From Isoetes taiwanensis (lineage: Eukaryota > Streptophyta > Lycopodiopsida > Isoetales > Isoetaceae): a stretch of DNA of 64,000 nt. The stretch is from positions 5,380,563 to 5,444,562 of the forward strand of contig JAJEKV010000020.1 in the NCBI GenBank assembly GCA_021234155.1, written 5' to 3'. Made by a program: the position numbers and the translations under genes. Positions 1-64,000 of this stretch are shown piece by piece. Below the pieces are notes generated by a model that was not told where the DNA came from, made no database searches, and worked only from the letters and a program-made list of their open reading frames with translations. Every line of letters starts with the position of its first letter. The stretch's first letter is position 1.

Positions 1-24
1 ATCTCTTCTTCTTCTTCTTCTATA

Positions 25-146
25 CACGTGTAAGCTCTTAAAATTTCTTGAAGGAAATAGTTTGTGCTAGAAGTTTCTTAGTTCTGTGTAGAAGATGTTA
101 GAAGCTTCCGGTGCAGGTTCCAGAATCCTTTGGCTTCGTATAAAAG
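25..146 (+). promoter_or_regulatory. Heat-shock-type promoter (G-box, three HSE cores, TATA box)
   Basis: A TATA box, TATAAAAG, lies at 139-146. Upstream of it are three heat-shock-factor cores: GAAgtTTC at 70-77, GAAgcTTC at 101-108 and TTCcaGAA at 118-125. A G-box CACGTG lies at 25-30. Short-spaced GAA/TTC pairs just upstream of a TATA box are the usual layout of plant heat-shock promoters and of heat-inducible copia LTRs of the ONSEN type. No convincing long ORF follows within 1 kb, so the promoter may drive a non-coding or retroelement transcript, or be an orphan relic. The motifs are seen directly; the heat response is inferred. Confidence 0.5.
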
Positions 147-2540
147 AGAGAGGCCGCCTTCTTCAAAGCGAGATTGACGCAGCATGTATGTGCCGACTTT
201 GAACTGCCGGCCGACTATGAATCTGCGTCTAGAAGGCTTCTGACGATTTAGGGCAAGAGGGTTCTTAGGGTTCTTAGACCTTTTTCAGAATCGTACGTAC
301 AGATCTGGGTGCACCTCCCTTCATCAAAACGACATGACAAATTTCTGGAAAAGCTTCTGGCGGAGACTTCGGCGCTGGGCAGAATCAACAAAATCGAATT
401 TTGCTCTTGTGAGGGTAAAGTTTCGCAAATATTCGTGTTTCAATGTTGTTCCGACCGGTTTGTCTTTCAGTCCTTCTACGTTTAATTCCAGCACAAGTTT
501 GCCTCTCTAGTTGAATCAATCTACATTTTTTCATTTGCGTTTCTTAGGTTCCAGGATGTTGCCGGCCATGGATTCTTGCCATCCATTTGAGACACTGATT
601 CCGGTCGAACCCTGAGATTGTTATCGGAAGTCGGAACCCGCATGATTCCGCCAATATTTTACTGATAAGTTCCCTAATCTATTCAAATCAGGGCTTTTTT
701 TAATGTCAGATCATTAATCTACAAATTGTTAATCTGACCAGACTATGATTTGTGACGAATTCTCGAATAATGCAGGCCCACCATCTCTCTTCCTCATACC
801 CATCCAGTAATGGTCAAATGCTTTGAGATCTCTGAATATGATCTGCAGAGCTACAAAGTTATTCACTACCATAAGGTCACGAAGCATTCATGCCATTTGA
901 ACCTTGGCACATAAGCTGATATGAATCATGAAAAAAAAAAGAATGGCATTAATTCACGGAAGATTTTGAACCTAGAGCACATAAGGAACTCCAAGGCATT
1001 ATACACTCCTTGAACCAGTTTCCATCAAATCAGCATTGAATCTTTATCTTCTTTCGATGCATCTACAGTAAGAACGAAATTCTGCCAGAGAAAGTATTCA
1101 TGCTTTTGCACCTATTTGCTTAGTTTTGCCAGAGAAGGTGATTCTATTTGCATAGATGTGGTTGCATAAACAAATTAGGCGAATTGAATCTGGGAAGTTT
1201 GCTCGAAAATTCTCAACGCATGAGTCTAGTTAGAGACAACGTATGCAAGTTTATTCAAAAGCTGCTTTACTACTTAGATTTGCCTGTATGGTACAGCATC
1301 CTTTACAAATATTGTTGTCAATATACTTTATTTTATTCCTCTACTTTTTTGAAGTACTGCATGTGCTTCCTTGCGCACAAGAATTATAATTAATATCCGC
1401 AGTAAAATGTTTGCTCCATACAGGCTTGTAATGGAGAACAATTATGCTTGGTTGCATGGAAGTAATATTATTTAATTGTAAGCTAGCCTTCAGTGAGTAT
1501 AATGTGGTCCATTACTATTAGAACACATTATATGCAACATTTACTTTGAAAAAAATAAATAAATCAGACAATGGGTTGTGTTTGAAGCTGAGATACGGAA
1601 GCAACAAGGAAAAATATTCAGCTGGGATGTTATACATAGGTGAAGCAATGATGTTCGCGAAAGAACTTGCTAGTGTTGCAAGAGAAATAATAAGAAGATA
1701 CTAACACAAAGGTAAATGTAAGCTACCTGTGGCTTTGGCACCTCATGCAGGTGCTCATGCAGATGCTTGGGCAGTGTAGTGCAGGCCGTGCAGATGAGTA
1801 CGATTTGAATTCAACAGATGTAATGCACACATATCTTCTTTTGAATCCAAAGAATGTGTGCCAGTTTTCTAATAGAAATTATTCGTCTTCTAACTTGCAA
1901 ATCTAATTCAAATTATTGTTGATACTACAGGTAAGAGATTATTCGTCCCCTCACTATACCGCTGAGCAATGTAGTCGTTTAAGCCTTCAATATTGAAACA
2001 TGCCATTCCACCTCATAAGTTTACCCACCTCACTTTACCCACCTCTTAAGGTATTAAACTTGGGTATGTTGTCCATGTCATTGAAAAGTTTTTTTTTTTT
2101 TTTTTTTTTTTAATCTCTATCGGTCTTTCTATATTAAACGTGTCATTCCATATAGCTTCTCTTTTTTTTTGAACCCACAGACTGCTGACTATTTTAAACA
2201 AATTCCACACATTTGAGTTTTTCTAATGGAATGTAACATCCGGCCTCAAAAACTATAATGTCTGCTTCATATGAATAAGATGAACATTTTTAACGCATTT
2301 GAACACACACTAGGCACTTGAATACATCACGTGTTCCCAACTAAAAATCATTATCGCATGTACTCAAATTTATAAGGTTAGGAAAATGACATCATTGTTA
2401 TTGACCAACTATAATATTATGGTGAATTTTTTTATGAGTTGTTTGTAATGCTTAATTAATTTGAAGGAAGTGTGCATGATGGAATATCAATGACTATTCC
2501 CTTTTTTTTCTTAAAGACACAAACAAAAAAACACAAACTA
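147..2540. other. Non-coding stretch, no gene recognised
   Basis: I see no protein-like reading frame in either strand. The only landmark is a run of 24 T at 2089-2112, which could be the reversed poly-A tail of an old retroposon. A degenerate GC-rich hairpin (GCCCG...CGaGGC) lies just beyond, near 2751-2768, and resembles the Helitron-type hairpin at 53.9 kb. Confidence 0.4.
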
Positions 2541-2574
2541 GCGGCGGTGACAACCGCCGCGATAAATTCTTGTA
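2541..2574 (+). repeat. GC-rich hairpin repeat, copy 1
   Basis: An 8-bp stem GCGGCGGT/ACCGCCGC (2541-2548 and 2553-2560) closes a GACA loop and is followed by GATAAATTCTTGTA. The same 3' tail follows the hairpins at 5.0 and 49.1 kb. There the apical pair is C-G where this copy has T-A, so both arms have changed together. The family is not recognised. Confidence 0.55.
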
Positions 2575-4003
2575 GGCATAAAATCTGTAAATGTTTTAGC
2601 TTCAATGTTCACATCAATATTTGTATTTCTAAAACCTCTGATATAGACAAATACTTTTCGAGAACACATATTTCTAAAAGAAGCACTCTAACATGAAAGG
2701 GACATATGAAGATCCATTAGGACATGACAGTAACATGAGATAGAAAAAGTGCCCGACATTGCCGAGGCATAAGGTTGGACAATGTTGTTTTTGTAAAATT
2801 TGATTTCATCTACACATATATAAGTGAGTTTCAAATTTTGATTTTCTGTTTTTGTCGCGCATAATTTTTCTGCGCCGCAATCTTTTACCATATTTTTCTG
2901 CCACGTTGTTTTTTGGGAGCGATCTACGGGGTCCAACCACGACGCCTGGCAACAGCTGGATCCAGACCACAGACCACAGAGAAGGCGGTGTCCAAAGTCG
3001 TCTCTCCAGACCCTTCAAATCTTGCTTGCAAATACAGGAAGATCGTAGAATAGATTGAGGATTTGGCAAAACAGAAATCCTCTGTTTTAGCTGGGACGGC
3101 TTCCTAAAGAATATGCATACCGGATTGATCCAGAAATCACAAAAAAGGAGAGTACTACCGTCAGAACTAGGAGATAACCCATATGCCTATGCCTCCACAC
3201 CGGGTCTTTCTGAGCCTTTCTTGAAGACATGCATGTATTGTGGCTCCCGAGATTTCTTAGCCCTGTAAACTTGGAATTGATTCCGGCGCAATTTTTTGCA
3301 AAGATTCTTGCAGCTTCCTCACCCAAAATTGGTGCGATACACCCTGATCAATCTATTATCAAGCTCTGATCACATTCCAAAGGCTCAAACAAGCACCTGC
3401 AGGGGATTTTTCTGCAAAACCCCAACGGTTCCGCCATATCTAGAGCTACAAAACCAAGGCGAAACAGGGGAATAATGAATCTGCAATTCCGGCATGCAAG
3501 AGCGATCTGGCGAAGGGCAGCAACACGGATTGGGAAGCTGAACATAATTCCTTTGCTTACGGTAGGTGGGTTGAAAAAACCACACCCAAGTCTTATTTTG
3601 TTTCAATTCGGAGGAGCTTTTTGCTTGTGGGTATCCTGTCGCTGGATCTCACCAAGAATGTCTGTTTGGACAAAGCCATAGCTCAAGCAGTTGAGCCCAA
3701 TTGATCCTGTTCAAATTTCAGATGTCCACATCAACCCTTTTTTTGCTTCTGCGAGACAATTTGGGATGGGTTTTTAATCTCTGGGCTGGAAAAAAAATTC
3801 AAGTTCGGCTTGCTTTGATTCAGTCTGTTTTACTGAAGCATTCAAACTCTTACTTCATGCAGCTATTGCTCTATGCCTTTCACTTGGATTTGTATGAAAC
3901 CATACTCCGTTCTTGCAGCTAAACTTTGTGGGCCACTGCTACATTATTTATATTTATATCTGTAAGATAGTTGCGAAATCAAGCTCATTTCCCTTTATTC
4001 TAA
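2575..4003. other. No intact gene; possible decayed exons at 3.09-3.68 kb
   Basis: Between about 3090 and 3680 the plus strand reads as several short protein-like stretches in shifting frames (for example LPKEYAYRIDPEITKKE near 3100), broken by stops. They may be remains of the same old gene as the M23-like fragment that follows. I do not recognise a family and give no function. Confidence 0.25.
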
Positions 4004-4015
4004 TTGAACAAATGT

Positions 4016-4288
4016 GCTTCAGCTAGTCAGCTTGAGTTGAGGCTTGGCAACCCAGATTCCGGAACTAGGCCTCTTGCATTATTTCTGTATCCGCATAACA
4101 GCGAGATTTATACAGAGGAAGGGAAATTGGTAAGAAGAGGGCAATGCATAGCTAGTGTGGGAGAAACAGGCAGCGCCACAGGGCCACTTTACACTTTCGG
4201 AATCAACATGGGAGACCTGTTGGGCCACTTTACACTTCGGAATCAACATGGGAGACCTGTTGATTCGAAAGATCCTGTAATCCTATAA
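4016..4288 (+). pseudogene. M23 (LytM-type) peptidase domain fragment
   Basis: The reading frame resembles the C-terminal half of an M23 zinc metallopeptidase, the family that cuts peptidoglycan cross-bridges. VRRGQCIASVGETGSATGP corresponds to the conserved turn before the HxH zinc motif, and NQHGRPVDSKDPVIL to the usual C-terminal stretch. The HxH itself is gone: the sequence reads PLYTFG where PHLHFE is expected. The cause is visible. A 40-41 bp segment is tandemly repeated at 4181-4221 and 4222-4261, and one extra T in the first copy shifts the frame. Homology is from motif recognition only. There is no start codon or promoter that I can support. Confidence 0.45.
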
Positions 4289-5008
4289 ACCATTTTTTTA
4301 CACGGGATTTCATCAGCCACTCTTAGACTGCCACCTCACACCCCTTGGTATCCAACCATTGTTGACCCATAACATAAATATATGTAGAATTAAAATTATG
4401 GTTCCGTCTTGCATTGGTTGCACTCAACTTGATGTCTCCTAGATGTGAACACATTATGTGATTGCATTATGTCAGATCTAGGCAGGGTCAAGTAGAATCA
4501 GCGGAAAAGGCCACAACCTGTTCATATTATAGAGCTTTAGAATAGTCGATGCATCATACGAGAGAACGGCATCGCCATAGCCGAGTAACAGACTGTGGTC
4601 GATATCCAAACCCCATATACACCAACAGTGGTCAATATTCAACCTCGATATTCGCCAACCTTTGGGTTACGTCAATGGTGGTGCAACTTTCTTCTTTTTA
4701 ATGACCCAAGTGCCAAAGGTTTCTTCCACAATTGAGGTAGACATTTTATGGTAGGGGTAATGTCCCTGGGTAGGCCATTACGTGGGGTGCGGGCCCGACG
4801 AGCCGCGTCAACCATGCAAAAGTGGAATTTTTCATATTTTGAACAAAAACATTTGGCAAGGCAATACTGTAGGTTTAAATCCTGTATATTCTTAAACTGA
4901 TTATTACTACCCATAATTCAAATCTATAAGTGAGTCAATATAGGGAAATGTTTGCTTGGCCATCCATGAATATCCTTATGCACTGACTTTGCTTCTCCAA
5001 ATGCAGGT
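4289..5008. other. Non-coding, nothing recognised
   Basis: AT-rich sequence with scattered stops in all frames. No repeats, RNA gene or domain is seen. Confidence 0.4.
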
Positions 5009-5066
5009 GAGTCGGGAAAGAGAAATGTTCGCGGCGGCCTTGGCCGCCGCGATAAATTTCTTGTAC
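5009..5066 (+). repeat. GC-rich hairpin repeat, copy 2
   Basis: This copy has a perfect 9-bp stem, CGCGGCGGC (5030-5038) with GCCGCCGCG (5043-5051), closing a CTTG tetraloop. It shares GAGTYGGGRAAGAGAAAYGTT upstream in part and GATAARTTTCTTGTAC downstream with the copy at 49,126-49,183. Flanks beyond about 58 bp do not match, so the repeat unit is short. Confidence 0.65.
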
Positions 5067-6265
5067 ATATTAAGATACCTCTACTTCAATAAAAGGATCG
5101 TAATAAGCGGTAGGCCCAAATTACTATTAAATTGTGCGTGTTCTATTTTCATGCAATATCCTCCGCCGCTTGCAGAGCGGCGCCGCCGCTCCCCTGTTTC
5201 TTCCGGCCTTGTTTGCCTGTGATTCACCATTGTTTGCGTTGTGTCTTCAGTCGCCCGAAGATTCAACAAAGACGAAGCCTGCCGGGGTTTGCATTACTAC
5301 ATTGTGTCAGATTCAACAAGCTAAAGCCAACAGCTCCATAGAAATCAAGCCATGGCTTAAGCTTCGCAACTGCAAAGCTGCTTAGGAATTCAGCAGCATA
5401 TGGCTGCTTCGGATTTACTTTCAACTTGGGCAAGGAAGCTACAGTAGCCATAGCTGAGACCATACACCACTCAGTTAAGCAACATGAGGAGCAATTTTCT
5501 TTCTTATTCAACAAGGCCGCCGAAACAGAGAGCTCTGTTTTCCTGAGCTAGAGATAGAAGTTGACCTCGGAAGAAGTTGATTATCTCTGATGTAAAGTGT
5601 TCTAAGTTCTAAGGCCAAAAACTGGTTAGTTTCCACACAAAAACATCCGCCATAGCCACAATCAGGCTCGTAATTTGGACCTATTGTTTATTACATCCCG
5701 GCGCCGCCTCGAGGCCCTATGGGTGAGAATGCACCCCCCCCCAGTAGATTATGTAGTCCTAAAGATTACGAAAAGAAAAACATCGTGTTGCATAGCCGTG
5801 CATCAGACTTAATTAAATTAAAAATGAGAAGGGTGCTTTATGAACTAGCCATGAGTCATGTGGAACATTTACAGTGGAAAGAAGCCTTGAAATACAACTT
5901 CCAAGGCTAGGCAAAAATCAAAACCTAGGACGTCATATATACATTTCCCTTTAAGCTTTTGTAACGGTTTTGTATGAGATAAGACCCCATGTATGGTCTA
6001 AGATGGGATCAAAACATTTTGATATATTGCATTTATCTACCTTCTAATAATGGTTACAAGACCGATAACCCAGATCCCAACGTCATGCATATCTAGCCAT
6101 GACTTATGTCGACAAAATCAGATGGACAAATGTCGAGCATATCTAACCTTGAATTATAACATTATTTTTCCAAAACCTAGGTTGTAAATATGACATGCTA
6201 ATCTTGCACTTTGAGTTTCCGTCTATATACTTACAACCAATTGTATGCCAGTAACATTGCCCATA
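5067..6265. other. Non-coding, nothing recognised
   Basis: Short frames are present on both strands between 5130 and 5530, in a locally GC-rich patch. They do not resemble any family I know and have no supporting context. Confidence 0.35.
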
Positions 6266-6690
6266 GATAGTGTACGCCATAAGATTTTTCAAACCATTTG
6301 CAAAACATTGGTATAGAATTCATTTTGATTATTTCATATGCATGAAATAGAGAGCCATCCAAATGTTAATCAGCCTTAATTTCTATTTTCTAATAGCCAT
6401 TAAATCAATGTTCTTTGAGAACAGCACAACTTTATCATGCCGAAATCATTGTCTTATTTCTATTTTCTAATAGCTATTAAACTCAATATGTTCTTTGAGA
6501 ACATCATAACTTCATCATGCCGATGGATAGTGTACACTATAAGATTTTTCAAACCATTTGTAAAACATTGGTATAGAATTCATTTTGATTATTTCATATA
6601 CAATGGCGACATATCGAGAATCCAAAATATCTCAATAGTATACTTTACATAGGAGAATCCAAAATATTTCAATAGTCTACTCTACATAGG
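6266..6690. repeat. Local tandem duplications
   Basis: A segment starting GATAGTGTAC at about 6266-6356 recurs at 6525-6615 with about 90% identity. Between the two lie two copies of a stretch of about 75 bp containing TTCTATTTTCTAATAG and TTCTTTGAGAACA. At 6616-6690 a 35-bp unit (GAGAATCCAAAATAT...) is repeated twice. These look like replication-slippage or unequal-exchange products and carry no coding potential. Confidence 0.7.
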
Positions 6691-7082
6691 ATCTGCTTCA
6701 GAGTCTCACCAAGCTACTTTTCTGAAATGTCCAAATAAGCAACAATCAAAACGTCTTAGTAGGAAAAAAGATCTGAGGATGTTCTTGCTTCCAAGCCCTA
6801 TTTATCAAACATCAATTATCCTCACAATCTTCTAGCATTTCAAGATCCATGACTCTGCATAAGCTCCTTGGAAAGATAGTTTGAGACACCAAAAGAATGG
6901 ATATGAAAATCAATCTGTTGTTTAAATTCATGCTTTAAGAATGTAGATGTAATGGGAAAATAATAAGGGGATGGATCGACCAAAGGTCAACTACTGTAGT
7001 CTTTGGCAATTGAACAAAGGCAGTATTTTATCTGGTTGTTCTCTATTTTCAGTATCTCAAAAAGTACAGTTTTCTCATATGA

Positions 7083-7187
7083 AACAATGGTGATAATGTC
7101 TAAAGCTCTGTATACAGCTGCCATACTAGTTGTTAACAATGGTGATAATGTCTAAAGCTCTGCATACATCTGCCATACTGTTTGTTA
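7083..7187. repeat. 52-53 bp tandem duplication
   Basis: The unit AACAATGGTGATAATGTC... occurs at 7083-7134 and again at 7135-7187 with a few substitutions. It is non-coding. Confidence 0.8.
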
Positions 7188-7490
7188 ACAACGTATATAC
7201 CAAAGAATATACCAATTCAAAACTTCAATAGGCCTACCAACTGCAGTGCTCCATCCCTGTTTCTTGGGATGCCATTTCTAGAGTAACTATTCTTAATATT
7301 ATGCTAGGATATAACTCTACCCATTTGTTTTGCCTTGAGTAAAAGACAAGAAATTGTTTGAGATGAAAAGAATTAGAAATAAAGTATAATTGCCTTTTGA
7401 GCTTACCATTTGCACAACATTCTCGACTATCTGTTAGCAGTAGCTACTACTTGAGCACTAGAAAGACTGACTATCAGCTAGAACAACATG

Positions 7491-8175
7491 TGTGACGCTC
7501 CCTGAACATATACGGCACTCCGGACGTATACATACAGGGACTTCCCCCTCCATGGCAATCAACTCGCCATGAGCAGGGCCCTCCGTCTACCTCGGACTAC
7601 CCGCATAGCAGATACCCGGGGGAAGGACACGGAGGTGTCATTCCAGTCCATACCTTCAATGGATCTCCTATATCACGGAGCGTGAATACAAGGTTAGCAC
7701 ACAGCATAATCATATAATAAATATCCACCACAAAGGGTGGCACATCCATCCAAATAACAGCAACAGAGAAGATACATTTAACACTAAGGAAAACATCCCA
7801 AACCCAAGGTTCTACCCCGGCTCAAACTCCAATGGGGATCGACTGACGGCTGGGTCTCAGGAGATCAGCAGACAGAATCTTAACATGGCTTTGGCTGGCA
7901 TAGAACATTGGCTAGGGTTGTCCACTCCATCCGCCCCTCATGTGCACACTTTGCAGACGAGCTGAATCAAGCTATGGTGCCATTGTAGCCTTCCGGAGAC
8001 GCAATCCCAAGGAATCACCCTTCGGGACTACTCCGGTTTACATCTCCCCGGTCCGATGAGGCAGGTCAGAGAAGTGTCCCCTTCCAGAGTCGCAGTGAAT
8101 CCATGGGTGAGCTAGAGGAGGAGACCCATCAGCATCTCCTTCCGTACCCGACTTAGATTACATTGGCCAAACTTC
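7491..8175. repeat. GC-rich block, LTR-like
   Basis: This block starts TGTGACGCTCCC and is clearly richer in G+C than both flanks, with a sharp change near 8175. Its start resembles the TGTGACGC starts of many plant Ty3/gypsy LTRs. It has no open frame of note and ends just before LINE-A. I cannot find a second copy or a target-site duplication, so a solo LTR is only a suggestion. Confidence 0.3.
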
Positions 8176-8254
8176 GGCTAAACAGTACCAGTCCAATTGG
8201 ATCAAATCTAATGGCAGCAAAAGGAGAATTGAGAAAAAAAGATAGCAGAGGCTT

Positions 8255-9022
8255 GATCAACAAGAAAATTCAGCTAATTCAGATTCCTCTCAAGTTTACA
8301 ATGGTCCTCCTGTGCCTTATAGGGGTATCAAAATTCTGAATAAAGGTGACCTTCCTCTGCTACAAAATTCCAATCCAACTGGCTTCTCTTCTCAGCATAA
8401 TACTACAGTTAATTCACAGGAAAATAAGGAGAAGAACTTCAACAAAATGTTGTCCAAATGAAAATTTTCCATGCAGTTTGACTTACACAAGACTTTGAAC
8501 AACATCCTGACAGATGTAAAAGCTAATGCTGTCTACAAAAATAATAAGGCAGCTCATAAAGTTTTTCAGGATTCCTCCAAAAATATCCAACATGGGATCA
8601 AGATTTCCTCCCAAACAAAAAGGTGTGAAGAGTCATTAATTATGGAAAATGAAAACATTGGAGATATCCAATTTCGGCAATTGGCTTCAAACAAAACAGA
8701 TGCTCAGCAAGTCAACTTTGGTCATCTAAATAGTAGTAAAAATGCTACAAATGCTGCAAGTTCTGACAACACTGAAGACAAGGTAATCTGCAGTAACAGA
8801 TTCAAAGTTTTATCTGACACTATTGGTGAGATTTCTGCAGATACTGTAGTGCCAAGACCTGTTCAAGGTATTTGTCCTCCAAAATTTATCACCTCGGCCT
8901 GCACTGCACCCATCCCAAGTCCTCCTTCCTCAGTTGTCCCTCTCATTGATTTATCCTTCCCTATTAACCCCCAATCTTCAAACTTAAATTGCTCTATTAA
9001 AGATTGCTCTACAGTTGTCTGA
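8255..9022 (+). pseudogene. LINE-A ORF1 (partial)
   Basis: The frame is open from about 8255 except for a TGA at 8459-8461, and closes at 9022. It is rich in Asn, Ser and Lys. Near its end it carries SNRFKVLSD, a segment common just before the C-terminal tail of plant L1 ORF1 proteins. Those proteins bind the element RNA through an N-terminal domain and a CCHC knuckle, and neither is visible here. The part present is therefore a linker and C-terminal region. Spacing to ORF2 (about 600 bp) contains more frame remnants. Confidence 0.55.
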
Positions 9023-9615
9023 GTTACAAGTGGACATTGGGGATGAGCAGAATGGAAACAAATGCAATTCAGTTTTGGTTCAGGACATAGAGGCAAATAA
9101 GGGAAGTGTCAATGCAGTTAATACAGTTAATGAAAGTATGACAACAAATGAGTCAGCAGCAACTTCTCAACGTGCTTGGCCGCAGACAACTCCAGAGTGT
9201 ACTCCAACTTTCATGGGTGACAAGGATGCAAATGACACAATTCCCAGGCAAGATCTACACCAACCTTCCATGTTTAATTGAAATTAATGGTAATTCTTTA
9301 GTGAAGACCTCTGAATCTAGCCCTGTTTGCTGTCAATCCAAATTTTGGACTTGCCCCCACTCTAATGAATATGAATTTGCTGAAAAAGAAAATTTCCTGG
9401 AAAATGACCATTCTGTTTTCACAAATTCCTGGGAAGATGACCACTTCTTATCTCTTTCCAATCCTGAGACATATGATCCAAAAAATGTGGCTTGTATGGA
9501 CACTCCAGCTTCTAATACCATACATCAATCCAAGAGATCTACCAGAAGTCAATCCAAAAAATTTTTTTTAGTGCTTCTCACCTGCTATTTTCTTCCTTCT
9601 TGTCAATCTTCCTTC

Positions 9616-12600
9616 ATGAAGATAATGACTTGGAATCTTAGAGGCATTAAAGGGCCTATCAAGAGAAGAAGAGCAATTTCTCAAAAAAAAGAATACCAAG
9701 CTGATATTATTCTTTTACAAGAATTAAGGCTCCCTAACTTTGAATGCTCCAATCTTGCAAATTGGATTGGCCCTGAATTCTCTTCCCTCTGAATTGATGC
9801 CACCTTGACCTCGGGAGGTCTTATTATGATCTGGAGAAATATTTCTCAAAGTCTGATATATAACAGTCCCTGTAAATGTTGGCAGGCTGTTATCTTTAAC
9901 TTTAAGGGCTCTCAATTTGGTATTCTGAATATTTATGCATCCACTATCTCAAAAGAGAGAGAAAAATTATGGCTTGATATTAGATCTTGGCTTCTGAATC
10001 ATAATTCAATCTCTTGGATTCTAGCTGGTGATTTTAACAACACCCCTACATGGGATCTTAAGTTAGGAAAAAATCTCAACATGTCAAACACAGAAAAGAT
10101 AAATTGGGATAATCTCCTAGACACTTTTCTTCTTACTCATATTCCCTCTTCTACTGCAAGATTCACTTGGTCCAATAAGCAAAAGGGTAAATCTAGAGTT
10201 TATTGTGCCTTGGATAGGTTTTACATAAGCAACTCTAGCCACGAATTTTGGGATAACACTTTTGTTTCAAGTGATGAGAAAACTTCAGTCTCAGACCATC
10301 AACCTCAATTCCTTGAAACTAAACATCTTCTTTGCATAAGAGATCTGGTAACATTCCTTATAAATTTAATTGTTCTTTGCTCCACAATGAAAAATTCTGT
10401 AGAGAATTCAAGATCTTTTATGCCAGTCTCCCCAAAATTAGGGCAGTCAATTCTATGAGAGATTTCTATGCTAAGATCAAATCTTCTAAATCATGGATTA
10501 AGCAATGGTCTAGAAATGATTGGGAGTCAAAAAAAGCTGAGAGAAACAATCTGTTGTTACAAATGCAATCTGTTCGAACCAAGCTTCAGTCTGAACCTTT
10601 AAATCTTGATCTTCATTTGCAAGAATCCAAGTTAGAGCAGTCAATCAAAGGCATTGAAGAATATGAGGCCAAGGGTGCAGCAATCAGATCCAAAATAAAA
10701 TTCTCTTCCTCTATGGACAGTAGCAATTCTAAATTCTTTTTTAGAATTGCCAAAAATAGGCTTCTCAAGAGTCAGCTTTCCACTATTAAGAATGATCTTG
10801 ATATTACCTTGGACTCTTCCAAAGATATTGCTGATTTCTTTTACTCTAAATATTCTGATATCTTTGCTTCCAAATTTGATATCCCCTGGACTGACACACC
10901 TACCTCAGAGTGTATTGATCTGTTAAATTCTCTGCCAGACAATATTGTTGATCCTTTTATCTCCTAATCTTGAATTACCTCTTTCTGAGGATGAGATCAA
11001 GTCCACTCTCTGAAGTCTTGCCAGTGGGAAGAGTCCAGGTCCAGATGGTCTCCCTCCAGAATTTTATTCTCACTTTTGGGATGTTATTAAATCTGATCTT
11101 GTTTCAATGGTTCATGGCTTCTGGCTCAATAATCATCTTCATCCTGCTATCTCATCTGGGCTGATATCTCTTATTTCAAAGGTAGATATTCCTACAGTGT
11201 TTACTGAATGGAGGCCTATCTCCTTGACCAATTCAACATATAAGATCTGTGCCAAAATTCTTGCCAATCGAATAAAAGGACATCTGCAAAAGTATATTAA
11301 TTTGCATCAGTCAGCTTTCCTCCCAAATAGGTTTATTTTAGACAATTATATTGCAGCTATGGAGGGCCTGCACTGGGCCCAGAGTTACAAATCAGAACTG
11401 TGTTTTGTTAAAGCTTGACTTCTCGAAAGCTTTTGATACTGTTAGGTGGGATTTCTTGACTCTTTCTTTAAGAAAAATTGGTATCCCAACTAAAATCATT
11501 GACCTCATCATGGGCCTCAATTCAAGATCTCAATCTGCCATTCTAATCAATGGTTCTCCTGGCAATTTCTTTAGTTTGCACAAGGGTGTGAGACAAGGAT
11601 GTCCTTTGGCTCCCTATCTTTTCATTATAGTGGCTGAGCAGCTTTCTAAAATCAGTATGCATCATCAAAACAGTGGGAATTTAAGAGGCCTTAATATGCC
11701 TGGCAATGACAGCCAACTCACTCTGTTACAATATATTCATTTAGCTTTCTTCAAATTGATGTCAAAAACGTTGAGTTTTTCATCAAGATTTTGAATGGCT
11801 TTAGTGCTGCCTCTGGTATATATCTGAACATGGCCAAATGTGTTATTATTGGGGCAAATGATCAACCTGACATCTTAGGTATTAAGTGTATTCCTGTAAA
11901 TCAAACATCCTCTCTCTTGGGAATGCCTCTGGCCTTAGATATCTCTATTAAAAATCTGTGGTCTCCAATAGTCTCAAGGATCAGAAAGAAGCTAAGCAAT
12001 TATGGTAGCTGTCTCTCAATTGCAGGTAGAACAATTATTGCCTCCTCTGTGCTTGCAAGTTCTCATATTTATTTTTCATCTGCTTTGCTTGCTCCCAAAT
12101 GCATCTATCAACAAATTGAGAAGATTGTTCGAAACTATATCTGGGGCAAACATCACTTGGTCAACTGGAAATATGTAACTCAAAGCAAAAAAGAGGGTGG
12201 TCTTGGCTGTAAAAACCTTTTATTGCAGGGATATGCCTTGGCAGGGAAATACATCTGGAAGTCTTTGCTGAGTCAAAGTAATCCAGCAAGTAAGTTTATT
12301 TATTATTGGCTCAGCAAAAGTACAATTGTTGGTCATCCCTCGATTGCTCATTATTTTCCATCTTCAGCATTTAACCTGCTCAAACCAGCATGCAATTCTT
12401 CTCCTCTCATGAGGAACCTTATAAATTCCTGGAATAAAGTCCATAAAGCTTTCTCTCACTTTGGTATAAATCAGTTCCATAATGACACGAGTATTTTTTG
12501 GAATCCATCTCTAGCCAAAGTTGACATGATTCTATTGGCTTTAAATCATCCAAAAATTTACAAAAAATGGATCTCCTTTGGTTTAAATAAGCTAGAGGAT

Positions 12601-13459
12601 ATATGGTTCAATGGCAGATGGATGACTTGGACTAGATTCAAATCCATTATTAATGGAACCTCTTCTGACAAGGTTTTATTTAAACATATTGTTAGTAAAG
12701 TTTCCAACCTCAGTCTTCATAATGCTGTCTCAGCTAGGATTGACTGGCATCACAGAGATAAGAATATCTACAAAGTTGCTAATATTTACAAGTCTTTGGC
12801 CAACATAAATCAATCATCTAAAGCTTGCCTCTATTGGAATCTTTCTGTTGACACTGGAAATGCTCTTTTTTAGAAACGTGTGGAATTCTCACTGTGCTCC
12901 AAAAATCCCATACTTCATTTGGTTGCTTGCTAACAAAAGCATTCCAAATATGGAGACCCTATCTAGACATCACCTGCCAGCTAATGATCCTAATAATTCT
13001 GCCATAAGTTCTTTATGCCCCTTGAAGAGTAATGGCATTGAGGACATTGAGCATATTTTTAATTGTCCTAAGATATCTAGCTTCTGGAATTGGTTTCAGC
13101 AGGTTTTCAACATCAGGAAGCAAGGGAGTATTGTTAGTTTTATTATGACTGATAACAAATTTAAAAATTCAATCTCCTTTATTGCTTTATGGAATATTTG
13201 GAAACACAGAAATAGATGTTTGCATGGGGGACATAATCCTTCTCCTCTTTGGATCAAATGGCAAGTTATTTTTGATATTGAGCTCACTGCTACTGCACAC
13301 AAATTCAGAAATTGTGGTCTTCAAATAGATAATAATTGGCTTACAGTTGGGAATTTTACTGGCTTTTATGGTTCTTTTAAACTTTTCTGTAATCAATCAT
13401 TATCTAATATTGAACCCGTTGATGCTAGATTATCTGAGGAGCTGCAAGCACAAGTTTAA
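9616..13459 (+). pseudogene. LINE-A ORF2: AP endonuclease, reverse transcriptase, zinc domain
   Basis: The protein begins MKIMTWNLRG, the first motif of the APE-type endonuclease, followed by GDFNNTP, LDRFYIS and SDHQP. The reverse transcriptase follows with RPISLTNSTYK, LDFSKAFDTV and GVRQGCPLAPYLF. The YADD catalytic box expected near 11,730 is destroyed: the sequence reads LLQYIHLAFF. The C-terminal region has a Cys/His cluster with HIFNCPKISSFW, typical of the zf-RVT domain. Stops or frame changes occur at 9790, about 10,330, 10,965, 11,415 and 11,790. It is a dead copy. Domain assignments rest on well-conserved motifs. Confidence 0.85.
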
Positions 13460-14229
13460 TGTTGACCTTGATGACACTGAAGTTGACAAATACCAGTCAA
13501 GGAAATTATCTGTTCACAGAATCTGGGATTATAATATGTGGTCAGGATCAGTGAGGGGAAGACTAATTCAGTCTATTCAGCAAGTACAGCAGAAAGAAAT
13601 CATATGGGGCAGTGAATTCTCCAAAGAAACATACCTCATGTTCATCCTCTTTTGGTTTCTGGAAAACAACAGTGCAAACATGACTGACCAGCAGTTTGAG
13701 TTCTACAGGGAGTGCTGGCCAGGGCAGATTGCTATGGTACCATGATCCACCTTATGTCCACTTGTAACTCAGACAGGCTTGTTGAGTTAGTCAATTGGGG
13801 AAATAATGGAAGACCTATCCTTCAGCCTCAATTCCGTGATTACTTCCACTTCCTTGATACCTATGACTTCTAATTTCTGTTTACTCAACTTATTTTGTCT
13901 TAGCTTTGCCCAGGTTTTTGGCCTTACAGTGACTGCAGAAAGCTTCAGGATCTTCTCTACTCTAAAACAATTTGGATCTGGACGACTTGCTTGCAGAAAT
14001 TCTCTGATGCCTTTATCAGAGATATCTTCTATTTTTGGACTTGTCTATACATTGTGTACTTAGAACTAAAACTTTTGGCAATTTGCTGTTATTGGATTGA
14101 GTATTTTAAGCTCAATTCTATATTTTGATGATCATTCTCTATGATCATAACTTTATGTTTCTTTATTTTCCATAATTAATGACTAAAAAGCTTCACTCTT
14201 TCAAAAAAAAAAAAAAAAAAAAATCTAAT

Positions 14230-15622
14230 TCATCGTAACTTGCGGCATCTCCAAAAATATTTTCATGATGTCCAGAGGTGCAAAGGATACGAGATTTTGA
14301 TTAATCTTTATAACTTGTTCCGTATCCAGATATTCCCGTGCTTTTTAGTAATGCAAGAGGTATTTTCGAGCTTACAATGTGGATGTTGATTTGAACAGAA
14401 CATCAATATCTGTGGTCGAGGACATAATCAAATTTGTGGTCAAGGACATACTCAAGTTTGTAACCATAAGGCCGCTTTGTCTACTAACAACATCCATTCT
14501 TGTAGGGTTACATGCTTATATGCTTCCATGGCCACGAACTCTTGGTGGCGTTGCACAACAAATACGGTTTCATAAAAATATAGACCATGTGATTGTCATT
14601 GTAGATGTTATGACCATAGTAACTGGATATGAATTTACAGAATTAAGCAATCACAAATTTGACATAGACAAGGATTGCTTAGAGACAGAAGTGCTTGCTG
14701 CTACAATGAAACCTCAAATACACAGAAGTGGCCGAAATGATGCATCCACATGCAATGCGATATACTAGAATACATGACAACTAGAAAAGGCAAAGTGCAT
14801 TTTCTCCTCTCACATTTGCAATTCATAGAACTTGGATTGAATCATAATGCTATAGAGAATTGATATATTCTACTCTTTTGTGCTATTGCCAATTCTATTG
14901 TGTTTGGGCCTATATGAACACAAAGTTACAACCATTAATCTATATTTTTGCATTTTTGTTCGACATATCATTCATTGTCTTTCTCTCAACCACTCATGAC
15001 TTTGTCTTGCATAAAACCTTAAAATTAATGCCCATTATATGAGTTGAATATATAAATTTATAGGTTCATTCTATAATCTATAAATACGTAAATACGAATA
15101 AAGTACAATTGTCTTGCATGTTAGGCCAACTCATGATAGGTAGCACCAAATTTTTTGCTATATGTATTTGAATACATCTATAACTTCATCATTCTTTGCA
15201 ATGCAATCTTAAGTATGCCTGCCAATGCCGGTCGCTGTTACTAGTTTATTACAGTGTTTAGTTTTATAAAGCCTAGTTTAGTATGAATATCGATTTAATA
15301 GGAAGTTATCATCCTCCATTAATAGGAAGTTTGATATTTTTTATGTTCAAGTCATGAGCTTTCGCACTTTTGTAGGTGAAGCATAACAATTGTATAGACA
15401 ATTGAATCTTTCTTATACCATGTGCAAAAATTATAGTATAATACAAGTTGCTAGATATACAAAACAAAAAGAAAAATGTAATATGGGCTGGCATGTTAGA
15501 AACTAGAACCATGCTAGATAATTAAATGAAACAACAAGGTGGAAGGCAAAAAAGTCCAAGGTGACCATGAATAAAAGGCTATGAAGGGCAACATCAGGCA
15601 ACAGTAATTTCATTTCAGAATC
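14230..15622. other. Non-coding, no gene recognised
   Basis: A frame from 14,379 to 14,768 is open for 129 codons but starts with GTG and shows no domain, signal or codon pattern that I can support. Nothing else is seen. Confidence 0.35.
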
Positions 15623-15766
15623 ATGACAAAGTTTAACTTGGGCATTCTAGTTCTTGTTTTCTTGTTAGGAATTATACGACCATCTTTGCAAAAATCTCCT
15701 CCTTCTCCTCCTCATTTTCCCTCTCCACCACCACCTCTTCCCTCTCCACCACCACCCTTCAAATAG
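15623..15766 (+). CDS. Putative small secreted proline-rich (extensin-like) peptide
   Basis: An intact 47-codon frame with an ATG start. Residues 1-23 form a typical signal peptide: Lys3, a hydrophobic core LGILVLVFLLGII, then a polar break at RPSLQK. The mature part is made of SPPSPP, PSPPPPLP and PSPPPPFK. Ser-Pro(3-5) blocks are the glycosylation motif of extensins and related hydroxyproline-rich cell-wall proteins. The length suits a signalling or cell-wall peptide rather than a structural extensin. There is no long gene around it, and transcription is unproven. Low-complexity frames can arise by chance, but signal peptide plus SPPPP in one frame with a stop makes it worth listing. Confidence 0.4.
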   Translation: MTKFNLGILVLVFLLGIIRPSLQKSPPSPPHFPSPPPPLPSPPPPFK

Positions 15767-16250
15767 TGAACTTATATATGGTTTATGTAACATGTATTTT
15801 AACATTTTACTTATATAATCCTTATGTAGCATGCATTTGCGCTAATGTAATGGCCATGTATGTACATGAATAACCTTTAGACTAAGGTAAGTCCTTGAAC
15901 TTTTCTTTAGACATACAGAATGCTCCTCCTTTATTTCTTCAAATCCACAGTTATGAACTTATAATGTCCTTATGTAACTGATCAGGAGGTTCCTAGAAAT
16001 AAATTCTTGTGCTCTTGCATTTTACCTATTATATAACGATGGACGCCCAAGCATTCTGAAGCAATTTTGTTTTTCAGCAAAAGGATCTGCCTTGTCTAAA
16101 TCTGTGTATCTCTATGAAGCATGTTTTTTACAGACTAGTGCTTGAGCTAGTATTTTTTGCACCCCTCCTTGCTTTGGCGGCATGTGTTATTTTGCTTCTC
16201 TTGAGATGGCTGAGAGGGGTGCTTCACTTCAGCTTGAAGGTACTTGCTGA

Positions 16251-16290
16251 TGTTGCTAATTTAGCAGGGGGTTCAAATCCCCAAGCAACA
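16251..16290 (+). repeat. tRNA-like acceptor/T-arm relic
   Basis: The 7-nt arms TGTTGCT (16251-16257) and AGCAACA (16284-16290) pair perfectly. Just inside the 3' arm is GGGGTTCAAATCCCC, a T-arm with a consensus B box. The D and anticodon arms are missing. It looks like an internally deleted tRNA gene or SINE head. A functional tRNA is not supported. Confidence 0.35.
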
Positions 16291-16872
16291 TTTTCAAATG
16301 GGTTTTATTTTATTTGTTCTTAACTTGTCAATTCAACTTGCTCTTGTTAAGTTTTTCGTAGGCCATGAATATCAACATATCTATGTGTTCTTCCAATCTG
16401 ATTTAATTTCCCATTTTCCATTTGCATGCAGTGGCAGGTTCATGGGCATTTCTACAATGGGCATTGCAGTCACATAATTGCTTGAAGTTGTCCTTTGTTA
16501 TTTCAATTTTCCAGTTTTTCTATTTATCTGTTCTTCTAGTTCTGGATCTGTAGCATCATATAGTGTATATTGACCTCTATGCTGAGCTGGAAAATAGGGT
16601 TCGGCCCCATTAATTTCAGTCCGAGGGCTGTGGTTCTTGGAGAGGGAAAGATAGCATGGTCTCTTCATCAAGGGCCCAAAATGAGCAGTTATATGAGATA
16701 AAAAGTTCTGATGATGTTGAGTAATACTAGTACGTATCCAATTGCGAATCCATAGCCACTAGAGTTTGATTAACATCCCCTGTGCCACCTCTTTAGCCTC
16801 ACAGTCATATCTATCTTTCTGGATTGCCCCTTGTAAAGGGACAATTCCTTAGGAGAGGGTGGATTTGGGCGT

Positions 16873-17205
16873 CTGATCATATCTTATGTCTTAGACATAT
16901 CTAATGATCTAACGACACAATTACTGGTTGTATTCTTGGCAGTAAAAAGTAGTTTTATATTCTAGATGAATATGGGCCTGTGATTTTTGGCTTTTCGTGT
17001 ACCAAAAAATTTCTTGGCCCATGGAAAATTTCATTTTGCCCTGATCAGTTTTATTTAAAAAAACGAAAAATTTGGTGGAGATTTGTCTTTGGCATCTGAG
17101 CATATTCTTGGCATATGTAATGATCTAATGGCACAGTTACTGGTTGTATTTTCGGTGGTGAAAAATGTTTTTGTACTTTCTTATATGAATATGAGCCTAA
17201 GTGAA
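16873..17205. repeat. Direct repeat of about 105 bp, two copies
   Basis: A stretch from 16,873 to about 16,980 (TAATGATCTAACGACACAAT and onward) recurs at about 17,095-17,200 with roughly 80% identity. The spacer between them, about 16,985-17,090, recurs in diverged form at 18,798-18,920, so the whole block is a dispersed repeat. Confidence 0.6.
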
Positions 17206-17704
17206 ACGTTCCTAGTGCGTTTAGCACTTGGATCATAAATACAAATTAAAGATCGCTCAACTTATGGATAATGGAACAAATAATTAATGATATTTACTCA
17301 AGAGCGATGAAAATATGACAATCCTCATCTCCCGAAGTTAAGACAATATGGTCCAAGTCATGGAAAGAGTAGTCTCTAAAGAAGGTGAATAGGATGCTAT
17401 ATACATCATATGCACATCCTTAACTAAATTTTTGAAAAGAATAATGCAGATAACTCCAAAGTCTTCTAGGTATGCATGTTGCTCAACCGCTTGTCCCTTC
17501 GGCACCGACAAAGAGGTGAGTTCGTTCGGCAGAAGTATCTTATCTTCTTATCTTCCACTTAAACAGGCAAGACTTAATATTAAAACAAAGGAATTTGACT
17601 TCACCAAGCAATAAAAAATACAAAGACCTAATAGAGAAACCTGTGCATACAAAAAGGAGGAATTGTATTGGAAAAGGGCAAAATTGAGCATTTATGCAAC
17701 ATGA

Positions 17705-17780
17705 GTGTTCTATGATGGATTCAAACCCAGATCTTCAAGACAACAACCTTAAGGACTAACCAACTGGCCTACAATAGTTT
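17705..17780 (-). repeat. tRNA-derived SINE head or tRNA pseudogene
   Basis: On the minus strand TAGGCCAGTTGG resembles the A box (D-arm) and, about 35 nt later, GGTTTGAATCC matches the B box (T-arm). The T-stem has mismatches and no complete acceptor stem is seen, so a working tRNA is unlikely. A tRNA-derived SINE is the simplest reading. Confidence 0.4.
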
Positions 17781-18363
17781 TAATCAAAGACGATAGCGTT
17801 ATTTGGAAAGATTTTAAAATATAACAGAGGGTTTGTTGGATGTGTAGACATGCCGACAAGAGCAGGATCAAGATGATGAAGCAGAACATGCCGATTTCCA
17901 GAAACATCATCTTATATGATGGTTTTAAGCCCTGGTTAAGCGCCATATTGCACTTGCACAGATTGTTAAGTTTCTTCTTTGGATCGATAGATTATCAGGG
18001 CTTTTGGATATGACCACGAACTGCAGACAGCAACAACAAGGCTCCAGTTGAGATGTTAGAGGTAGACAAGGCATGGCAAGCTGGGTTAGATGCCGAATAG
18101 AAGCAAAATCAACATCTTTCTACAAGGAATTCCAAGCTCCATCCACAAATACAATAAGCAAGTAAGTAATAACGGCTTCAAGCCATCACAGATTCCATTG
18201 TCTTCAGCTCTGGTTAACCCACCGATCCTCTTTGCTCCTTTCTCCTGCAAGTATCCTCTGGTGCGCACAGAAGCTCAAGAGCAATCCCGGGTCCTTTTAA
18301 ATATTATGCTAATAGCTATAAATAAAAGCTATCTTTCCTTTTCTAGAAGTTGATCCCCAAGTA
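17781..18363. other. Non-coding, nothing recognised
   Basis: No domain, RNA or repeat structure that I can support. Confidence 0.35.
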
Positions 18364-18567
18364 TAAGGGTGCTTTCCCATGAGATTGGCGACCTGAGAAT
18401 CTGGATCCAAAGTCAAAAACTTGAGCGTTGAGAAATGCTTGGTGATTACTTTTGATTCAGGTCAAAAACCTGAGTCTTTGAGGTCGAGGCGCCCATGGGA
18501 ACCTTCATGCCTTGATCTGGACCTCAAGAAAACCTTGAGGTCAGAGGCCCATGGGAAAGCACCCTAA
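18364..18567. mobile_element. Tourist/Harbinger-like MITE with TAA duplications
   Basis: The element proper is 18,367-18,564 (198 bp). Its ends are perfect 15-bp inverted repeats, GGGTGCTTTCCCATG, and it is flanked by TAA at 18,364-18,366 and 18,565-18,567. A 3-bp TAA/TTA duplication with GG-starting inverted repeats is the signature of PIF/Harbinger elements and their Tourist MITEs. The interior repeats CCTGAG and GACCTC motifs around several CAAAAACTTGAG-like stretches. It has no coding capacity. Confidence 0.85.
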
Positions 18568-18998
18568 GAAGTATCTTTTTATTTCTACAGATTCTTGGCC
18601 TAATAATCTCCTCCAGCTATTCGAATTCAGATATTTTTTCCTATTCTTACTACAAATATCTATCATGCCTGGTAAACCGTATTCGATTTGGTTTCCAACC
18701 ATTGTATTTCTTTTCCATAACTAAATATTTGTAACCAAAGGTTAACAAAATAAGGATCGTTAACTTACACTGCAACCCCCTAGGCATGTCACACTAAGGT
18801 TTTTGGCCTTTTGGATGCCAAATAATTTCTTTGACATTCAGAAACTTATTTTGCCTTAATCAATTTTTTTTTAAGGAAATTTAAAAGATTGGTGGAAATT
18901 TATCTTCGACTATCTCGACCTTTGTTGTGCTCTATCTAGCAGATGAGTTTCAAGCGACAATTTAAGCAAGGAATCGGGGAGTTTTTGTTTGCAGCCAT

Positions 18999-19660
18999 AG
19001 GTACGCACTTTGTTGTAGGATTGATGAACTTAATAAAGGAGCTTTTATTGATCTATGCAAAATATGCAGAATGAAATGCCTAGACTCCTATGATGGATGC
19101 CTAGACTTCTGTGCTTGCTGGGTACACTGAGAATGGACATTGCAATGTGACCTTCCAACATTTTTAGTCCAAGGGTGAAAGCATGCTACGGTGTACCACT
19201 TTTGGAACCCTCAAAAGTACCTACACTGGGTACTTTTAAAACTGGTACTTTCTGTTTTCTCTTCCCATTAAAATCAATTCAAAAATTTTGAATTGAAGGT
19301 CAATAACATGTTAATCTATAGTATTAGTGGGTAACAATACTATTAAAGATTAAAATGAATGAATCAACTCTCAAACTTATTGCTTATTGAGACATTTATG
19401 CAAGTTCCCAGTACCTAGTGCTGGGTACTTTTCTGGGTAGTTTTGCACTCCCTAAAAAGAACTTTAGATGGTACACCCTAGCATGCTTTCACCCCCAAGT
19501 TAAAGAAAAACATGCCATATCGCATTACGATTGTCATTCCTTTAAGAATGGATGAGAATGGCTCCACAAATATCCTTGAAGCATGCAAGAATGTGCAAAA
19601 ATGTCTGCATTGAAAGAAGGCAAAAAAATATATAGTTACATTGGGTTGCAGTTACGTCTT
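18999..19660 (+). pseudogene. PPR-protein relic interrupted by a MITE
   Basis: Fragments match the repeat pattern of plant pentatricopeptide-repeat proteins. LLLIYAKYAE near 19,035 corresponds to LIDMYAKCG. TSVLAGYTENGHCN at about 19,098-19,140 corresponds to the start of the next repeat. After the inserted MITE, ILEACKN and KMSALKEGKKIYSYI (about 19,570-19,650) correspond to the consensus ILPACANLSALKEGKKIHSYI, with a one-base frame change. Stops lie between the pieces. PPR proteins act in RNA processing in organelles; this copy is dead. Assignment is by motif recognition over short stretches. Confidence 0.45.
19173..19494. mobile_element. MITE inside the PPR relic
   Basis: The inverted ends are 26 bp with one mismatch, beginning GGGTGAAAGCATGCTA (left 19,173-19,198; right 19,469-19,494). 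The 322-bp body is AT-rich, with inner inverted copies of CTGGGTACTTTT. The flanks read tCCAAg on the left and cCCAAg on the right, so the duplication is CCAA or CCAAG depending on where the end is placed. I cannot fix the superfamily. Confidence 0.75.
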
Positions 19661-19840
19661 CTTGCTCTGGTGGCCTTCTCAAACAGCGAGTGTGGAAGTA
19701 TTGAGGAGCTTCAACAACTTTTATCCAAATGTAGCTTTGGAAGGAAGGGATCTATTTTATCAAATAATGCACTTTTATTACCAAAATCATGCCCATCAGA
19801 TTTTGTAAACGGCCGCAAAGCTGAGATTTTAAAACTCTAA

Positions 19841-20600
19841 TGAGTAATCATATAGCAATATTTTGGATTTTGGATGAAAAAAGATTTTAGAATTAAGTAG
19901 CATGGAGACTCCCTGCTGCACGAACAACAACTAAAGTCATGTTGATAGAAAAGTGTTGAATATGACATGCCTCTTGCAGTATCAATAGTAATGCATGGAA
20001 TATGATTTTGGACAAATCCGAAGAGGTTGTATGTACAAGTCTGGGAGCCAATGACCTAACTAGCAGTATATGCCAAGTAAAAGATGGGAAGATGGCTAAG
20101 GGCAATCTGGCTCTTGCATGCTATGATTGATACCTATAGGTGGCAAAGTACTCGACTTTAACTTGCAACACTCGTAGGACCTTAAAAGTAACTGATTGGA
20201 TCAAATATGATCTCAGAGAGATTGTCACCTTCCACCTAAAATGACTATTTCGAGTCTAGAAAGCCTTTCTGACTCACAGTCAAGTCCACAACGACATATC
20301 ATATACTTTTAGAAGGTGGTCAATATGGGGGTCACTTGCCTTTTAAACCATGCTTACACAATGAGCATGGGTCCACAATGCCTTAAAGCATGCTGAAAAG
20401 AGAAACGAGCCATTTGGTTCTCCATATGGAATGTCTAGGAACAGAGGTGCATACAAGTGTTGGATGTAATAGTTTGTGTTAACTGAAAAAAAAATTGGCC
20501 CCTTAGGGCTACAAAAAGGTGGCATATATATTAGAGGAGATGGTATATATAAACATAAAAAAATAACCATGAAAACACTAGAATAAGCAAATAGTGTTTT
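19841..20600. other. Non-coding, nothing recognised
   Basis: No gene or structured repeat seen. The LINE-C tail begins at about 20,601. Confidence 0.35.
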
Positions 20601-20860
20601 ATTTTTTTTGTTGAAGGACGTCAGACTTTATTTAATCAAAGAATCAAATACAAGTATAATTGCAAAGACAGGAATAAAATCTCAGCAGATAAGCAGAGAC
20701 CCACCGAGTGAAGCAACCTACCTAAGCATAAGAACGCACATCCAAATACTCCTCAAAGATCAATCGCCTCTTACGAGGAGCGAGTTAAGAACATTGATAC
20801 GACTTAGCAATGTGACCTTGAGCTTCTTGGAGAACACGGTTATCTGCCACATCCAAACCT

Positions 20861-21940
20861 TTAAAGATTACCGGTCTTCGCCTTTTTCAAATAGTCCAAA
20901 GCACCCACGTTGCTGCAAGATGAAAAGCCTGGCTTTGTAACTCCGTCCAAGTAGTTGAGTAAATTGCCAAGAACACTTTGTCTGAGGTGATCACACATAA
21001 AAAAGTAGTGTTCGATGGTCTCAGATTCACGCTTGCATACTGGGCACTGATATGATATTCTAGAGTTTAACTTGTGGACAAGCACATTAACCCGAAGACA
21101 TCAGTGAAGAATCTGCCACCAAAGAACTGCCACTTTAGGATGAAGTAGCTTATCCCATGCCCAAGACCACATCTGCTGCCATTGAACGGGAAGAAGTTGA
21201 AGGGGCCACTTATTAGAAGGAGGAAGAATATCAGTATCAAGCAATAACTTATACATAGAGTTCACAAGTTTGCACTCCTTAACCTCCTCACAATAAACCC
21301 ATATCAACATAACTTCTTGGTGTGGAAGAGTTGGCTGTAGATAGTCAACAACGGTTTGCCAAAGAGCTCTATCCCATTGCCCCAACAAAAACTTTAGCTA
21401 AAACGCCTTCCATGACAACAGCTAGCCTGAGTCATATCATGTTGCAATAGTTAAGATTCCTTCCATTTTCCAACATCGTTGAGTCAATGTGCACACTGTA
21501 ACACAAAGTGGTGTATTGTTTGCTAGGGGAATCCACCAACAAGGTGCATTCAACTGAGCACAAGTGACTGGACTGATGTGAAATAATATTTTAACTGTGT
21601 GTCAGGAATCTAACAATCCCTTTAAAAATGGAGAAGCATTATGATAAGTCCGCAACTCATAGAATAGACTTCATAGAAGAACATATTTAAGTGTGAATTT
21701 ACCGAAAGGAATGCAGTGGGTAAGAGCATGTGCAAGAAGTCATAACCCATGAGAATCATCCTTACTCATGAGAACCATCCAAATGGATTTTGAGATCAAA
21801 ACTTTACTCTGCAAATGGATATCAATCATGCTCAAACCTCCAGGAAACTTAGGTTTTATACACTTAGACCATGTAATCTTTACCATAGCTCCTGCTTCAT
21901 TTCCACCCCAAATAAAGTTTCTGATAACATTCACAATTTC
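20861..21940 (-). pseudogene. LINE-C ORF2, C-terminal part with zinc domain
   Basis: In element order the pieces are NFIWGG...WSKCIKPKFPGGL (21,934-21,740), the common motif after reverse transcriptase, then the linker region SNKWPLQLLPVQWQQMW and WAWDKLLHPKVAVLWW (21,388-21,101), then CPVCKRESETIEHYFFMCDH (about 21,040-20,980), the zf-RVT Cys-Cys-His-Cys. The pieces are in different frames. This lineage is closer to LINE-D at 46 kb (WKWAWNTLPPPKIRTLLW) than to LINE-A or LINE-B. Confidence 0.7.
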
Positions 21941-23789
21941 GTGAAACTTTGATTAGGGAGCAAGAATGGAAGAAGCCATATAGACATGCGTGTTGCTCAA
22001 GACATGCTTGGCAATTGTTAGCCTTCAGGGCAGAGAGAGTTTAGTAGTATCCCATCAAAAAAGGTGCCTCTGCAACCCCTCTATTATGATATTTCAAGCA
22101 TCAAAAATCGAGACATGAATACCCACAGGGATACAAGAAGGTTGGTTGCCTTCCCATGAGGAAACACCTTCCAGGGCTAGGCAAGAACACAAGATGGAAC
22201 TTCAACATCTAGAATCTATAATGCAGAACACTTTTGCCAACCGACCAAAACTCCAGAGGCTAAAAAAAATATGACAATCAGAAGCTTGGGCATTTTGGAT
22301 TTTTTTTTTTTTTTTTTTTTTTTTTTGAAGGCAAGGTAGGACTTAGTATATGGCATACCATGGAAGGTATACTTTAATATGGATATCATAAAGCTCATTA
22401 ACATGCTTCTTATAAAATGAAGCATATGTAGATGTCAGGGCCAGTTTTGAGGTTTAAAAACAACTTAAAGTTTACTGAGCATCGATCAAATCCTGCATTG
22501 TAAGGTCTGCTACCCTCCTTCTTCTAAAGATATTCAGCAACAGATCGAGTTTATCAGCTGGATAATTGGTGAAGTCCAGCAGTACCAGCACATGAGCTTC
22601 CCTTTTCTGTTGCCATTTATAGTATAAGTTCATAAAATACTGCCTCAAGTTGTTGTGCCTCCATGCATCAGGCCTATTTAGAACTTTTTTAATGGCTGAG
22701 GCATGAATCATTTCTTGCTTTAACTGGATGAACAGATCTTCTTCCTCGATCTTAGCAAGACTTGAGTATTCATCGTCTGAATCATATGCCATCCCCATCT
22801 CCCTTTCTGCTGCACCAACTCTATTGAGTCTCTTCACTGCTGTGCAATACAACATCACGGATTGTTAGCTTTATAACAAAAAAATCATACAGTCCTTGAA
22901 AACTGCCAATGGTGTTCCACTCTTTATCATAACTTTTCCCTTTAACTGCCCTGTGTGCAATTGCTGAGTCTATCAGTGATGTCAGAAAGGCCTGTTTAAT
23001 CCAAATCAGACTTGGAGTTTTATTTCAATTGCAACCCTGTTCCTGTGCTTCCAAATTGCCCAGCAGCTCAAGGATCTTGTTGTATTCAGTAGCCTATTGC
23101 CAGTGTTGAGAAATTCCAAAATACATGAGTCATCATCAGTCCCTTTATTAACTTGTGCAGCCCAGCTCCAGAATTCTTGGATTACAGGGCATAGGAAGAC
23201 ATGGTTAGAGGTCTCGATTTCTCCACATCCTAATGGACATACTTCAGAGATAGAATTGTCAAATTTTGCCCTCCTGTGGTTTGTAGTTAGACTCTGATGT
23301 AAGATTAGCCAACCAAAAGTTTTGATTTTGTTTGCTGTATAATTCTTCCAACCTTGAGCACAAACAACAGCTAGTGTTTCCTCCTCACAATTCCAGAGTT
23401 GGGTTGCTTTGGATGGTTTATGGTTTACCAAGTTCTTATAAATCTCATTCACATAATAGATCTCTTTTCCTCTTAAATGCCATTGATTTGAACTCTCACA
23501 CAATCAATGTTGTTAAAAAACGCGATTTTTATTCATAAAATACTTTTTTAAAAATCCGTACGTATTTATGAAGATTTTTATGTTTTCGTATAGTCAATCG
23601 TCCCAAATTTTTTTTTTCCCCCAAAATAGTTTCATGCATGTTTAGGGTTTAGGGCAGCAAAAACTTCTGTGGCAAAACCTTCCCGTGGCCGCTGTAGCCG
23701 ATCCGATTCTCACTGTGGCAGAAAACTCCCTGTTTGTCTGTGGCCGATTCTCCCTGTGGCAACTGGCAAAGAACTCCATGTAGCTATTG

Positions 23790-23930
23790 TGGCAAAGAAC
23801 TCCTTGTGTCGATTCTATTATGGCAAAGAACCCTGTGGCAAAGAACTCCCTGTGTCGATTCTATTATGGCAAAGAACCCTGTGGCAAAGAACTCCCTGTG
23901 TCGATTCTATTATGGCTGTCTGTACACTAG
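23790..23930. repeat. Tandem repeat within the hAT-like element, unit about 50 bp
   Basis: GGCAAAGAACTCCCTGTGTC followed by GATTCTATTATGGCAAAGAA is repeated two to three times, with shorter degenerate units upstream from about 23,655. Confidence 0.75.
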
Positions 23931-24375
23931 TGGGCAGGGAGCTTCCTCTTTAGCATAGCAGGAAACAAGGGCATATCTATGGCTGCATCAAGGTAATCTG
24001 GCTTTCAAGGTTTATTCTTAGCTTTAGTGTTTAGAAAAGCTTATTATTGTGGTTGATTTGCATTCCACAGTCACAGTAGCTCCATTGCAGATGAGACAAG
24101 CCGTGAATAGATCAGAAATATCTTGGACGATTTAGCCAAGGCTGTTTATCCTGGACTTGTTTACCCAGGACGATTTAGCCAGGGCATCATGTTAAGGTAG
24201 ATGTTTTTCTCTCTCTTGGACTAGTACTAGTTAAACATGATGTATCTATACAGTTCTGGCATGTGCAAAGATTTTGCAGCCGATCATTGAATTGATTGTC
24301 GGATGTTTTTTTTCCCTCTCATTTGCCATTTCTTTTTTCCACACAAATGGATTTGCTTAGCCCTTTACATGTTGT

Positions 24376-24915
24376 GCTGTCAAAGTAGGACAGCAAGCAG
24401 ATTTTGTGATTTTTGACATAGTTAGACTAAAAATTTAAAGATCATGTACCTAGCATTATTTTTAGATCTTCTTGCAAACTTTCCAACGGATACTCTTGCT
24501 AATGAAATAGAAGTTTGCTTTGCAAGTTATGGCCAAAACTAGAAAACAGTTTTGTTTCTGCTGTCAAAGTGGGACATCGAGTGGATTTTGTCATTTTCGA
24601 CATAGTTACAATGAAAATCTGAGGATCATGTGCCTAGCATTATTTTTAGATCTTCTTGCAAACTTTCCAACGAATACTCTTGCTAATGAAACAGAGGTTT
24701 GCTTTGCAAGTTATGGCCAAAACTAGAAAACCGTTTTGTTTCTGCTGTCAAAGTAGGACAGCAAGCGGATTTTGACATAGTTAGACTAAAAATTTAAAGA
24801 TCATGTGCCTAGCATTATTTTTAGATCATCTTGCAAACTTTCCAACGAATACTCTTGCTAATGAAACAGAGGTTTGCTTTGCAAGTTATGGCCAAAACTA
24901 GAAAACAGTTTTGAT
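24376..24915. repeat. Three-copy minisatellite within the hAT-like element, unit about 183 bp
   Basis: Units begin GCTGTCAAAGTAGGACAG at 24,376, about 24,559 and about 24,744, and end with TTATGGCCAAAACTAGAAAA. The third unit is about 15 bp shorter owing to a small deletion. They are highly similar, so the expansion is recent. No coding content. Confidence 0.85.
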
Positions 24916-27900
24916 CGTAGGGGGAAGCTATGATGATGTTTTTTAGTTGCATTTAAACTTTATCATAGTTAGTGATTTGGTATTCATCATAACCTCGTTA
25001 TGCAATTTTAAGGTATGATAAATGCGCAGATTTGATGCCATGCATGCTTCAAAAGCTCAGAGTAGCAGAATTTAAGAAGTAAGAACATGCTTTGCTTGAT
25101 TGATCAAAGTAAGTTTTGTTAATTGTAAAAATTCTAATTTGTTGGGTTGTCTCACTACTTATGCGTGCTATAAAAACTCAGCAAGTCTTAAACTGATATA
25201 CTCTTGTAGAACAAGCTGTCTACTATTATTAGGATTATTAGTAAGTGGATGTAATGCTAATGAAATGCTAAATGCTGAACATACTCTTTTTGGGGCTATT
25301 ATTATAAGTACAAACAAGGATTAATTGTTTTTTGACATGAACTCTCAAGGCAAGTTAAATGATATAAGAACTCTTACTGGAATTTCATATATTTCTGAAA
25401 AATTCGAAGATTTTTAAAGATTTTAAAGATTTTTAAGGTTTTTTAAGGTTTTTAAAGATTTTTAAAGATTTTTTAAAATAAAAAACGTTTTTAAAGTTTT
25501 TTTTTAAATTTTTTAAAAAACCTCAAAAAATCTTTAAAAACGTACGAAACCTGTACGGATTTTGACGTACGTGACAACCTTGCACACAATTCCTCATTCT
25601 GCTTAACCTTATCAATTATGAGATCATATGTCTTCTTATCCAGCTCTGAGCCTTTGGTTACCATTGCAATCTCCTCCCATTTTTTCCATGATGTTTCTCC
25701 ACATCTCAAATCACCAATTTTCCTGATTTCTACATTATGCCATTGCATATATTTCTGTGGATGTTTGAGAGCCAAACAATCGTTGTTACTATTTATTACC
25801 CCGGGGTGCTAGAAAAAATGAATGTCCTTAATTTTGGCATCAAGGATTGGAGGCCTATAACATAGTGCTGCAGAATTCCAAGCTTGAAACATTCTTTTTA
25901 GCACATTAGATGTATTTGAACATGGATTAAATTGAAAGAAGGCTGAATCTGGAAGTTCATGTCTTAGACTATGGCTGCCTACTGGATATGACTCCTGTAT
26001 CCAATATTTGATCAATTTCATTGCAGGGGATGGGGAGGAATTATGAATAGCTCTCCATACCATCTTAGCAGAAAGTGCCTGGGCCTGAGTGAATAAGTCC
26101 TTACATCCGAGTCCTCCCTTTTTCCTAGATTTGGTAAGGTCACCCCAGGCTACTTTGTGGACTCCTTGCCAGATGAACTGCCTGATAGCTGCCTCAATCT
26201 TACTGTAGGAGGCCCGTATCCCCCACTATTACAGACGAGAAATAAATATGTGTGCTACTGATCACTGCATTAGCAATCTGCACTCTGCCAGCTAAAGAAA
26301 GAGATGAAGAATACATACTTAATTTCCTTTTTATCTTGGTAATGATTGGGTCCCATAAACTTCGGAGAGAGGAATTCAAAGCTAGAGGGATCCAAGAATT
26401 GATGTACCTTCATTCCTGTTGAGAATTTTGATGCCCTGTATTTCAGTGTCCTGTGTGTCTAGGATAATTACACATTTGTTCTTGTTTAGCATGACACCAG
26501 ATATGTGGCAAAATCTTTCCATCACCGTAAGAAAATTTGAAAGGCTATTATCTTCCTGTTTTAGGAAAAACAAAGGTATCATCAGCATACTGCATCAGGG
26601 AGAAAGTACCTTCACTACCTGGCAACTTCAGACAATTGATGCCTCCCTTCTCTTGCATGTGAATTACCAATTTGGTAACCATCTCTGCTACAATTAGGAA
26701 GAGGTATGGGGCTAGGGGGCATCCTTGCCTCACACCTCTTCTGCACGGGAATTGATCTGTAGGAGTGCCATTAATTATGATTGCAGATGAGGCCATCATG
26801 TTTAATTCAAAAACTTTTTGATATATCCTTTCTAATAGCCCCAAGTGAGCCATTGCCTTTTCTAAGAACTGCCAACTGATAGTGTCATATGCCCTCTTAA
26901 AATCCAGTTTAAGGAGCATGCATCTCTGGCTAGATAATTTATTCCAATGAAGTCCTTCAGTTGCACCAATGTAATTGTCCAGGATGTTCCTCTGAGGGAG
27001 GAAAGCTGACTGGCATGGACTGATTACCTTCATTAGACTCATTTTTAGTCTATTAGCTAGAATCTTGGCGAATAGCTTATAGGTAGTATTGGTGAGAGAG
27101 ATTGGTCTCCAATCACCAAAGTTTGCAGGATTTTCGACCTTGGGTATGAGGGTAATGTGTCCTGCATTAATGGCTGGGTGCAGGTACTTGGCTCTCCATG
27201 CTCCTTGGATGAATAAGGTGAGGTCCTCTTTCATTAATTCCCAGAATTCCATGTAAAATTCAGGCTGAAGTCCATCTGGACCTGGACTTTTCCCATGTGC
27301 CATAGATTGGAGAGTCTCCTTAATCTCCTTTTCATCTGGGACTATGAGCATTTCCCCTGAGCACCTTTGGGTATTTCTGCAAAGAATTTTTCTATTTCCT
27401 CCTCATTGACCTATAGCTGCTAAAAAGGTTCTTATACTCATTAAGAAAGAAATTCTGAATTTCTAGTTGGCTGTCCAAGATCTTACCATCATTCCCTTTA
27501 ACCTGAATGATCCCATTGTTTAGGATTCTACTCTTGGCAATCCTAAAGAAAAAGGCTGAACCTGCATCATCCATCTCATTGATATATTTGCATCTGCTTT
27601 TCACTGCTAGACTTTTTGCCTCAGCTTCCTCAATACTTTTGACTTTAGATTCCAATTCAAATTCTTTTTCCTGCCATGTTATGTTATCTATATCCTGGAA
27701 AAGATTCTTCCTTATTTCTCTCATTGCTTCATAGACTTCCTGTTTCTCCTTACTTTTCTTAATATTCTATTCTTTTCCCCATTCCTTAATCCAACCCTTC
27801 ACCTGCTTAATCTTCTAAACAAAGAGGTTCATGGATTCAGTGAAGGGGATTTTAGGAAGTTGGCTATAAAATTCTGAGAAGGACTCACAAAAACTTCTGT

Positions 27901-28319
27901 TATTTAGCATTCCTGTGTTAAATTTGAATGGAATATTGGCCCCTCCTTTTTTTGGCTGTGCCATATCCTCCAAAAACTGAGGGAAATGATCTGAGATAGA
28001 ATTTCCAATATCACAAGATGTGACCAAATTGTCCCATTCTTCCATATCTGAATTCCATAGGTAAAATCTGTCCAGCAAGCAGTATGTCCTTTGGTCTCCT
28101 TTCCTTTTATTACACCATGAGAATTTATATGTGGAGGAAGGGGGAAACTATACAAAGTTGGCCATTAACCTGTCTCGAGCCTGTCTCTCCCCCTTTGACA
28201 TGTTCAGCTGCTTTCCAAGCTTTTGATCCCAGGTAGGTGTGTTGTTGAAGTCCCCTGCCATCAGCCAATTTCTAATTTGATGACCTAGGATCCAATTGTT
28301 GATTTGGATCCATTGCTAC

Positions 28320-29035
28320 CAAGAATAGAAAGGTATCATCTGCATACTGAGTAATAATTTCTTAAAAGCCATTCTCCATAGGTAGACCCCTAATCACATC
28401 ATCCTCAGCAGCACTAGAGAACAATTGTGAAAGCACCTCTCCCACTATTGTAAAAAGGAATGGAGTCAAGGGGCAACCTTGACGAACTCCTTTACCAATA
28501 GGAAAGACGACAGAGGGCTCTCCATGGAAAAGTACTGTAGATCTTGCAGAAGTATGCAGCTTCATCACATCTCTTGTGAATGGGATACCAAATCCTAAGA
28601 CCAATAAACAGTTCTCTAGAAAACCCCAATCCACACTGTCATACGCCTTCGCAAAGTCAAGTTTGAGAATAAAATTCAATGGGCATTTAACCTTGCCCAA
28701 TACATGCCTTCATATGCCGCAGCAACATTATAAAGAATACACCTTCCAGGCAAGAATCCTATTTGAATTAAAGATGTCGACTTAGCAAGAACAACACAAA
28801 GCTTTTCTGCCAGAGCTTTTGCAAAAAATTTATACACCATAGAGAGTAAGGTTATAGGACACTAGTCCGAAATGGTCTTGGGTTCTTTACACTTGGGAAT
28901 AAGAAATGGTACCGGTATTAAGAATTTTGTTTAAACTTATGTATCTTCTAAATTTACAAAATGCATTATATATATCATCTCCAATCCAGTCCCAATACTC
29001 TTGAAAAAATTCTACACATTTTCCTTTCTCCAATA
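28320..29035 (-). pseudogene. LINE-C ORF2, reverse-transcriptase part
   Basis: In element order: EFFQEYWDWIGDDIYNA (about 29,020-28,970), QIGFLPGRCILYNVAAAYEG (about 28,760-28,705), ILKLDFAKAYDSVDW, GKGVRQGCPLTPFLF and then the catalytic TQYADDTFLFL, in a frame different from the preceding segment. Motifs are those of L1-clade reverse transcriptase. The 5' end near 29,035 is an insertion-time truncation or a later deletion. Confidence 0.8.
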
Positions 29036-29063
29036 GGTGGGCATAAATTCATTTGAGAACACA

Positions 29064-29090
29064 TGTTATGGGAATTGAACCCATGATAAG
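29064..29090 (-). repeat. tRNA-like T-arm
   Basis: The minus strand reads TTATCATGGGTTCAATTCCC followed by ATAA, a hairpin whose centre is a consensus B box, GGTTCAATTCC. No other tRNA arm is found. It lies just outside the 5' end of LINE-C and may be a SINE remnant. Confidence 0.3.
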
Positions 29091-29384
29091 CCTAGAACAA
29101 TATTGAAGATGTCCTTGCATGGCAAATTCAAGTGGGTACTCTCATGATTTGTTTGGCCCAAGTGTGGAGCTTTCCATATTTATCGAGTAAAATGTTGCTG
29201 CCTTGCTCCCAAAGTCCTCAGAAGCTAAAGCACATGAAGAAAACACACTAGGGTTTGTCATGGAGACCGGAACGGAAGTGCTGCAATCCGGCATAGCTAG
29301 AGGTCTCTTCCCCTATATGCAAGTTAACATCCCTCATTTGAAAATGCATAATCATCAAAATCAAATCTTAAAATATGCTAACTG

Positions 29385-30206
29385 GAAAAGAAAGGTACTT
29401 GTTGTGAGCTTGCCTTTAGAACTGGTCCGTGGAAGGAATAGCAGGAAAACAGAGGAGCTATATTTATGTTCCTCAGTGCAGCTTCGCGGGCATCTCCACG
29501 AATTAGCATTCGCAGACCAATCTCATTTCCAAAAGCCATGGGTTTGATATGTGCTCCGTAAGAGGCCAATGCACTAGAAAATAAAACAATAATAATGTTG
29601 TCAACGTAAGAGCTTGAGGCAACTAAGTGTATCATGTTGAACAAAACAAATTTCATGTTCTTACTTGTAATGTAGAAGAGAAACCATCAGGTGAAGTTAC
29701 ATAAATATGGCCACCATGCTTGATGGCTGAGAGAGCAGACCCCAGAAAAATGGCATTGCATGAATCAATATCTATCATGTCATAAAAATCTTTTCTCATG
29801 CAACCGCACATCAAAAGCTTGTTGGCATCTTTATGGGACACCATCGACCCTGAACATGTGTTGCCAGTAGAAAAATCTCTTGACATCCTTTCTATTTCAT
29901 CTGAACTTCTTGCATCTGGAGAAACTAGTGACATGTTCTCAATAATAAGTGGAGTTAATGACTCAAACCCATCATTAGCCATAGCAAATCTGCTTCAGCT
30001 AGGACCAAGTACCTCGCATGCAAACTCCAGAACCATTGCATCTATAACTCGAAGACGGCAATGCTTTTTCTTATAGAGTGCAGCTGCTAACACTCCCAAA
30101 TCCCTACCCAATATACTTTCATGGGGATAGAAAGCATCACCTGTTATACAATGTATGCTCCTCTCACATTTCATCATCACAGATACTAATTTCTTGTGCA
30201 CCACAG
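29385..30206 (-). pseudogene. TRM1-like tRNA (guanine-N2)-dimethyltransferase fragment
   Basis: Two exon-like blocks. Block 1 (30,206-29,665) reads ERSIHCITGDAFYPHES...GRDLGVLAAALYKKK...VIDAM, then MANDGFESL, then FYDMIDID, SALSAIKHGGHIYVTSPDGF. Block 2 (29,573 to about 29,412) reads ALASYGAHIKPMAFGNEIG, REAAL and APLFSCYSFHGP. This is the methyltransferase core of the plant TRM1-like family (Arabidopsis At3g56330 type), which methylates G26 of tRNA using SAM. The SAM-binding DAMCGCGVRSLRYL segment is wrecked by indels and a TGA at 29,995-29,997. An intron between the blocks is retained (donor CAA|GTAAGA, acceptor TTCTAG), so it is not a processed copy, but the frame does not join cleanly across it. 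N-terminal and C-terminal exons are not found. Confidence 0.65.
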
Positions 30207-30788
30207 CTAATGTTGTATGTCGCAGAACAATATCTTGATTTTGGAAATAAGGTTGTGGATGTCGATGGATAAGTTCTGCTTATCATCCTATTTTTACGAA
30301 ACAATGCCGAAATGCTTGATTTTTTTTATTGCCAATTTCAAGACCAGGCAACGAAATGCATAGAATGCCAGTTTCAAAATGAAGCAGTTGTCTAAAGAAA
30401 CTTTCCAAGTAACCTTCCTTCCAGAGCTCCCGTCTTGCCATTTTAAGGACAGTACAGAGAGTTAGGAAGAGCGGGGACCGCATTTAATCTTACAACATCT
30501 GAAATCGATTCTGCAGAGAACCCCAATCGATATAGATAAGGCTGGTTCCCAACGTTTCCCATCCCATTGAAGCTAGGTAAATAATAATCTACATTACCTG
30601 CAAAACAAGGTAATAGAAGGATCGATTGACAGCAAGTTCCGAAGATCGGGGATTAATATCGGGTTTGAGGAGGTCGCCATAGCCAGATGTTGTGGGTGTA
30701 TTTTGCCAGTTATCCGGTTCAAACAGCAATGGCCCACAACGCAGGTGACCGCAATTTACAGGGATCAGTAGGTTTGGAGCAGTCACCA
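30207..30788. other. No gene recognised
   Basis: A minus-strand frame at 30,589-30,792 is open but has no recognisable domain. It may be intron or upstream sequence of the TRM1-like relic. Confidence 0.3.
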
Positions 30789-30828
30789 GCATATCTTAGG
30801 TATATTCTAGCATATACCTAAGATATGC
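30789..30828. repeat. Perfect inverted repeat (15-bp arms)
   Basis: GCATATCTTAGGTAT at 30,789-30,803 pairs with its reverse complement at 30,814-30,828 around a 10-nt loop. No neighbouring gene explains it. It could be a tiny foldback element. Confidence 0.8.
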
Positions 30829-30847
30829 CACAAACCCAATAAGCCAA

Positions 30848-30880
30848 GGTTTGCCCCCCCTAAGGGCAACCCAAAAAAAA
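30848..30880. repeat. GGGTTGCCC-type hairpin with A-rich tail, copy 1
   Basis: GGTTTGCCC and GGGCAACCC form arms around a CCCCTAA spacer, followed by a run of A. The same arrangement recurs at 46,047-46,080, again preceded by CCAAG and followed by an A run. Confidence 0.55.
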
Positions 30881-32793
30881 CAAAGCGTGGAAAAACATAT
30901 GCGTTCTAGAGGCTGTGTCTGCATCCACCGCCACAGCCGTGAAGCCTGCTACATATGCTATCTCTTAAACTTCCATTTCAGTTATTTCTGCCGAGGATTC
31001 CAGTTATTTCGCAGATACTTCAGCGTCTTGCCGAGCAAAGGAGCTGCCAACAGGGGAGTTGCATACAACAGAGGACCATTAATTTCTAGTAACCTTAATC
31101 TCTATTGCAAATAGCTTGTCGCGAACTAAAGATTTCAATTTTCGAGGAAGCATAGACTATTGAAATCGAAAGCTATAAACAAAGAGGGCATCTTTTCTGT
31201 GTTAATGGGGAGCAATAAATAGCTGAAATCGAAGTAGTGGAGAGTTAGGGCTTGAATTAATTCAACAGAAAGAAGATTTGGCTCTGCTTTTGCCGTCTAT
31301 TTGTCTGATTTGAATGGCCGAGATAAAAAATGATGAATGCAGATACCCCCAAACCTGTAAAGCATGCCACAGTTTGCCCTGCTGCTACTTGCAAGCCAAA
31401 CAAAAGACAACACCCCATTTTGCAAGTTAAATTCTTCAATCCACCAGAGTTGGAGAGTCTTTTCCTTGGGCAACAAGTTACACAATGCAAAGTGTGCAAA
31501 AATAGAACTTTACGGAGTTGAGAGACAATCTGGCATGGTGAGAGAAACTGAGCCAACATGTTTTCAGGAAAAATAAAATGGCTTCAAAGATGCATGCACT
31601 ATATATTTCAAACGAATAAAGTGTGCGATGACGTATGGAAACACATGTAATTTAATGTTTAACATGTTCTTACAACGAAATTTTGTGGGTGTAATGGTAA
31701 AAAATATTCTACAACATCCAAATAATCTAGGATATGCACCCATTTGCCTGCCTCACTAACTCGAACTTGAGGCCATGCAGATTTTGACAAGATGGACATG
31801 ACCTATTTCATTCTATGGAGGTGATGCACATTTTGAGCAGAAGGACATTACTTATTCCATTCTAATTTCTAAACAAGTCCACAAAGTGAATTGTGACATT
31901 AAAGAGACCAACAATATTAGAAGGTATATCTACGTCAAGAAATTTAGATATCATCACAATTGTTTTACCCTCACGATATCAAACTTGCTATCCAACAAAT
32001 TAGTGATTACTATAAACAAGCGCAAGAAGAAAAGAAGGAAAATTCACAAACCACAATTCCCTACTATATTGATGCACATAATTAAATCCAATATGGCTTG
32101 AGCTATTAAGAACGCAATAGCAATTAAATCCAACTTGGCTTGAGCTGATAGAAACACAATAGCCGATACCAACCCCCTAACAAAGTGTTTGAATATGCAC
32201 TTCCCACAAATATGGAAAGAGTCTCCAACCATGGAAAAAAAGTGCATATTCTCCTCCAAAGGGTGTCAAACCTTAACTTTTGCATCGAGTATCTTATATA
32301 CCTGGTGGACCAAAGGAGTTCAAAATTATGTCTATCAGCTTATTTTTGCTCTCTTTCAATACATATATAAGTCAGGTACATTTGTTTCGCACCCCTAATT
32401 AGACTTCATGAATATCAGGAAAAATACAGCAATGCCTCCTTTCATTGCAGACAAATGAGGCAGCCGAATTAAATTAAAAGTCACTAGGACCTTGTAACAA
32501 AACAATTAGCCCATAGGAAGAGCATTAAACAGAGCCATGCATAAGATCCATCAGAAAAAAGCTTTAGAAAACGATCAGAGAACATGTAGTCAATCATGTA
32601 CTGTAAATCTCATGTAGAAAAAGGATACCATGTGAGCTGCATTTACCTCTCTTTATTTTCTTCGCATTAAGGCACCATACCTGACAATACTTAACTTCGA
32701 ATTTCCCTAGCATTCCAAAATTCCAAATAATTACACATGCCACGAACACATTGTTGCTTACGTCCTTTTGATAGCAAAGACAGATACCAAATT
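30881..32793. other. Non-coding, minor tandem duplications
   Basis: No gene recognised. A unit of about 44 bp containing TTAAATCCAA and GGCTTGAGCT is duplicated at 32,083-32,165. Confidence 0.4.
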
Positions 32794-32951
32794 CTTTTCA
32801 CTTACGGGAAGCATGACATAAATTGGAATGTAAGGAGTGCCTGCAAAGTTACGCTCAGGCTCCTTGGCCTTTCTTTTCACTTACGGGAAGCATGACATAA
32901 ATTGGAATGTAAGGAGTGCCTGCAAAGTTACGCTCAGGCTCCTTGGCCTTG
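32794..32951. repeat. Tandem duplication of 79 bp, essentially identical copies
   Basis: The unit starting CTTTTCACTTACGGGAAGCA occupies 32,794-32,872 and 32,873-32,951 with no difference seen apart from the last base. It lies just outside the left end of the 12-kb TIR element. Identity implies very recent origin or an assembly artefact. Confidence 0.85.
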
Positions 32952-33009
32952 TGTTCATTCTGAGAAATGCATGCCACCAAACAAATAAGAATGACATTCT
33001 TCAACTTCC

Positions 33010-33034
33010 AAGTCGTATTTAATTAAAGTGGGAC
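33010..33034 (+). repeat. Left terminal inverted repeat
   Basis: Perfect inverted match to 45,171-45,195 over 25 bp. TTCC precedes it. GGGAC recurs at 33,030, 33,049 and 33,072, as would suit transposase binding sites. Confidence 0.85.
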
Positions 33035-33205
33035 AAATCTTGAATTTTGGGACTCGGACTGAAAATGGGACTCACACACCATAAAAGAAATTTCTGAATT
33101 GATTGCTTGAATAGAATTACACATGACACACATAGAATTGGGTTACTTGTTTTCCTCATAAATTTTACAAACTACTAGTTGAGATAGTTTTCAAACTTCT
33201 CAATA

Positions 33206-35736
33206 TTATGTGCCCTCATACAATGATATAGCATGGAGGTTGCTCATGGCCTTGTCCATCTCCCTTCTTGGGATCTTGTGTGTGTTGTCCTTTGCAACGT
33301 GAGAACTTGGATATGACCATACCACACACTCCACCAATTCCCTCCTTTGAGGGTCAGCATAATTTGCCCTCCACTTCTTCTCCCAGTGATCGGTGTATTG
33401 CTCCTTCAAGTTGCCCTTCTTGTGTCTCCCAATGGGCTCCCAATATTGAATTTGGAATCCAGGACTAACTCCTCTCCATCGAGGGCATAGTGGTGGTTAC
33501 ATCAGAGAGTGCCACCCCTAACCATATTGGACAGTCCTCATCATCAGGCCTTACTAGCACAAAGTATCCTTCCTTGATGTCCTCAAAGGGATCCCACTCA
33601 GGAAGATCAAACCACTTCGGCTTTGAGGCCTTACTTCCCACAAACCACTTGGAACCCTTGTTGGGACCCAAGTGAGCATTCTTAGACGTGCTTGCACCTT
33701 GAGAACCCTCCCATCTTGACTCGGCAAGAACCCGTCTCTTAGCTCCCTCCCACATGGTCATTCGGTTTCCAAGCATGTCACAACTTTCTCCCAGTACTTG
33801 ATTAGGGAGTCCATTTGATTTTTCTTAAGAGTGGAGGTGTGCTTTCCATTTCGAACATCATCCCAGTGTGTTATGTAATCCTTGATGCCCTTCACCAGTT
33901 GGCTAGAGTCTTTGACTGTCTTGAAGGGAGGTAGTGGTTTTGGTTGCCCTTTAGGAATGAGAACTTCACCAGTGAAACACCCCTTTGCCACAACTTCGAT
34001 ACCTTGTACAGGCATCCACAACTTGTCACCTGGTCTCCACTTATATTGCATGATTGGTATTCCATCCCTAACCCAAAACTTGAACTGAAGTGGCTTTGTG
34101 TGTCCTGTCAACTGGTCCTTACCATCTAGCAAGTATCCTTCTACAAATGATTTCAAATCTGCAACCTCATCCATCAAGAAAGCCATTGGGTTGGGGTCAA
34201 TGCAGCTCTCAAACACATCCATTAGTTCAGGGAGAGTGGTCACGTTTTCTCTCTTGAGCTTGGTGGAGAAAGTTCCAAAGAATCCATCTATATCATCATG
34301 CGTATGCCCAACCATCATGAATCCCACTTTCACAACTTTGAATACTCCCACTGCTGTCAAGTATGACATTGCCCCAAACATCCATCTATTCTTGTTTTCT
34401 TTCCAACAGTTGTCCAACTGAACACATAGCTCCTCAGGCAGTGATTTCTCAAGTAAGGGGAAATCATCCCAAGTCCTCCTTGATTCACTAGACACCTTGG
34501 ATGTGAGCTTTTTTATCTGCCTTTGGTAACAAAGCGGTTGATCATCCATCAAAGCCTCAAAATGGGTCTTTGAAGGGGAATACCTCCTCCCTTCTATCGA
34601 TCCTTTCTCTAGTGTTCTCGGGCACTTGAAAATAGAGCTCACATGGAAGTTTGGATCATCTCCATAGATCAAGCACAAAATGACCATATGTTCCAGTTCC
34701 ATGACCATGTGTTAATACACCCTTGGACTTATTTTTTCTCGAAAAGCGTTTTGACAACGCTTGGGTAAAGGATCTAGCTTTGGCAAGAAAGTCTTGTGTT
34801 GGTCCATCTTATCATGAATTATACACAAAAATTTGTCATTTGCATCTCGAGAAAATGTTCTCCACGCCAATACAACTGTCTACATGATATTTGGTCCCTT
34901 TGGTGATCTCGCAAATTGCTCCCTAATTGCCATTCTTTCTTTCTCTATTGCAGTTGATGCAAGTGTATCCTTGAGTTGAATGCAAGTGTTGCACTTTGAG
35001 AATGGCATGTGTTGTAGGACACTCACGTCCGAGAAGTGAGTGCTCCATAACTTCTTGAAATGTGATTGAGAAAGAGGCCTACCTCCAAGTAGTTTCTAGG
35101 ATGGAGTTGACCTCCTTAAGGCACTCCTTCGGATATAGTGTTGTGGCAACACTCTTTTGCACCACTCGCACACCGTGCTCGTTCACCTTCGACTTGTGAG
35201 GCATAGATTGAGACATGTATCTCACAAAGCTCTCGAAGACTGCAATGGCATTTAGAGTATTTGCTCTAGTTTTCAAAGTGAGTGCATTACCATGTTGGAA
35301 CAAAGTGTGCCCTTTTTAACCTTGCCCAAAGATCGTAAAATGAAGACTTGCTCACCCCAAGAATCCATCTCAATACTCTCATACATACCTTCATGCCCCT
35401 CAATTGATATAGTAGACGTCCTGTGTTTTCATCATAGCTGGAATTCCTACACAAGGAGTAAATGAAATTAATCCTATCTTTTTGAAGTCTGTCCAATGTA
35501 TTGGGACCTTATCCGCATCGAGGTCATCCACATTGTATGCGCCTTGTGCAATCTAGGTTGCAACACTCTTGTCCCCTAATTGCCTCCAGGTTTTCTTTGG
35601 TTGGTGCCATACTTTCCATCCTTTCTAAATATTTGTCACTTCTAGGCCTCTTGGGCACCTTTGGCTGCCTTTTATGAAAGACATAGCGTCTCTTCCTTGT
35701 GATCAAAGGATGCTCATCGACCACCAAATCTTCCAC
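33206..35736 (-). pseudogene. DUF7869-type putative DDE transposase, decayed
   Basis: Reading leftward: an N-terminal cysteine motif ECCNLDCTRRIQCG (near 35,540); VCMRVLRWILGVSKSSFYDL (about 35,400-35,330), a helix-turn-helix-like segment; MDQHKTFLAKA (near 34,810); QLDNCWKENKNRWMFG (about 34,420-34,370); VGHTHDDIDGFFGTFSTKLK (about 34,310-34,250), the hallmark of the family; WRPGDKLWMP; then C-terminal PIWLGVAL and QYTDHWEKKW, ending at 33,206. The spaced Asp residues in MDQ, LDN and HDDID suit a DDE-type nuclease, though that role is inferred. The largest open piece is 34,708-33,758. Frame changes occur near 35,500, 35,300, 34,710, 33,760 and 33,465. Position next to the left inverted repeat supports a transposase role. 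Confidence 0.6.
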
Positions 35737-36169
35737 ATGGCCTTGGGTGGGCCTTGGGGTGTGTAGTTCAAGTGGGGCAATCTAGAGTATCACCATTCTT
35801 GTATGTAATATATCTAATTGGCCATCTCAACCGAGCTTGGGACTCCAGCAGCCACCGAGCACACAATGCAATCACTAGAGCTTCCACAGGACATGATTGT
35901 ATCAACCCGATAAGAAGCTTCACAATGCCAACTCCAAGATGTTCATCTCCCAGCCTCTCATCATTCACACTATCAAATGGATCAACTGCAGGTTATTATA
36001 CCCTCTGCAAATACCGATAAAGTTGCAAGGGTGCAACAAAAGGCAACCCATCTTCCTCCATTGGAGCCTAGGGCAATGGCCTCCTTTGGACTTCCCCGGC
36101 TCCATTTTACTCATCTCACATGTTCCCCGAATGAAAAAGCTCACATTAAAACCATATATAGCCCCAAAC
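35737..36169. other. Region upstream of the transposase gene
   Basis: A minus-strand frame at 35,968-35,768 (LLIGLIQSCPVEALVIALCA and onward) lies in the right place to be the N-terminus of the transposase, but I recognise no domain. Confidence 0.3.
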
Positions 36170-36420
36170 ACCACAAATATGACCATATGAACCATATAAA
36201 ACCATACAAACATATTAAATATAATCATATTAAATCATACAACCATATTAACTAAAAATCATACAACCATATTAACTAAAATCATATAACCATATTAAAG
36301 CATACAACCACACTCATTCTAAACCATATGTAAACATTGTAAACATATATAACCATTGAAACTATTCAACCATTGAAACCTTATTAAATACATAAGATAA
36401 CATATATAAACATATAACCT
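36170..36420. repeat. AT-rich degenerate tandem repeat
   Basis: ACCATATTAA and ATCATACAACC motifs alternate many times across 250 bp. This marks the border between the transposase region and the GC-richer cargo block. Confidence 0.65.
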
Positions 36421-36578
36421 ACCCTTTCATATCTTGTCATGTCCACGCAAGCCTCTTCAGAGGCTGAAACCGTGGCCATGTCAACAATCCAAGACCGCCA
36501 TCGTCATGGAGGGCATGGCCCACACGTGACAATGGTTTTATTATTGCACTTTTACGAGGGTTCGAGGGTGTGTAATTA

Positions 36579-36821
36579 ATGCGCACCCTCTTCCTCTCCC
36601 CGACCATTCTTCCTCCCCCGTTTTTCTCCGATCACTCATCCTCCCCTGTTTCCTTAGGGCCAGCTTTTACCGATCAGGCGATCGTCGAGCCGAAGCGATT
36701 CCAAGGCCATCTTATGACAGCGGCTTTGGTCGACGGATCGGGGCGCCCAGCCGTAGAAGTTCTCGCCAGATTCATTGTTCGAGAGGCGTTCTACTTTGAG
36801 AAGAAAGTGAGGCCCTTTTAG
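36579..36821 (+). CDS. Hypothetical 80-residue ORF in the cargo block
   Basis: ATG-started and uninterrupted. The second half (EPKRFQGHLMTAALVDGSGR, then EVLARFIVREAFYFEKKV) has ordinary protein composition, while the first half is Ser/Pro-rich. No family is recognised. It could be the first exon of a longer gene, since an intron-like pyrimidine-rich stretch follows to about 37,198. Confidence 0.3.
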   Translation: MRTLFLSPTILPPPFFSDHSSSPVSLGPAFTDQAIVEPKRFQGHLMTAALVDGSGRPAVEVLARFIVREAFYFEKKVRPF

Positions 36822-37468
36822 TGCTGCTTTTAGTTTTACGTAAGTCCTTTAGTGCATTTTACTTATATTACATTTGTTAGAGCTCTTATTGATCCCGATA
36901 CAATTTATACCGAGAAATCCTTATTCACGCTTTGCCAACGACTATACCCACATGGAAGGCGAACTTCGGAAGCCTCCTCCTCATCCGGCAAATCTTCCGG
37001 GTATGTTTTGTAATATCATACCCCTTTTTAATCTCATTTCTGCATCTTTGTTCTCCTTTGTTCTCGTACTCTTCTCCTTTGTTCTCTGTTTTCTCATTGA
37101 TCTCACTAATCTCAGACATTATCCGTTTTCCCTTTGTATTGTTTTTCTACATTTTTGTTATCTTTTTTCTTGCTTGTGGTTGAATTGAATACATTGTAGG
37201 TGCACAAGTGAGAATAGTGGTTAGAGTAGTAGCAAGCAACCCGAGATAGAAATCATCGAGACCGGTGTTAGGAACTAAGATATTGCGAGCATTAATGAGA
37301 ACATAACTAGGAATGTCTTTCTCCCAAAGAAGAACTAAGAATAGGAATTGCTTCACAGAATCTCCATTTCTAACTCACGGCAAATCCACTGCGGCAGAGA
37401 CATGCGAAGGGAGTGGCGAAGTTGGGAATACTTCAGCTTGCCAGCAGTCCCAAGTCGGGGCCTTCTTC

Positions 37469-38554
37469 TCTCGACTCTTCATGCGAAGTCGAGAACTTCC
37501 CCGACTTCAGCGAGGCGCAGAAGAGGGAGTGTACACTCGGACTGTTGGCGGTTGAGGGATTCTCGACTTCGCGATTCGGGATTGCACGCCTACCCAATGT
37601 CTTCACATTCTTTAGAACCCTGCTGCGACCTTCTCGACTCGTGAGTCGAGAATGTGATACCCTCGCCAATGGCTCTTTGTGCGGTCGCGGTGCCTCCACC
37701 GATCGAGCCACTCTCTTCCGAACCATGCTCATCGAATATTGCGAAGAGGGTGGCTCCGCGGGTGGAGGTCATTTGACTAAACCGTGCGAGTTCTGGCGGC
37801 GCTTTCTCGACTTCGTGAGTCGGAAAGCATGAGCTCTAGTGCACTCTAGAAAATGCGGAACAGCGATCTTAACCACTCTCCTTCTATCTTCCTCCGGACA
37901 TTGCGAAGGAAGTGGTTTTCCTTGTCGCAGGCCAACTCTTAGCAACCAATTCTCACATTATTGTGTGGCGGTGGCCTCTACCCAATCAAAGGCCGTCTCC
38001 TTGAACCATCTTCGTCCGAATATTGCGAAGGGGATGGGCTACGATTGGGTGGAGGCTTCGGCTGACTAACCACTGAAGGTGCTGGCAGCTTTTCGACTTC
38101 ATTGAGTGAAAGCTGGCAGTGCGATACACTCTAGAGCTGGCGCAGCCGGTCTTAACAACTCTCCTTCTATCTTCCCTCGGACATTAAGGGAAGTTGTTTT
38201 GGACTGCGCAGGGCTCCTAGCAACCCAGGGGAAACCCACGAAGCTTTGTATGCATTCTCGGCTCGCGATGAGAATGCCTTACCCAACCGGCACTCCATGT
38301 GTACCATCAGGAGTTTCGATGGCTAAGGCATTCTCGACTTTTGGTCGAGAATATGAATATCTGAAGCCAACTCAACCTCGCCTGAGAAACCATAGAGCTT
38401 CTTTGTCTGCATTCTCGCCTCGCGAAGTCGGGAATGCCTTAACCAGCGGGCACTCGTGTGTACTACCGGAAGTTCGGATGGCCAAGGCATTTCGACTTGC
38501 GAGTCGAGACAAATGACCAATAATGTCGCATTCTCGACTCGCAAGTCGAGAATC
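37469..38554. repeat. Palindrome cluster 1 (ten copies)
   Basis: Copies of a palindrome with core TCTCGACT-loop-AGTCGAGA lie at 37,469-37,494; 37,559-37,582; 37,631-37,652; 37,801-37,828; 38,087-38,114; 38,252-38,277; 38,330-38,352; 38,409-38,437; 38,489-38,515 and 38,528-38,554. The outer bases differ between copies yet remain paired: GCTTTC with GAAAGC at 37,801, GCATTCTCG with its complement at 38,252, TTCTCG with CGAGAA at 37,631. The loop is usually CGCG, CGTG or GCA. Copies at 38,252-38,352 and 38,409-38,515 belong to a duplicated unit of about 160 bp. Confidence 0.85.
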
Positions 38555-38854
38555 CCTTAGCCAGCCAATTCTTCTGTGTATGGTAGCAGTGGCCTCGACC
38601 CAGTCAGAGTCACTCTCCTTCGAACCATCTTCGTCGAGTATTGCGGGGGAGGGGCTCCTGGGGTGGAGGGGCCTCTACAACTAACCACAGGGAAACCACG
38701 AGAGAGAGGAAGCCAAGGCTTGCATTCTCTACAAATCTTGCACTTTCTATTCTCCTTTTTTAGTCCCAAGTGCCTCTAGCCTGTCTGAGCCACTCTCCTT
38801 CGAACCATCTTCCTCGAATATTGCGAAGAGGAGTGGTTCGGACAGGGTGGAGGC
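37692..38854. repeat. Six long hairpins with a conserved loop
   Basis: Positions: 37,692-37,769; 37,863-37,928; 37,974-38,056; 38,140-38,209; 38,591-38,671; 38,772-38,854. Each has imperfect arms of 22-30 bp. The loop region is near CGAACCATCTTC followed by TCGAATATTGC, and is shortened in copies 2 and 4. The left arm of copy 6 (CTGTCTGAGCCACTC) faces GAGTGGTTCGGACAG. Copy 4 has AACAACTC facing GAAGTTGTT where copies 1, 2 and 6 have a CCACTC arm facing GAGTGG or near, so arm changes are paired. Short palindromes of the other family sit between them. Confidence 0.8.
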
Positions 38855-38878
38855 CCCTCCATCCTTGCCGAGCATCTC

Positions 38879-39124
38879 TCAACCCAGAGAGTAAATCATC
38901 TCTCGAAGCTGAAAAATGCTGGACAAGGAAACGATGAATCCGTCGAGCTTATCGCCGGTTCCATTATTTAAAACACATACGGCATGTTCTACAAGCGAAA
39001 TAACATAGGCATCTCTCAAACTCACCTCTTCACGCTTAGTAATTCCTTGGGCCATCAGTATCACGGATCCCGCAGCCTCACCTAGAGTCTTTGCTTCTTC
39101 GGCCGGTCTCTTCAAGAGTGTATT
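38879..39124 (-). CDS. Hypothetical partial ORF, minus strand
   Basis: The frame reads KRPAEEAKTLGEAAGSVILM, then REEVSLRDAYVISLVEHAVC, and ends REMIYSLG. It has the helical, mixed composition of a real protein. It is closed upstream by TGA near 39,127 and lacks an ATG, so it is probably a last exon or a truncated gene. Its stop lies 25 bp from the sixth long hairpin, which would fit a hairpin at a 3' end. No family is recognised. Confidence 0.35.
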   Translation of the reverse strand, partial: NTLLKRPAEEAKTLGEAAGSVILMAQGITKREEVSLRDAYVISLVEHAVCVLNNGTGDKLDGFIVSLSSIFQLREMIYSLG

Positions 39125-40093
39125 TCAGATCTAATACTTGTATCAACTGCGATTCTCGCGTATCCCCGATTCCATGGCGCCGAAGGTGTAGAGTTCAGGT
39201 GTCCGGCGGCTCCTCTCCGCTTCCTACCTTAGCTCCGTGCTCATCGATCAAATCAAGCGCTTGCATAGGACGGGCGGTCGGGGGAAAAACACATATGCAA
39301 ACATTGTTAGCGACTTACAGCGTCATGGCGCCATTCAGGAAGTCGCTAACGGTCGATGCTCCCCTCGAACTCGAGGTCCTTAATGCCGAGGGGAAGATAA
39401 ACCACGCTCCGCTCACTTAGTCCCTTGATGTGATTAAATTTGAAATAGTGTTTGGGCGGGCTAAAAAGCCGTACCGTCTTTGTACTTTATAGCCAGCTTC
39501 TTTTCATAAATGATTGCATGTCCTTAACTTCAAATTAAAGAACACGCCGGGATCTTTTTACATGCAGTCCTAAAACTCACAACGCGGAGGAGACTTAATT
39601 TCTGAGAGGGGTCAGAAGAGGATGAGAGGGCATAAAGACATGACTGGCCCAAGAAGCTTAGGCCGGAGGGGATGCTTCTACCGGCCGGCAAGAAGAAGAA
39701 GAAGACAAACACCCCGGTGAGCTCGAGGTTTTTCTTTTGTCGGAATACCTTAATCGATCCATCCTTTCTTCTTGCGGCATTCACCTCGGACTCTTTGGTG
39801 ATCAGCGGCGAACTCCATTCTTCGTCATCGAGGGATCGAGAGATGAGCTTCTTGAAACAAAGAAGCAGATTCTTGGTGGTATGTCGAGGTATCGACAAGT
39901 GGGAAGGAGAAAGATCTGTTTCTACACCAAAGGGACAAGAAGAGCTCCGGAGACAAGTACAAGAAAATCGGTGTTGTGCTCTCCGTCTCTGCGCCAGATT
40001 CAAAGCATTTAACACTACATGTCGAGGACTGCCAGAAGAGTAAGTTCTATCACACCAAAAAATTAGCAGTTGCAAATTATTCTCACTCTTCCA
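39125..40093. other. Cargo-block segment with decayed frames
   Basis: Overlapping plus-strand frames between 39,670 and 40,090 (for example KQILGGMSRYRQVGRRKICF, then KSKFYHTKKLAVANYSH) look protein-like but change frame repeatedly. They may be the N-terminal part of the ORF that starts at 40,094. Confidence 0.35.
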
Positions 40094-40930
40094 TGAGCAA
40101 GGCGAAGGGCACCGAAAAAAGGCAGGCACCTTTAAATTGTCAGAACCTTGGGTGGAAGGATCTGGAAGGGATGAAGGAGGCCGGAACCCTAACATCCAGG
40201 GAGCTTGGTATGGAGATTTCCAGAGTCAGGGAAAAACTGTTCAATATGGGGAGCTTCACTTCTACTGTGCTGAAGACTCTACAACACTCTGCAGTGGGGA
40301 ATGAAGTTGTGGTTCATACACAAAAAAGTCCACCAAAAAACAAAGATGGGGATGATGACACCACACGGGAGGAATCAGATGACGAAGGAGACGAAGATAT
40401 GGTCGAGTCCCCAAACCTCGATCCAGATGAGCAGATCAGGATTTCACAGAGAGGGGCACAGAAAATGGAGCGTCTAGCTCAGTATTATCCGTTGGGAATA
40501 TCACACAAGCTCTTTCTTTGGACATTAGGCTATTTGAAGGTTTGCGGGGAGATGCCGTCTTGTTCAACCCGAGGGGAATTTAATCCGGCACACATGCCGG
40601 AGATTCTAAACCGATGGTGCGACATCCTCGCTGCAGATCCAATGCCTGCGGATGTCATACCTTTTAACGTGATCGACCCGGTGAGCTGTTCAATTTGGAA
40701 GTCCGAGGAAGATCGAAGGGAAAAGACGCCCGGTTCGGGTTGTAGGCGGCCGCAAGATTCGCGTGAGGGCGGCGCCAAGTATTGCAGCGAGGAGAAGGAG
40801 GTGCCGCAGCGATCAAGGATAGATATGCAAGCGAGAGTGCAGAGTTCTTTTTGGCGGAGACGCCAAAGAACCTAACCGCCAGCATTAGCCACCGCCGTAA
40901 CACAATAGCGAAAAGTGCCCCACGTGAAGG
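40094..40930 (+). pseudogene. Cargo ORF X1, acidic-linker protein of unknown family
   Basis: From MSKAKGTEKRQAP at 40,094 the frame is open to about 40,710. It includes an N-terminal helical part (GMKEAGTLTSRELGMEISRV), an acidic linker rich in Asp and Glu (about residues 85-120), then QRGAQKMERLAQYYPLGISH and MPEILNRWCDILAADPMPAD. Near 40,715 the frame shifts, and a plausible C-terminus, YASESAEFFLAETPKNL ending SAPREGK, continues in another frame to about 40,930. The first palindrome of cluster 2 starts 23 bp later. I do not recognise a domain. Confidence 0.45.
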
Positions 40931-40952
40931 TAAATAACTCTGAATCTTTCCA

Positions 40953-41333
40953 TTCTCGACTCGCGAAGTCGAGAAAGCCCCCTACCATCCTAACATTTTC
41001 CGATTATCATTTGGGGTTTTCTCCATTTCGGAAAGTCGAAAGCCAAGGTACTGAAAAATCAAAGGATGTAGAGCTTTCGACTCGCGAAATGAGAAAACCC
41101 GAATAAGTAAAAAGAAAATTAGGCGTTCAAGGGACTTTCATTTCGAAGTCGAAAGCCCTACCATCCTAACATTTTCCGATTATCATCGGGTTTCGACTTC
41201 GCGAGTCGAAAGCGTGGGTAAATACGTAAAATCAAAGGATGCAGAGCTTTTCGACTTCGCGAGTCGAGAAAACCCGATAAGTAAAAAGAAAATTAGGCGT
41301 TCAAAGGGACTTTCACTCGCGAGTCGAGAAAAC
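40953..41333. repeat. Palindrome cluster 2 (six copies in two tandem units)
   Basis: Copies lie at 40,953-40,977; 41,073-41,097; 41,135-41,156; 41,191-41,212; 41,246-41,273 and 41,310-41,333. The stretch from about 40,980 to 41,156 is tandemly repeated at about 41,157-41,333 (both begin CTACCATCCTAACATTTTCC). The palindrome at 41,191 has arms TTTCGACT/AGTCGAAA, lacking the same dinucleotide on both sides compared with TTTCTCGACT/AGTCGAGAAA elsewhere. The cluster fills the space between ORF X1 and ORF X2. Confidence 0.85.
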
Positions 41334-41379
41334 CCGGCTACTATTTCTTGTTTATTGCGGGTTTTGTAGATGCTTTCAT

Positions 41380-42890
41380 GCTCGACATTGGTGCATTGAT
41401 GAATGCAGCCCTTATCGACAGATCATACACGCTAGGCAAAATGGAAAGCATTGGGTTGTCCTCAGCGTCCTAAAGGAAACAGGGCTCCCTCGGATAAGTG
41501 GAAGACCTTTGAGAAACTATGCAGATATGTTCTGCTGGAGGGACAGGAAGATGATGAGGGAGAGGAAGAAGAGGAGAAGAAGAAGAGAACACCAAGGAAA
41601 GGCAGGGAGTCTCTCTCAGACCAATATGACCTCATTCTTAGCAATCGAGGCGCCCGGGAGAATTGGACTGAGATATGGGCTCAATGGACAAGAGGCAAGC
41701 TGAAGGATAGCAATGGAGAATTTCCCTCCAGGCCGGACCCCAAGTTGTTTGACAAGCAGTTCATGAAGAGGATACAGGGCCTCACGGACAAAGAAACGCT
41801 TGACCTGCAAGGCAGAATCTTGGATGGAACAATCCTGCTAAGGAAGACTAGGAGTTCTAAAATGCAGGACGCAAAGGATTATGCCACAGTCCTAAAGCGA
41901 CAGCGTGCGTTAGAAGAAGGCATCACGGAGTTCTGCAACGTTGCATCTAATAAATACCATGACTTTGATTTTTACAAGGAAAAGGCTGCCCTTGATGAGG
42001 AAGACATGAAGATATTGAATCGTCTATGTCAACCCTACATCAACACGAAGCTGAAGCGTAACGTCAAAACCCTTCCTTTCCCTGAACGTGCTATGGCAAT
42101 TCTGAAGAGGAAGCTTGGATTCGGGGTGGTCCCATTTAAGGCCGACGATAGCTCCCCCCCATTTCTGGTAACCTTGGAACACAAGGGATTTGGTGGTCTG
42201 GAACTGGCACCTGGACCAGTGGCACTATTTGTCATCAATATGATCGAAGACCCCACCCTTTTTTATGACAAAGCCGACATAGAGCAAATTGGTACAAGGC
42301 GAACGGACATGAACGACACGGATACTTTCGGTTTCCTTGTCTTTTGCATGCCGGGCAATCGGACAACCGCCGTCTCCCAATGGGCGGTGATATTAACTTC
42401 ACCAACAAGATCATGTACTCCATATCTGAACTTGATCATGAGTGTAGACTTGGCTTGTCAAGGCACCAAGCTTTGCCAACATAGTTTTGGTTTTGATTTC
42501 AAGATCGGCTGTAGACCCGGATAAGTGGTGGTCTAGCGAGCATCATTATCTCGACAGTTCATGATCTCTCAAGAGCGGATGGAACCCCGGAAGGGGGCAG
42601 ATTTATGGAGGATGTTCCATCGATGGACAAGGTCAGCAAAGATGGTGCGACAGGGTCCTATACATAGAATTCCTATCCGCCAAGAGTTATCAAGTACTTC
42701 ATAACCAGCCCGGTCGAGGAAGATCAAATTGTATGCGAAAGTGGTACATGAATGGCCCGTTTCTCTCGGGGCTATCTTTGTTTGGAATGAAACCTATATC
42801 CGTGGTTGGAAATAAGGACATGGTTGAAACCATTCGGTCATACCGGATCCGCTTCATGAGCATTTCAAGGGACGAAGACAAATGGAAGCG
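41380..42890 (+). pseudogene. Cargo ORF X2, unknown family
   Basis: A likely N-terminus, MLDIGALMNAALIDRSYTLG (from about 41,380), leads after one frame change near 41,455 into a long open frame. That frame has a Lys/Glu-rich stretch (EDDEGEEEEEKKKR), ENWTEIWAQWTRGKL, DKQFMKRIQGLTDKETLDLQ, EDMKILNRLCQPYINTKLK and PFPERAMAILKRKLGFGVV, open to about 42,340. Further pieces in other frames (MNGPFLSGLSLFGMKPISVV and SYRIRFMSISRDEDKWKR, to about 42,890) look like the C-terminus. I find no known domain. With X1 it shares an acidic, Lys-rich character. At least three indels break it. Confidence 0.45.
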
Positions 42891-43021
42891 ATAAAGACGG
42901 CGAGGGGACGAGGGAGACCAAGGCGACGTGAGGCGTGATTGTCGAAGGTTTAGACAAGGATCTTTGCCGAACACATTCTTGAGAATCTGAGATTGAGGTG
43001 AGTTTACTTTGCTCTATCGGT

Positions 43022-43104
43022 GTTTCTCGACTCGCGAGTCGAGAAAACTCGTTTCCTTTCAATACCTTTTTCTTTTCATTCTCGACTCGCGAGTCGAGAA
43101 AACT
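43022..43104. repeat. Palindrome cluster 3 (two copies, tandem)
   Basis: Two near-identical palindromes at 43,022-43,048 and 43,078-43,104, cores TTCTCGACT CGCG AGTCGAGAA, each followed by AACTCGTTTCCTTTC. They are a 56-58 bp tandem duplication, located between ORF X2 and the FCP1-like ORF. Confidence 0.9.
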
Positions 43105-43267
43105 CGTTTCCTTTCTGACAGATGTCATCATTTCGGGGAGTTCCATGTCAACGACTCCGGATCATTGTCATTGGATACCGGCGGTTCACGTCGCGAGGAG
43201 GAGAGTGCACTCCACAAAGACAATCGAGCAAGACACCGCTCCGCGCCCGAAAAGGACCAAAAGATAA

Positions 43268-43978
43268 TGATCCCGCATTTGGATCCCGATGAACCGGAAA
43301 TATGGTCAGAGCCAAACTCCAACTGGGATCCAGCTGGTCCCGCCAAGCTTGTAATATTTGACGTCAATGGAGTATTAGCTGCAGTATACCACGATAAAGA
43401 CGTCCCCGAGATTCACACCTCGCAGATCCCAGAACGGAGCATAAAATAGTGTATCCGAGGCCTAGAGCTAAGGAAATTATTGAATGGTGCATTGAGCGGG
43501 ATTGAAGTGGGCATATGGTCTTGTATGGCAAAGAAAAATATTGTCAATGTTCTTGGTGTTCTCGGCATTTCAGTTTTGAAGTTCAAGTTCGCTTGGGGAA
43601 GCGAAGGGTCGAAAGCATGTGTCGGACCTCGATCCAGCCATCACAAAGGGGAAGCCTATAATGGTGAAAAGGCTGGACAGGGTTTATGAGCAATTCCAGG
43701 ACTATGGCAAACACAACACGCTGATCATAGACGACTCCGCCTACAAGTGCTATCATAACGCGCAAAATACAATCATTGCTAAGCCATATCGACCTGAAGA
43801 ATATGAGACGGATAGGTGGTTGTCCTTCGGACTGTGTCCTGTCTTGGCGGAATCCCTCTTTGCCATTCTTGTCGCCGATGTGATTAGGAACTATCCGAGC
43901 CTCACGGAACCCGATCCAGAGAGCAAGGCGATCATGAAAGCTATGGACGACAAATATTTTGGTGAACAAGAAGAGTGA
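43268..43978 (+). pseudogene. FCP1/NIF-like HAD-family protein
   Basis: The order of motifs is that of the FCP1 homology (NIF) domain of the HAD superfamily: VIFDVNGVLA (motif I, near 43,350), VGIWSCMAKKNI (motif II, near 43,495), then DLDPAITKGKPIMVKRLDRV, and NTLIIDDSAYKC (motif III, near 43,715-43,750). In FCP1 phosphatases motif I is DxDxT/V. Here the second Asp is Asn, as in a plant subfamily reading DLNGVL, so ordinary aspartyl-phosphatase chemistry is doubtful. A TAG at 43,447-43,449 and a frame change near 43,610 interrupt it. The ATG at 43,268 is one possible start; the upstream frame is open to 43,009 across both palindromes. The natural stop is 43,976-43,978. Confidence 0.6.
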
Positions 43979-44075
43979 CCTCTGCTTTCGGATAGTCAAA
44001 TTGTGTGAATATTGTAAACAAACGTGAAATGTATTGAACATTTTGTAATGAATATACTTGTATATTGAGTTTTCG

Positions 44076-44287
44076 ATGCCTTTCTCGACTCACGAGTCGA
44101 GAAAGGCATGCTTGTCCTGTTGATGAGACCATTTGTATGTTTGATTGTGTGACTGGATGCAGCCACAATGTATTATGATGATGCTTCTACGTTGCGTTTC
44201 CTGGGCCTTTCTCGACTCGCGAGTCGAGAAAGGCACTGGTTGTACTTTCACTTTTATGGGCCTTTCTCGACTCGCGAGTCGAGAAAG
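44076..44287. repeat. Palindrome cluster 4 (three copies)
   Basis: 44,076-44,109 has perfect 15-bp arms, ATGCCTTTCTCGACT, around CACG. 44,205-44,234 is a perfect 30-bp palindrome with half-site GCCTTTCTCGACTCG. 44,262-44,287 is a 26-bp perfect palindrome. They follow the FCP1-like ORF, the first starting 98 bp after its stop. Confidence 0.95.
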
Positions 44288-44414
44288 ACACTACTTCCGT
44301 CATTGGATGCGGTTGTATGGAATGAATGTTCTCCATTGTAATTTGATTTCAACATTCTTTTCTTCGTTTTGACTAATGGCACCGTGAATTGTTAATCATA
44401 CTCTCCTTGCTCCG

Positions 44415-44666
44415 GTGGTTCGTGCACAGATCCGACACCAAAGAGATCATCTTCGGGCATCACAGACCGCTCCAGCGGTAATGCATCCCGCCAAGGCGGA
44501 AGAAATACCGTTCGCACGCATCCAGGGCCACGCTACACTCTTGCCCGCCCTTTGGGATAAGGTTGCTCGGGAATTCGAGAGGTTGCTCGCTACACCACGG
44601 GATAAAGAACGGCGAAGAACAAAGAGAAAGTCCAGAAGCTCAAAGCATCTTGCAAGCATTGCATAA
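44415..44666 (+). CDS. Hypothetical ORF X4
   Basis: Open frame rich in Arg, Ala and Lys (HPAKAEEIPFARIQGHATLL, VAREFERLLATPRDKERRRT). It has no known domain. A related frame may continue past 44,666 after an indel (STEVGEGAYSMEGAGRRKW). It follows palindrome cluster 4, continuing the alternation of ORF and palindromes. Confidence 0.3.
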   Translation: MVRAQIRHQRDHLRASQTAPAVMHPAKAEEIPFARIQGHATLLPALWDKVAREFERLLATPRDKERRRTKRKSRSSKHLASIA

Positions 44667-45170
44667 CATCCACGGAGGTTGGGGAAGGAGCATATTCGAT
44701 GGAAGGTGCGGGGAGGCGAAAGTGGAGAAGTCGGGTGGACAGGTCGGCCGGTAGCTCCAGAGGCACCTCCACGTGAGGCATTCCACACCCTTCGGGTTGC
44801 CCCAAAGGCTTACAAATGGGCGTGAAGAAGCCGCTAGTTAATCCCCTAAGGTGGACCACCTATGAAGATGATGTAATCAGTAGTGACAAAGAAGACCACC
44901 ATGGTCTCGCATCCGATGTAAAATACATTGTACTGTTCAATTTATTAATAAAATTCTTTTTCAACTAGATCTTTGGTTTCAAACTTTAATGAATTTCCTT
45001 TGTTTCAGCTTGCATTGTTCTTGTTCTCGACTCGCTAACTGTGAGAAAACTGCAAACAAAGCTTGAATGCGTAGTTTTATTCAAAAATTCAATTAAGGAT
45101 AGTTTTCGGCCTGGGGTGCTCCTTTTTGTGTAAATTAACAGGGTTCTAGGAAAAAGTGGGAATGGAATGA

Positions 45171-45195
45171 GTCCCACTTTAATTAAATACGACTT
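45171..45195 (-). repeat. Right terminal inverted repeat
   Basis: Exact reverse complement of 33,010-33,034. TTCC follows at 45,196-45,199. A degenerate palindrome copy (TTCTCGACTCG...GTGAGAA, about 45,023-45,050) lies just inside it. Confidence 0.85.
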
Positions 45196-45199
45196 TTCC

Positions 45200-46046
45200 T
45201 CTAAGTATGTAGTTATAGAAAGATTGTGTCTATTCTATGATCATCCCATAGTGCTTATGAGTGATTAGATATTGATGATAAAAAGGCCAAGCTTCGCTCG
45301 ATAGCAAGAGAGTATCCTAAAGTACTCTAATAGAATGTGATGCTTAAGCAAAGATAAATTGAATACAAGTAAGCAAGGCTGACGTAAAATCAGACATATA
45401 CTTCTTCCGTAACTTCCATCCCAATAAACCGCCATGTAATTGTTGAACCACGACTTGTATTTCTGAAAGATTCAGGCTGACTAATGGATTTCTGAAAAGT
45501 TGGCATACCCGCAGGTTTGAATTCCATCCTAGACCACCGTTGGTGAATCACAAAGAAAAATATGGCGGAGCTCAAACTCGGAGATTGGGTATGCCGGTGC
45601 AGCAGATGTAGGTGCAGATGTGATGACACTACTTATAGGGCCAGAATGCGTTGAAGAGCTCCATAAATGATTTCGACGAAAGACAAGAATGGAAATGAAA
45701 ATGTAAAACACCCAGAAGCTACAAACAAAATGGGACATTTCAACCAAGTCCGGCAATAGATTAGGCCCAAAGGGAATTTTGCACAAAATTTGACCCTTGA
45801 AAGCCACAAATGAAAACGAGCTTACGCGGAATCCGTCCCTGGAGCAGACATCAGTCGACGACAGGCTTGGAGCCTGAGAGATCTGCCGACCACATCCCCA
45901 CCCTCCGCCAAGCTCGTGTGAAATCTAAGCCGTCTAAGTGTATTGAGGGGTCCCTCAAATCCCAAAAGTCCACAGCCGTCCACAAGGGATATGCCACAAG
46001 ATTCTTCAATCGCGGCCCTCTATGCGTCTTGCCCCATACTCCCCAA
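45200..46046. other. Non-coding, nothing recognised
   Basis: No gene recognised. Frames on either strand between 45,400 and 46,046 are short and have no domain. Confidence 0.35.
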
Positions 46047-46080
46047 GGGTTGCCCTACGGGCAACCCAATAAAAAAATGA
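46047..46080. repeat. GGGTTGCCC-type hairpin with A-rich tail, copy 2
   Basis: Perfect 9-bp arms, GGGTTGCCC and GGGCAACCC, around a TAC loop (46,047-46,067), preceded by CCCCAA and followed by AATAAAAAAA. It matches the arrangement at 30,848. Confidence 0.75.
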
Positions 46081-46375
46081 AAAATTGTCCCCGTGTTCTT
46101 CCCCTGCAAGCAATCTTTCTTTCCTGCTCCACAAGCAATTTTCACAACCCTTTCTCCCTCCTCAAGCAACCTCTTGGATGGCTCAACCAGCCGCCAGAGC
46201 ACCATGGGATCGATCAGGTATTGCTAGGCCGTTGTTGGAAACTTGGCTTTGAAGCAAACTTGGCTCCTGTTCTTCAGCGACTATATGATGAGACTGTATT
46301 TTGTGTATATTCAATTCTTCAGCGCCCAGCGCCCATCTCATTCATCGTAGAGAGAATGAGATCAGAGAATGATGC

Positions 46376-47203
46376 TTGGAAGCAGGGTTTGCGAAAGCAG
46401 GATTCCAAAAGCAGATACGGACTTGGGCCAGAATTGCTAATGCTATTCCATTGCAGTTGTCTTCTCAAGTCAATCGTGTTTGGAAGTCGCATAGTGGACT
46501 TGATGCATCTCAGTTTGTAGCATCGACTTATGGGCTTCTAGCGCTTCAGGACACGTTGCCGCCTTCGGATAAGTGGTTGCTTAAGCTTCCAGGGAGTAAG
46601 TGGCCCGCCATGTGGAAGTGGGCGTGGAATACATTGCCTCCTCCTAAAATCCGTACCCTTTTGTGGTAGATCTTGCACCGTAGCCTCAGGGTGAATGTCC
46701 GAGTCCACAGGTTCAAGCCTCAGGTAGCGGAAACATGCCCTCTATGTGGGAGGCGTCGAGAGACCATTGAGCACTGCTTTGTCCTATGCACAGAGGTAGG
46801 GGCAGCTTGGTCCTGGGTGAGAGCCCTCTTTGGGTCTTCACTGTGCAGTCAGAAGATTCTCTTGGGAGTCTTTCCTAGCAGTTGGCCAGTGGCCAAGCAG
46901 CAGGCGTTTCATTTATGCAGAGCTTGGCTTCTGTGGTTGATTTGGAAAAGACGGAGAGCGAAGGTCTTTCAGAATGCAGTGCTTAGCCCTTTTCGGTTGG
47001 TTCCGATCTTGAGGCATAAGTTGTGGCAGGCTTACCAAGTCTCAAGTTTGTCTGGCGCAGTTAAGCGGGAAATTTGGTCAACATTCATACAGATTGTGAA
47101 TCATGATGGGCACTTCATTTCTTAGCATCACACTTATCATTGTACTTGATCGCATTCTAGTGGTTTAATATATTCTTATATTCTTCAAAAAAAAAAAAAA
47201 AAG
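46376..47203 (+). mobile_element. LINE-D, 3' fragment with zinc domain and poly-A
   Basis: The frame reads FVASTYGLLALQD, LPGSKWPAMWKWAWNTLPPP and KIRTLLW, then a TAG (46,667-46,669) where a second Trp is usual. It continues in the same frame with ILHRSLRVNVRVHRF, CPLCGRRRETIEHCFVLC (zf-RVT cluster) and WLLWLIWKRRRAKVFQNA, ending at 47,125. The poly-A tail is at about 47,186-47,203. This is the C-terminal end of an L1-type ORF2, most like LINE-C. The reverse transcriptase and endonuclease are absent (5' truncation). Its 5' limit is uncertain and may reach 46,180. Confidence 0.75.
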
Positions 47204-48314
47204 CGGATCCCTGTTTTACAGGTTACTATTGCCTGGGCGATTTGTAGAAACCCCAAGGGTTTACTCTGTAGTTGCAAATGGCGATTAACAGAGGTAAGGT
47301 CTTTTTTCATAAGGCCAAGAGCACATGCATCAAAAAATGCCCCTGTTTTTGCTTCCTCTTGCTCAATCTTTTGTATTGATTTGCTCTTTCCAGAGCACAT
47401 GGATCCCACACCGAAAGGCCTGCAAGATCACGTGGATCCACTGAACCATTCATGCGATTTAAAGGGGTTTCTGTCGTGTTTCAAAAAAATCTCTTAGGAG
47501 GAGCGAAGAGGTCGATCTAGCTCGGTAAGCAGCAATGGGAAGCAAAGGATCCAAGTCAGGGTCCACCAAGGATGAAGGTTTTCTGAGAGAAGCCCCGTCA
47601 GGTGCTTGGCCATATCTTATACGAACTTGATGCTAACCAAGAGAAAGGGGAACCTCTATTTGAGCAGAGTTATCTCGGAATGGCTGTTTTGGTGGGCGAT
47701 GTTGAAATAGGGATCATTTCTATTTCTAGTCAGTGTGTTACATTTGCCCACCCTAAGTTTTTCCATGTTTCTGCAAATCGGCCCCTTCTTTCCGCCAGAG
47801 CAAATTTATTTTGCCCAAATTTATTTTGGCAGAGCAAATTGTTGTTGAGGGATCGCAAGACAGTGCTTCTGCCTCAGCACCACAAAAATCCCAAGGCTCT
47901 GCTGTAACTCAAGCTCTGAGCCGATAGATTACTCCTATTTCGGCGTTTGGTATGTGATTTTTTCTGAGTTTTTGTTCGTATTTCGTTTAGATTTGCTCTT
48001 TTGTTCTGGATTGATGGGAAGGTCTTAAAGATTTTTATTTTTGTATTTTTCTTGTGTTAAAATGCTTTGTTTTCCGAATTGATGGATTGCTGGGAAGATT
48101 GGAAGTTCTGCTTTGAGGGCTTTTGTTTAAATATCAAGATCTGAACCAGTAAATTGAGAAGTTGTGATGGTTTTTTATGTTTGAAATTGAATCTGCAGAC
48201 TTGAATAGTAAATTGAAAAGTTTTGATTTTTTATGTTGTTCTGAATTGGATATGCTAGAAACAGTAAATTGAAAAGTTTCTGGTTTTTTATGATGTTCTG
48301 CATTGAATCTACAG
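47204..48314. other. Promoter/5' region of the Hsp20 relic, or unrelated
   Basis: A 31-codon ATG frame at 47,534-47,629 begins MGSKGSKSGSTKDEGF, a sequence of the kind that can be N-myristoylated, then stops. A second frame from 47,599 (LGHILYELDANQEKGEPLFE and onward) continues to 47,907. I recognise neither. Most of 47,930-48,310 looks like intron, ending in a good acceptor (TCTACAG) before the Hsp20-like exon. Confidence 0.3.
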
Positions 48315-48713
48315 ACTTGTGGGATTCGTTCTTTCCTGCGACGAGGCCGATGCAACAGATGCTAGCTTTTGTAGAAAATATATTCGAAGAAACAGGTTTA
48401 AAAAGGATGGCAAGGACCAGAGCTCCATGGGACTTAGTAGAGGCAGATGATGTATACAGGATGAGGGTGGAGTTTAAACAAAGAAGAATTGCATGTGTAC
48501 CTTGAGGAAGATGCCCTTGTTATAAAAGGAGAACATAGTGAGGAGAAGACCTCATAGTCCTTCAAAAGCTTTGGAAGCTATGAAACTAGAGTTGCTTTGC
48601 CTAATAATGTAAAACGAGAGGAAATTAAAGCAGAATTGAAGGATGGAGTTTTGTACGTTACCATTCCTAAGCAAGCCAAGGAAACTAAGATGCAGAAGAT
48701 TGAAGTTCTTTAA
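48315..48713 (+). pseudogene. Organellar small heat-shock protein (Hsp20) second exon
   Basis: The exon reads DLWDSFFPATRPMQQML, then RAPWDLVEADDVYRMRVEF. After a one-base frame change near 48,475 it continues KEELHVYLEEDALVIKGEH, SFGSYETRVALPNNVKREEI and KAELKDGVLYVTIPK, ending with TAA at 48,711-48,713. The alpha-crystallin domain with its GVLxVxIP strand, and the RAPWD segment before it, match chloroplast or mitochondrial sHSPs, whose genes usually have one intron at this point. These chaperones hold unfolding proteins during heat. An in-frame TAG at 48,555-48,557 and the frame change make it a pseudogene. Confidence 0.75.
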
Positions 48714-48826
48714 AGATATACTCTCTGGCTATCACAATTTTGAGGAATGTGTTAGAAGATTGAAGTTCTTTAAAGATATACTTTAAAGATATACTCTCTG
48801 GCTATCACAATTTTGAGGAATGTGTT
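48693..48826. repeat. Tandem duplication across the Hsp20 stop
   Basis: The last codons and 3' flank of the Hsp20 relic (AGAAGATTGAAGTTCTTTAA and onward, about 59 bp) are repeated directly downstream, with an extra internal 17-bp repeat (TTTAAAGATATAC) in the second copy. Confidence 0.85.
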
Positions 48827-49029
48827 AGAGGTTCTGATGGATGGTTTTTTTTTTTTTTTTGTATTAGTGAGGTAGTTCAATAAAAATATGTTTTTTGTGC
48901 CTGCGTGCATATGTGGTGTCAAATGCATATGCGGATCCTTCTTTAAAATACATTCCCAATTACTTGCCCACAATTACTTGGGCCATTGAAAATTAATTTA
49001 TGGACACAATAAAATTCAAATAAGAGGTT

Positions 49030-49125
49030 TTGCAACAGGGGCAATTGTATACGGCCTTTACTCGTGTACAGGATGTCTTGATGATACTCTCCCCAGAGAA
49101 TACGACCTTTTTAGCATGCATACAC
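49030..49125 (+). pseudogene. Possible Pif1/Helitron helicase C-terminal fragment
   Basis: A short frame reads QQGQLYTAFTRVQDVLMILS. The expected end of plant Pif1-like and Helitron helicases is HGQLYVALSRV followed by a hydrophobic strand, so the match is suggestive. It is only about 30 codons and is followed directly by the GC-rich hairpin repeat. Confidence 0.3.
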
Positions 49126-49183
49126 GAGTTGGGGAAGAGAAACGTTCACGGCGGCCTTGGCCGCCGCGATAAGTTTCTTGTAC
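49126..49183 (+). repeat. GC-rich hairpin repeat, copy 3
   Basis: The stem CGGCGGC (49,149-49,155) pairs with GCCGCCG (49,160-49,166) around CTTG, with one A-C mismatch below it. About 90% identical to 5,009-5,066 over 58 bp, then unrelated. Confidence 0.65.
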
Positions 49184-50980
49184 AAGTTATTGACATTGTT
49201 TGGATGGGATATACCAAACCCTATGGTATGACATAGCAGGCTCTGGCAATTTGGGCTAATAGAATATTTTGCAGAGATGATGTTTTCAACTATCATCTTA
49301 ATACGGGCAAATGCTTGATAACATGCGTGATAGTTTGATATCATGTATATATATAACGGTGGTTATGATGTTAGATGCAGAAATATGAAAATCACTACAA
49401 TATTTGCTCGGTCAAGGTTATGTAGTTGTGACTAATAGCGCATGAGGAATTATGATAGCTACCCATCTTCGTAGATATGTTATGACATAGTAAAGGCAGA
49501 CAGTCGCCAGACATTTGTTCAAAATTGCAAGGTTATTTGGTGACTAAAGCACCTAATGCGCATAATGGGCTTGGTTCCAGAATTTAGAATTAAGCTGGAA
49601 TAGAACTATGGACTCTTGTGTAGATTTACCCCGTGAGGGCACCTGGTATATTCCAAGCAGTGTTCGCTTAGGTTGGGGATTTTTATCTCTACAAACTTTC
49701 ACAGAGAATATTCAATAATAAAGTAGCAAGCAATTGTTGTGGTTTCTTGTATCTATGTTCAAGTGCGACCTTGATAAGACCCATTACACCTTTTTTGTCA
49801 GATCATTAATTGGTTTACCTTCTTTTGCCTTGTCCGGACATTATCCGGCATCCTTAAAACTATTTTAACCATCATGGCATTATTTTATTGACCATTGGGA
49901 AATGGTTATTCGAAAGTTTTGAAGCCGTGGCCATTGTCGTCTAGGCAGATTGCATTACTTATTTTAGGGATCGCATATGCAATTAGGCCAATAAATGCTA
50001 TCATATGGATGTATCTTGGCATGCTTCATCTCTTTAAGTATAAAGACAATTTGAAATTTGCTATTGTTGAGGTGGTCCCCACCCCATCATGTAAATTTAT
50101 CCTTTTTCTGGAATAATGACTTTGGATTTTTAGCTTTGAGTTAGAAATTAGTGTTTATGAAATCTCATCTCATATGGTACACTTTTCTTATTTTTTGAAA
50201 GGTCAATTTCTATTTAGTATGAGTTTCTCTTGTCTATTTCGCTAAAGCATTAGCAATATCCTATCTATCTTTTGTAGGTTGGCGACTTTGGAGTTTACAT
50301 ACCTGGTGGACCGATGGATGTATGGGAAATGGGTGCTTGTACTTGTCAAATTTATTCAGTAGTTTAATGTGCTCTCATGAGGCGCCATTTTCAATTTTAG
50401 GCATATGGTGGTCACAAGAAAAGATAGTATCAAAGTGTCATTGCATGGGTCATTTCCTCGCTCTTTTTCCTTTTCTTATCCGTGTTGTTTAAGGGTGCCC
50501 CTCTTTTGCTGTGATGATGTGCTTTTCATATTAAGTGTTTTAGGGTACATGTAGAATTTCAACTGCAACAAGTAGATTGAATACAAGTAGATTGAATATT
50601 TGTTGTTAGACTATTGTCGTTTGATCGGCACAAATGAGGGACCATAGTAGGTTGCTAGTCAAATCACAATAAATAGTATCACATGTCTACGCTCTAATAT
50701 ATTGCAACTAAAAAATTCTTTCGCCAAACTTATGGTGGTCCACATTCTTTCATTCAAATGGTATCACATGTGTACATTCTAAAATATTATTTGTTGGGCA
50801 AAGTTTCTGCTGCAGTGGACCCTGAAGCATTGTGGCTTGTAAATATAGCAGCTCATGTTTTTTTGGCGGCATCCAAAGCTACATGAACATGGATAAGAAT
50901 GGAAAGTTTTAAAAGAATCAAAGCCACACGAATAGGGCTAAGAATAGAATAGAATAGAACATAAGGATTTTTATAGCCAA
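49184..50980. other. Non-coding, upstream of the UGT gene
   Basis: Long AT-rich stretch with no recognisable gene. The last few hundred bases are the UGT upstream region. Confidence 0.4.
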
Positions 50981-50990
50981 CTCTTCAAGT

Positions 50991-50997
50991 TTATATA
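50991..50997 (+). promoter_or_regulatory. TATA box of the UGT gene
   Basis: TTATATAAG sits about 40 bp before the UGT start codon, which implies a very short 5' leader of perhaps 10-20 nt. Position and context suit a core promoter; no other regulatory motif is obvious. Confidence 0.5.
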
Positions 50998-51036
50998 AGT
51001 ACAGAAGAGAACGAAGAGCAGAATACATAAACAGCA

Positions 51037-52598
51037 ATGGCGCCTAACTCCAAGGTTCACATTCTTGCCATTCCATTTCCAAATCAGGGAAATCTGAATG
51101 CTATGATGCATCTCTGCAAATATCTTGCAAATCAAGGCTTTACCATCACTCTTGCAACAATAGAAAGCATCCATCATAATATGAAGACCTTGTGGTCTCC
51201 AAAATCAGAGCACGACATACGCCTCCATCCTCTTGCATTCAACTGGCGCCCTCTTCCTACCGGATCTGATCATCATGTTTTTGACAATTTGGCGTCTTAT
51301 TTCAATGCAATGCTGGAGGAATCCTTCCAGAAGCAGCTGGAGGATCTGGTAACAAAATTGAGTCCCAAAGTCTCCCTTATTCTCTCAGACTATTTTATGT
51401 CTGTTACACAAAAAGTGGCAGCAAAGTGCAAAGTAGAGCGAGTGTTACTCTGGTCTGGGTCTGCAGCCTGGAGCTTGGTTGAATATCATGCCCCTTTGAT
51501 CCATGAAAATGGGGATCTTCCATCTAAAGGTAATTTTCACTTTGTGAATTTGTATTTGTTAACTCTGGCTTTGTATTTGATATTTTGTATTTGGTCCTAA
51601 AATTTGTATTTGATATTTAGTATTTTGTATTTTGTATTTGGTATTTGGTATTTGGTATTTTATATTTGGTTTTTGGTGCTAAAATTTGAAGTTTTCATAC
51701 AGGAGATGACGGTCTCATTTCTTACATCCCCGGCATAGAACATCTATATGCCAAAGATCTGCCTATATATTATCGTGTAGCAGATCATGCCTTCATAGAA
51801 ACCATACTCAATAGATCTCCAACGGTCAAAGACGCATCTTGGGTTCTTGTTAATTCTGTCTACGACTTGGAATCCAAAACATTTGATTTTATGAGAAGTG
51901 AAATTGGTGACAACTATGTTGCAGTAGGTCCTTTGTTACATCTTGACCAACATGACGATGGTAAGATCGGAGTTACTCTGAGGCCTGAATGTGACCAGTC
52001 TTTGAAATGGCTAGATGCACACAAGCCTAATTCTGTGCTATACATATCATTTGGTGGTATACATAGTTTGACTGATCTAGAGAGCCAGGAAATATGTGCA
52101 GGATTGGAAGCTTGTGGCGTGCCATTTTTGTGGGCTACAGATGAAGATAATCAGGCATGTGAAGTTTATAGAAATTTTAGCAAGAAAATGGAACACAAGG
52201 GGAAGCTTACTTCATGGGTTGCCCAGCCAAAGGTGCTTGCTCATCCTTCCATTGGTGCATATTTAACTAAAGGCGGTTGGAACTCCATATTGGAGAGTAT
52301 TTATGCAGGTGTGCCTCTCGTAGTTTGGCCTTTCCATGTTGAGCAAAACTTAAATGCTAAGCTTGTTTGTGAGGACTGGGAAATTGGGCTAAGATTAAAG
52401 GAGAAACCCCACCAAGAGTTGGGAAGAAGTTTGGAGAGAGCAGTGAATGAAATTATGGGGGAAGAGGGAAAGAAACTGAGAGAAAATGTGAAGCTACTTC
52501 AAATGAAAGCCAAAGAGAGCATCACTGAAAAGGAAGGGGGCTCCTCTTCCCTAGCTAATATACATAAGTTTGTGGAGTATTTAGAGAATCTTGTGTAG
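51037..52598 (+). CDS. Family-1 UDP-glycosyltransferase (UGT), two exons
   Basis: Exon 1 is 51,037-51,529 and exon 2 is 51,703-52,598. The intron starts AAAG|GTAATT and ends CATACAG|GAG, phase 1, giving 462 residues, a normal UGT length. Plant UGTs move a sugar from a UDP-sugar to small molecules in the cytosol. The PSPG box is exactly 44 residues (336-379), from WVAQPKVLAH to WPFHVEQ, with the sugar-contacting Glu378-Gln379 kept. Two key residues are altered. The catalytic His of the N-terminal QGH motif is Asn19 (PFPNQGNL). The phosphate-binding His of THCGWNS is Lys354 (LTKGGWNS). Asp118, likely the partner Asp, is present. The intact frame, good splice sites and TATA box argue for a functional gene, but activity as an ordinary O-glucosyltransferase is doubtful. 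The acceptor cannot be predicted. Confidence 0.9.
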
Positions 52599-52820
52599 AA
52601 AGCTATAAAGAGCTGCTAGGATGACGACTCCTCCCTATCTAATATGCATAACTTTGTTCCTTAGACTATTTATTTTTTTTAACTATTTAAAAATCTAGTA
52701 TAGAGCCTTATGTACACATGCATATACTTATACATGTGTCTTGTTATTTATGTTCTACGTGAAGCTGGTGAAGCTGATATGTAGTACTAGAGCATTGTAT
52801 AGGAATAAGACGTGGTCAAA

Positions 52821-52925
52821 CTCCTCCCTAGCTAATATACATAAGTTTGTTGAGTATTTAGGAGATCTTGTGTAGAAAGCCATAAAGAGCTGCTAAGACA
52901 ACAACACATCCCTATCTAATATAAT
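52821..52925 (+). pseudogene. Duplicated 3' tail of the UGT gene
   Basis: This segment repeats the last codons, stop and early 3' UTR of the UGT (compare 52,541-52,645) at about 85% identity, including LANIHKFVEYL-like codons and TGTAGAAAGC. Nothing else of a second UGT remains. It points to a former tandem copy removed by unequal exchange, or to a local duplication. Confidence 0.75.
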
Positions 52926-52959
52926 CTGAATATATATAATTCAATTTTCAGTTTTTTTC

Positions 52960-53078
52960 TTTTCTTCTTTCTTCTTTCTTCTTTCTTCTTTCTTCTTTCT
53001 TCTTTCTTCTTTCTTCTTTCTTCTTTCTTCTTTCTTCTTTCTTCTTTCTTCTTTCTTCTTTCTTCTTTCTTCTTTCTT
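52960..53078. repeat. Heptanucleotide microsatellite (TTTCTTC)n
   Basis: About 17 uninterrupted copies of TTTCTTC. It follows the UGT tail copy. It is pure enough to be recent and length-variable. Confidence 0.95.
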
Positions 53079-53913
53079 TAAGCTGTTGTATCTATCATCA
53101 AAGTAATCTTCTTATTTAGCCTTTCAACAACATTCCAACCAGCTTGTAGACCTTCTAATAGAGGCTTAATCCTAACATTTGAATCACTTATATCTTATCG
53201 CAGTAACTATGGAAAGATACAAGGTTTCTTGATCCAAAGAAAGCCTATTACTCCAAAGAAAGCTTAAAAGAGCTAAAACTAAATTAGATTATATAAGCTA
53301 TTACTCATTAAGATCTTTTATGCAATAGAGGAAACCTATTTTTGAGCGCTTTCCATACCACTTGATTTGCCTTGCTCCCTTGCATTGCTAAATTTGCTCC
53401 CTGAGTTAGCCTTTCCAAACTTTCATGGAGGAAAGTTACCAGCATTAGGAGTCTTTTATTTTTTGCCAGGAATTCTTTCGTATACACCTCTGGGCATTGT
53501 GAAGACTCTTTGTATCAGTAGCAAGCAATCGTCTTCAAAATGGGTCGAGATGCAAGCCGCTTCTAGCCTCCAGAAAACTAGATATCTACAAGCTTTCCCC
53601 CTTAGACTATAAGTGTCGTAGTCAAAGGAAAGTATCATACCAGCCATCTTGTTTTAATGTTGTCATCTATTACAGCAGTGATATATTAAGGCTTATCTTC
53701 TAGCCCTAAATGTAGCCTCCATCTCGATTCATGCAAAATTTAATTATCTAGTGTTTTATTTAATACTACGAAATGCAATCATGCATTTAAGTAATGTACA
53801 TTTGCTTTAGAAGACAACCAAGTATATTTATCTACCTATGCAACAAATATATATAATAAACCGAATTTACCTCAACTTGTATTGACACAATGTAATCACA
53901 TCTTAGTCAACAA
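53079..53913. other. Non-coding, nothing recognised
   Basis: Short frames around 53,367-53,647 show no domain. Confidence 0.35.
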
Positions 53914-53945
53914 CTAGAAACGTGTGCCCGGCAATGCCGAGCATT
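53914..53945 (-). mobile_element. Helitron 3' terminus
   Basis: On the minus strand the sequence reads a hairpin GCTCGGCATTGCCGGGC, then ACACGTTT and CTAG, and the next base is T. A GC-rich hairpin about 10 nt before a terminal CTRR, inserted in front of a T, is the defining 3' end of Helitrons. The element body would extend rightward. I do not find its 5' TC end. Confidence 0.6.
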
Positions 53946-54170
53946 AGTTGTGGACGTGTGGAATGGGTAATTACTCTAGTTTATAGGTGGAATAAAAATG
54001 TAAACGTTATCATTGTTGTAGATGTAATGGAGTATCACTGTGAAGGTTTTGGGGGGGCATTAGTTATGGACGCGTGGATTGGGTAATTACTATAGTTTAT
54101 AGGTGGAATAAGAATGTAAATGTTATCGTTGTTGTAGACGTAATGGAGTATCACCATGAAGGTTTTGGGG
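53945..54170. repeat. Tandem duplication of about 112 bp next to the Helitron end
   Basis: The unit GCATTAGTTGTGGACGTGTG... at 53,941-54,056 is repeated at 54,057-54,170 with about 92% identity. The second copy lacks the hairpin. Confidence 0.8.
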
Positions 54171-56316
54171 TCCAGGAATTTTTAGCCATGGGCTCGTGGA
54201 ATGGGTAGGAAGAACAAAAAGCATAGCATGTGCAACTTCGAAACATGTACACATTTATCTCTAATGTTGAGAAAGAGAAGGAGATTCCCCTTATCTTATC
54301 TCCAGGGGATGTCCCTTATCTCCAATGAAAAGAGATGTCTCTTAATAAGTCGCTTGGAAAAATTGCACCCTTTGATGATTTAAGAATCTATAATAATTTA
54401 ATGCTATACCACAATAATTTAATGCTAATTTAATGCCAATTAATAATGCAAACTCTTCTCTTCTTGTCAAAAACCACATGTCGCATAGCAACAAATTGAG
54501 ACCCAAGGATATTACTTCCACAGAAGCCACATAACTATGCAATTTTTTAACCTTCCAAGATGGCCGTTGATCAGATATGCATCAAATAGATGGAACAATT
54601 GCAACATTGAAATTCTAAATGTGCAAGCTTTCTTCAAATTCTTTCTTTGTCATGACTCTTCAAGTTCCTCCTTTGTCATGACTCTATAGTGGCGTGTGTA
54701 TGTTTAGTCTAATTGAGATGGTAAAAAGCTAAAAATATTGCAAATGTTGCCATCTTAAGAGCAAGAATTGGATTGTTTTCTATATTCCATTAAGATAGCA
54801 TTTGACATAAAATGATTGCACATTAGAATACTGGTAGAAACATATATTTGATGAGAAACTTGAATGTGAAATAAAAAACCTAAGTTATCTTTGCTTTTAT
54901 CTCTTCAACATAATCATATAGCAACTATGAAAGATGTAATTCCTATTGCAACTTTCCACTTGGGTTGTTTTTGCTAGCGAGGTACAGAATAATAATCCAC
55001 CATAGCGAAGAAGAGCTCAATGGACATCATTTACTACCATGTTTTATGGCGATACTTAAATAATTTTTCTTTGCTCCGAGTTGCAAAGAAGCGTGGCAGT
55101 CTCATGTAAGGAGTCTTTTCTGCAGGAAGTTATGCATTGTGAAGCTGTCAGTGTCTTTGCTTTCACATGAATGCTCAAGCATTTACCGGAAAAGCCAAAA
55201 GGGCAATGCAGAATGCAATAAGAAAATGAAAGCCACCACATCTATCGTTATCTACCAAATCTGTTAGGTGCGAACTGCATGTGGAGTCTTGCTTTTCACA
55301 TTTATATAGCCTCAAGAAGAAACACAGTTAATTAATCCTAGTTATGACTAACTTGGGCACTGGAATTTAGAGCCTTTACTGGAATTTAGAGCCTTTACAA
55401 CTTTAACAGACTTGCATTGGAGATACAAACAATTAAAGCAATAATACTCTAGCAGTGGATGGCTCTAGTAGTGCAAGCTCTATAGGGAAATGTATGCCTT
55501 AATGTCCCATCTGCTCTACATCTTCCTTGCACAAAAGCAAAAATAAAAGAAGACTCCTCTCAAATAGAAGCACTACCAGTTCATATAAAAACTGGAGGAG
55601 AAGCACAGTCAATGGTGTAATGTCCTCTCTGCTCCACGTCTTGTAGATACCTCCAAAACACTATATAGAAACAAACATTCAACCATTAGGAACAAAATCT
55701 CTGACCAGGCAATAGCATAGTATACTCCAGACTTTAAAGCATAGTAGCTCTAAGAGATAATCAGAAAGGTTGGAATGAAAAGAAATTTAGAAAAGACATT
55801 ACCTACATGTCTCCTTGGGAGCTAACGATTTCATGTCCTTTTGTCAGCGCAGCATTGAAATAGCTCAGTTCCAGTGCGAGATCCTTGCAGTATTTGTACT
55901 AACCATCACCATCAGTGCGGCCTCAGGTCGATGGATGCAATTTCTCCCAAGACAGCCATATGATTAAGCAACTCAGAACCAAATTGGTCATTACCAAAGT
56001 AGGTAGCACAGGGATGGCTTCATATATGCTCTGCTCCAATCCTTGCTCCAAAAGGGGTTGGGCCATCATTCATGGCTATATCACTTTGTGCTTTGTGCAC
56101 ACTTTGAAGATTAGTTGTGAATCCTAGAAGATCTAAATAAAAGTGTCCATGGATACACGAAGAAAGGTTATAAAGATTGTTTATAAATGAAAGATTGTTT
56201 ATGGCACTGTGTATGCATCACACAATTTCAAGAGACGCAATTCCTGCCAATAAGTGAGTCAATTCAAAAAATGTTTGTCGTGGCCTCTTTACTGTCTCAG
56301 TTTCCTAAATTCAGGG
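54171..56316. other. Non-coding, nothing recognised
   Basis: No gene, RNA or structured repeat that I can support. A short duplication (GGAATTTAGAGCCTTTAC) lies at 55,362-55,399. Confidence 0.35.
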
Positions 56317-56586
56317 GAGTCGATAAAGAAAATTATTCACGACAGCCTTGACCACTATGATAGATATCTTCGATAAGCATATACATATATACATCACTTC
56401 AATGCATTAATCAGTCATTACTACGAGATCGAGACAAAAATAAGTCAATTGGGAGCATGAATGATAAAGTGAATTGCTCGTGATGGCCTTGACCCCTACG
56501 ATAGATTTCTTCTATAATGTATATCATTTCAATGCGTTAATTAGACATCACCAAGAGACCAAAGCAAAAAAGAGGCAATTGGGAGG
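56317..56586. repeat. GC-rich hairpin repeat, decayed copies 4 and 5 in a tandem unit
   Basis: Two copies of a unit of about 135 bp (about 56,317-56,455 and 56,456-56,586). Each carries a decayed form of the hairpin core (GACAGCCTTGACCACTATGA and GATGGCCTTGACCCCTACGA, stems mostly lost) followed by TAGATTTCTT-like tails and ATTTCAATGC[AG]TTAAT. This shows that the repeat family has a longer unit than the 58 bp shared at 5.0 and 49.1 kb. Confidence 0.6.
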
Positions 56587-56977
56587 AGAAAAGCTGAAAG
56601 AAGGGAAAAAGAATAGAACAACTAAGAAAATGAAGATAACAATGAATGCATTCTTAAATATTATTTATTCATCTTAGAATTTCTGCCGATCTAGTAGTTC
56701 AGATTGGCAGTGGTACATATGAAGTTACATCTTTATTTATAAGAAGATTCAGAAGCCATCATAATGGCAATCATAGAACCACATGTACCACAAAGTTATG
56801 ATGAAGCTATCAGAAGTGTTTTTTGATGAACATGGACCTTTATTACTCAAAAGAATACAACGAGTACATGGGGGGCTCAAAACCCAGTGAATAAGGTGTC
56901 CACTAGAGCAACACTACCCACCACATACATAACATAGAAAAGCAGAGGATACACATGCCTTAAATTGGAGACATGCT
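56587..56977. other. Non-coding; possible retroposon tail
   Basis: A stretch near 56,840-56,960 (CCTTTATTACTCAAAAGAAT, then GGGGGGCTCAAAACCC) looks like a reversed LINE 3' end with a GGGCTCAAAACCC hairpin. It is too short to classify. Confidence 0.25.
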
Positions 56978-58463
56978 ATGGAGGAAGAATTAAATGCTTT
57001 TAAAAGGACTGATACATATGAATTAGTAAAGAGACCAGAAGGGAAAAATGTTGTTGCCAGCAAATGGATATTTAAAAATAAACTTGGATCTGATGGAAAG
57101 TCAACAGTTTATAAAGCCCGACTTGTGGCAAAAGGATATTCTCAGAAAAAAGCGCTGGATTATAATGAAACATTCTCTCCTATAGTCAAACTTGCAAGTA
57201 TCAGGATTCTCTTAGCATATGCAAGTGCAAATGATTTAGAAATCCATCATATGGATGTCAGCATAACATTTTTAAATGCTAAACTTGAAGAAGATATATT
57301 CGTGCAACAAGCAGAAGGATTTGAACAGGGTACAGGAATGGTTTGGAAATTAAAACGAGCAATTTATGGGCTCAAGCAATCCCCTAGAGAATGGTATAAG
57401 TGTATGGACAGTTTTTTGAGAACAAGTGGATTCAAGAAACTTGAAAGTGGTGGGAACATATGTATATATTTAAAGACAAACAGAATTTTTGTATCATTGC
57501 ATTATATGTAGATGTGGTGGCAAATGACATCACATGTTTAAATGACTGCAAGCAAACTCTCAAGTCTAAATTCAAGATGAGAGACCTTGGAGAGCTCAAA
57601 AGATTTTTAGGGATTGAAGTAACAAGAAATAGAGGTGAAAAAGGACTTGTTCTTCGACAATCAACATTCAAAACATTCTTGACAGGTTTGGAATGTGAAA
57701 TTGTAACAGTGCTGATACTCACCTTATAACAAGGCACAAAATATCTATCAATATGTGTCCCAAATCAGAGGTTGAAGTTGCTGAAATGTTGAATATTCCA
57801 TACAAAGAATTAATAGGTTGCCTATTGTATGTAGCTAACTGTACACGCCCTGACATTGCATTCTCTGTAAGTTTGCTGAGCAGTTACTCCAATAACCCAG
57901 GAAAGACTCACTGGACAGCTGCAAAAAGAATATTAAGATTTCTCAAAGGGACTCAAAATGAAGGTATTTGTTTCTCAAGTAATCATTTGCAACTACAAGC
58001 CTACTGTGATGCAGACTGGGCTTCAGATCTAGACCAAAGGAAATCAACATCAGGATTCGCCTTGATGCTAGCTGGAGGCTCAGTTGCCTCGAAATCAAAG
58101 AAGCAAAATAGTGTAGCAATGTCTTCTGCTGAAGCAGAGTAGGCTGCAACAACTTTGGCTACTAAGGAGATAGTATGGGCAAGGAGGTTACTCAATGAGT
58201 TAGGGATAATTCAAATTAATCCCACTATATTATTAAGTGATAGCTTAAGTTGCATAGCTATCACTAAAAATCCAGTTATGCACCAGAGAACTAAGCATAT
58301 CGAAATTCATATGCATTTCATCAGGGAACAAGTTGCTAAAAAGGTTATTGCAGTTGAATATGTGAAAACACAGGAGCAAACTGCAGACATATTAACTAAA
58401 GCTTTGCCTCAGACCAAATTTGACAAGTTCAGATACATGCTGGGAATACATGGAAAGGGATAA
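56978..58463 (+). pseudogene. Ty1/copia polyprotein: RT and RNase H, inactive
   Basis: Motifs in order: SKWIFKNKLGSDG, ARLVAKGYSQKK, HHMDVSITFLN and YGLKQSPREWY of the reverse transcriptase, then YVDV where the catalytic YVDD is expected. RNase H follows with YCDADWASDLDQRKSTSG and SSAEAE, then TAG (58,140-58,142), with DSLSCIAITKNP, HIEIHMHFIRE and ADILTKALP after it. Frame changes lie near 57,490 and 57,745. Gag, protease and integrase are absent and no LTR is seen, so it is a truncated relic. The lost second Asp of YVDD alone would inactivate it. Confidence 0.9.
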
Positions 58464-58499
58464 ATTGTTGTATCAGACAAGTTGCATCTCAGGATGATG

Positions 58500-60170
58500 A
58501 CATGAAGGAGGAAGGAAGGAAGGAAGGAAGAAATTTTAACGTCCACGGAACCCAATCGGGTTATGGGACCAGAACAAACAAAGGGGGCATAAGCCCTAAC
58601 AGAACAGAGCGCCGAAGCCCAAAAAACAGAACATGGGGTCTAAGCCCCGTTACAACACACAAATAAAGGAAACTGAACCAACCTAAAGAACAGGGAGCCC
58701 GTGGCTATGCCAAAACTGTCCAGGGATCAGTCGGCCACTGATCCCGAATGATAGCCTGGCCTCCCCTATACACTGCCCATTTCCGTTGTAGGCGAGCCTC
58801 GCGCACTCGACATAGCTCTTCTTTCCACCGCAAAGCCGTGGCGGGGTCAAATCTTCCAAACGTAGAAGGTGGTTCCCTTCAAATGATTGCCATGCCTCAG
58901 AGCCCGGAAAGAGCATCCCAAAGCGCACCAAGAGATGACGGGCGGTCGGGTCGTGGTGCTCCAACCCGCCTGGGTTGAAAGGATGCCGCCCGGCAGTATG
59001 CGATCCCCGACCGAAAAAAGGCAGCCTCATCATCAGAAAGGTGCGAAGTTACCCGCCTCCTTCGCACCTACAATATGCAAGGTCGTGGTCGATGCATGTT
59101 CCGCGGGCCCTACCAAACTCGTAAGGCGGAGTGGGCAACAAATCCTCGCCGGAGGTCAGGCGGGCATTGAGACCGGTTCATCGGTCCCGTGCATAGCATC
59201 GGCCGCAGCATAGCACTCACATGGCCGTGCAAGGGCCCCGGCTAGATTAACCGGTGAAACATTATTGTGGATCGGCCGAGCCGCGGCCTCGCAGACTATA
59301 GCAATAACTCAAGAAGTTGTACCCAGCCTTCTAGTGGCAACTGAGCAGATGTCTCGCGGAGAGTAATCCAGAGAGCCGGACCGCGGTGGATCCCCGCAAG
59401 TATCCCCAAGGCAAACATCGGAGCCGAGCATCAATCCCGGCCCAAGGCCGCAGCCTAAAGATGCACCGAAGGATGGGTCGATGGGGACGCTGGGGCCCAA
59501 AGAAGGGGGCTGCCTGAAGGTATGGCTCAATTGTGGGGTCATAGGGTTTGTCAAAGCCTGACGCGGGTGCCTGAATCAGGTTCTTTGATTTGCGGGTCTC
59601 CCTAGCCAAGCGCTTAATCTTCCGAGTCATGCTGACTTCCAAAGGCTATGGGGTCTCTGGCTGTAAAAAGCGTGCTCATAATCCAATTTGGGGACTCGAA
59701 ATCACAGTCAGAGCACCTTTTGGGGCTAGAAAGAGATTGTAAACCCTAGAGAGAGAAAAGGCTATGGGGTCTCTGGCTGTAAAAAGCGTGCTTAGAATCC
59801 AATTTGGGACCCAAAATCACAGTCAGAGCACCTTTTGGGCTAGAGAGAGATTGTAAACCCTAGAGAGAGAAAGCCAGAAGGGGGCAAATCAAGGGGGGTC
59901 TATGCAAGGGCAGTGAGGGCGCGATGTGCTGCCATAGAAGAAGAGCCTGCATGAACTGACATGATACTAACCTGGTGGGTCAAGCCGGGGGCAAAAATCA
60001 GGCTGGGAGGTGCTGCTGTGGCCGGACTGAATGAATCCTGCCGAACCGGGCTTGCCAAAAACCTCCTGTAGTCTGCCGAACTGGGCCTTAAGGTGGCCGA
60101 GAGGAGTGTTGTTGGAAATCATGTCATGATAAGGTTCAATGGTTGGGATATTGCACAAATAAGGTTCAAT
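58500..60170 (-). mobile_element. GC-rich LINE-like block (5' and 3' ends, centre deleted)
   Basis: On the minus strand the block ends with three small stem-loops (GGGGCTTAGACCCC, GGGCTTCGGCGCTC, GGGCTTATGCCCC), an AT-poor tail and (TTCC)n at about 58,505-58,532. This resembles LINE 3' ends that stop in a simple repeat. Its other end has a tandem 117-119 bp repeat (59,640-59,756 and 59,757-59,875), as is common in retroelement 5' regions. Minus-strand frames (FDPATALRWKEELCRVREAR, ASGFDKPYDPTIEPYLQAAP) are protein-like but unrecognised. Strongly richer in G+C than both flanks. The LINE reading is an inference. Confidence 0.35.
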
Positions 60171-60670
60171 GGTTGAACCTTAATAAAGGTTGGAATGATA
60201 TCAAATACTGGATATTTTAGAAGGCCGAATTATATGTTAAAGGTGTAATTATTTCTAAGTTAATATTAAGCTGTTCTCGACTATTTCGAGCCAGTCCAGC
60301 TACAAGTTCGATCGGTTCTGCTAGACTGACGGATCACTAAGCTTTTATACTATGATCAGAGAACGATCTGGCATCGAATGGTGCCGGATCCGAACCAATA
60401 CACGTATAACCTCCTCCTCCTACACACTATCATTTTGGGAGTGGCTAGGATTCTATCAATGATAATCCCCATGGTAAAACTTCTGTATGGAATGTCCTCA
60501 TTTTTTCTATTAGTCATGGGGGGTCATGTCTTCTATCTAGTGGTAGGATAAGCTAAGTAGTTTGTATCCCACTTTGGCACCAGGACCACAAGCTTTTGCT
60601 TCATTGTCCAAGAAAAAGCTTGTAGCTATTGCATCGCATAGGGTCGCACAAGCTACAGATTGAGATATGT

Positions 60671-60916
60671 AGATGGGAACAACCGCAATTGCCGTGAAAA
60701 GCAAGATTATGTGCATGTTGCCAGTTACAGGTTGTTGAAGATGAAATCCATACTCTTCTAAGATATCCTGCTTTTGAGATGGTCAGGAATCATTATTTGA
60801 CCTTATTATTCCATTCTATGCTTCCACAACTTCTCAGAGCACCATCTGCACATGACTTGGCATTATACATACTTGAGGTTCTGGATGAGCATCTTCAATT
60901 ACTGAGCCCTCAATAG
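60671..60916 (+). pseudogene. Retroelement C-terminal zinc-knuckle relic, copy 1
   Basis: The frame reads RWEQPQLP, stop, KARLCACCQLQVVEDEIHTL and LRYPAFEMVRNHYLTL. RW...RLCxxC...VEDExHxLxxCPAxxxxR is a pattern found at the C-terminus of many non-LTR reverse-transcriptase proteins. No reverse transcriptase is found nearby. Confidence 0.45.
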
Positions 60917-61721
60917 TCATCATAATCTCTTATTTTCCTTCTGATTATCTAGTATCATCATTACTGTAAAGTTTTTTCCCTCCTTATTATTATTGTTTTT
61001 TTAAATCCCAGGTGCATGTGGGCTCGATGCCTTTAAGCATGCAATGTTGTCTTGCTTTTGAACATGTAACTCAAGGAAATGCATGCCTCCAATTTACCTT
61101 ATTTGCACTTCCAAGTACATCTGTAGTCTCATGTTTGACTTCATATATTTTTAAATGCTCTCGAAGCGTGATGCTTTATTAGCAAATTTGGCATATAATA
61201 TCTAGCAATGATGCTTTATAGTGGGCTCCTATTTTTCCCTCAAAAGCCTTCATAATCAAGGTTTTCAATCTTAGTGGTAATGTTTACAATTTAGCAACAT
61301 ATGCTTGTCGCATAAGTTTGATCGCCTTCATGGACATTGAAATATAATTTAATCCAATTCAATTTAATTCCTTTGCTTCTGAGGTAATAAAAACAATGGT
61401 CAATTAAACATTCAGAGCAATTAAGTTTTCTAATCATGAAAGCCCCAATGCACCAAATGCACATGGGTCTTAACTTGATGTTTCGTTGACATGACAAACC
61501 CATGAAGATTGTTTATGAAATGTGTATGCATGCCATGGATAAATTGGTCTTATAAAGGACACTAAGATGCTATTCTCCTCCTTCTCCTACACACTATCGT
61601 GTTGGGAGAGGCTAGGATTCTATCAATGATAATCCCCATGGTAGAACTTCTGTATGGAAAAAGGAAAAGCTTGTAACTATTGCATCCCATAGGGCCGCAC
61701 AAGCTACAGATTGAGACATGT

Positions 61722-61957
61722 AGATGGGAACCTCAATTGCCGCGAGAAACAAGATTATGTGCATGTTGCTAGTTACATGTTGTTGAATATGAACGCCATA
61801 CTCTTCTAAGATGTCTTGCTTTTGACATGTTCAGGAATCATTATTTGACCTTAACATTCCATTCCATGCTTCTACAACTTCTCACAGCACCATCTGTGCA
61901 TGATTATACATACTTGAGGTTCTGGATGAGCGTCTTCAATTACTGAGCCCTCAATAG
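61722..61957 (+). pseudogene. Retroelement C-terminal zinc-knuckle relic, copy 2
   Basis: Second copy within the tandem duplication: RWEPQLPRETRLCACC, stop, then VVEYERHTLLRCLAFDMFRN. It keeps the Arg-Glu lost from copy 1 and the second Cys, while copy 1 keeps others, so the two have decayed independently. Confidence 0.45.
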
Positions 61958-62465
61958 TCATCATAATCTCTTATTTTCCTTCCGATAATCCAGTATCATT
62001 ATTACTGCAAAGGTTTTTCCCTCCTCCTTATTATTATTATTATTTTTTTTAATCCCAGGAGCATGTGGGGTCGATGCCTTTAAGCATTAGACCCATATCC
62101 TGAATCGACTACTTTTATGTCCAGCCAGTTATTAAACTTTCGTCTTGTATTGACAAGTGGAGAAAAGCTTAAAAAAATCTTAGAGCAAAAATTTGTGTTT
62201 ACTTTGCACGATAATTACTTGCTCTCTCTGTGGATTTCAATATCATTTTGCTATTTATACCCATAGGGTTGTTTATGAGATGGAAGAAAAAAAGGGAAAA
62301 ATAAATTATAATATTAGCACGGGGATGGAAGTGATCTGATTTGATAATGTGGATTTAGGAATATTGTAAAATTGTAATCCGTGGAAGATAAATGGAGCAA
62401 GTCATGTTTCTTTTGCTTGTGTTTATGAAGATCTAACATGTGAATTAGATACGTATTTCTATTAG

Positions 62466-62590
62466 TGTCTAATAGTTATGTCTAGGTTCAAATCCTAAGG
62501 GGCATTTAAGCATAACATTCATTTTTGTTTTAGCGTCGAATAGTTATGCCTAGGTTCAAATCCTATGGGACATTTGACCATAGTATCCAT
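62466..62590 (+). repeat. Two tandem tRNA-like T-arm units
   Basis: A unit of about 66 bp containing TAGTTATGYCTAGGTTCAAAT is repeated. The T-arm hairpins TAGGTTCAAATCCTA are at 62,483-62,497 and 62,551-62,565, each with a consensus B box. There are no other tRNA arms. Likely a SINE fragment within the 690-bp insert of the tandem duplication. Confidence 0.4.
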
Positions 62591-62996
62591 TTTAATAAGT
62601 TCTAGATTTTTTTGAATATTTTGTATGCCCATTAATCTGATACAAGTCCACAATTCTATTTGTTATCTCATCTATGTGCTTATTTATAATTTGAAAAAAA
62701 GTGGATATGCGGGAAAAAGGAGTTGGCAATATTATCAATTGCAAGAGATAGAAGAAGAAGAGATAGAAGATGAACAATATACTATGTGATGTTGTCTTGG
62801 TTTTGAATATGTAACTCAAGAAAATGCATGCCTCCAATTTACCTTATCCGCATTTCCAAGTACATCTTTAGTCTCATGTTTGACTTCATATATTTTTAAG
62901 TGCTCTCGAAGCGTGATGCTTTATTAGCAAATTTGGCATATAATATCTAGCAATGATGCTTTATAGTGGTCTCGCTATTTTTCCCTCAAAAGCCTT

Positions 62997-64000
62997 AACC
63001 ACTAATCCTTGCAAGTTAAGTTGATCCAACCATTGTCCACCGTTGGATTGGAACAAGATTATTATGCATAACTCTCAGAATATTCTTGCCTTGGCGAATA
63101 TTCCAGTGATTATTGGCATAACCCTCCGAATATTCTTCTTCTAAAGAATATTCCACTGATTATCGCCCTCTGTTTCCCTCTGTCTCCCTCTGTTTCCTCT
63201 GTTTCCATCTGTCTTCCTCTGTTTCCATCTGTTTCCCTCGGTTTCCTCTGTTTCTCTGTTCCATGTACTTGGCGCCAGACTAAAACATGGCAAATCACTG
63301 CTAAATTAGATGTGTGTATGGTAGAAATCAAGGCAAAAGGAGTGCTGAAAGAAAAGATCGAAGCAGAAATCACAAAAAAGGGGGGCTTCCAAAGCACCAG
63401 ATCAAAGAAGAAATATTTGTTGTTCACTTTACATCTCTGTAAACACTAGATATTTGTATGAAAAGAATAGAAATCTTCTCTAAAATATGGATTTTCTTCA
63501 TGTAAACAAAGTTCCGGCTAAGCTGTTTAATTCTTGGTGTAAGTTTGCAAGCTATAAAGGAAGAAAAGAGTCTCCGAATTAAAGCCTCTTAAGCTCGAAG
63601 ATTAGTTCGATTCAGGCAGCCGAAATGCAGCATTCCTTATGAAATCTCTCTGTCAAGCAATATGCAGGACCAAATTCAAGAAACGCCAACAAATCGCCTG
63701 CATTTTGTGGCAAACCTGTTGCAAAAAATATGTATAAATTCCGGCTCAAATCTGCAATTTTAGCCTCTACAACAGCCTCTGCCTTTGCAAGATCCGGCTT
63801 ATATGCAAATTTGTCCAAATTTGGCACAGTTTCAGAAGCAAAAAAGGGGCAAAGATACACTGGATTTCACTGTAGCTCTAATACAGAAGATTTGCCAAAG
63901 GGCGGTAATTGTCTGGAGATACTTGCTCGGACCAGTGGTTAAGGGAGGTCAACCTCCTCCTCTCGAGGGTCATGCAAAATAACCCTCTCGACTTGCCAGC
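62997..64000. other. Non-coding; pyrimidine-rich low-complexity tract at 63,165-63,262
   Basis: CTCTGTTTCC and CTCTGTCTCC motifs repeat about ten times. No gene recognised up to the window end. Open frames on both strands at 63,612-63,982 have no domain. Confidence 0.4.

Follow-up and report, generated by a model that had tools for sequence, protein, structure and literature searches.

A 12,186-bp stretch of the genome of the lycophyte Isoetes taiwanensis, lying within a 64,000-nucleotide window (the whole stretch of DNA that was analysed), is a real mobile DNA element that was inserted as one block and belongs, with many other copies, to a family of ~12-kb DNA transposons. Taken jointly, the evidence very probably describes a cut-and-paste family that carries a DUF7869 transposase and a selected accessory gene, contains palindromes that are not private to it, and is represented in the window by a defective copy.

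Element ends, insertion sites and copies

An earlier note on this DNA had proposed that perfect 25-bp inverted repeats with TTCC flanks bound 12,186 bp, and direct comparison bore out all three points. The two repeats are complementary at 25 of 25 positions, with 12,136 nt separating the arms; by our own estimate, about 1e-7 such perfect inverted pairs of 25 bp would be expected by chance in ~14.5 kb.

33006..33009, no strand: left target-site duplication TTCC; with a single TTCC, the joined flanks align across the joint in empty sites
33010..33034, plus strand: left terminal inverted repeat, 25 bp; same sequence in 11 of 11 other fetched left ends
45171..45195, minus strand: right terminal inverted repeat, 25 bp; pairs with the left repeat
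45196..45199, no strand: right target-site duplication TTCC; matches the left flank

The same note had taken the two ends for those of one TIR transposon, and the empty sites of two copies show a single insertion in each case. With the joined flanks as query, the window copy has an empty site at C1052 (95% identity over positions 1-258 of 260) and a second at C907 (87% identity over 1-258), and at its own filled site the match is split exactly 12,186 bp apart with the TTCC overlapping. For copy C523, seven empty places align at 94-97% identity over 1-255 or 1-260, and the match at the filled site is split about 12.2 kb apart. Perfect terminal repeats and a duplication, absent from empty sites, are thus found together, as in TIR cut-and-paste elements. 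The reading that two unrelated neighbouring insertions have ends pairing by accident can be set aside, as it is contradicted by the empty sites and the exact 4-bp duplications, is refuted for the window copy and C523 and found no supporting point, the check for empty sites with a single TTCC having given no sign that the inverted repeats came from separate insertions.

Identical left ends recur in the host genome: a 141-bp left-end query was matched at 100% identity in 40 of 40 scored places (the best 40 of 1,384 first-look candidates). Among 12 left ends examined (the window and 11 fetched), seven, the window included, are followed by the right repeat without a mismatch and flanked by a perfect 4-bp duplication, and these duplications are all different (TTCC, TCTA, TAAT, AATT, TGTA, TACT and AAGA), i.e. 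varied in sequence and A/T-leaning. Five full-size copies, that of the window and C903a, C118, C907c and C523, have the cargo between their two ends, so that the proposal of a cargo carried between these ends was not refuted; the two-ended copies C205 and C907d have internal deletions and lack much of it. No right repeat was found within 3 substitutions inside the stretch fetched for the remaining five left ends, of which C903b and C112 were fetched for <10 kb of the element, C907a runs into N, C907b has only 406 bp in common with the element and then other sequence, and C778 retains right-hand sequence without a near-perfect repeat. Cargo sequence occurs in 19 places besides the window (20 scored of 2,456 candidates), a count of matches to the cargo alone. 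One-base frameshifts are common among the copies, and some of them may be assembly errors.

The putative transposase

33465..34708, minus strand: putative transposase gene, 3' part; disrupted in the window copy, where it is spread over ORFs 33465-33776 and 33758-34708 in different frames
34040..34450, minus strand: DUF7869 domain, matched over profile positions 54-187 of 192; contains the motifs QLDN and GHTHDDID

The DUF7869-type protein that had been placed at the left end was confirmed by a domain match at E 4.6e-39 in ORF 33758-34708(-), and D, QLDN and GHTHD.ID motifs were picked out by eye in the alignment; from this sequence we infer that it is the putative transposase of the element. 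The longest ORF on this side among the fetched copies is the window's, at 317 codons. Across 23 aligned pieces, most of which contain stops, dN/dS was 0.43-1.28, except in one piece of 34 residues with zero non-synonymous change, and selection on the transposase is not cleanly visible. No significant relative was found in the PDB by sequence or profile, and no DUF7869 relatives were confirmed in viral and prokaryote contigs, a result of little weight because the search patterns did not cover the conserved GHTHD stretch. In the host genome, 150 DUF7869 places were scored of 9,902 first-look candidates.

A predicted three-exon accessory gene

39800..40929, plus strand: cargo exon A, from tblastn of L057 pieces; 5' limit approximate, frame broken in the window copy
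40930..41408, plus strand: predicted intron 1; degenerate palindromes in the window copy, 7 within 4 mismatches in C523
41409..42997, plus strand: cargo exon B; contains ORF 41451-42524, and leaves its frame past residue ~313
42998..43136, plus strand: predicted intron 2; two exact palindromes (43024, 43079)
43137..43978, plus strand: cargo exon C; FCP1/NIF-like domain, motif DVNGVL, frame shifted in the window copy

Judged from its sequence, the cargo is best explained as a single spliced gene; where the earlier note had described a block of ORFs alternating with structured repeats, there would be three exons, encoded opposite to the DUF7869 protein, and palindromes that sit in the introns and on either side of the gene. 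The pieces add up to a protein of about 1.1-1.2 thousand residues. The intron 1 donor AAG/GTAAATAACTC (junction at the slash) is present in 10 of 13 scanned sequences, the exceptions being C907d, which lacks the region, L067, in which it was not found, and L069, which has AAG/GTAAACTACC. Its acceptor is TGCAG in eight of the 13 and CAG in a ninth, is altered in C907c and was not found in three. An acceptor tried first for this intron was rejected, as it left exon B out of frame; the later CAG joins in frame. About 7 of 11 sequences retain the intron 2 acceptor; where other copies have CAG, the window has CGG (43134-43136), and an alternative acceptor there ends at 43121. Splice-joined L057 has an open frame across exons A and B that runs on into the first part of exon C and is there interrupted by a frameshift. 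For ORF B, scoring 114 of 4,376 candidates gave 115 matches, and several copies have open frames of 530-630 aa with no stop. The window copy itself is dead or non-autonomous: its transposase reading frame is split, exon B has a local shift near 281-293 besides the loss of frame listed above, and exon C is split between frames.

Palindromes in the non-coding parts

36560..39800, no strand: spacer, fast-evolving and GC-richer; palindromes at 37631, 38489 and 38531, and related direct repeats
44082..44285, no strand: three palindromes (44082, 44209, 44264) in the 3' non-coding part

The structured repeats noticed earlier in the cargo region are real: seven palindrome sites with <=3 mismatches occur in the window, all within the element, and none in 100 shuffles. 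The block is also GC-richer, as had been stated, with GC of 0.456-0.512 in the 1-kb bins at 37-45 kb against 0.32-0.44 in most other bins of the window (exceptions, 0.47-0.55 at 46-47 and 58-60 kb). Rfam gave no matches in the window. Are the palindromes a terminator, splicing or binding-site system evolved by the element? None of 54 palindromes lies in exons or in the transposase half, all being in introns, the 5' spacer or the 3' part, which speaks for such a system; coding constraint alone, however, could exclude palindromes from exons, and the palindrome extends beyond the transposon family. The exact 22-bp palindrome has 3,678 sites genome-wide and, because three of six sampled sites match nine family sequences over short or weak stretches only, it is wider than the family. 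The idea of an intergenic hairpin system of the element's own, as first put forward, therefore gives way to that of a wider sequence class, and a system evolved by the element is a tentative and rather unlikely alternative.

Domains of the accessory protein

One ORF of the cargo had been called FCP1-like, and Pfam NIF indeed matches above its cut-off of 21.8 bits in window ORF 43619-43978(+) (E 7.6e-5, 22.9 bits) and in the copies L057 (E 3e-10, 40.5 bits) and L067 (E 7.6e-9, 35.9 bits). The catalytic motif of FCP1/NIF-like phosphatases is DxDx(T/V); L057, L067, L069 and the window have DVNGV instead. Because the second catalytic Asp is replaced by Asn (DVNGVL), this C-terminus probably serves for binding or as a weak phosphatase.

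It is conceivable, by analogy with Ectocarpus Sola1-1_Ec32, that the cargo is a ParB-like DNA-binding and DNA-methyltransferase-like protein fused to the NIF domain, marking the element's own DNA. By eye only, exon A of L069 shows IPF...WVMDGQHSVRAAQ and exon B shows SPPF then RPRVIKYFITSLVEEDQIVCEWYMNGLFSQGA; the gene lies opposite the transposase at an estimated length similar to that of the 1,104-aa Ectocarpus protein, and the best local hhalign match of exon B falls on the expected segment. However, Pfam, NCBIfam, PHROGs and PDB yielded no significant match, motif I would be badly altered, and the exon B profile against nine methyltransferases (E. coli YhdJ and eight phage enzymes) gave 17.5, a value reached by 79 of 200 column shuffles. 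Phage and plasmid matches of exon A were all at E 0.2 or worse, and the two phage ones inspected are not ParB by Pfam; no ParB_N was found in eight phage records. In Pfam, the matches of the ParB-like stretch to DUF6551 (E 0.23) and DUF6371 (E 0.019-0.057) are both below their own cut-offs. Neither a ParB nor an N4C/N6A methyltransferase domain was found in the cargo protein, a weak negative given the shallow alignments, and the fused-protein reading is on balance doubtful. The PDB gave nothing significant for exon A, exon B or NIF by sequence or profile (best E 0.14, transposase included), the exon A and B alignments held no stretch conserved enough for scanning, and single-sequence structure prediction of window 41451-42395 reached a mean pLDDT of 38.7, too low to be useful.

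Selection on the accessory gene

Codon alignments of open copies show purifying selection on exons A and B, with dN/dS of 0.08-0.34: 0.08 in two pieces of exon A, comparing other copies, and 0.14-0.34 in 10 pairs of five exon B sequences (the window trimmed to 280 codons and L068 to 300). The corresponding dS reaches 0.55 for exon B and is 0.78-1.45 for the exon A pieces. Constraint on the NIF part is weak (dN/dS 0.53-0.71 in three pairs), and only weak signals came from scanning the DNA alignment by codon position. Identity to the window, C205 left aside, is 83-99% in exons B-C, 88-98% in exon A (77-89% at 40.6-41.0 kb), 72-83% in the intron 1 bin and 69-92% in the spacer at 36.6-39.8 kb, so genes are not sharply set off from spacers by DNA identity.

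These values bear on whether the cargo is a captured host gene fragment, a passive passenger as in Pack-MULEs. In favour of capture, FCP1/NIF-like domains are common in eukaryotes. Some giant Ectocarpus families with only non-transposase genes are also likened to Pack-MULEs in the published account (PMC12477816). Cargo of the Pack type would be unconstrained and vary between copies; here, by contrast, it shows the dN/dS given above across exons A and B, recurs in five full-size two-ended copies and keeps its long open frames in several. Capture is therefore largely refuted, by selection, and very improbable.

Comparison with known transposons

Sola elements have 4-bp duplications and short TIRs, are mostly 2-9 kb with some >15 kb, and are present in the moss Physcomitrella, according to three reports (PMC10741241, PMC9033089, PMC3627910). 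The Isoetes element shares the short TIRs and the 4-bp duplications, the latter in seven of seven two-ended copies (among 12 left ends), and Sola membership, which the earlier note had suggested, is compatible when judged by duplication length. The giant Sola1-1_Ec32 of Ectocarpus (21.5 kb; PMC12477816) is likewise a large DNA transposon, in which a single long accessory gene runs opposite to the transposase; there, however, the 1,104-aa product combines ParB with an N4C/N6A methyltransferase, whereas the Isoetes cargo has a C-terminal NIF, and neither ParB nor a methyltransferase could be demonstrated in it. In amoebae, Sola2 elements with Fanzor1 have 4-bp AT-rich duplications, a common transposase half and a remainder with an accessory gene (PMC3627910); duplication length and an accessory gene in the other half are shared with the Isoetes element, but the Fanzor1 gene is a TnpB relative. 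KDZ (Kyakuja-Dileera-Zisupton) elements also contain accessory genes, such as TET/JBP in fungi, yet Zisupton and the Dileera family described in PMC12730594 have 8-bp duplications, against 4 bp in Isoetes. Such elements are less rare outside flowering plants than had been claimed: Ectocarpus is reported to have Sola-1, KDZ and EnSpm elements of 10-30 kb, many of them carrying additional genes (PMC12477816). Large transposons with extra genes are already known from algae and fungi, and the Isoetes element is a further variant.

Proposed mechanism and significance

How might such an element work? The minus-strand DUF7869 protein would cut at the terminal repeats and join the freed ends to a target opened by a 4-bp staggered cut. 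The gene on the plus strand, in three exons, would be the transposon's own accessory gene and, because it appears to be kept by selection between rounds of transposition, would most likely aid the element's spread. Its protein would most plausibly act on the element's own DNA, chromatin or transcription, and the palindromes may have a use in the non-coding parts of its gene or simply be tolerated there. A bolder and decidedly improbable extension is a eukaryotic self-recognition system, in which a large accessory protein with a DNA-binding and -modifying front and a CTD-phosphatase-like tail would recognise the 22-bp palindrome, both within the non-coding stretches of its gene and at ~3,700 host sites; it would thereby mark or protect the transposon's DNA and link that DNA to transcription.

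The unnamed Pfam domain DUF7869 is now tied to elements with proven insertion sites, and many DUF7869 places of Isoetes taiwanensis may be transposon remains. The 22-bp palindrome is a concrete candidate binding site. With this element, a vascular plant joins the lineages having large transposons with a selected accessory gene, and the many-copy family offers material for testing what use such a gene may have.

Limits, copies and insertion of the element

The element at 33010-45195 is bounded by perfect 25-bp terminal inverted repeats that enclose 12,186 bp and have TTCC on both sides, just as the earlier note had read them from the sequence. The ORF of its putative transposase and the other features of the window are as follows.

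Features of the window
9805-10458, endonuclease match, below the cut-off
12848-13459 (+), reverse transcriptase/zf-RVT match
26548-27351 (-), reverse transcriptase/zf-RVT match
33758-34708 (-), DUF7869 ORF, E 4.6e-39
51867-52598 (+), UDP-glycosyltransferase-like ORF, Pfam UDPGT E 5.4e-22

The reverse transcriptase and zf-RVT stretches near the element are LINE-type remains. A perfect 79-bp tandem duplication (32792-32950) lies 59 bp outside the left end.

In the genome searched (1,658,258,908 bases in 1,110 pieces), the first 141 bp of the element were found at 100% identity at all 40 places scored, a figure biased to good matches because just the best 40 of 1,384 candidates were scored; of the 40 places scored for the last 156 bp (1,916 candidates), 39 lie elsewhere than in the window and match at 91-94%. 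When 11 further left ends were fetched with ~9 to 16 kb behind each, seven of the 12 (window included) proved to end in an exact copy of the right repeat and to be flanked by a perfect 4-bp duplication, which differs in each of them. These two-ended copies measure 12,186, 12,452, 12,233, 9,325, 11,861, 5,268 and 12,220 bp, and the cargo lies between the same ends in all five that are of full size, again with the window, which bears out its assignment to the transposon in the earlier note. Positions 7036-11259 of the element are missing from the 9,325-bp copy, and of the element the 5,268-bp copy retains just about 1-1713 and 8672-12186. Among the other left ends, C903b has the same left flank as C903a, a segmental duplication; the stretches fetched for C903b and C112, with <10 kb of element each, hold no right repeat; C907a runs into N; C907b has 406 bp in common with the element and other sequence after it; and in C778 right-hand element sequence is present, a near-perfect right repeat not being found. 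Over the first 343 bp the window copy and C903a are 99.7% identical, over the next 5.5 kb 89%, as if the element ends were strongly selected or homogenised.

Paralogous, not allelic, empty sites of two copies show that the whole block is one insertion event, the outcome of a check that the earlier note had proposed. With one TTCC left between them, the two flanks of the window copy align at 95% to C1052:6174371-6174627 (1-258 of 260) and at 87% to C907:16765526-16765784, both alignments continuing across the joint; the filled site aligns as 1-110 and 107-260 of the joined query, 12,186 bp apart. For the C523 copy, the joined flanks match seven places at 94-97% over 1-255 or 1-260, the filled site is split in two, ~12.2 kb apart, and the insertion point reads by eye as a LINE reverse transcriptase.

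Accessory genes are already described in large DNA transposons of algae (brown, red and green), of fungi and of amoebae (PMC12477816, PMC12730594, PMC3627910). Among the article listings and texts searched, we found no large transposon with a DUF7869 transposase, no transposon accessory gene ending in NIF and no large accessory-gene DNA transposon from a lycophyte.

The putative transposase

Position, abundance and motifs point to the DUF7869 protein, encoded opposite the cargo strand, as the putative transposase. The domain is very abundant in the host (of 9,902 candidates 150 were scored, and all of these were over the cut-off) and was found in none of 14 control genomes; one literature search returned no mention of it. 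Other host DUF7869 proteins show, by eye, VIDGMDQKK in the first Asp region, QLDN and GHTHDQID. Identity of the window protein to seven aligned host proteins is 22-27%, and there is therefore more than one lineage. The host sequence into which the C907d deletion copy is inserted (C907:6036001-6051400) reads like another DUF7869-type gene, with QLDN by eye. Among the fetched copies none has a longer transposase-side ORF than the window, with its 317 codons. Of 23 aligned pieces from other copies, one of 34 residues has zero non-synonymous change and the rest gave dN/dS of 0.43-1.28; since most of the pieces contain stops, these copies look mostly decayed.

Palindromes

Do the palindromes form a hairpin system of the element's own, as the earlier note held? 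The 22-bp pattern TTCTCGACTCGCGAGTCGAGAA has 3,678 exact occurrences genome-wide, and 0 when reversed. Ten copies, of which two are incomplete stretches, hold 54 sites with <=4 mismatches: 17 in the 5' spacer, 10 in intron 1, nine in intron 2 and 18 in the 3' part, the region limits being approximate; the three exons and the transposase half hold none. Copies range from 17 sites in C523 down to 1 or 2. Six genomic sites, taken from the start of the site list, were compared with nine family sequences: two lie within long element matches, a third matches the intron 1 array more weakly, and for the other three the similarity is confined to short or weak stretches. The palindrome is therefore a wider sequence class rather than a system peculiar to the element, though a divergent subfamily might be the source of the three weakly matching sites. 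Elsewhere in the genome it forms dense arrays, as at L071 (C18:60051-60650), with five exact palindromes in 600 bp and weak resemblance to the transposon. The intron 1 array differs greatly among copies: at 8231-8619 of the fetched C523 copy (L034) it has seven exact palindromes at ~60-bp spacing, and in the window degenerate ones only.

The cargo gene

The predicted exon A ORF has its 3' end at the donor AAG/GTAAATAACTC in 10 of the 13 sequences scanned. Exon B starts at an in-frame acceptor TGCAG in eight of the 13 and CAG in a ninth, the acceptor being changed in the C907c copy and not found in three; it ends at GAG/GTGA, the GT being retained in all 11 sequences holding the site. Exon C starts after CATCATTTCAG or, in identical frame, 15 bp upstream after GACAG, and one of these acceptors is retained in about seven of 11 sequences. 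In L057, one of four fetched regions matching exon B (with L067, L068 and L069), the joined exons give an open frame from A through B into C, up to the L057 frameshift. One-base frameshifts may partly be assembly errors, because the assembly drew in part on nanopore reads (PMC8566536).

The protein would have roughly 1.1-1.2 thousand residues, summed over pieces of different copies rather than read from an assembled sequence. Its C-terminal part is a NIF/FCP1-like domain (E 3e-10 and 7.6e-9). The catalytic motif of such domains has Asp at the second acidic position; here the first motif is DVNGVL, with Asn replacing the second Asp.

Exons A and B contain, by eye, ParB-like and methyltransferase-like stretches, an identity that database, profile and phage/plasmid comparisons did not support. 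Neither exon has a significant match in Pfam, NCBIfam, PHROGs or PDB. The exon B profile gave its best local match to nine methyltransferases on the expected segment, with a score equalled or exceeded by 79 of 200 column shuffles. No exon A match in phages (13 records) or plasmids (two records) is better than E 0.2; the two matched phage proteins inspected are not ParB by Pfam. This negative is weak because the alignments are shallow. Folding part of exon B of the window from one sequence alone gave a pLDDT of 38.7, too low to be of use.

The cargo block (36.5-44.9 kb) recurs in pieces at 19 places besides the window (20 scored of 2,456 candidates), counted irrespective of position relative to element ends. 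Compared with the window at the DNA level, and with the C205 copy set aside because its deletion misaligns it, exons B and C are 83-99% identical and exon A for the most part 88-98%, with 77-89% at 40.6-41.0 kb. The intron 1 bin shows 72-83%, the spacer (36.6-39.8 kb) 69-92% and the transposase half 89-99%. The exon B protein has matches at 115 places, from 114 scored among 4,376 candidates, and several copies keep a stop-free open frame of 530-630 aa, such as those at C968, C1042:14674096, C1064, C1029:5877298 and C907:39428043. Codon alignments gave dN/dS of 0.14-0.34 for exon B (10 pairs) and 0.08 for exon A (two pieces), the NIF part being less constrained (0.53-0.71, three pairs). From the values for exons A and B it follows that the first two thirds of the cargo gene are kept by selection within the transposon family.
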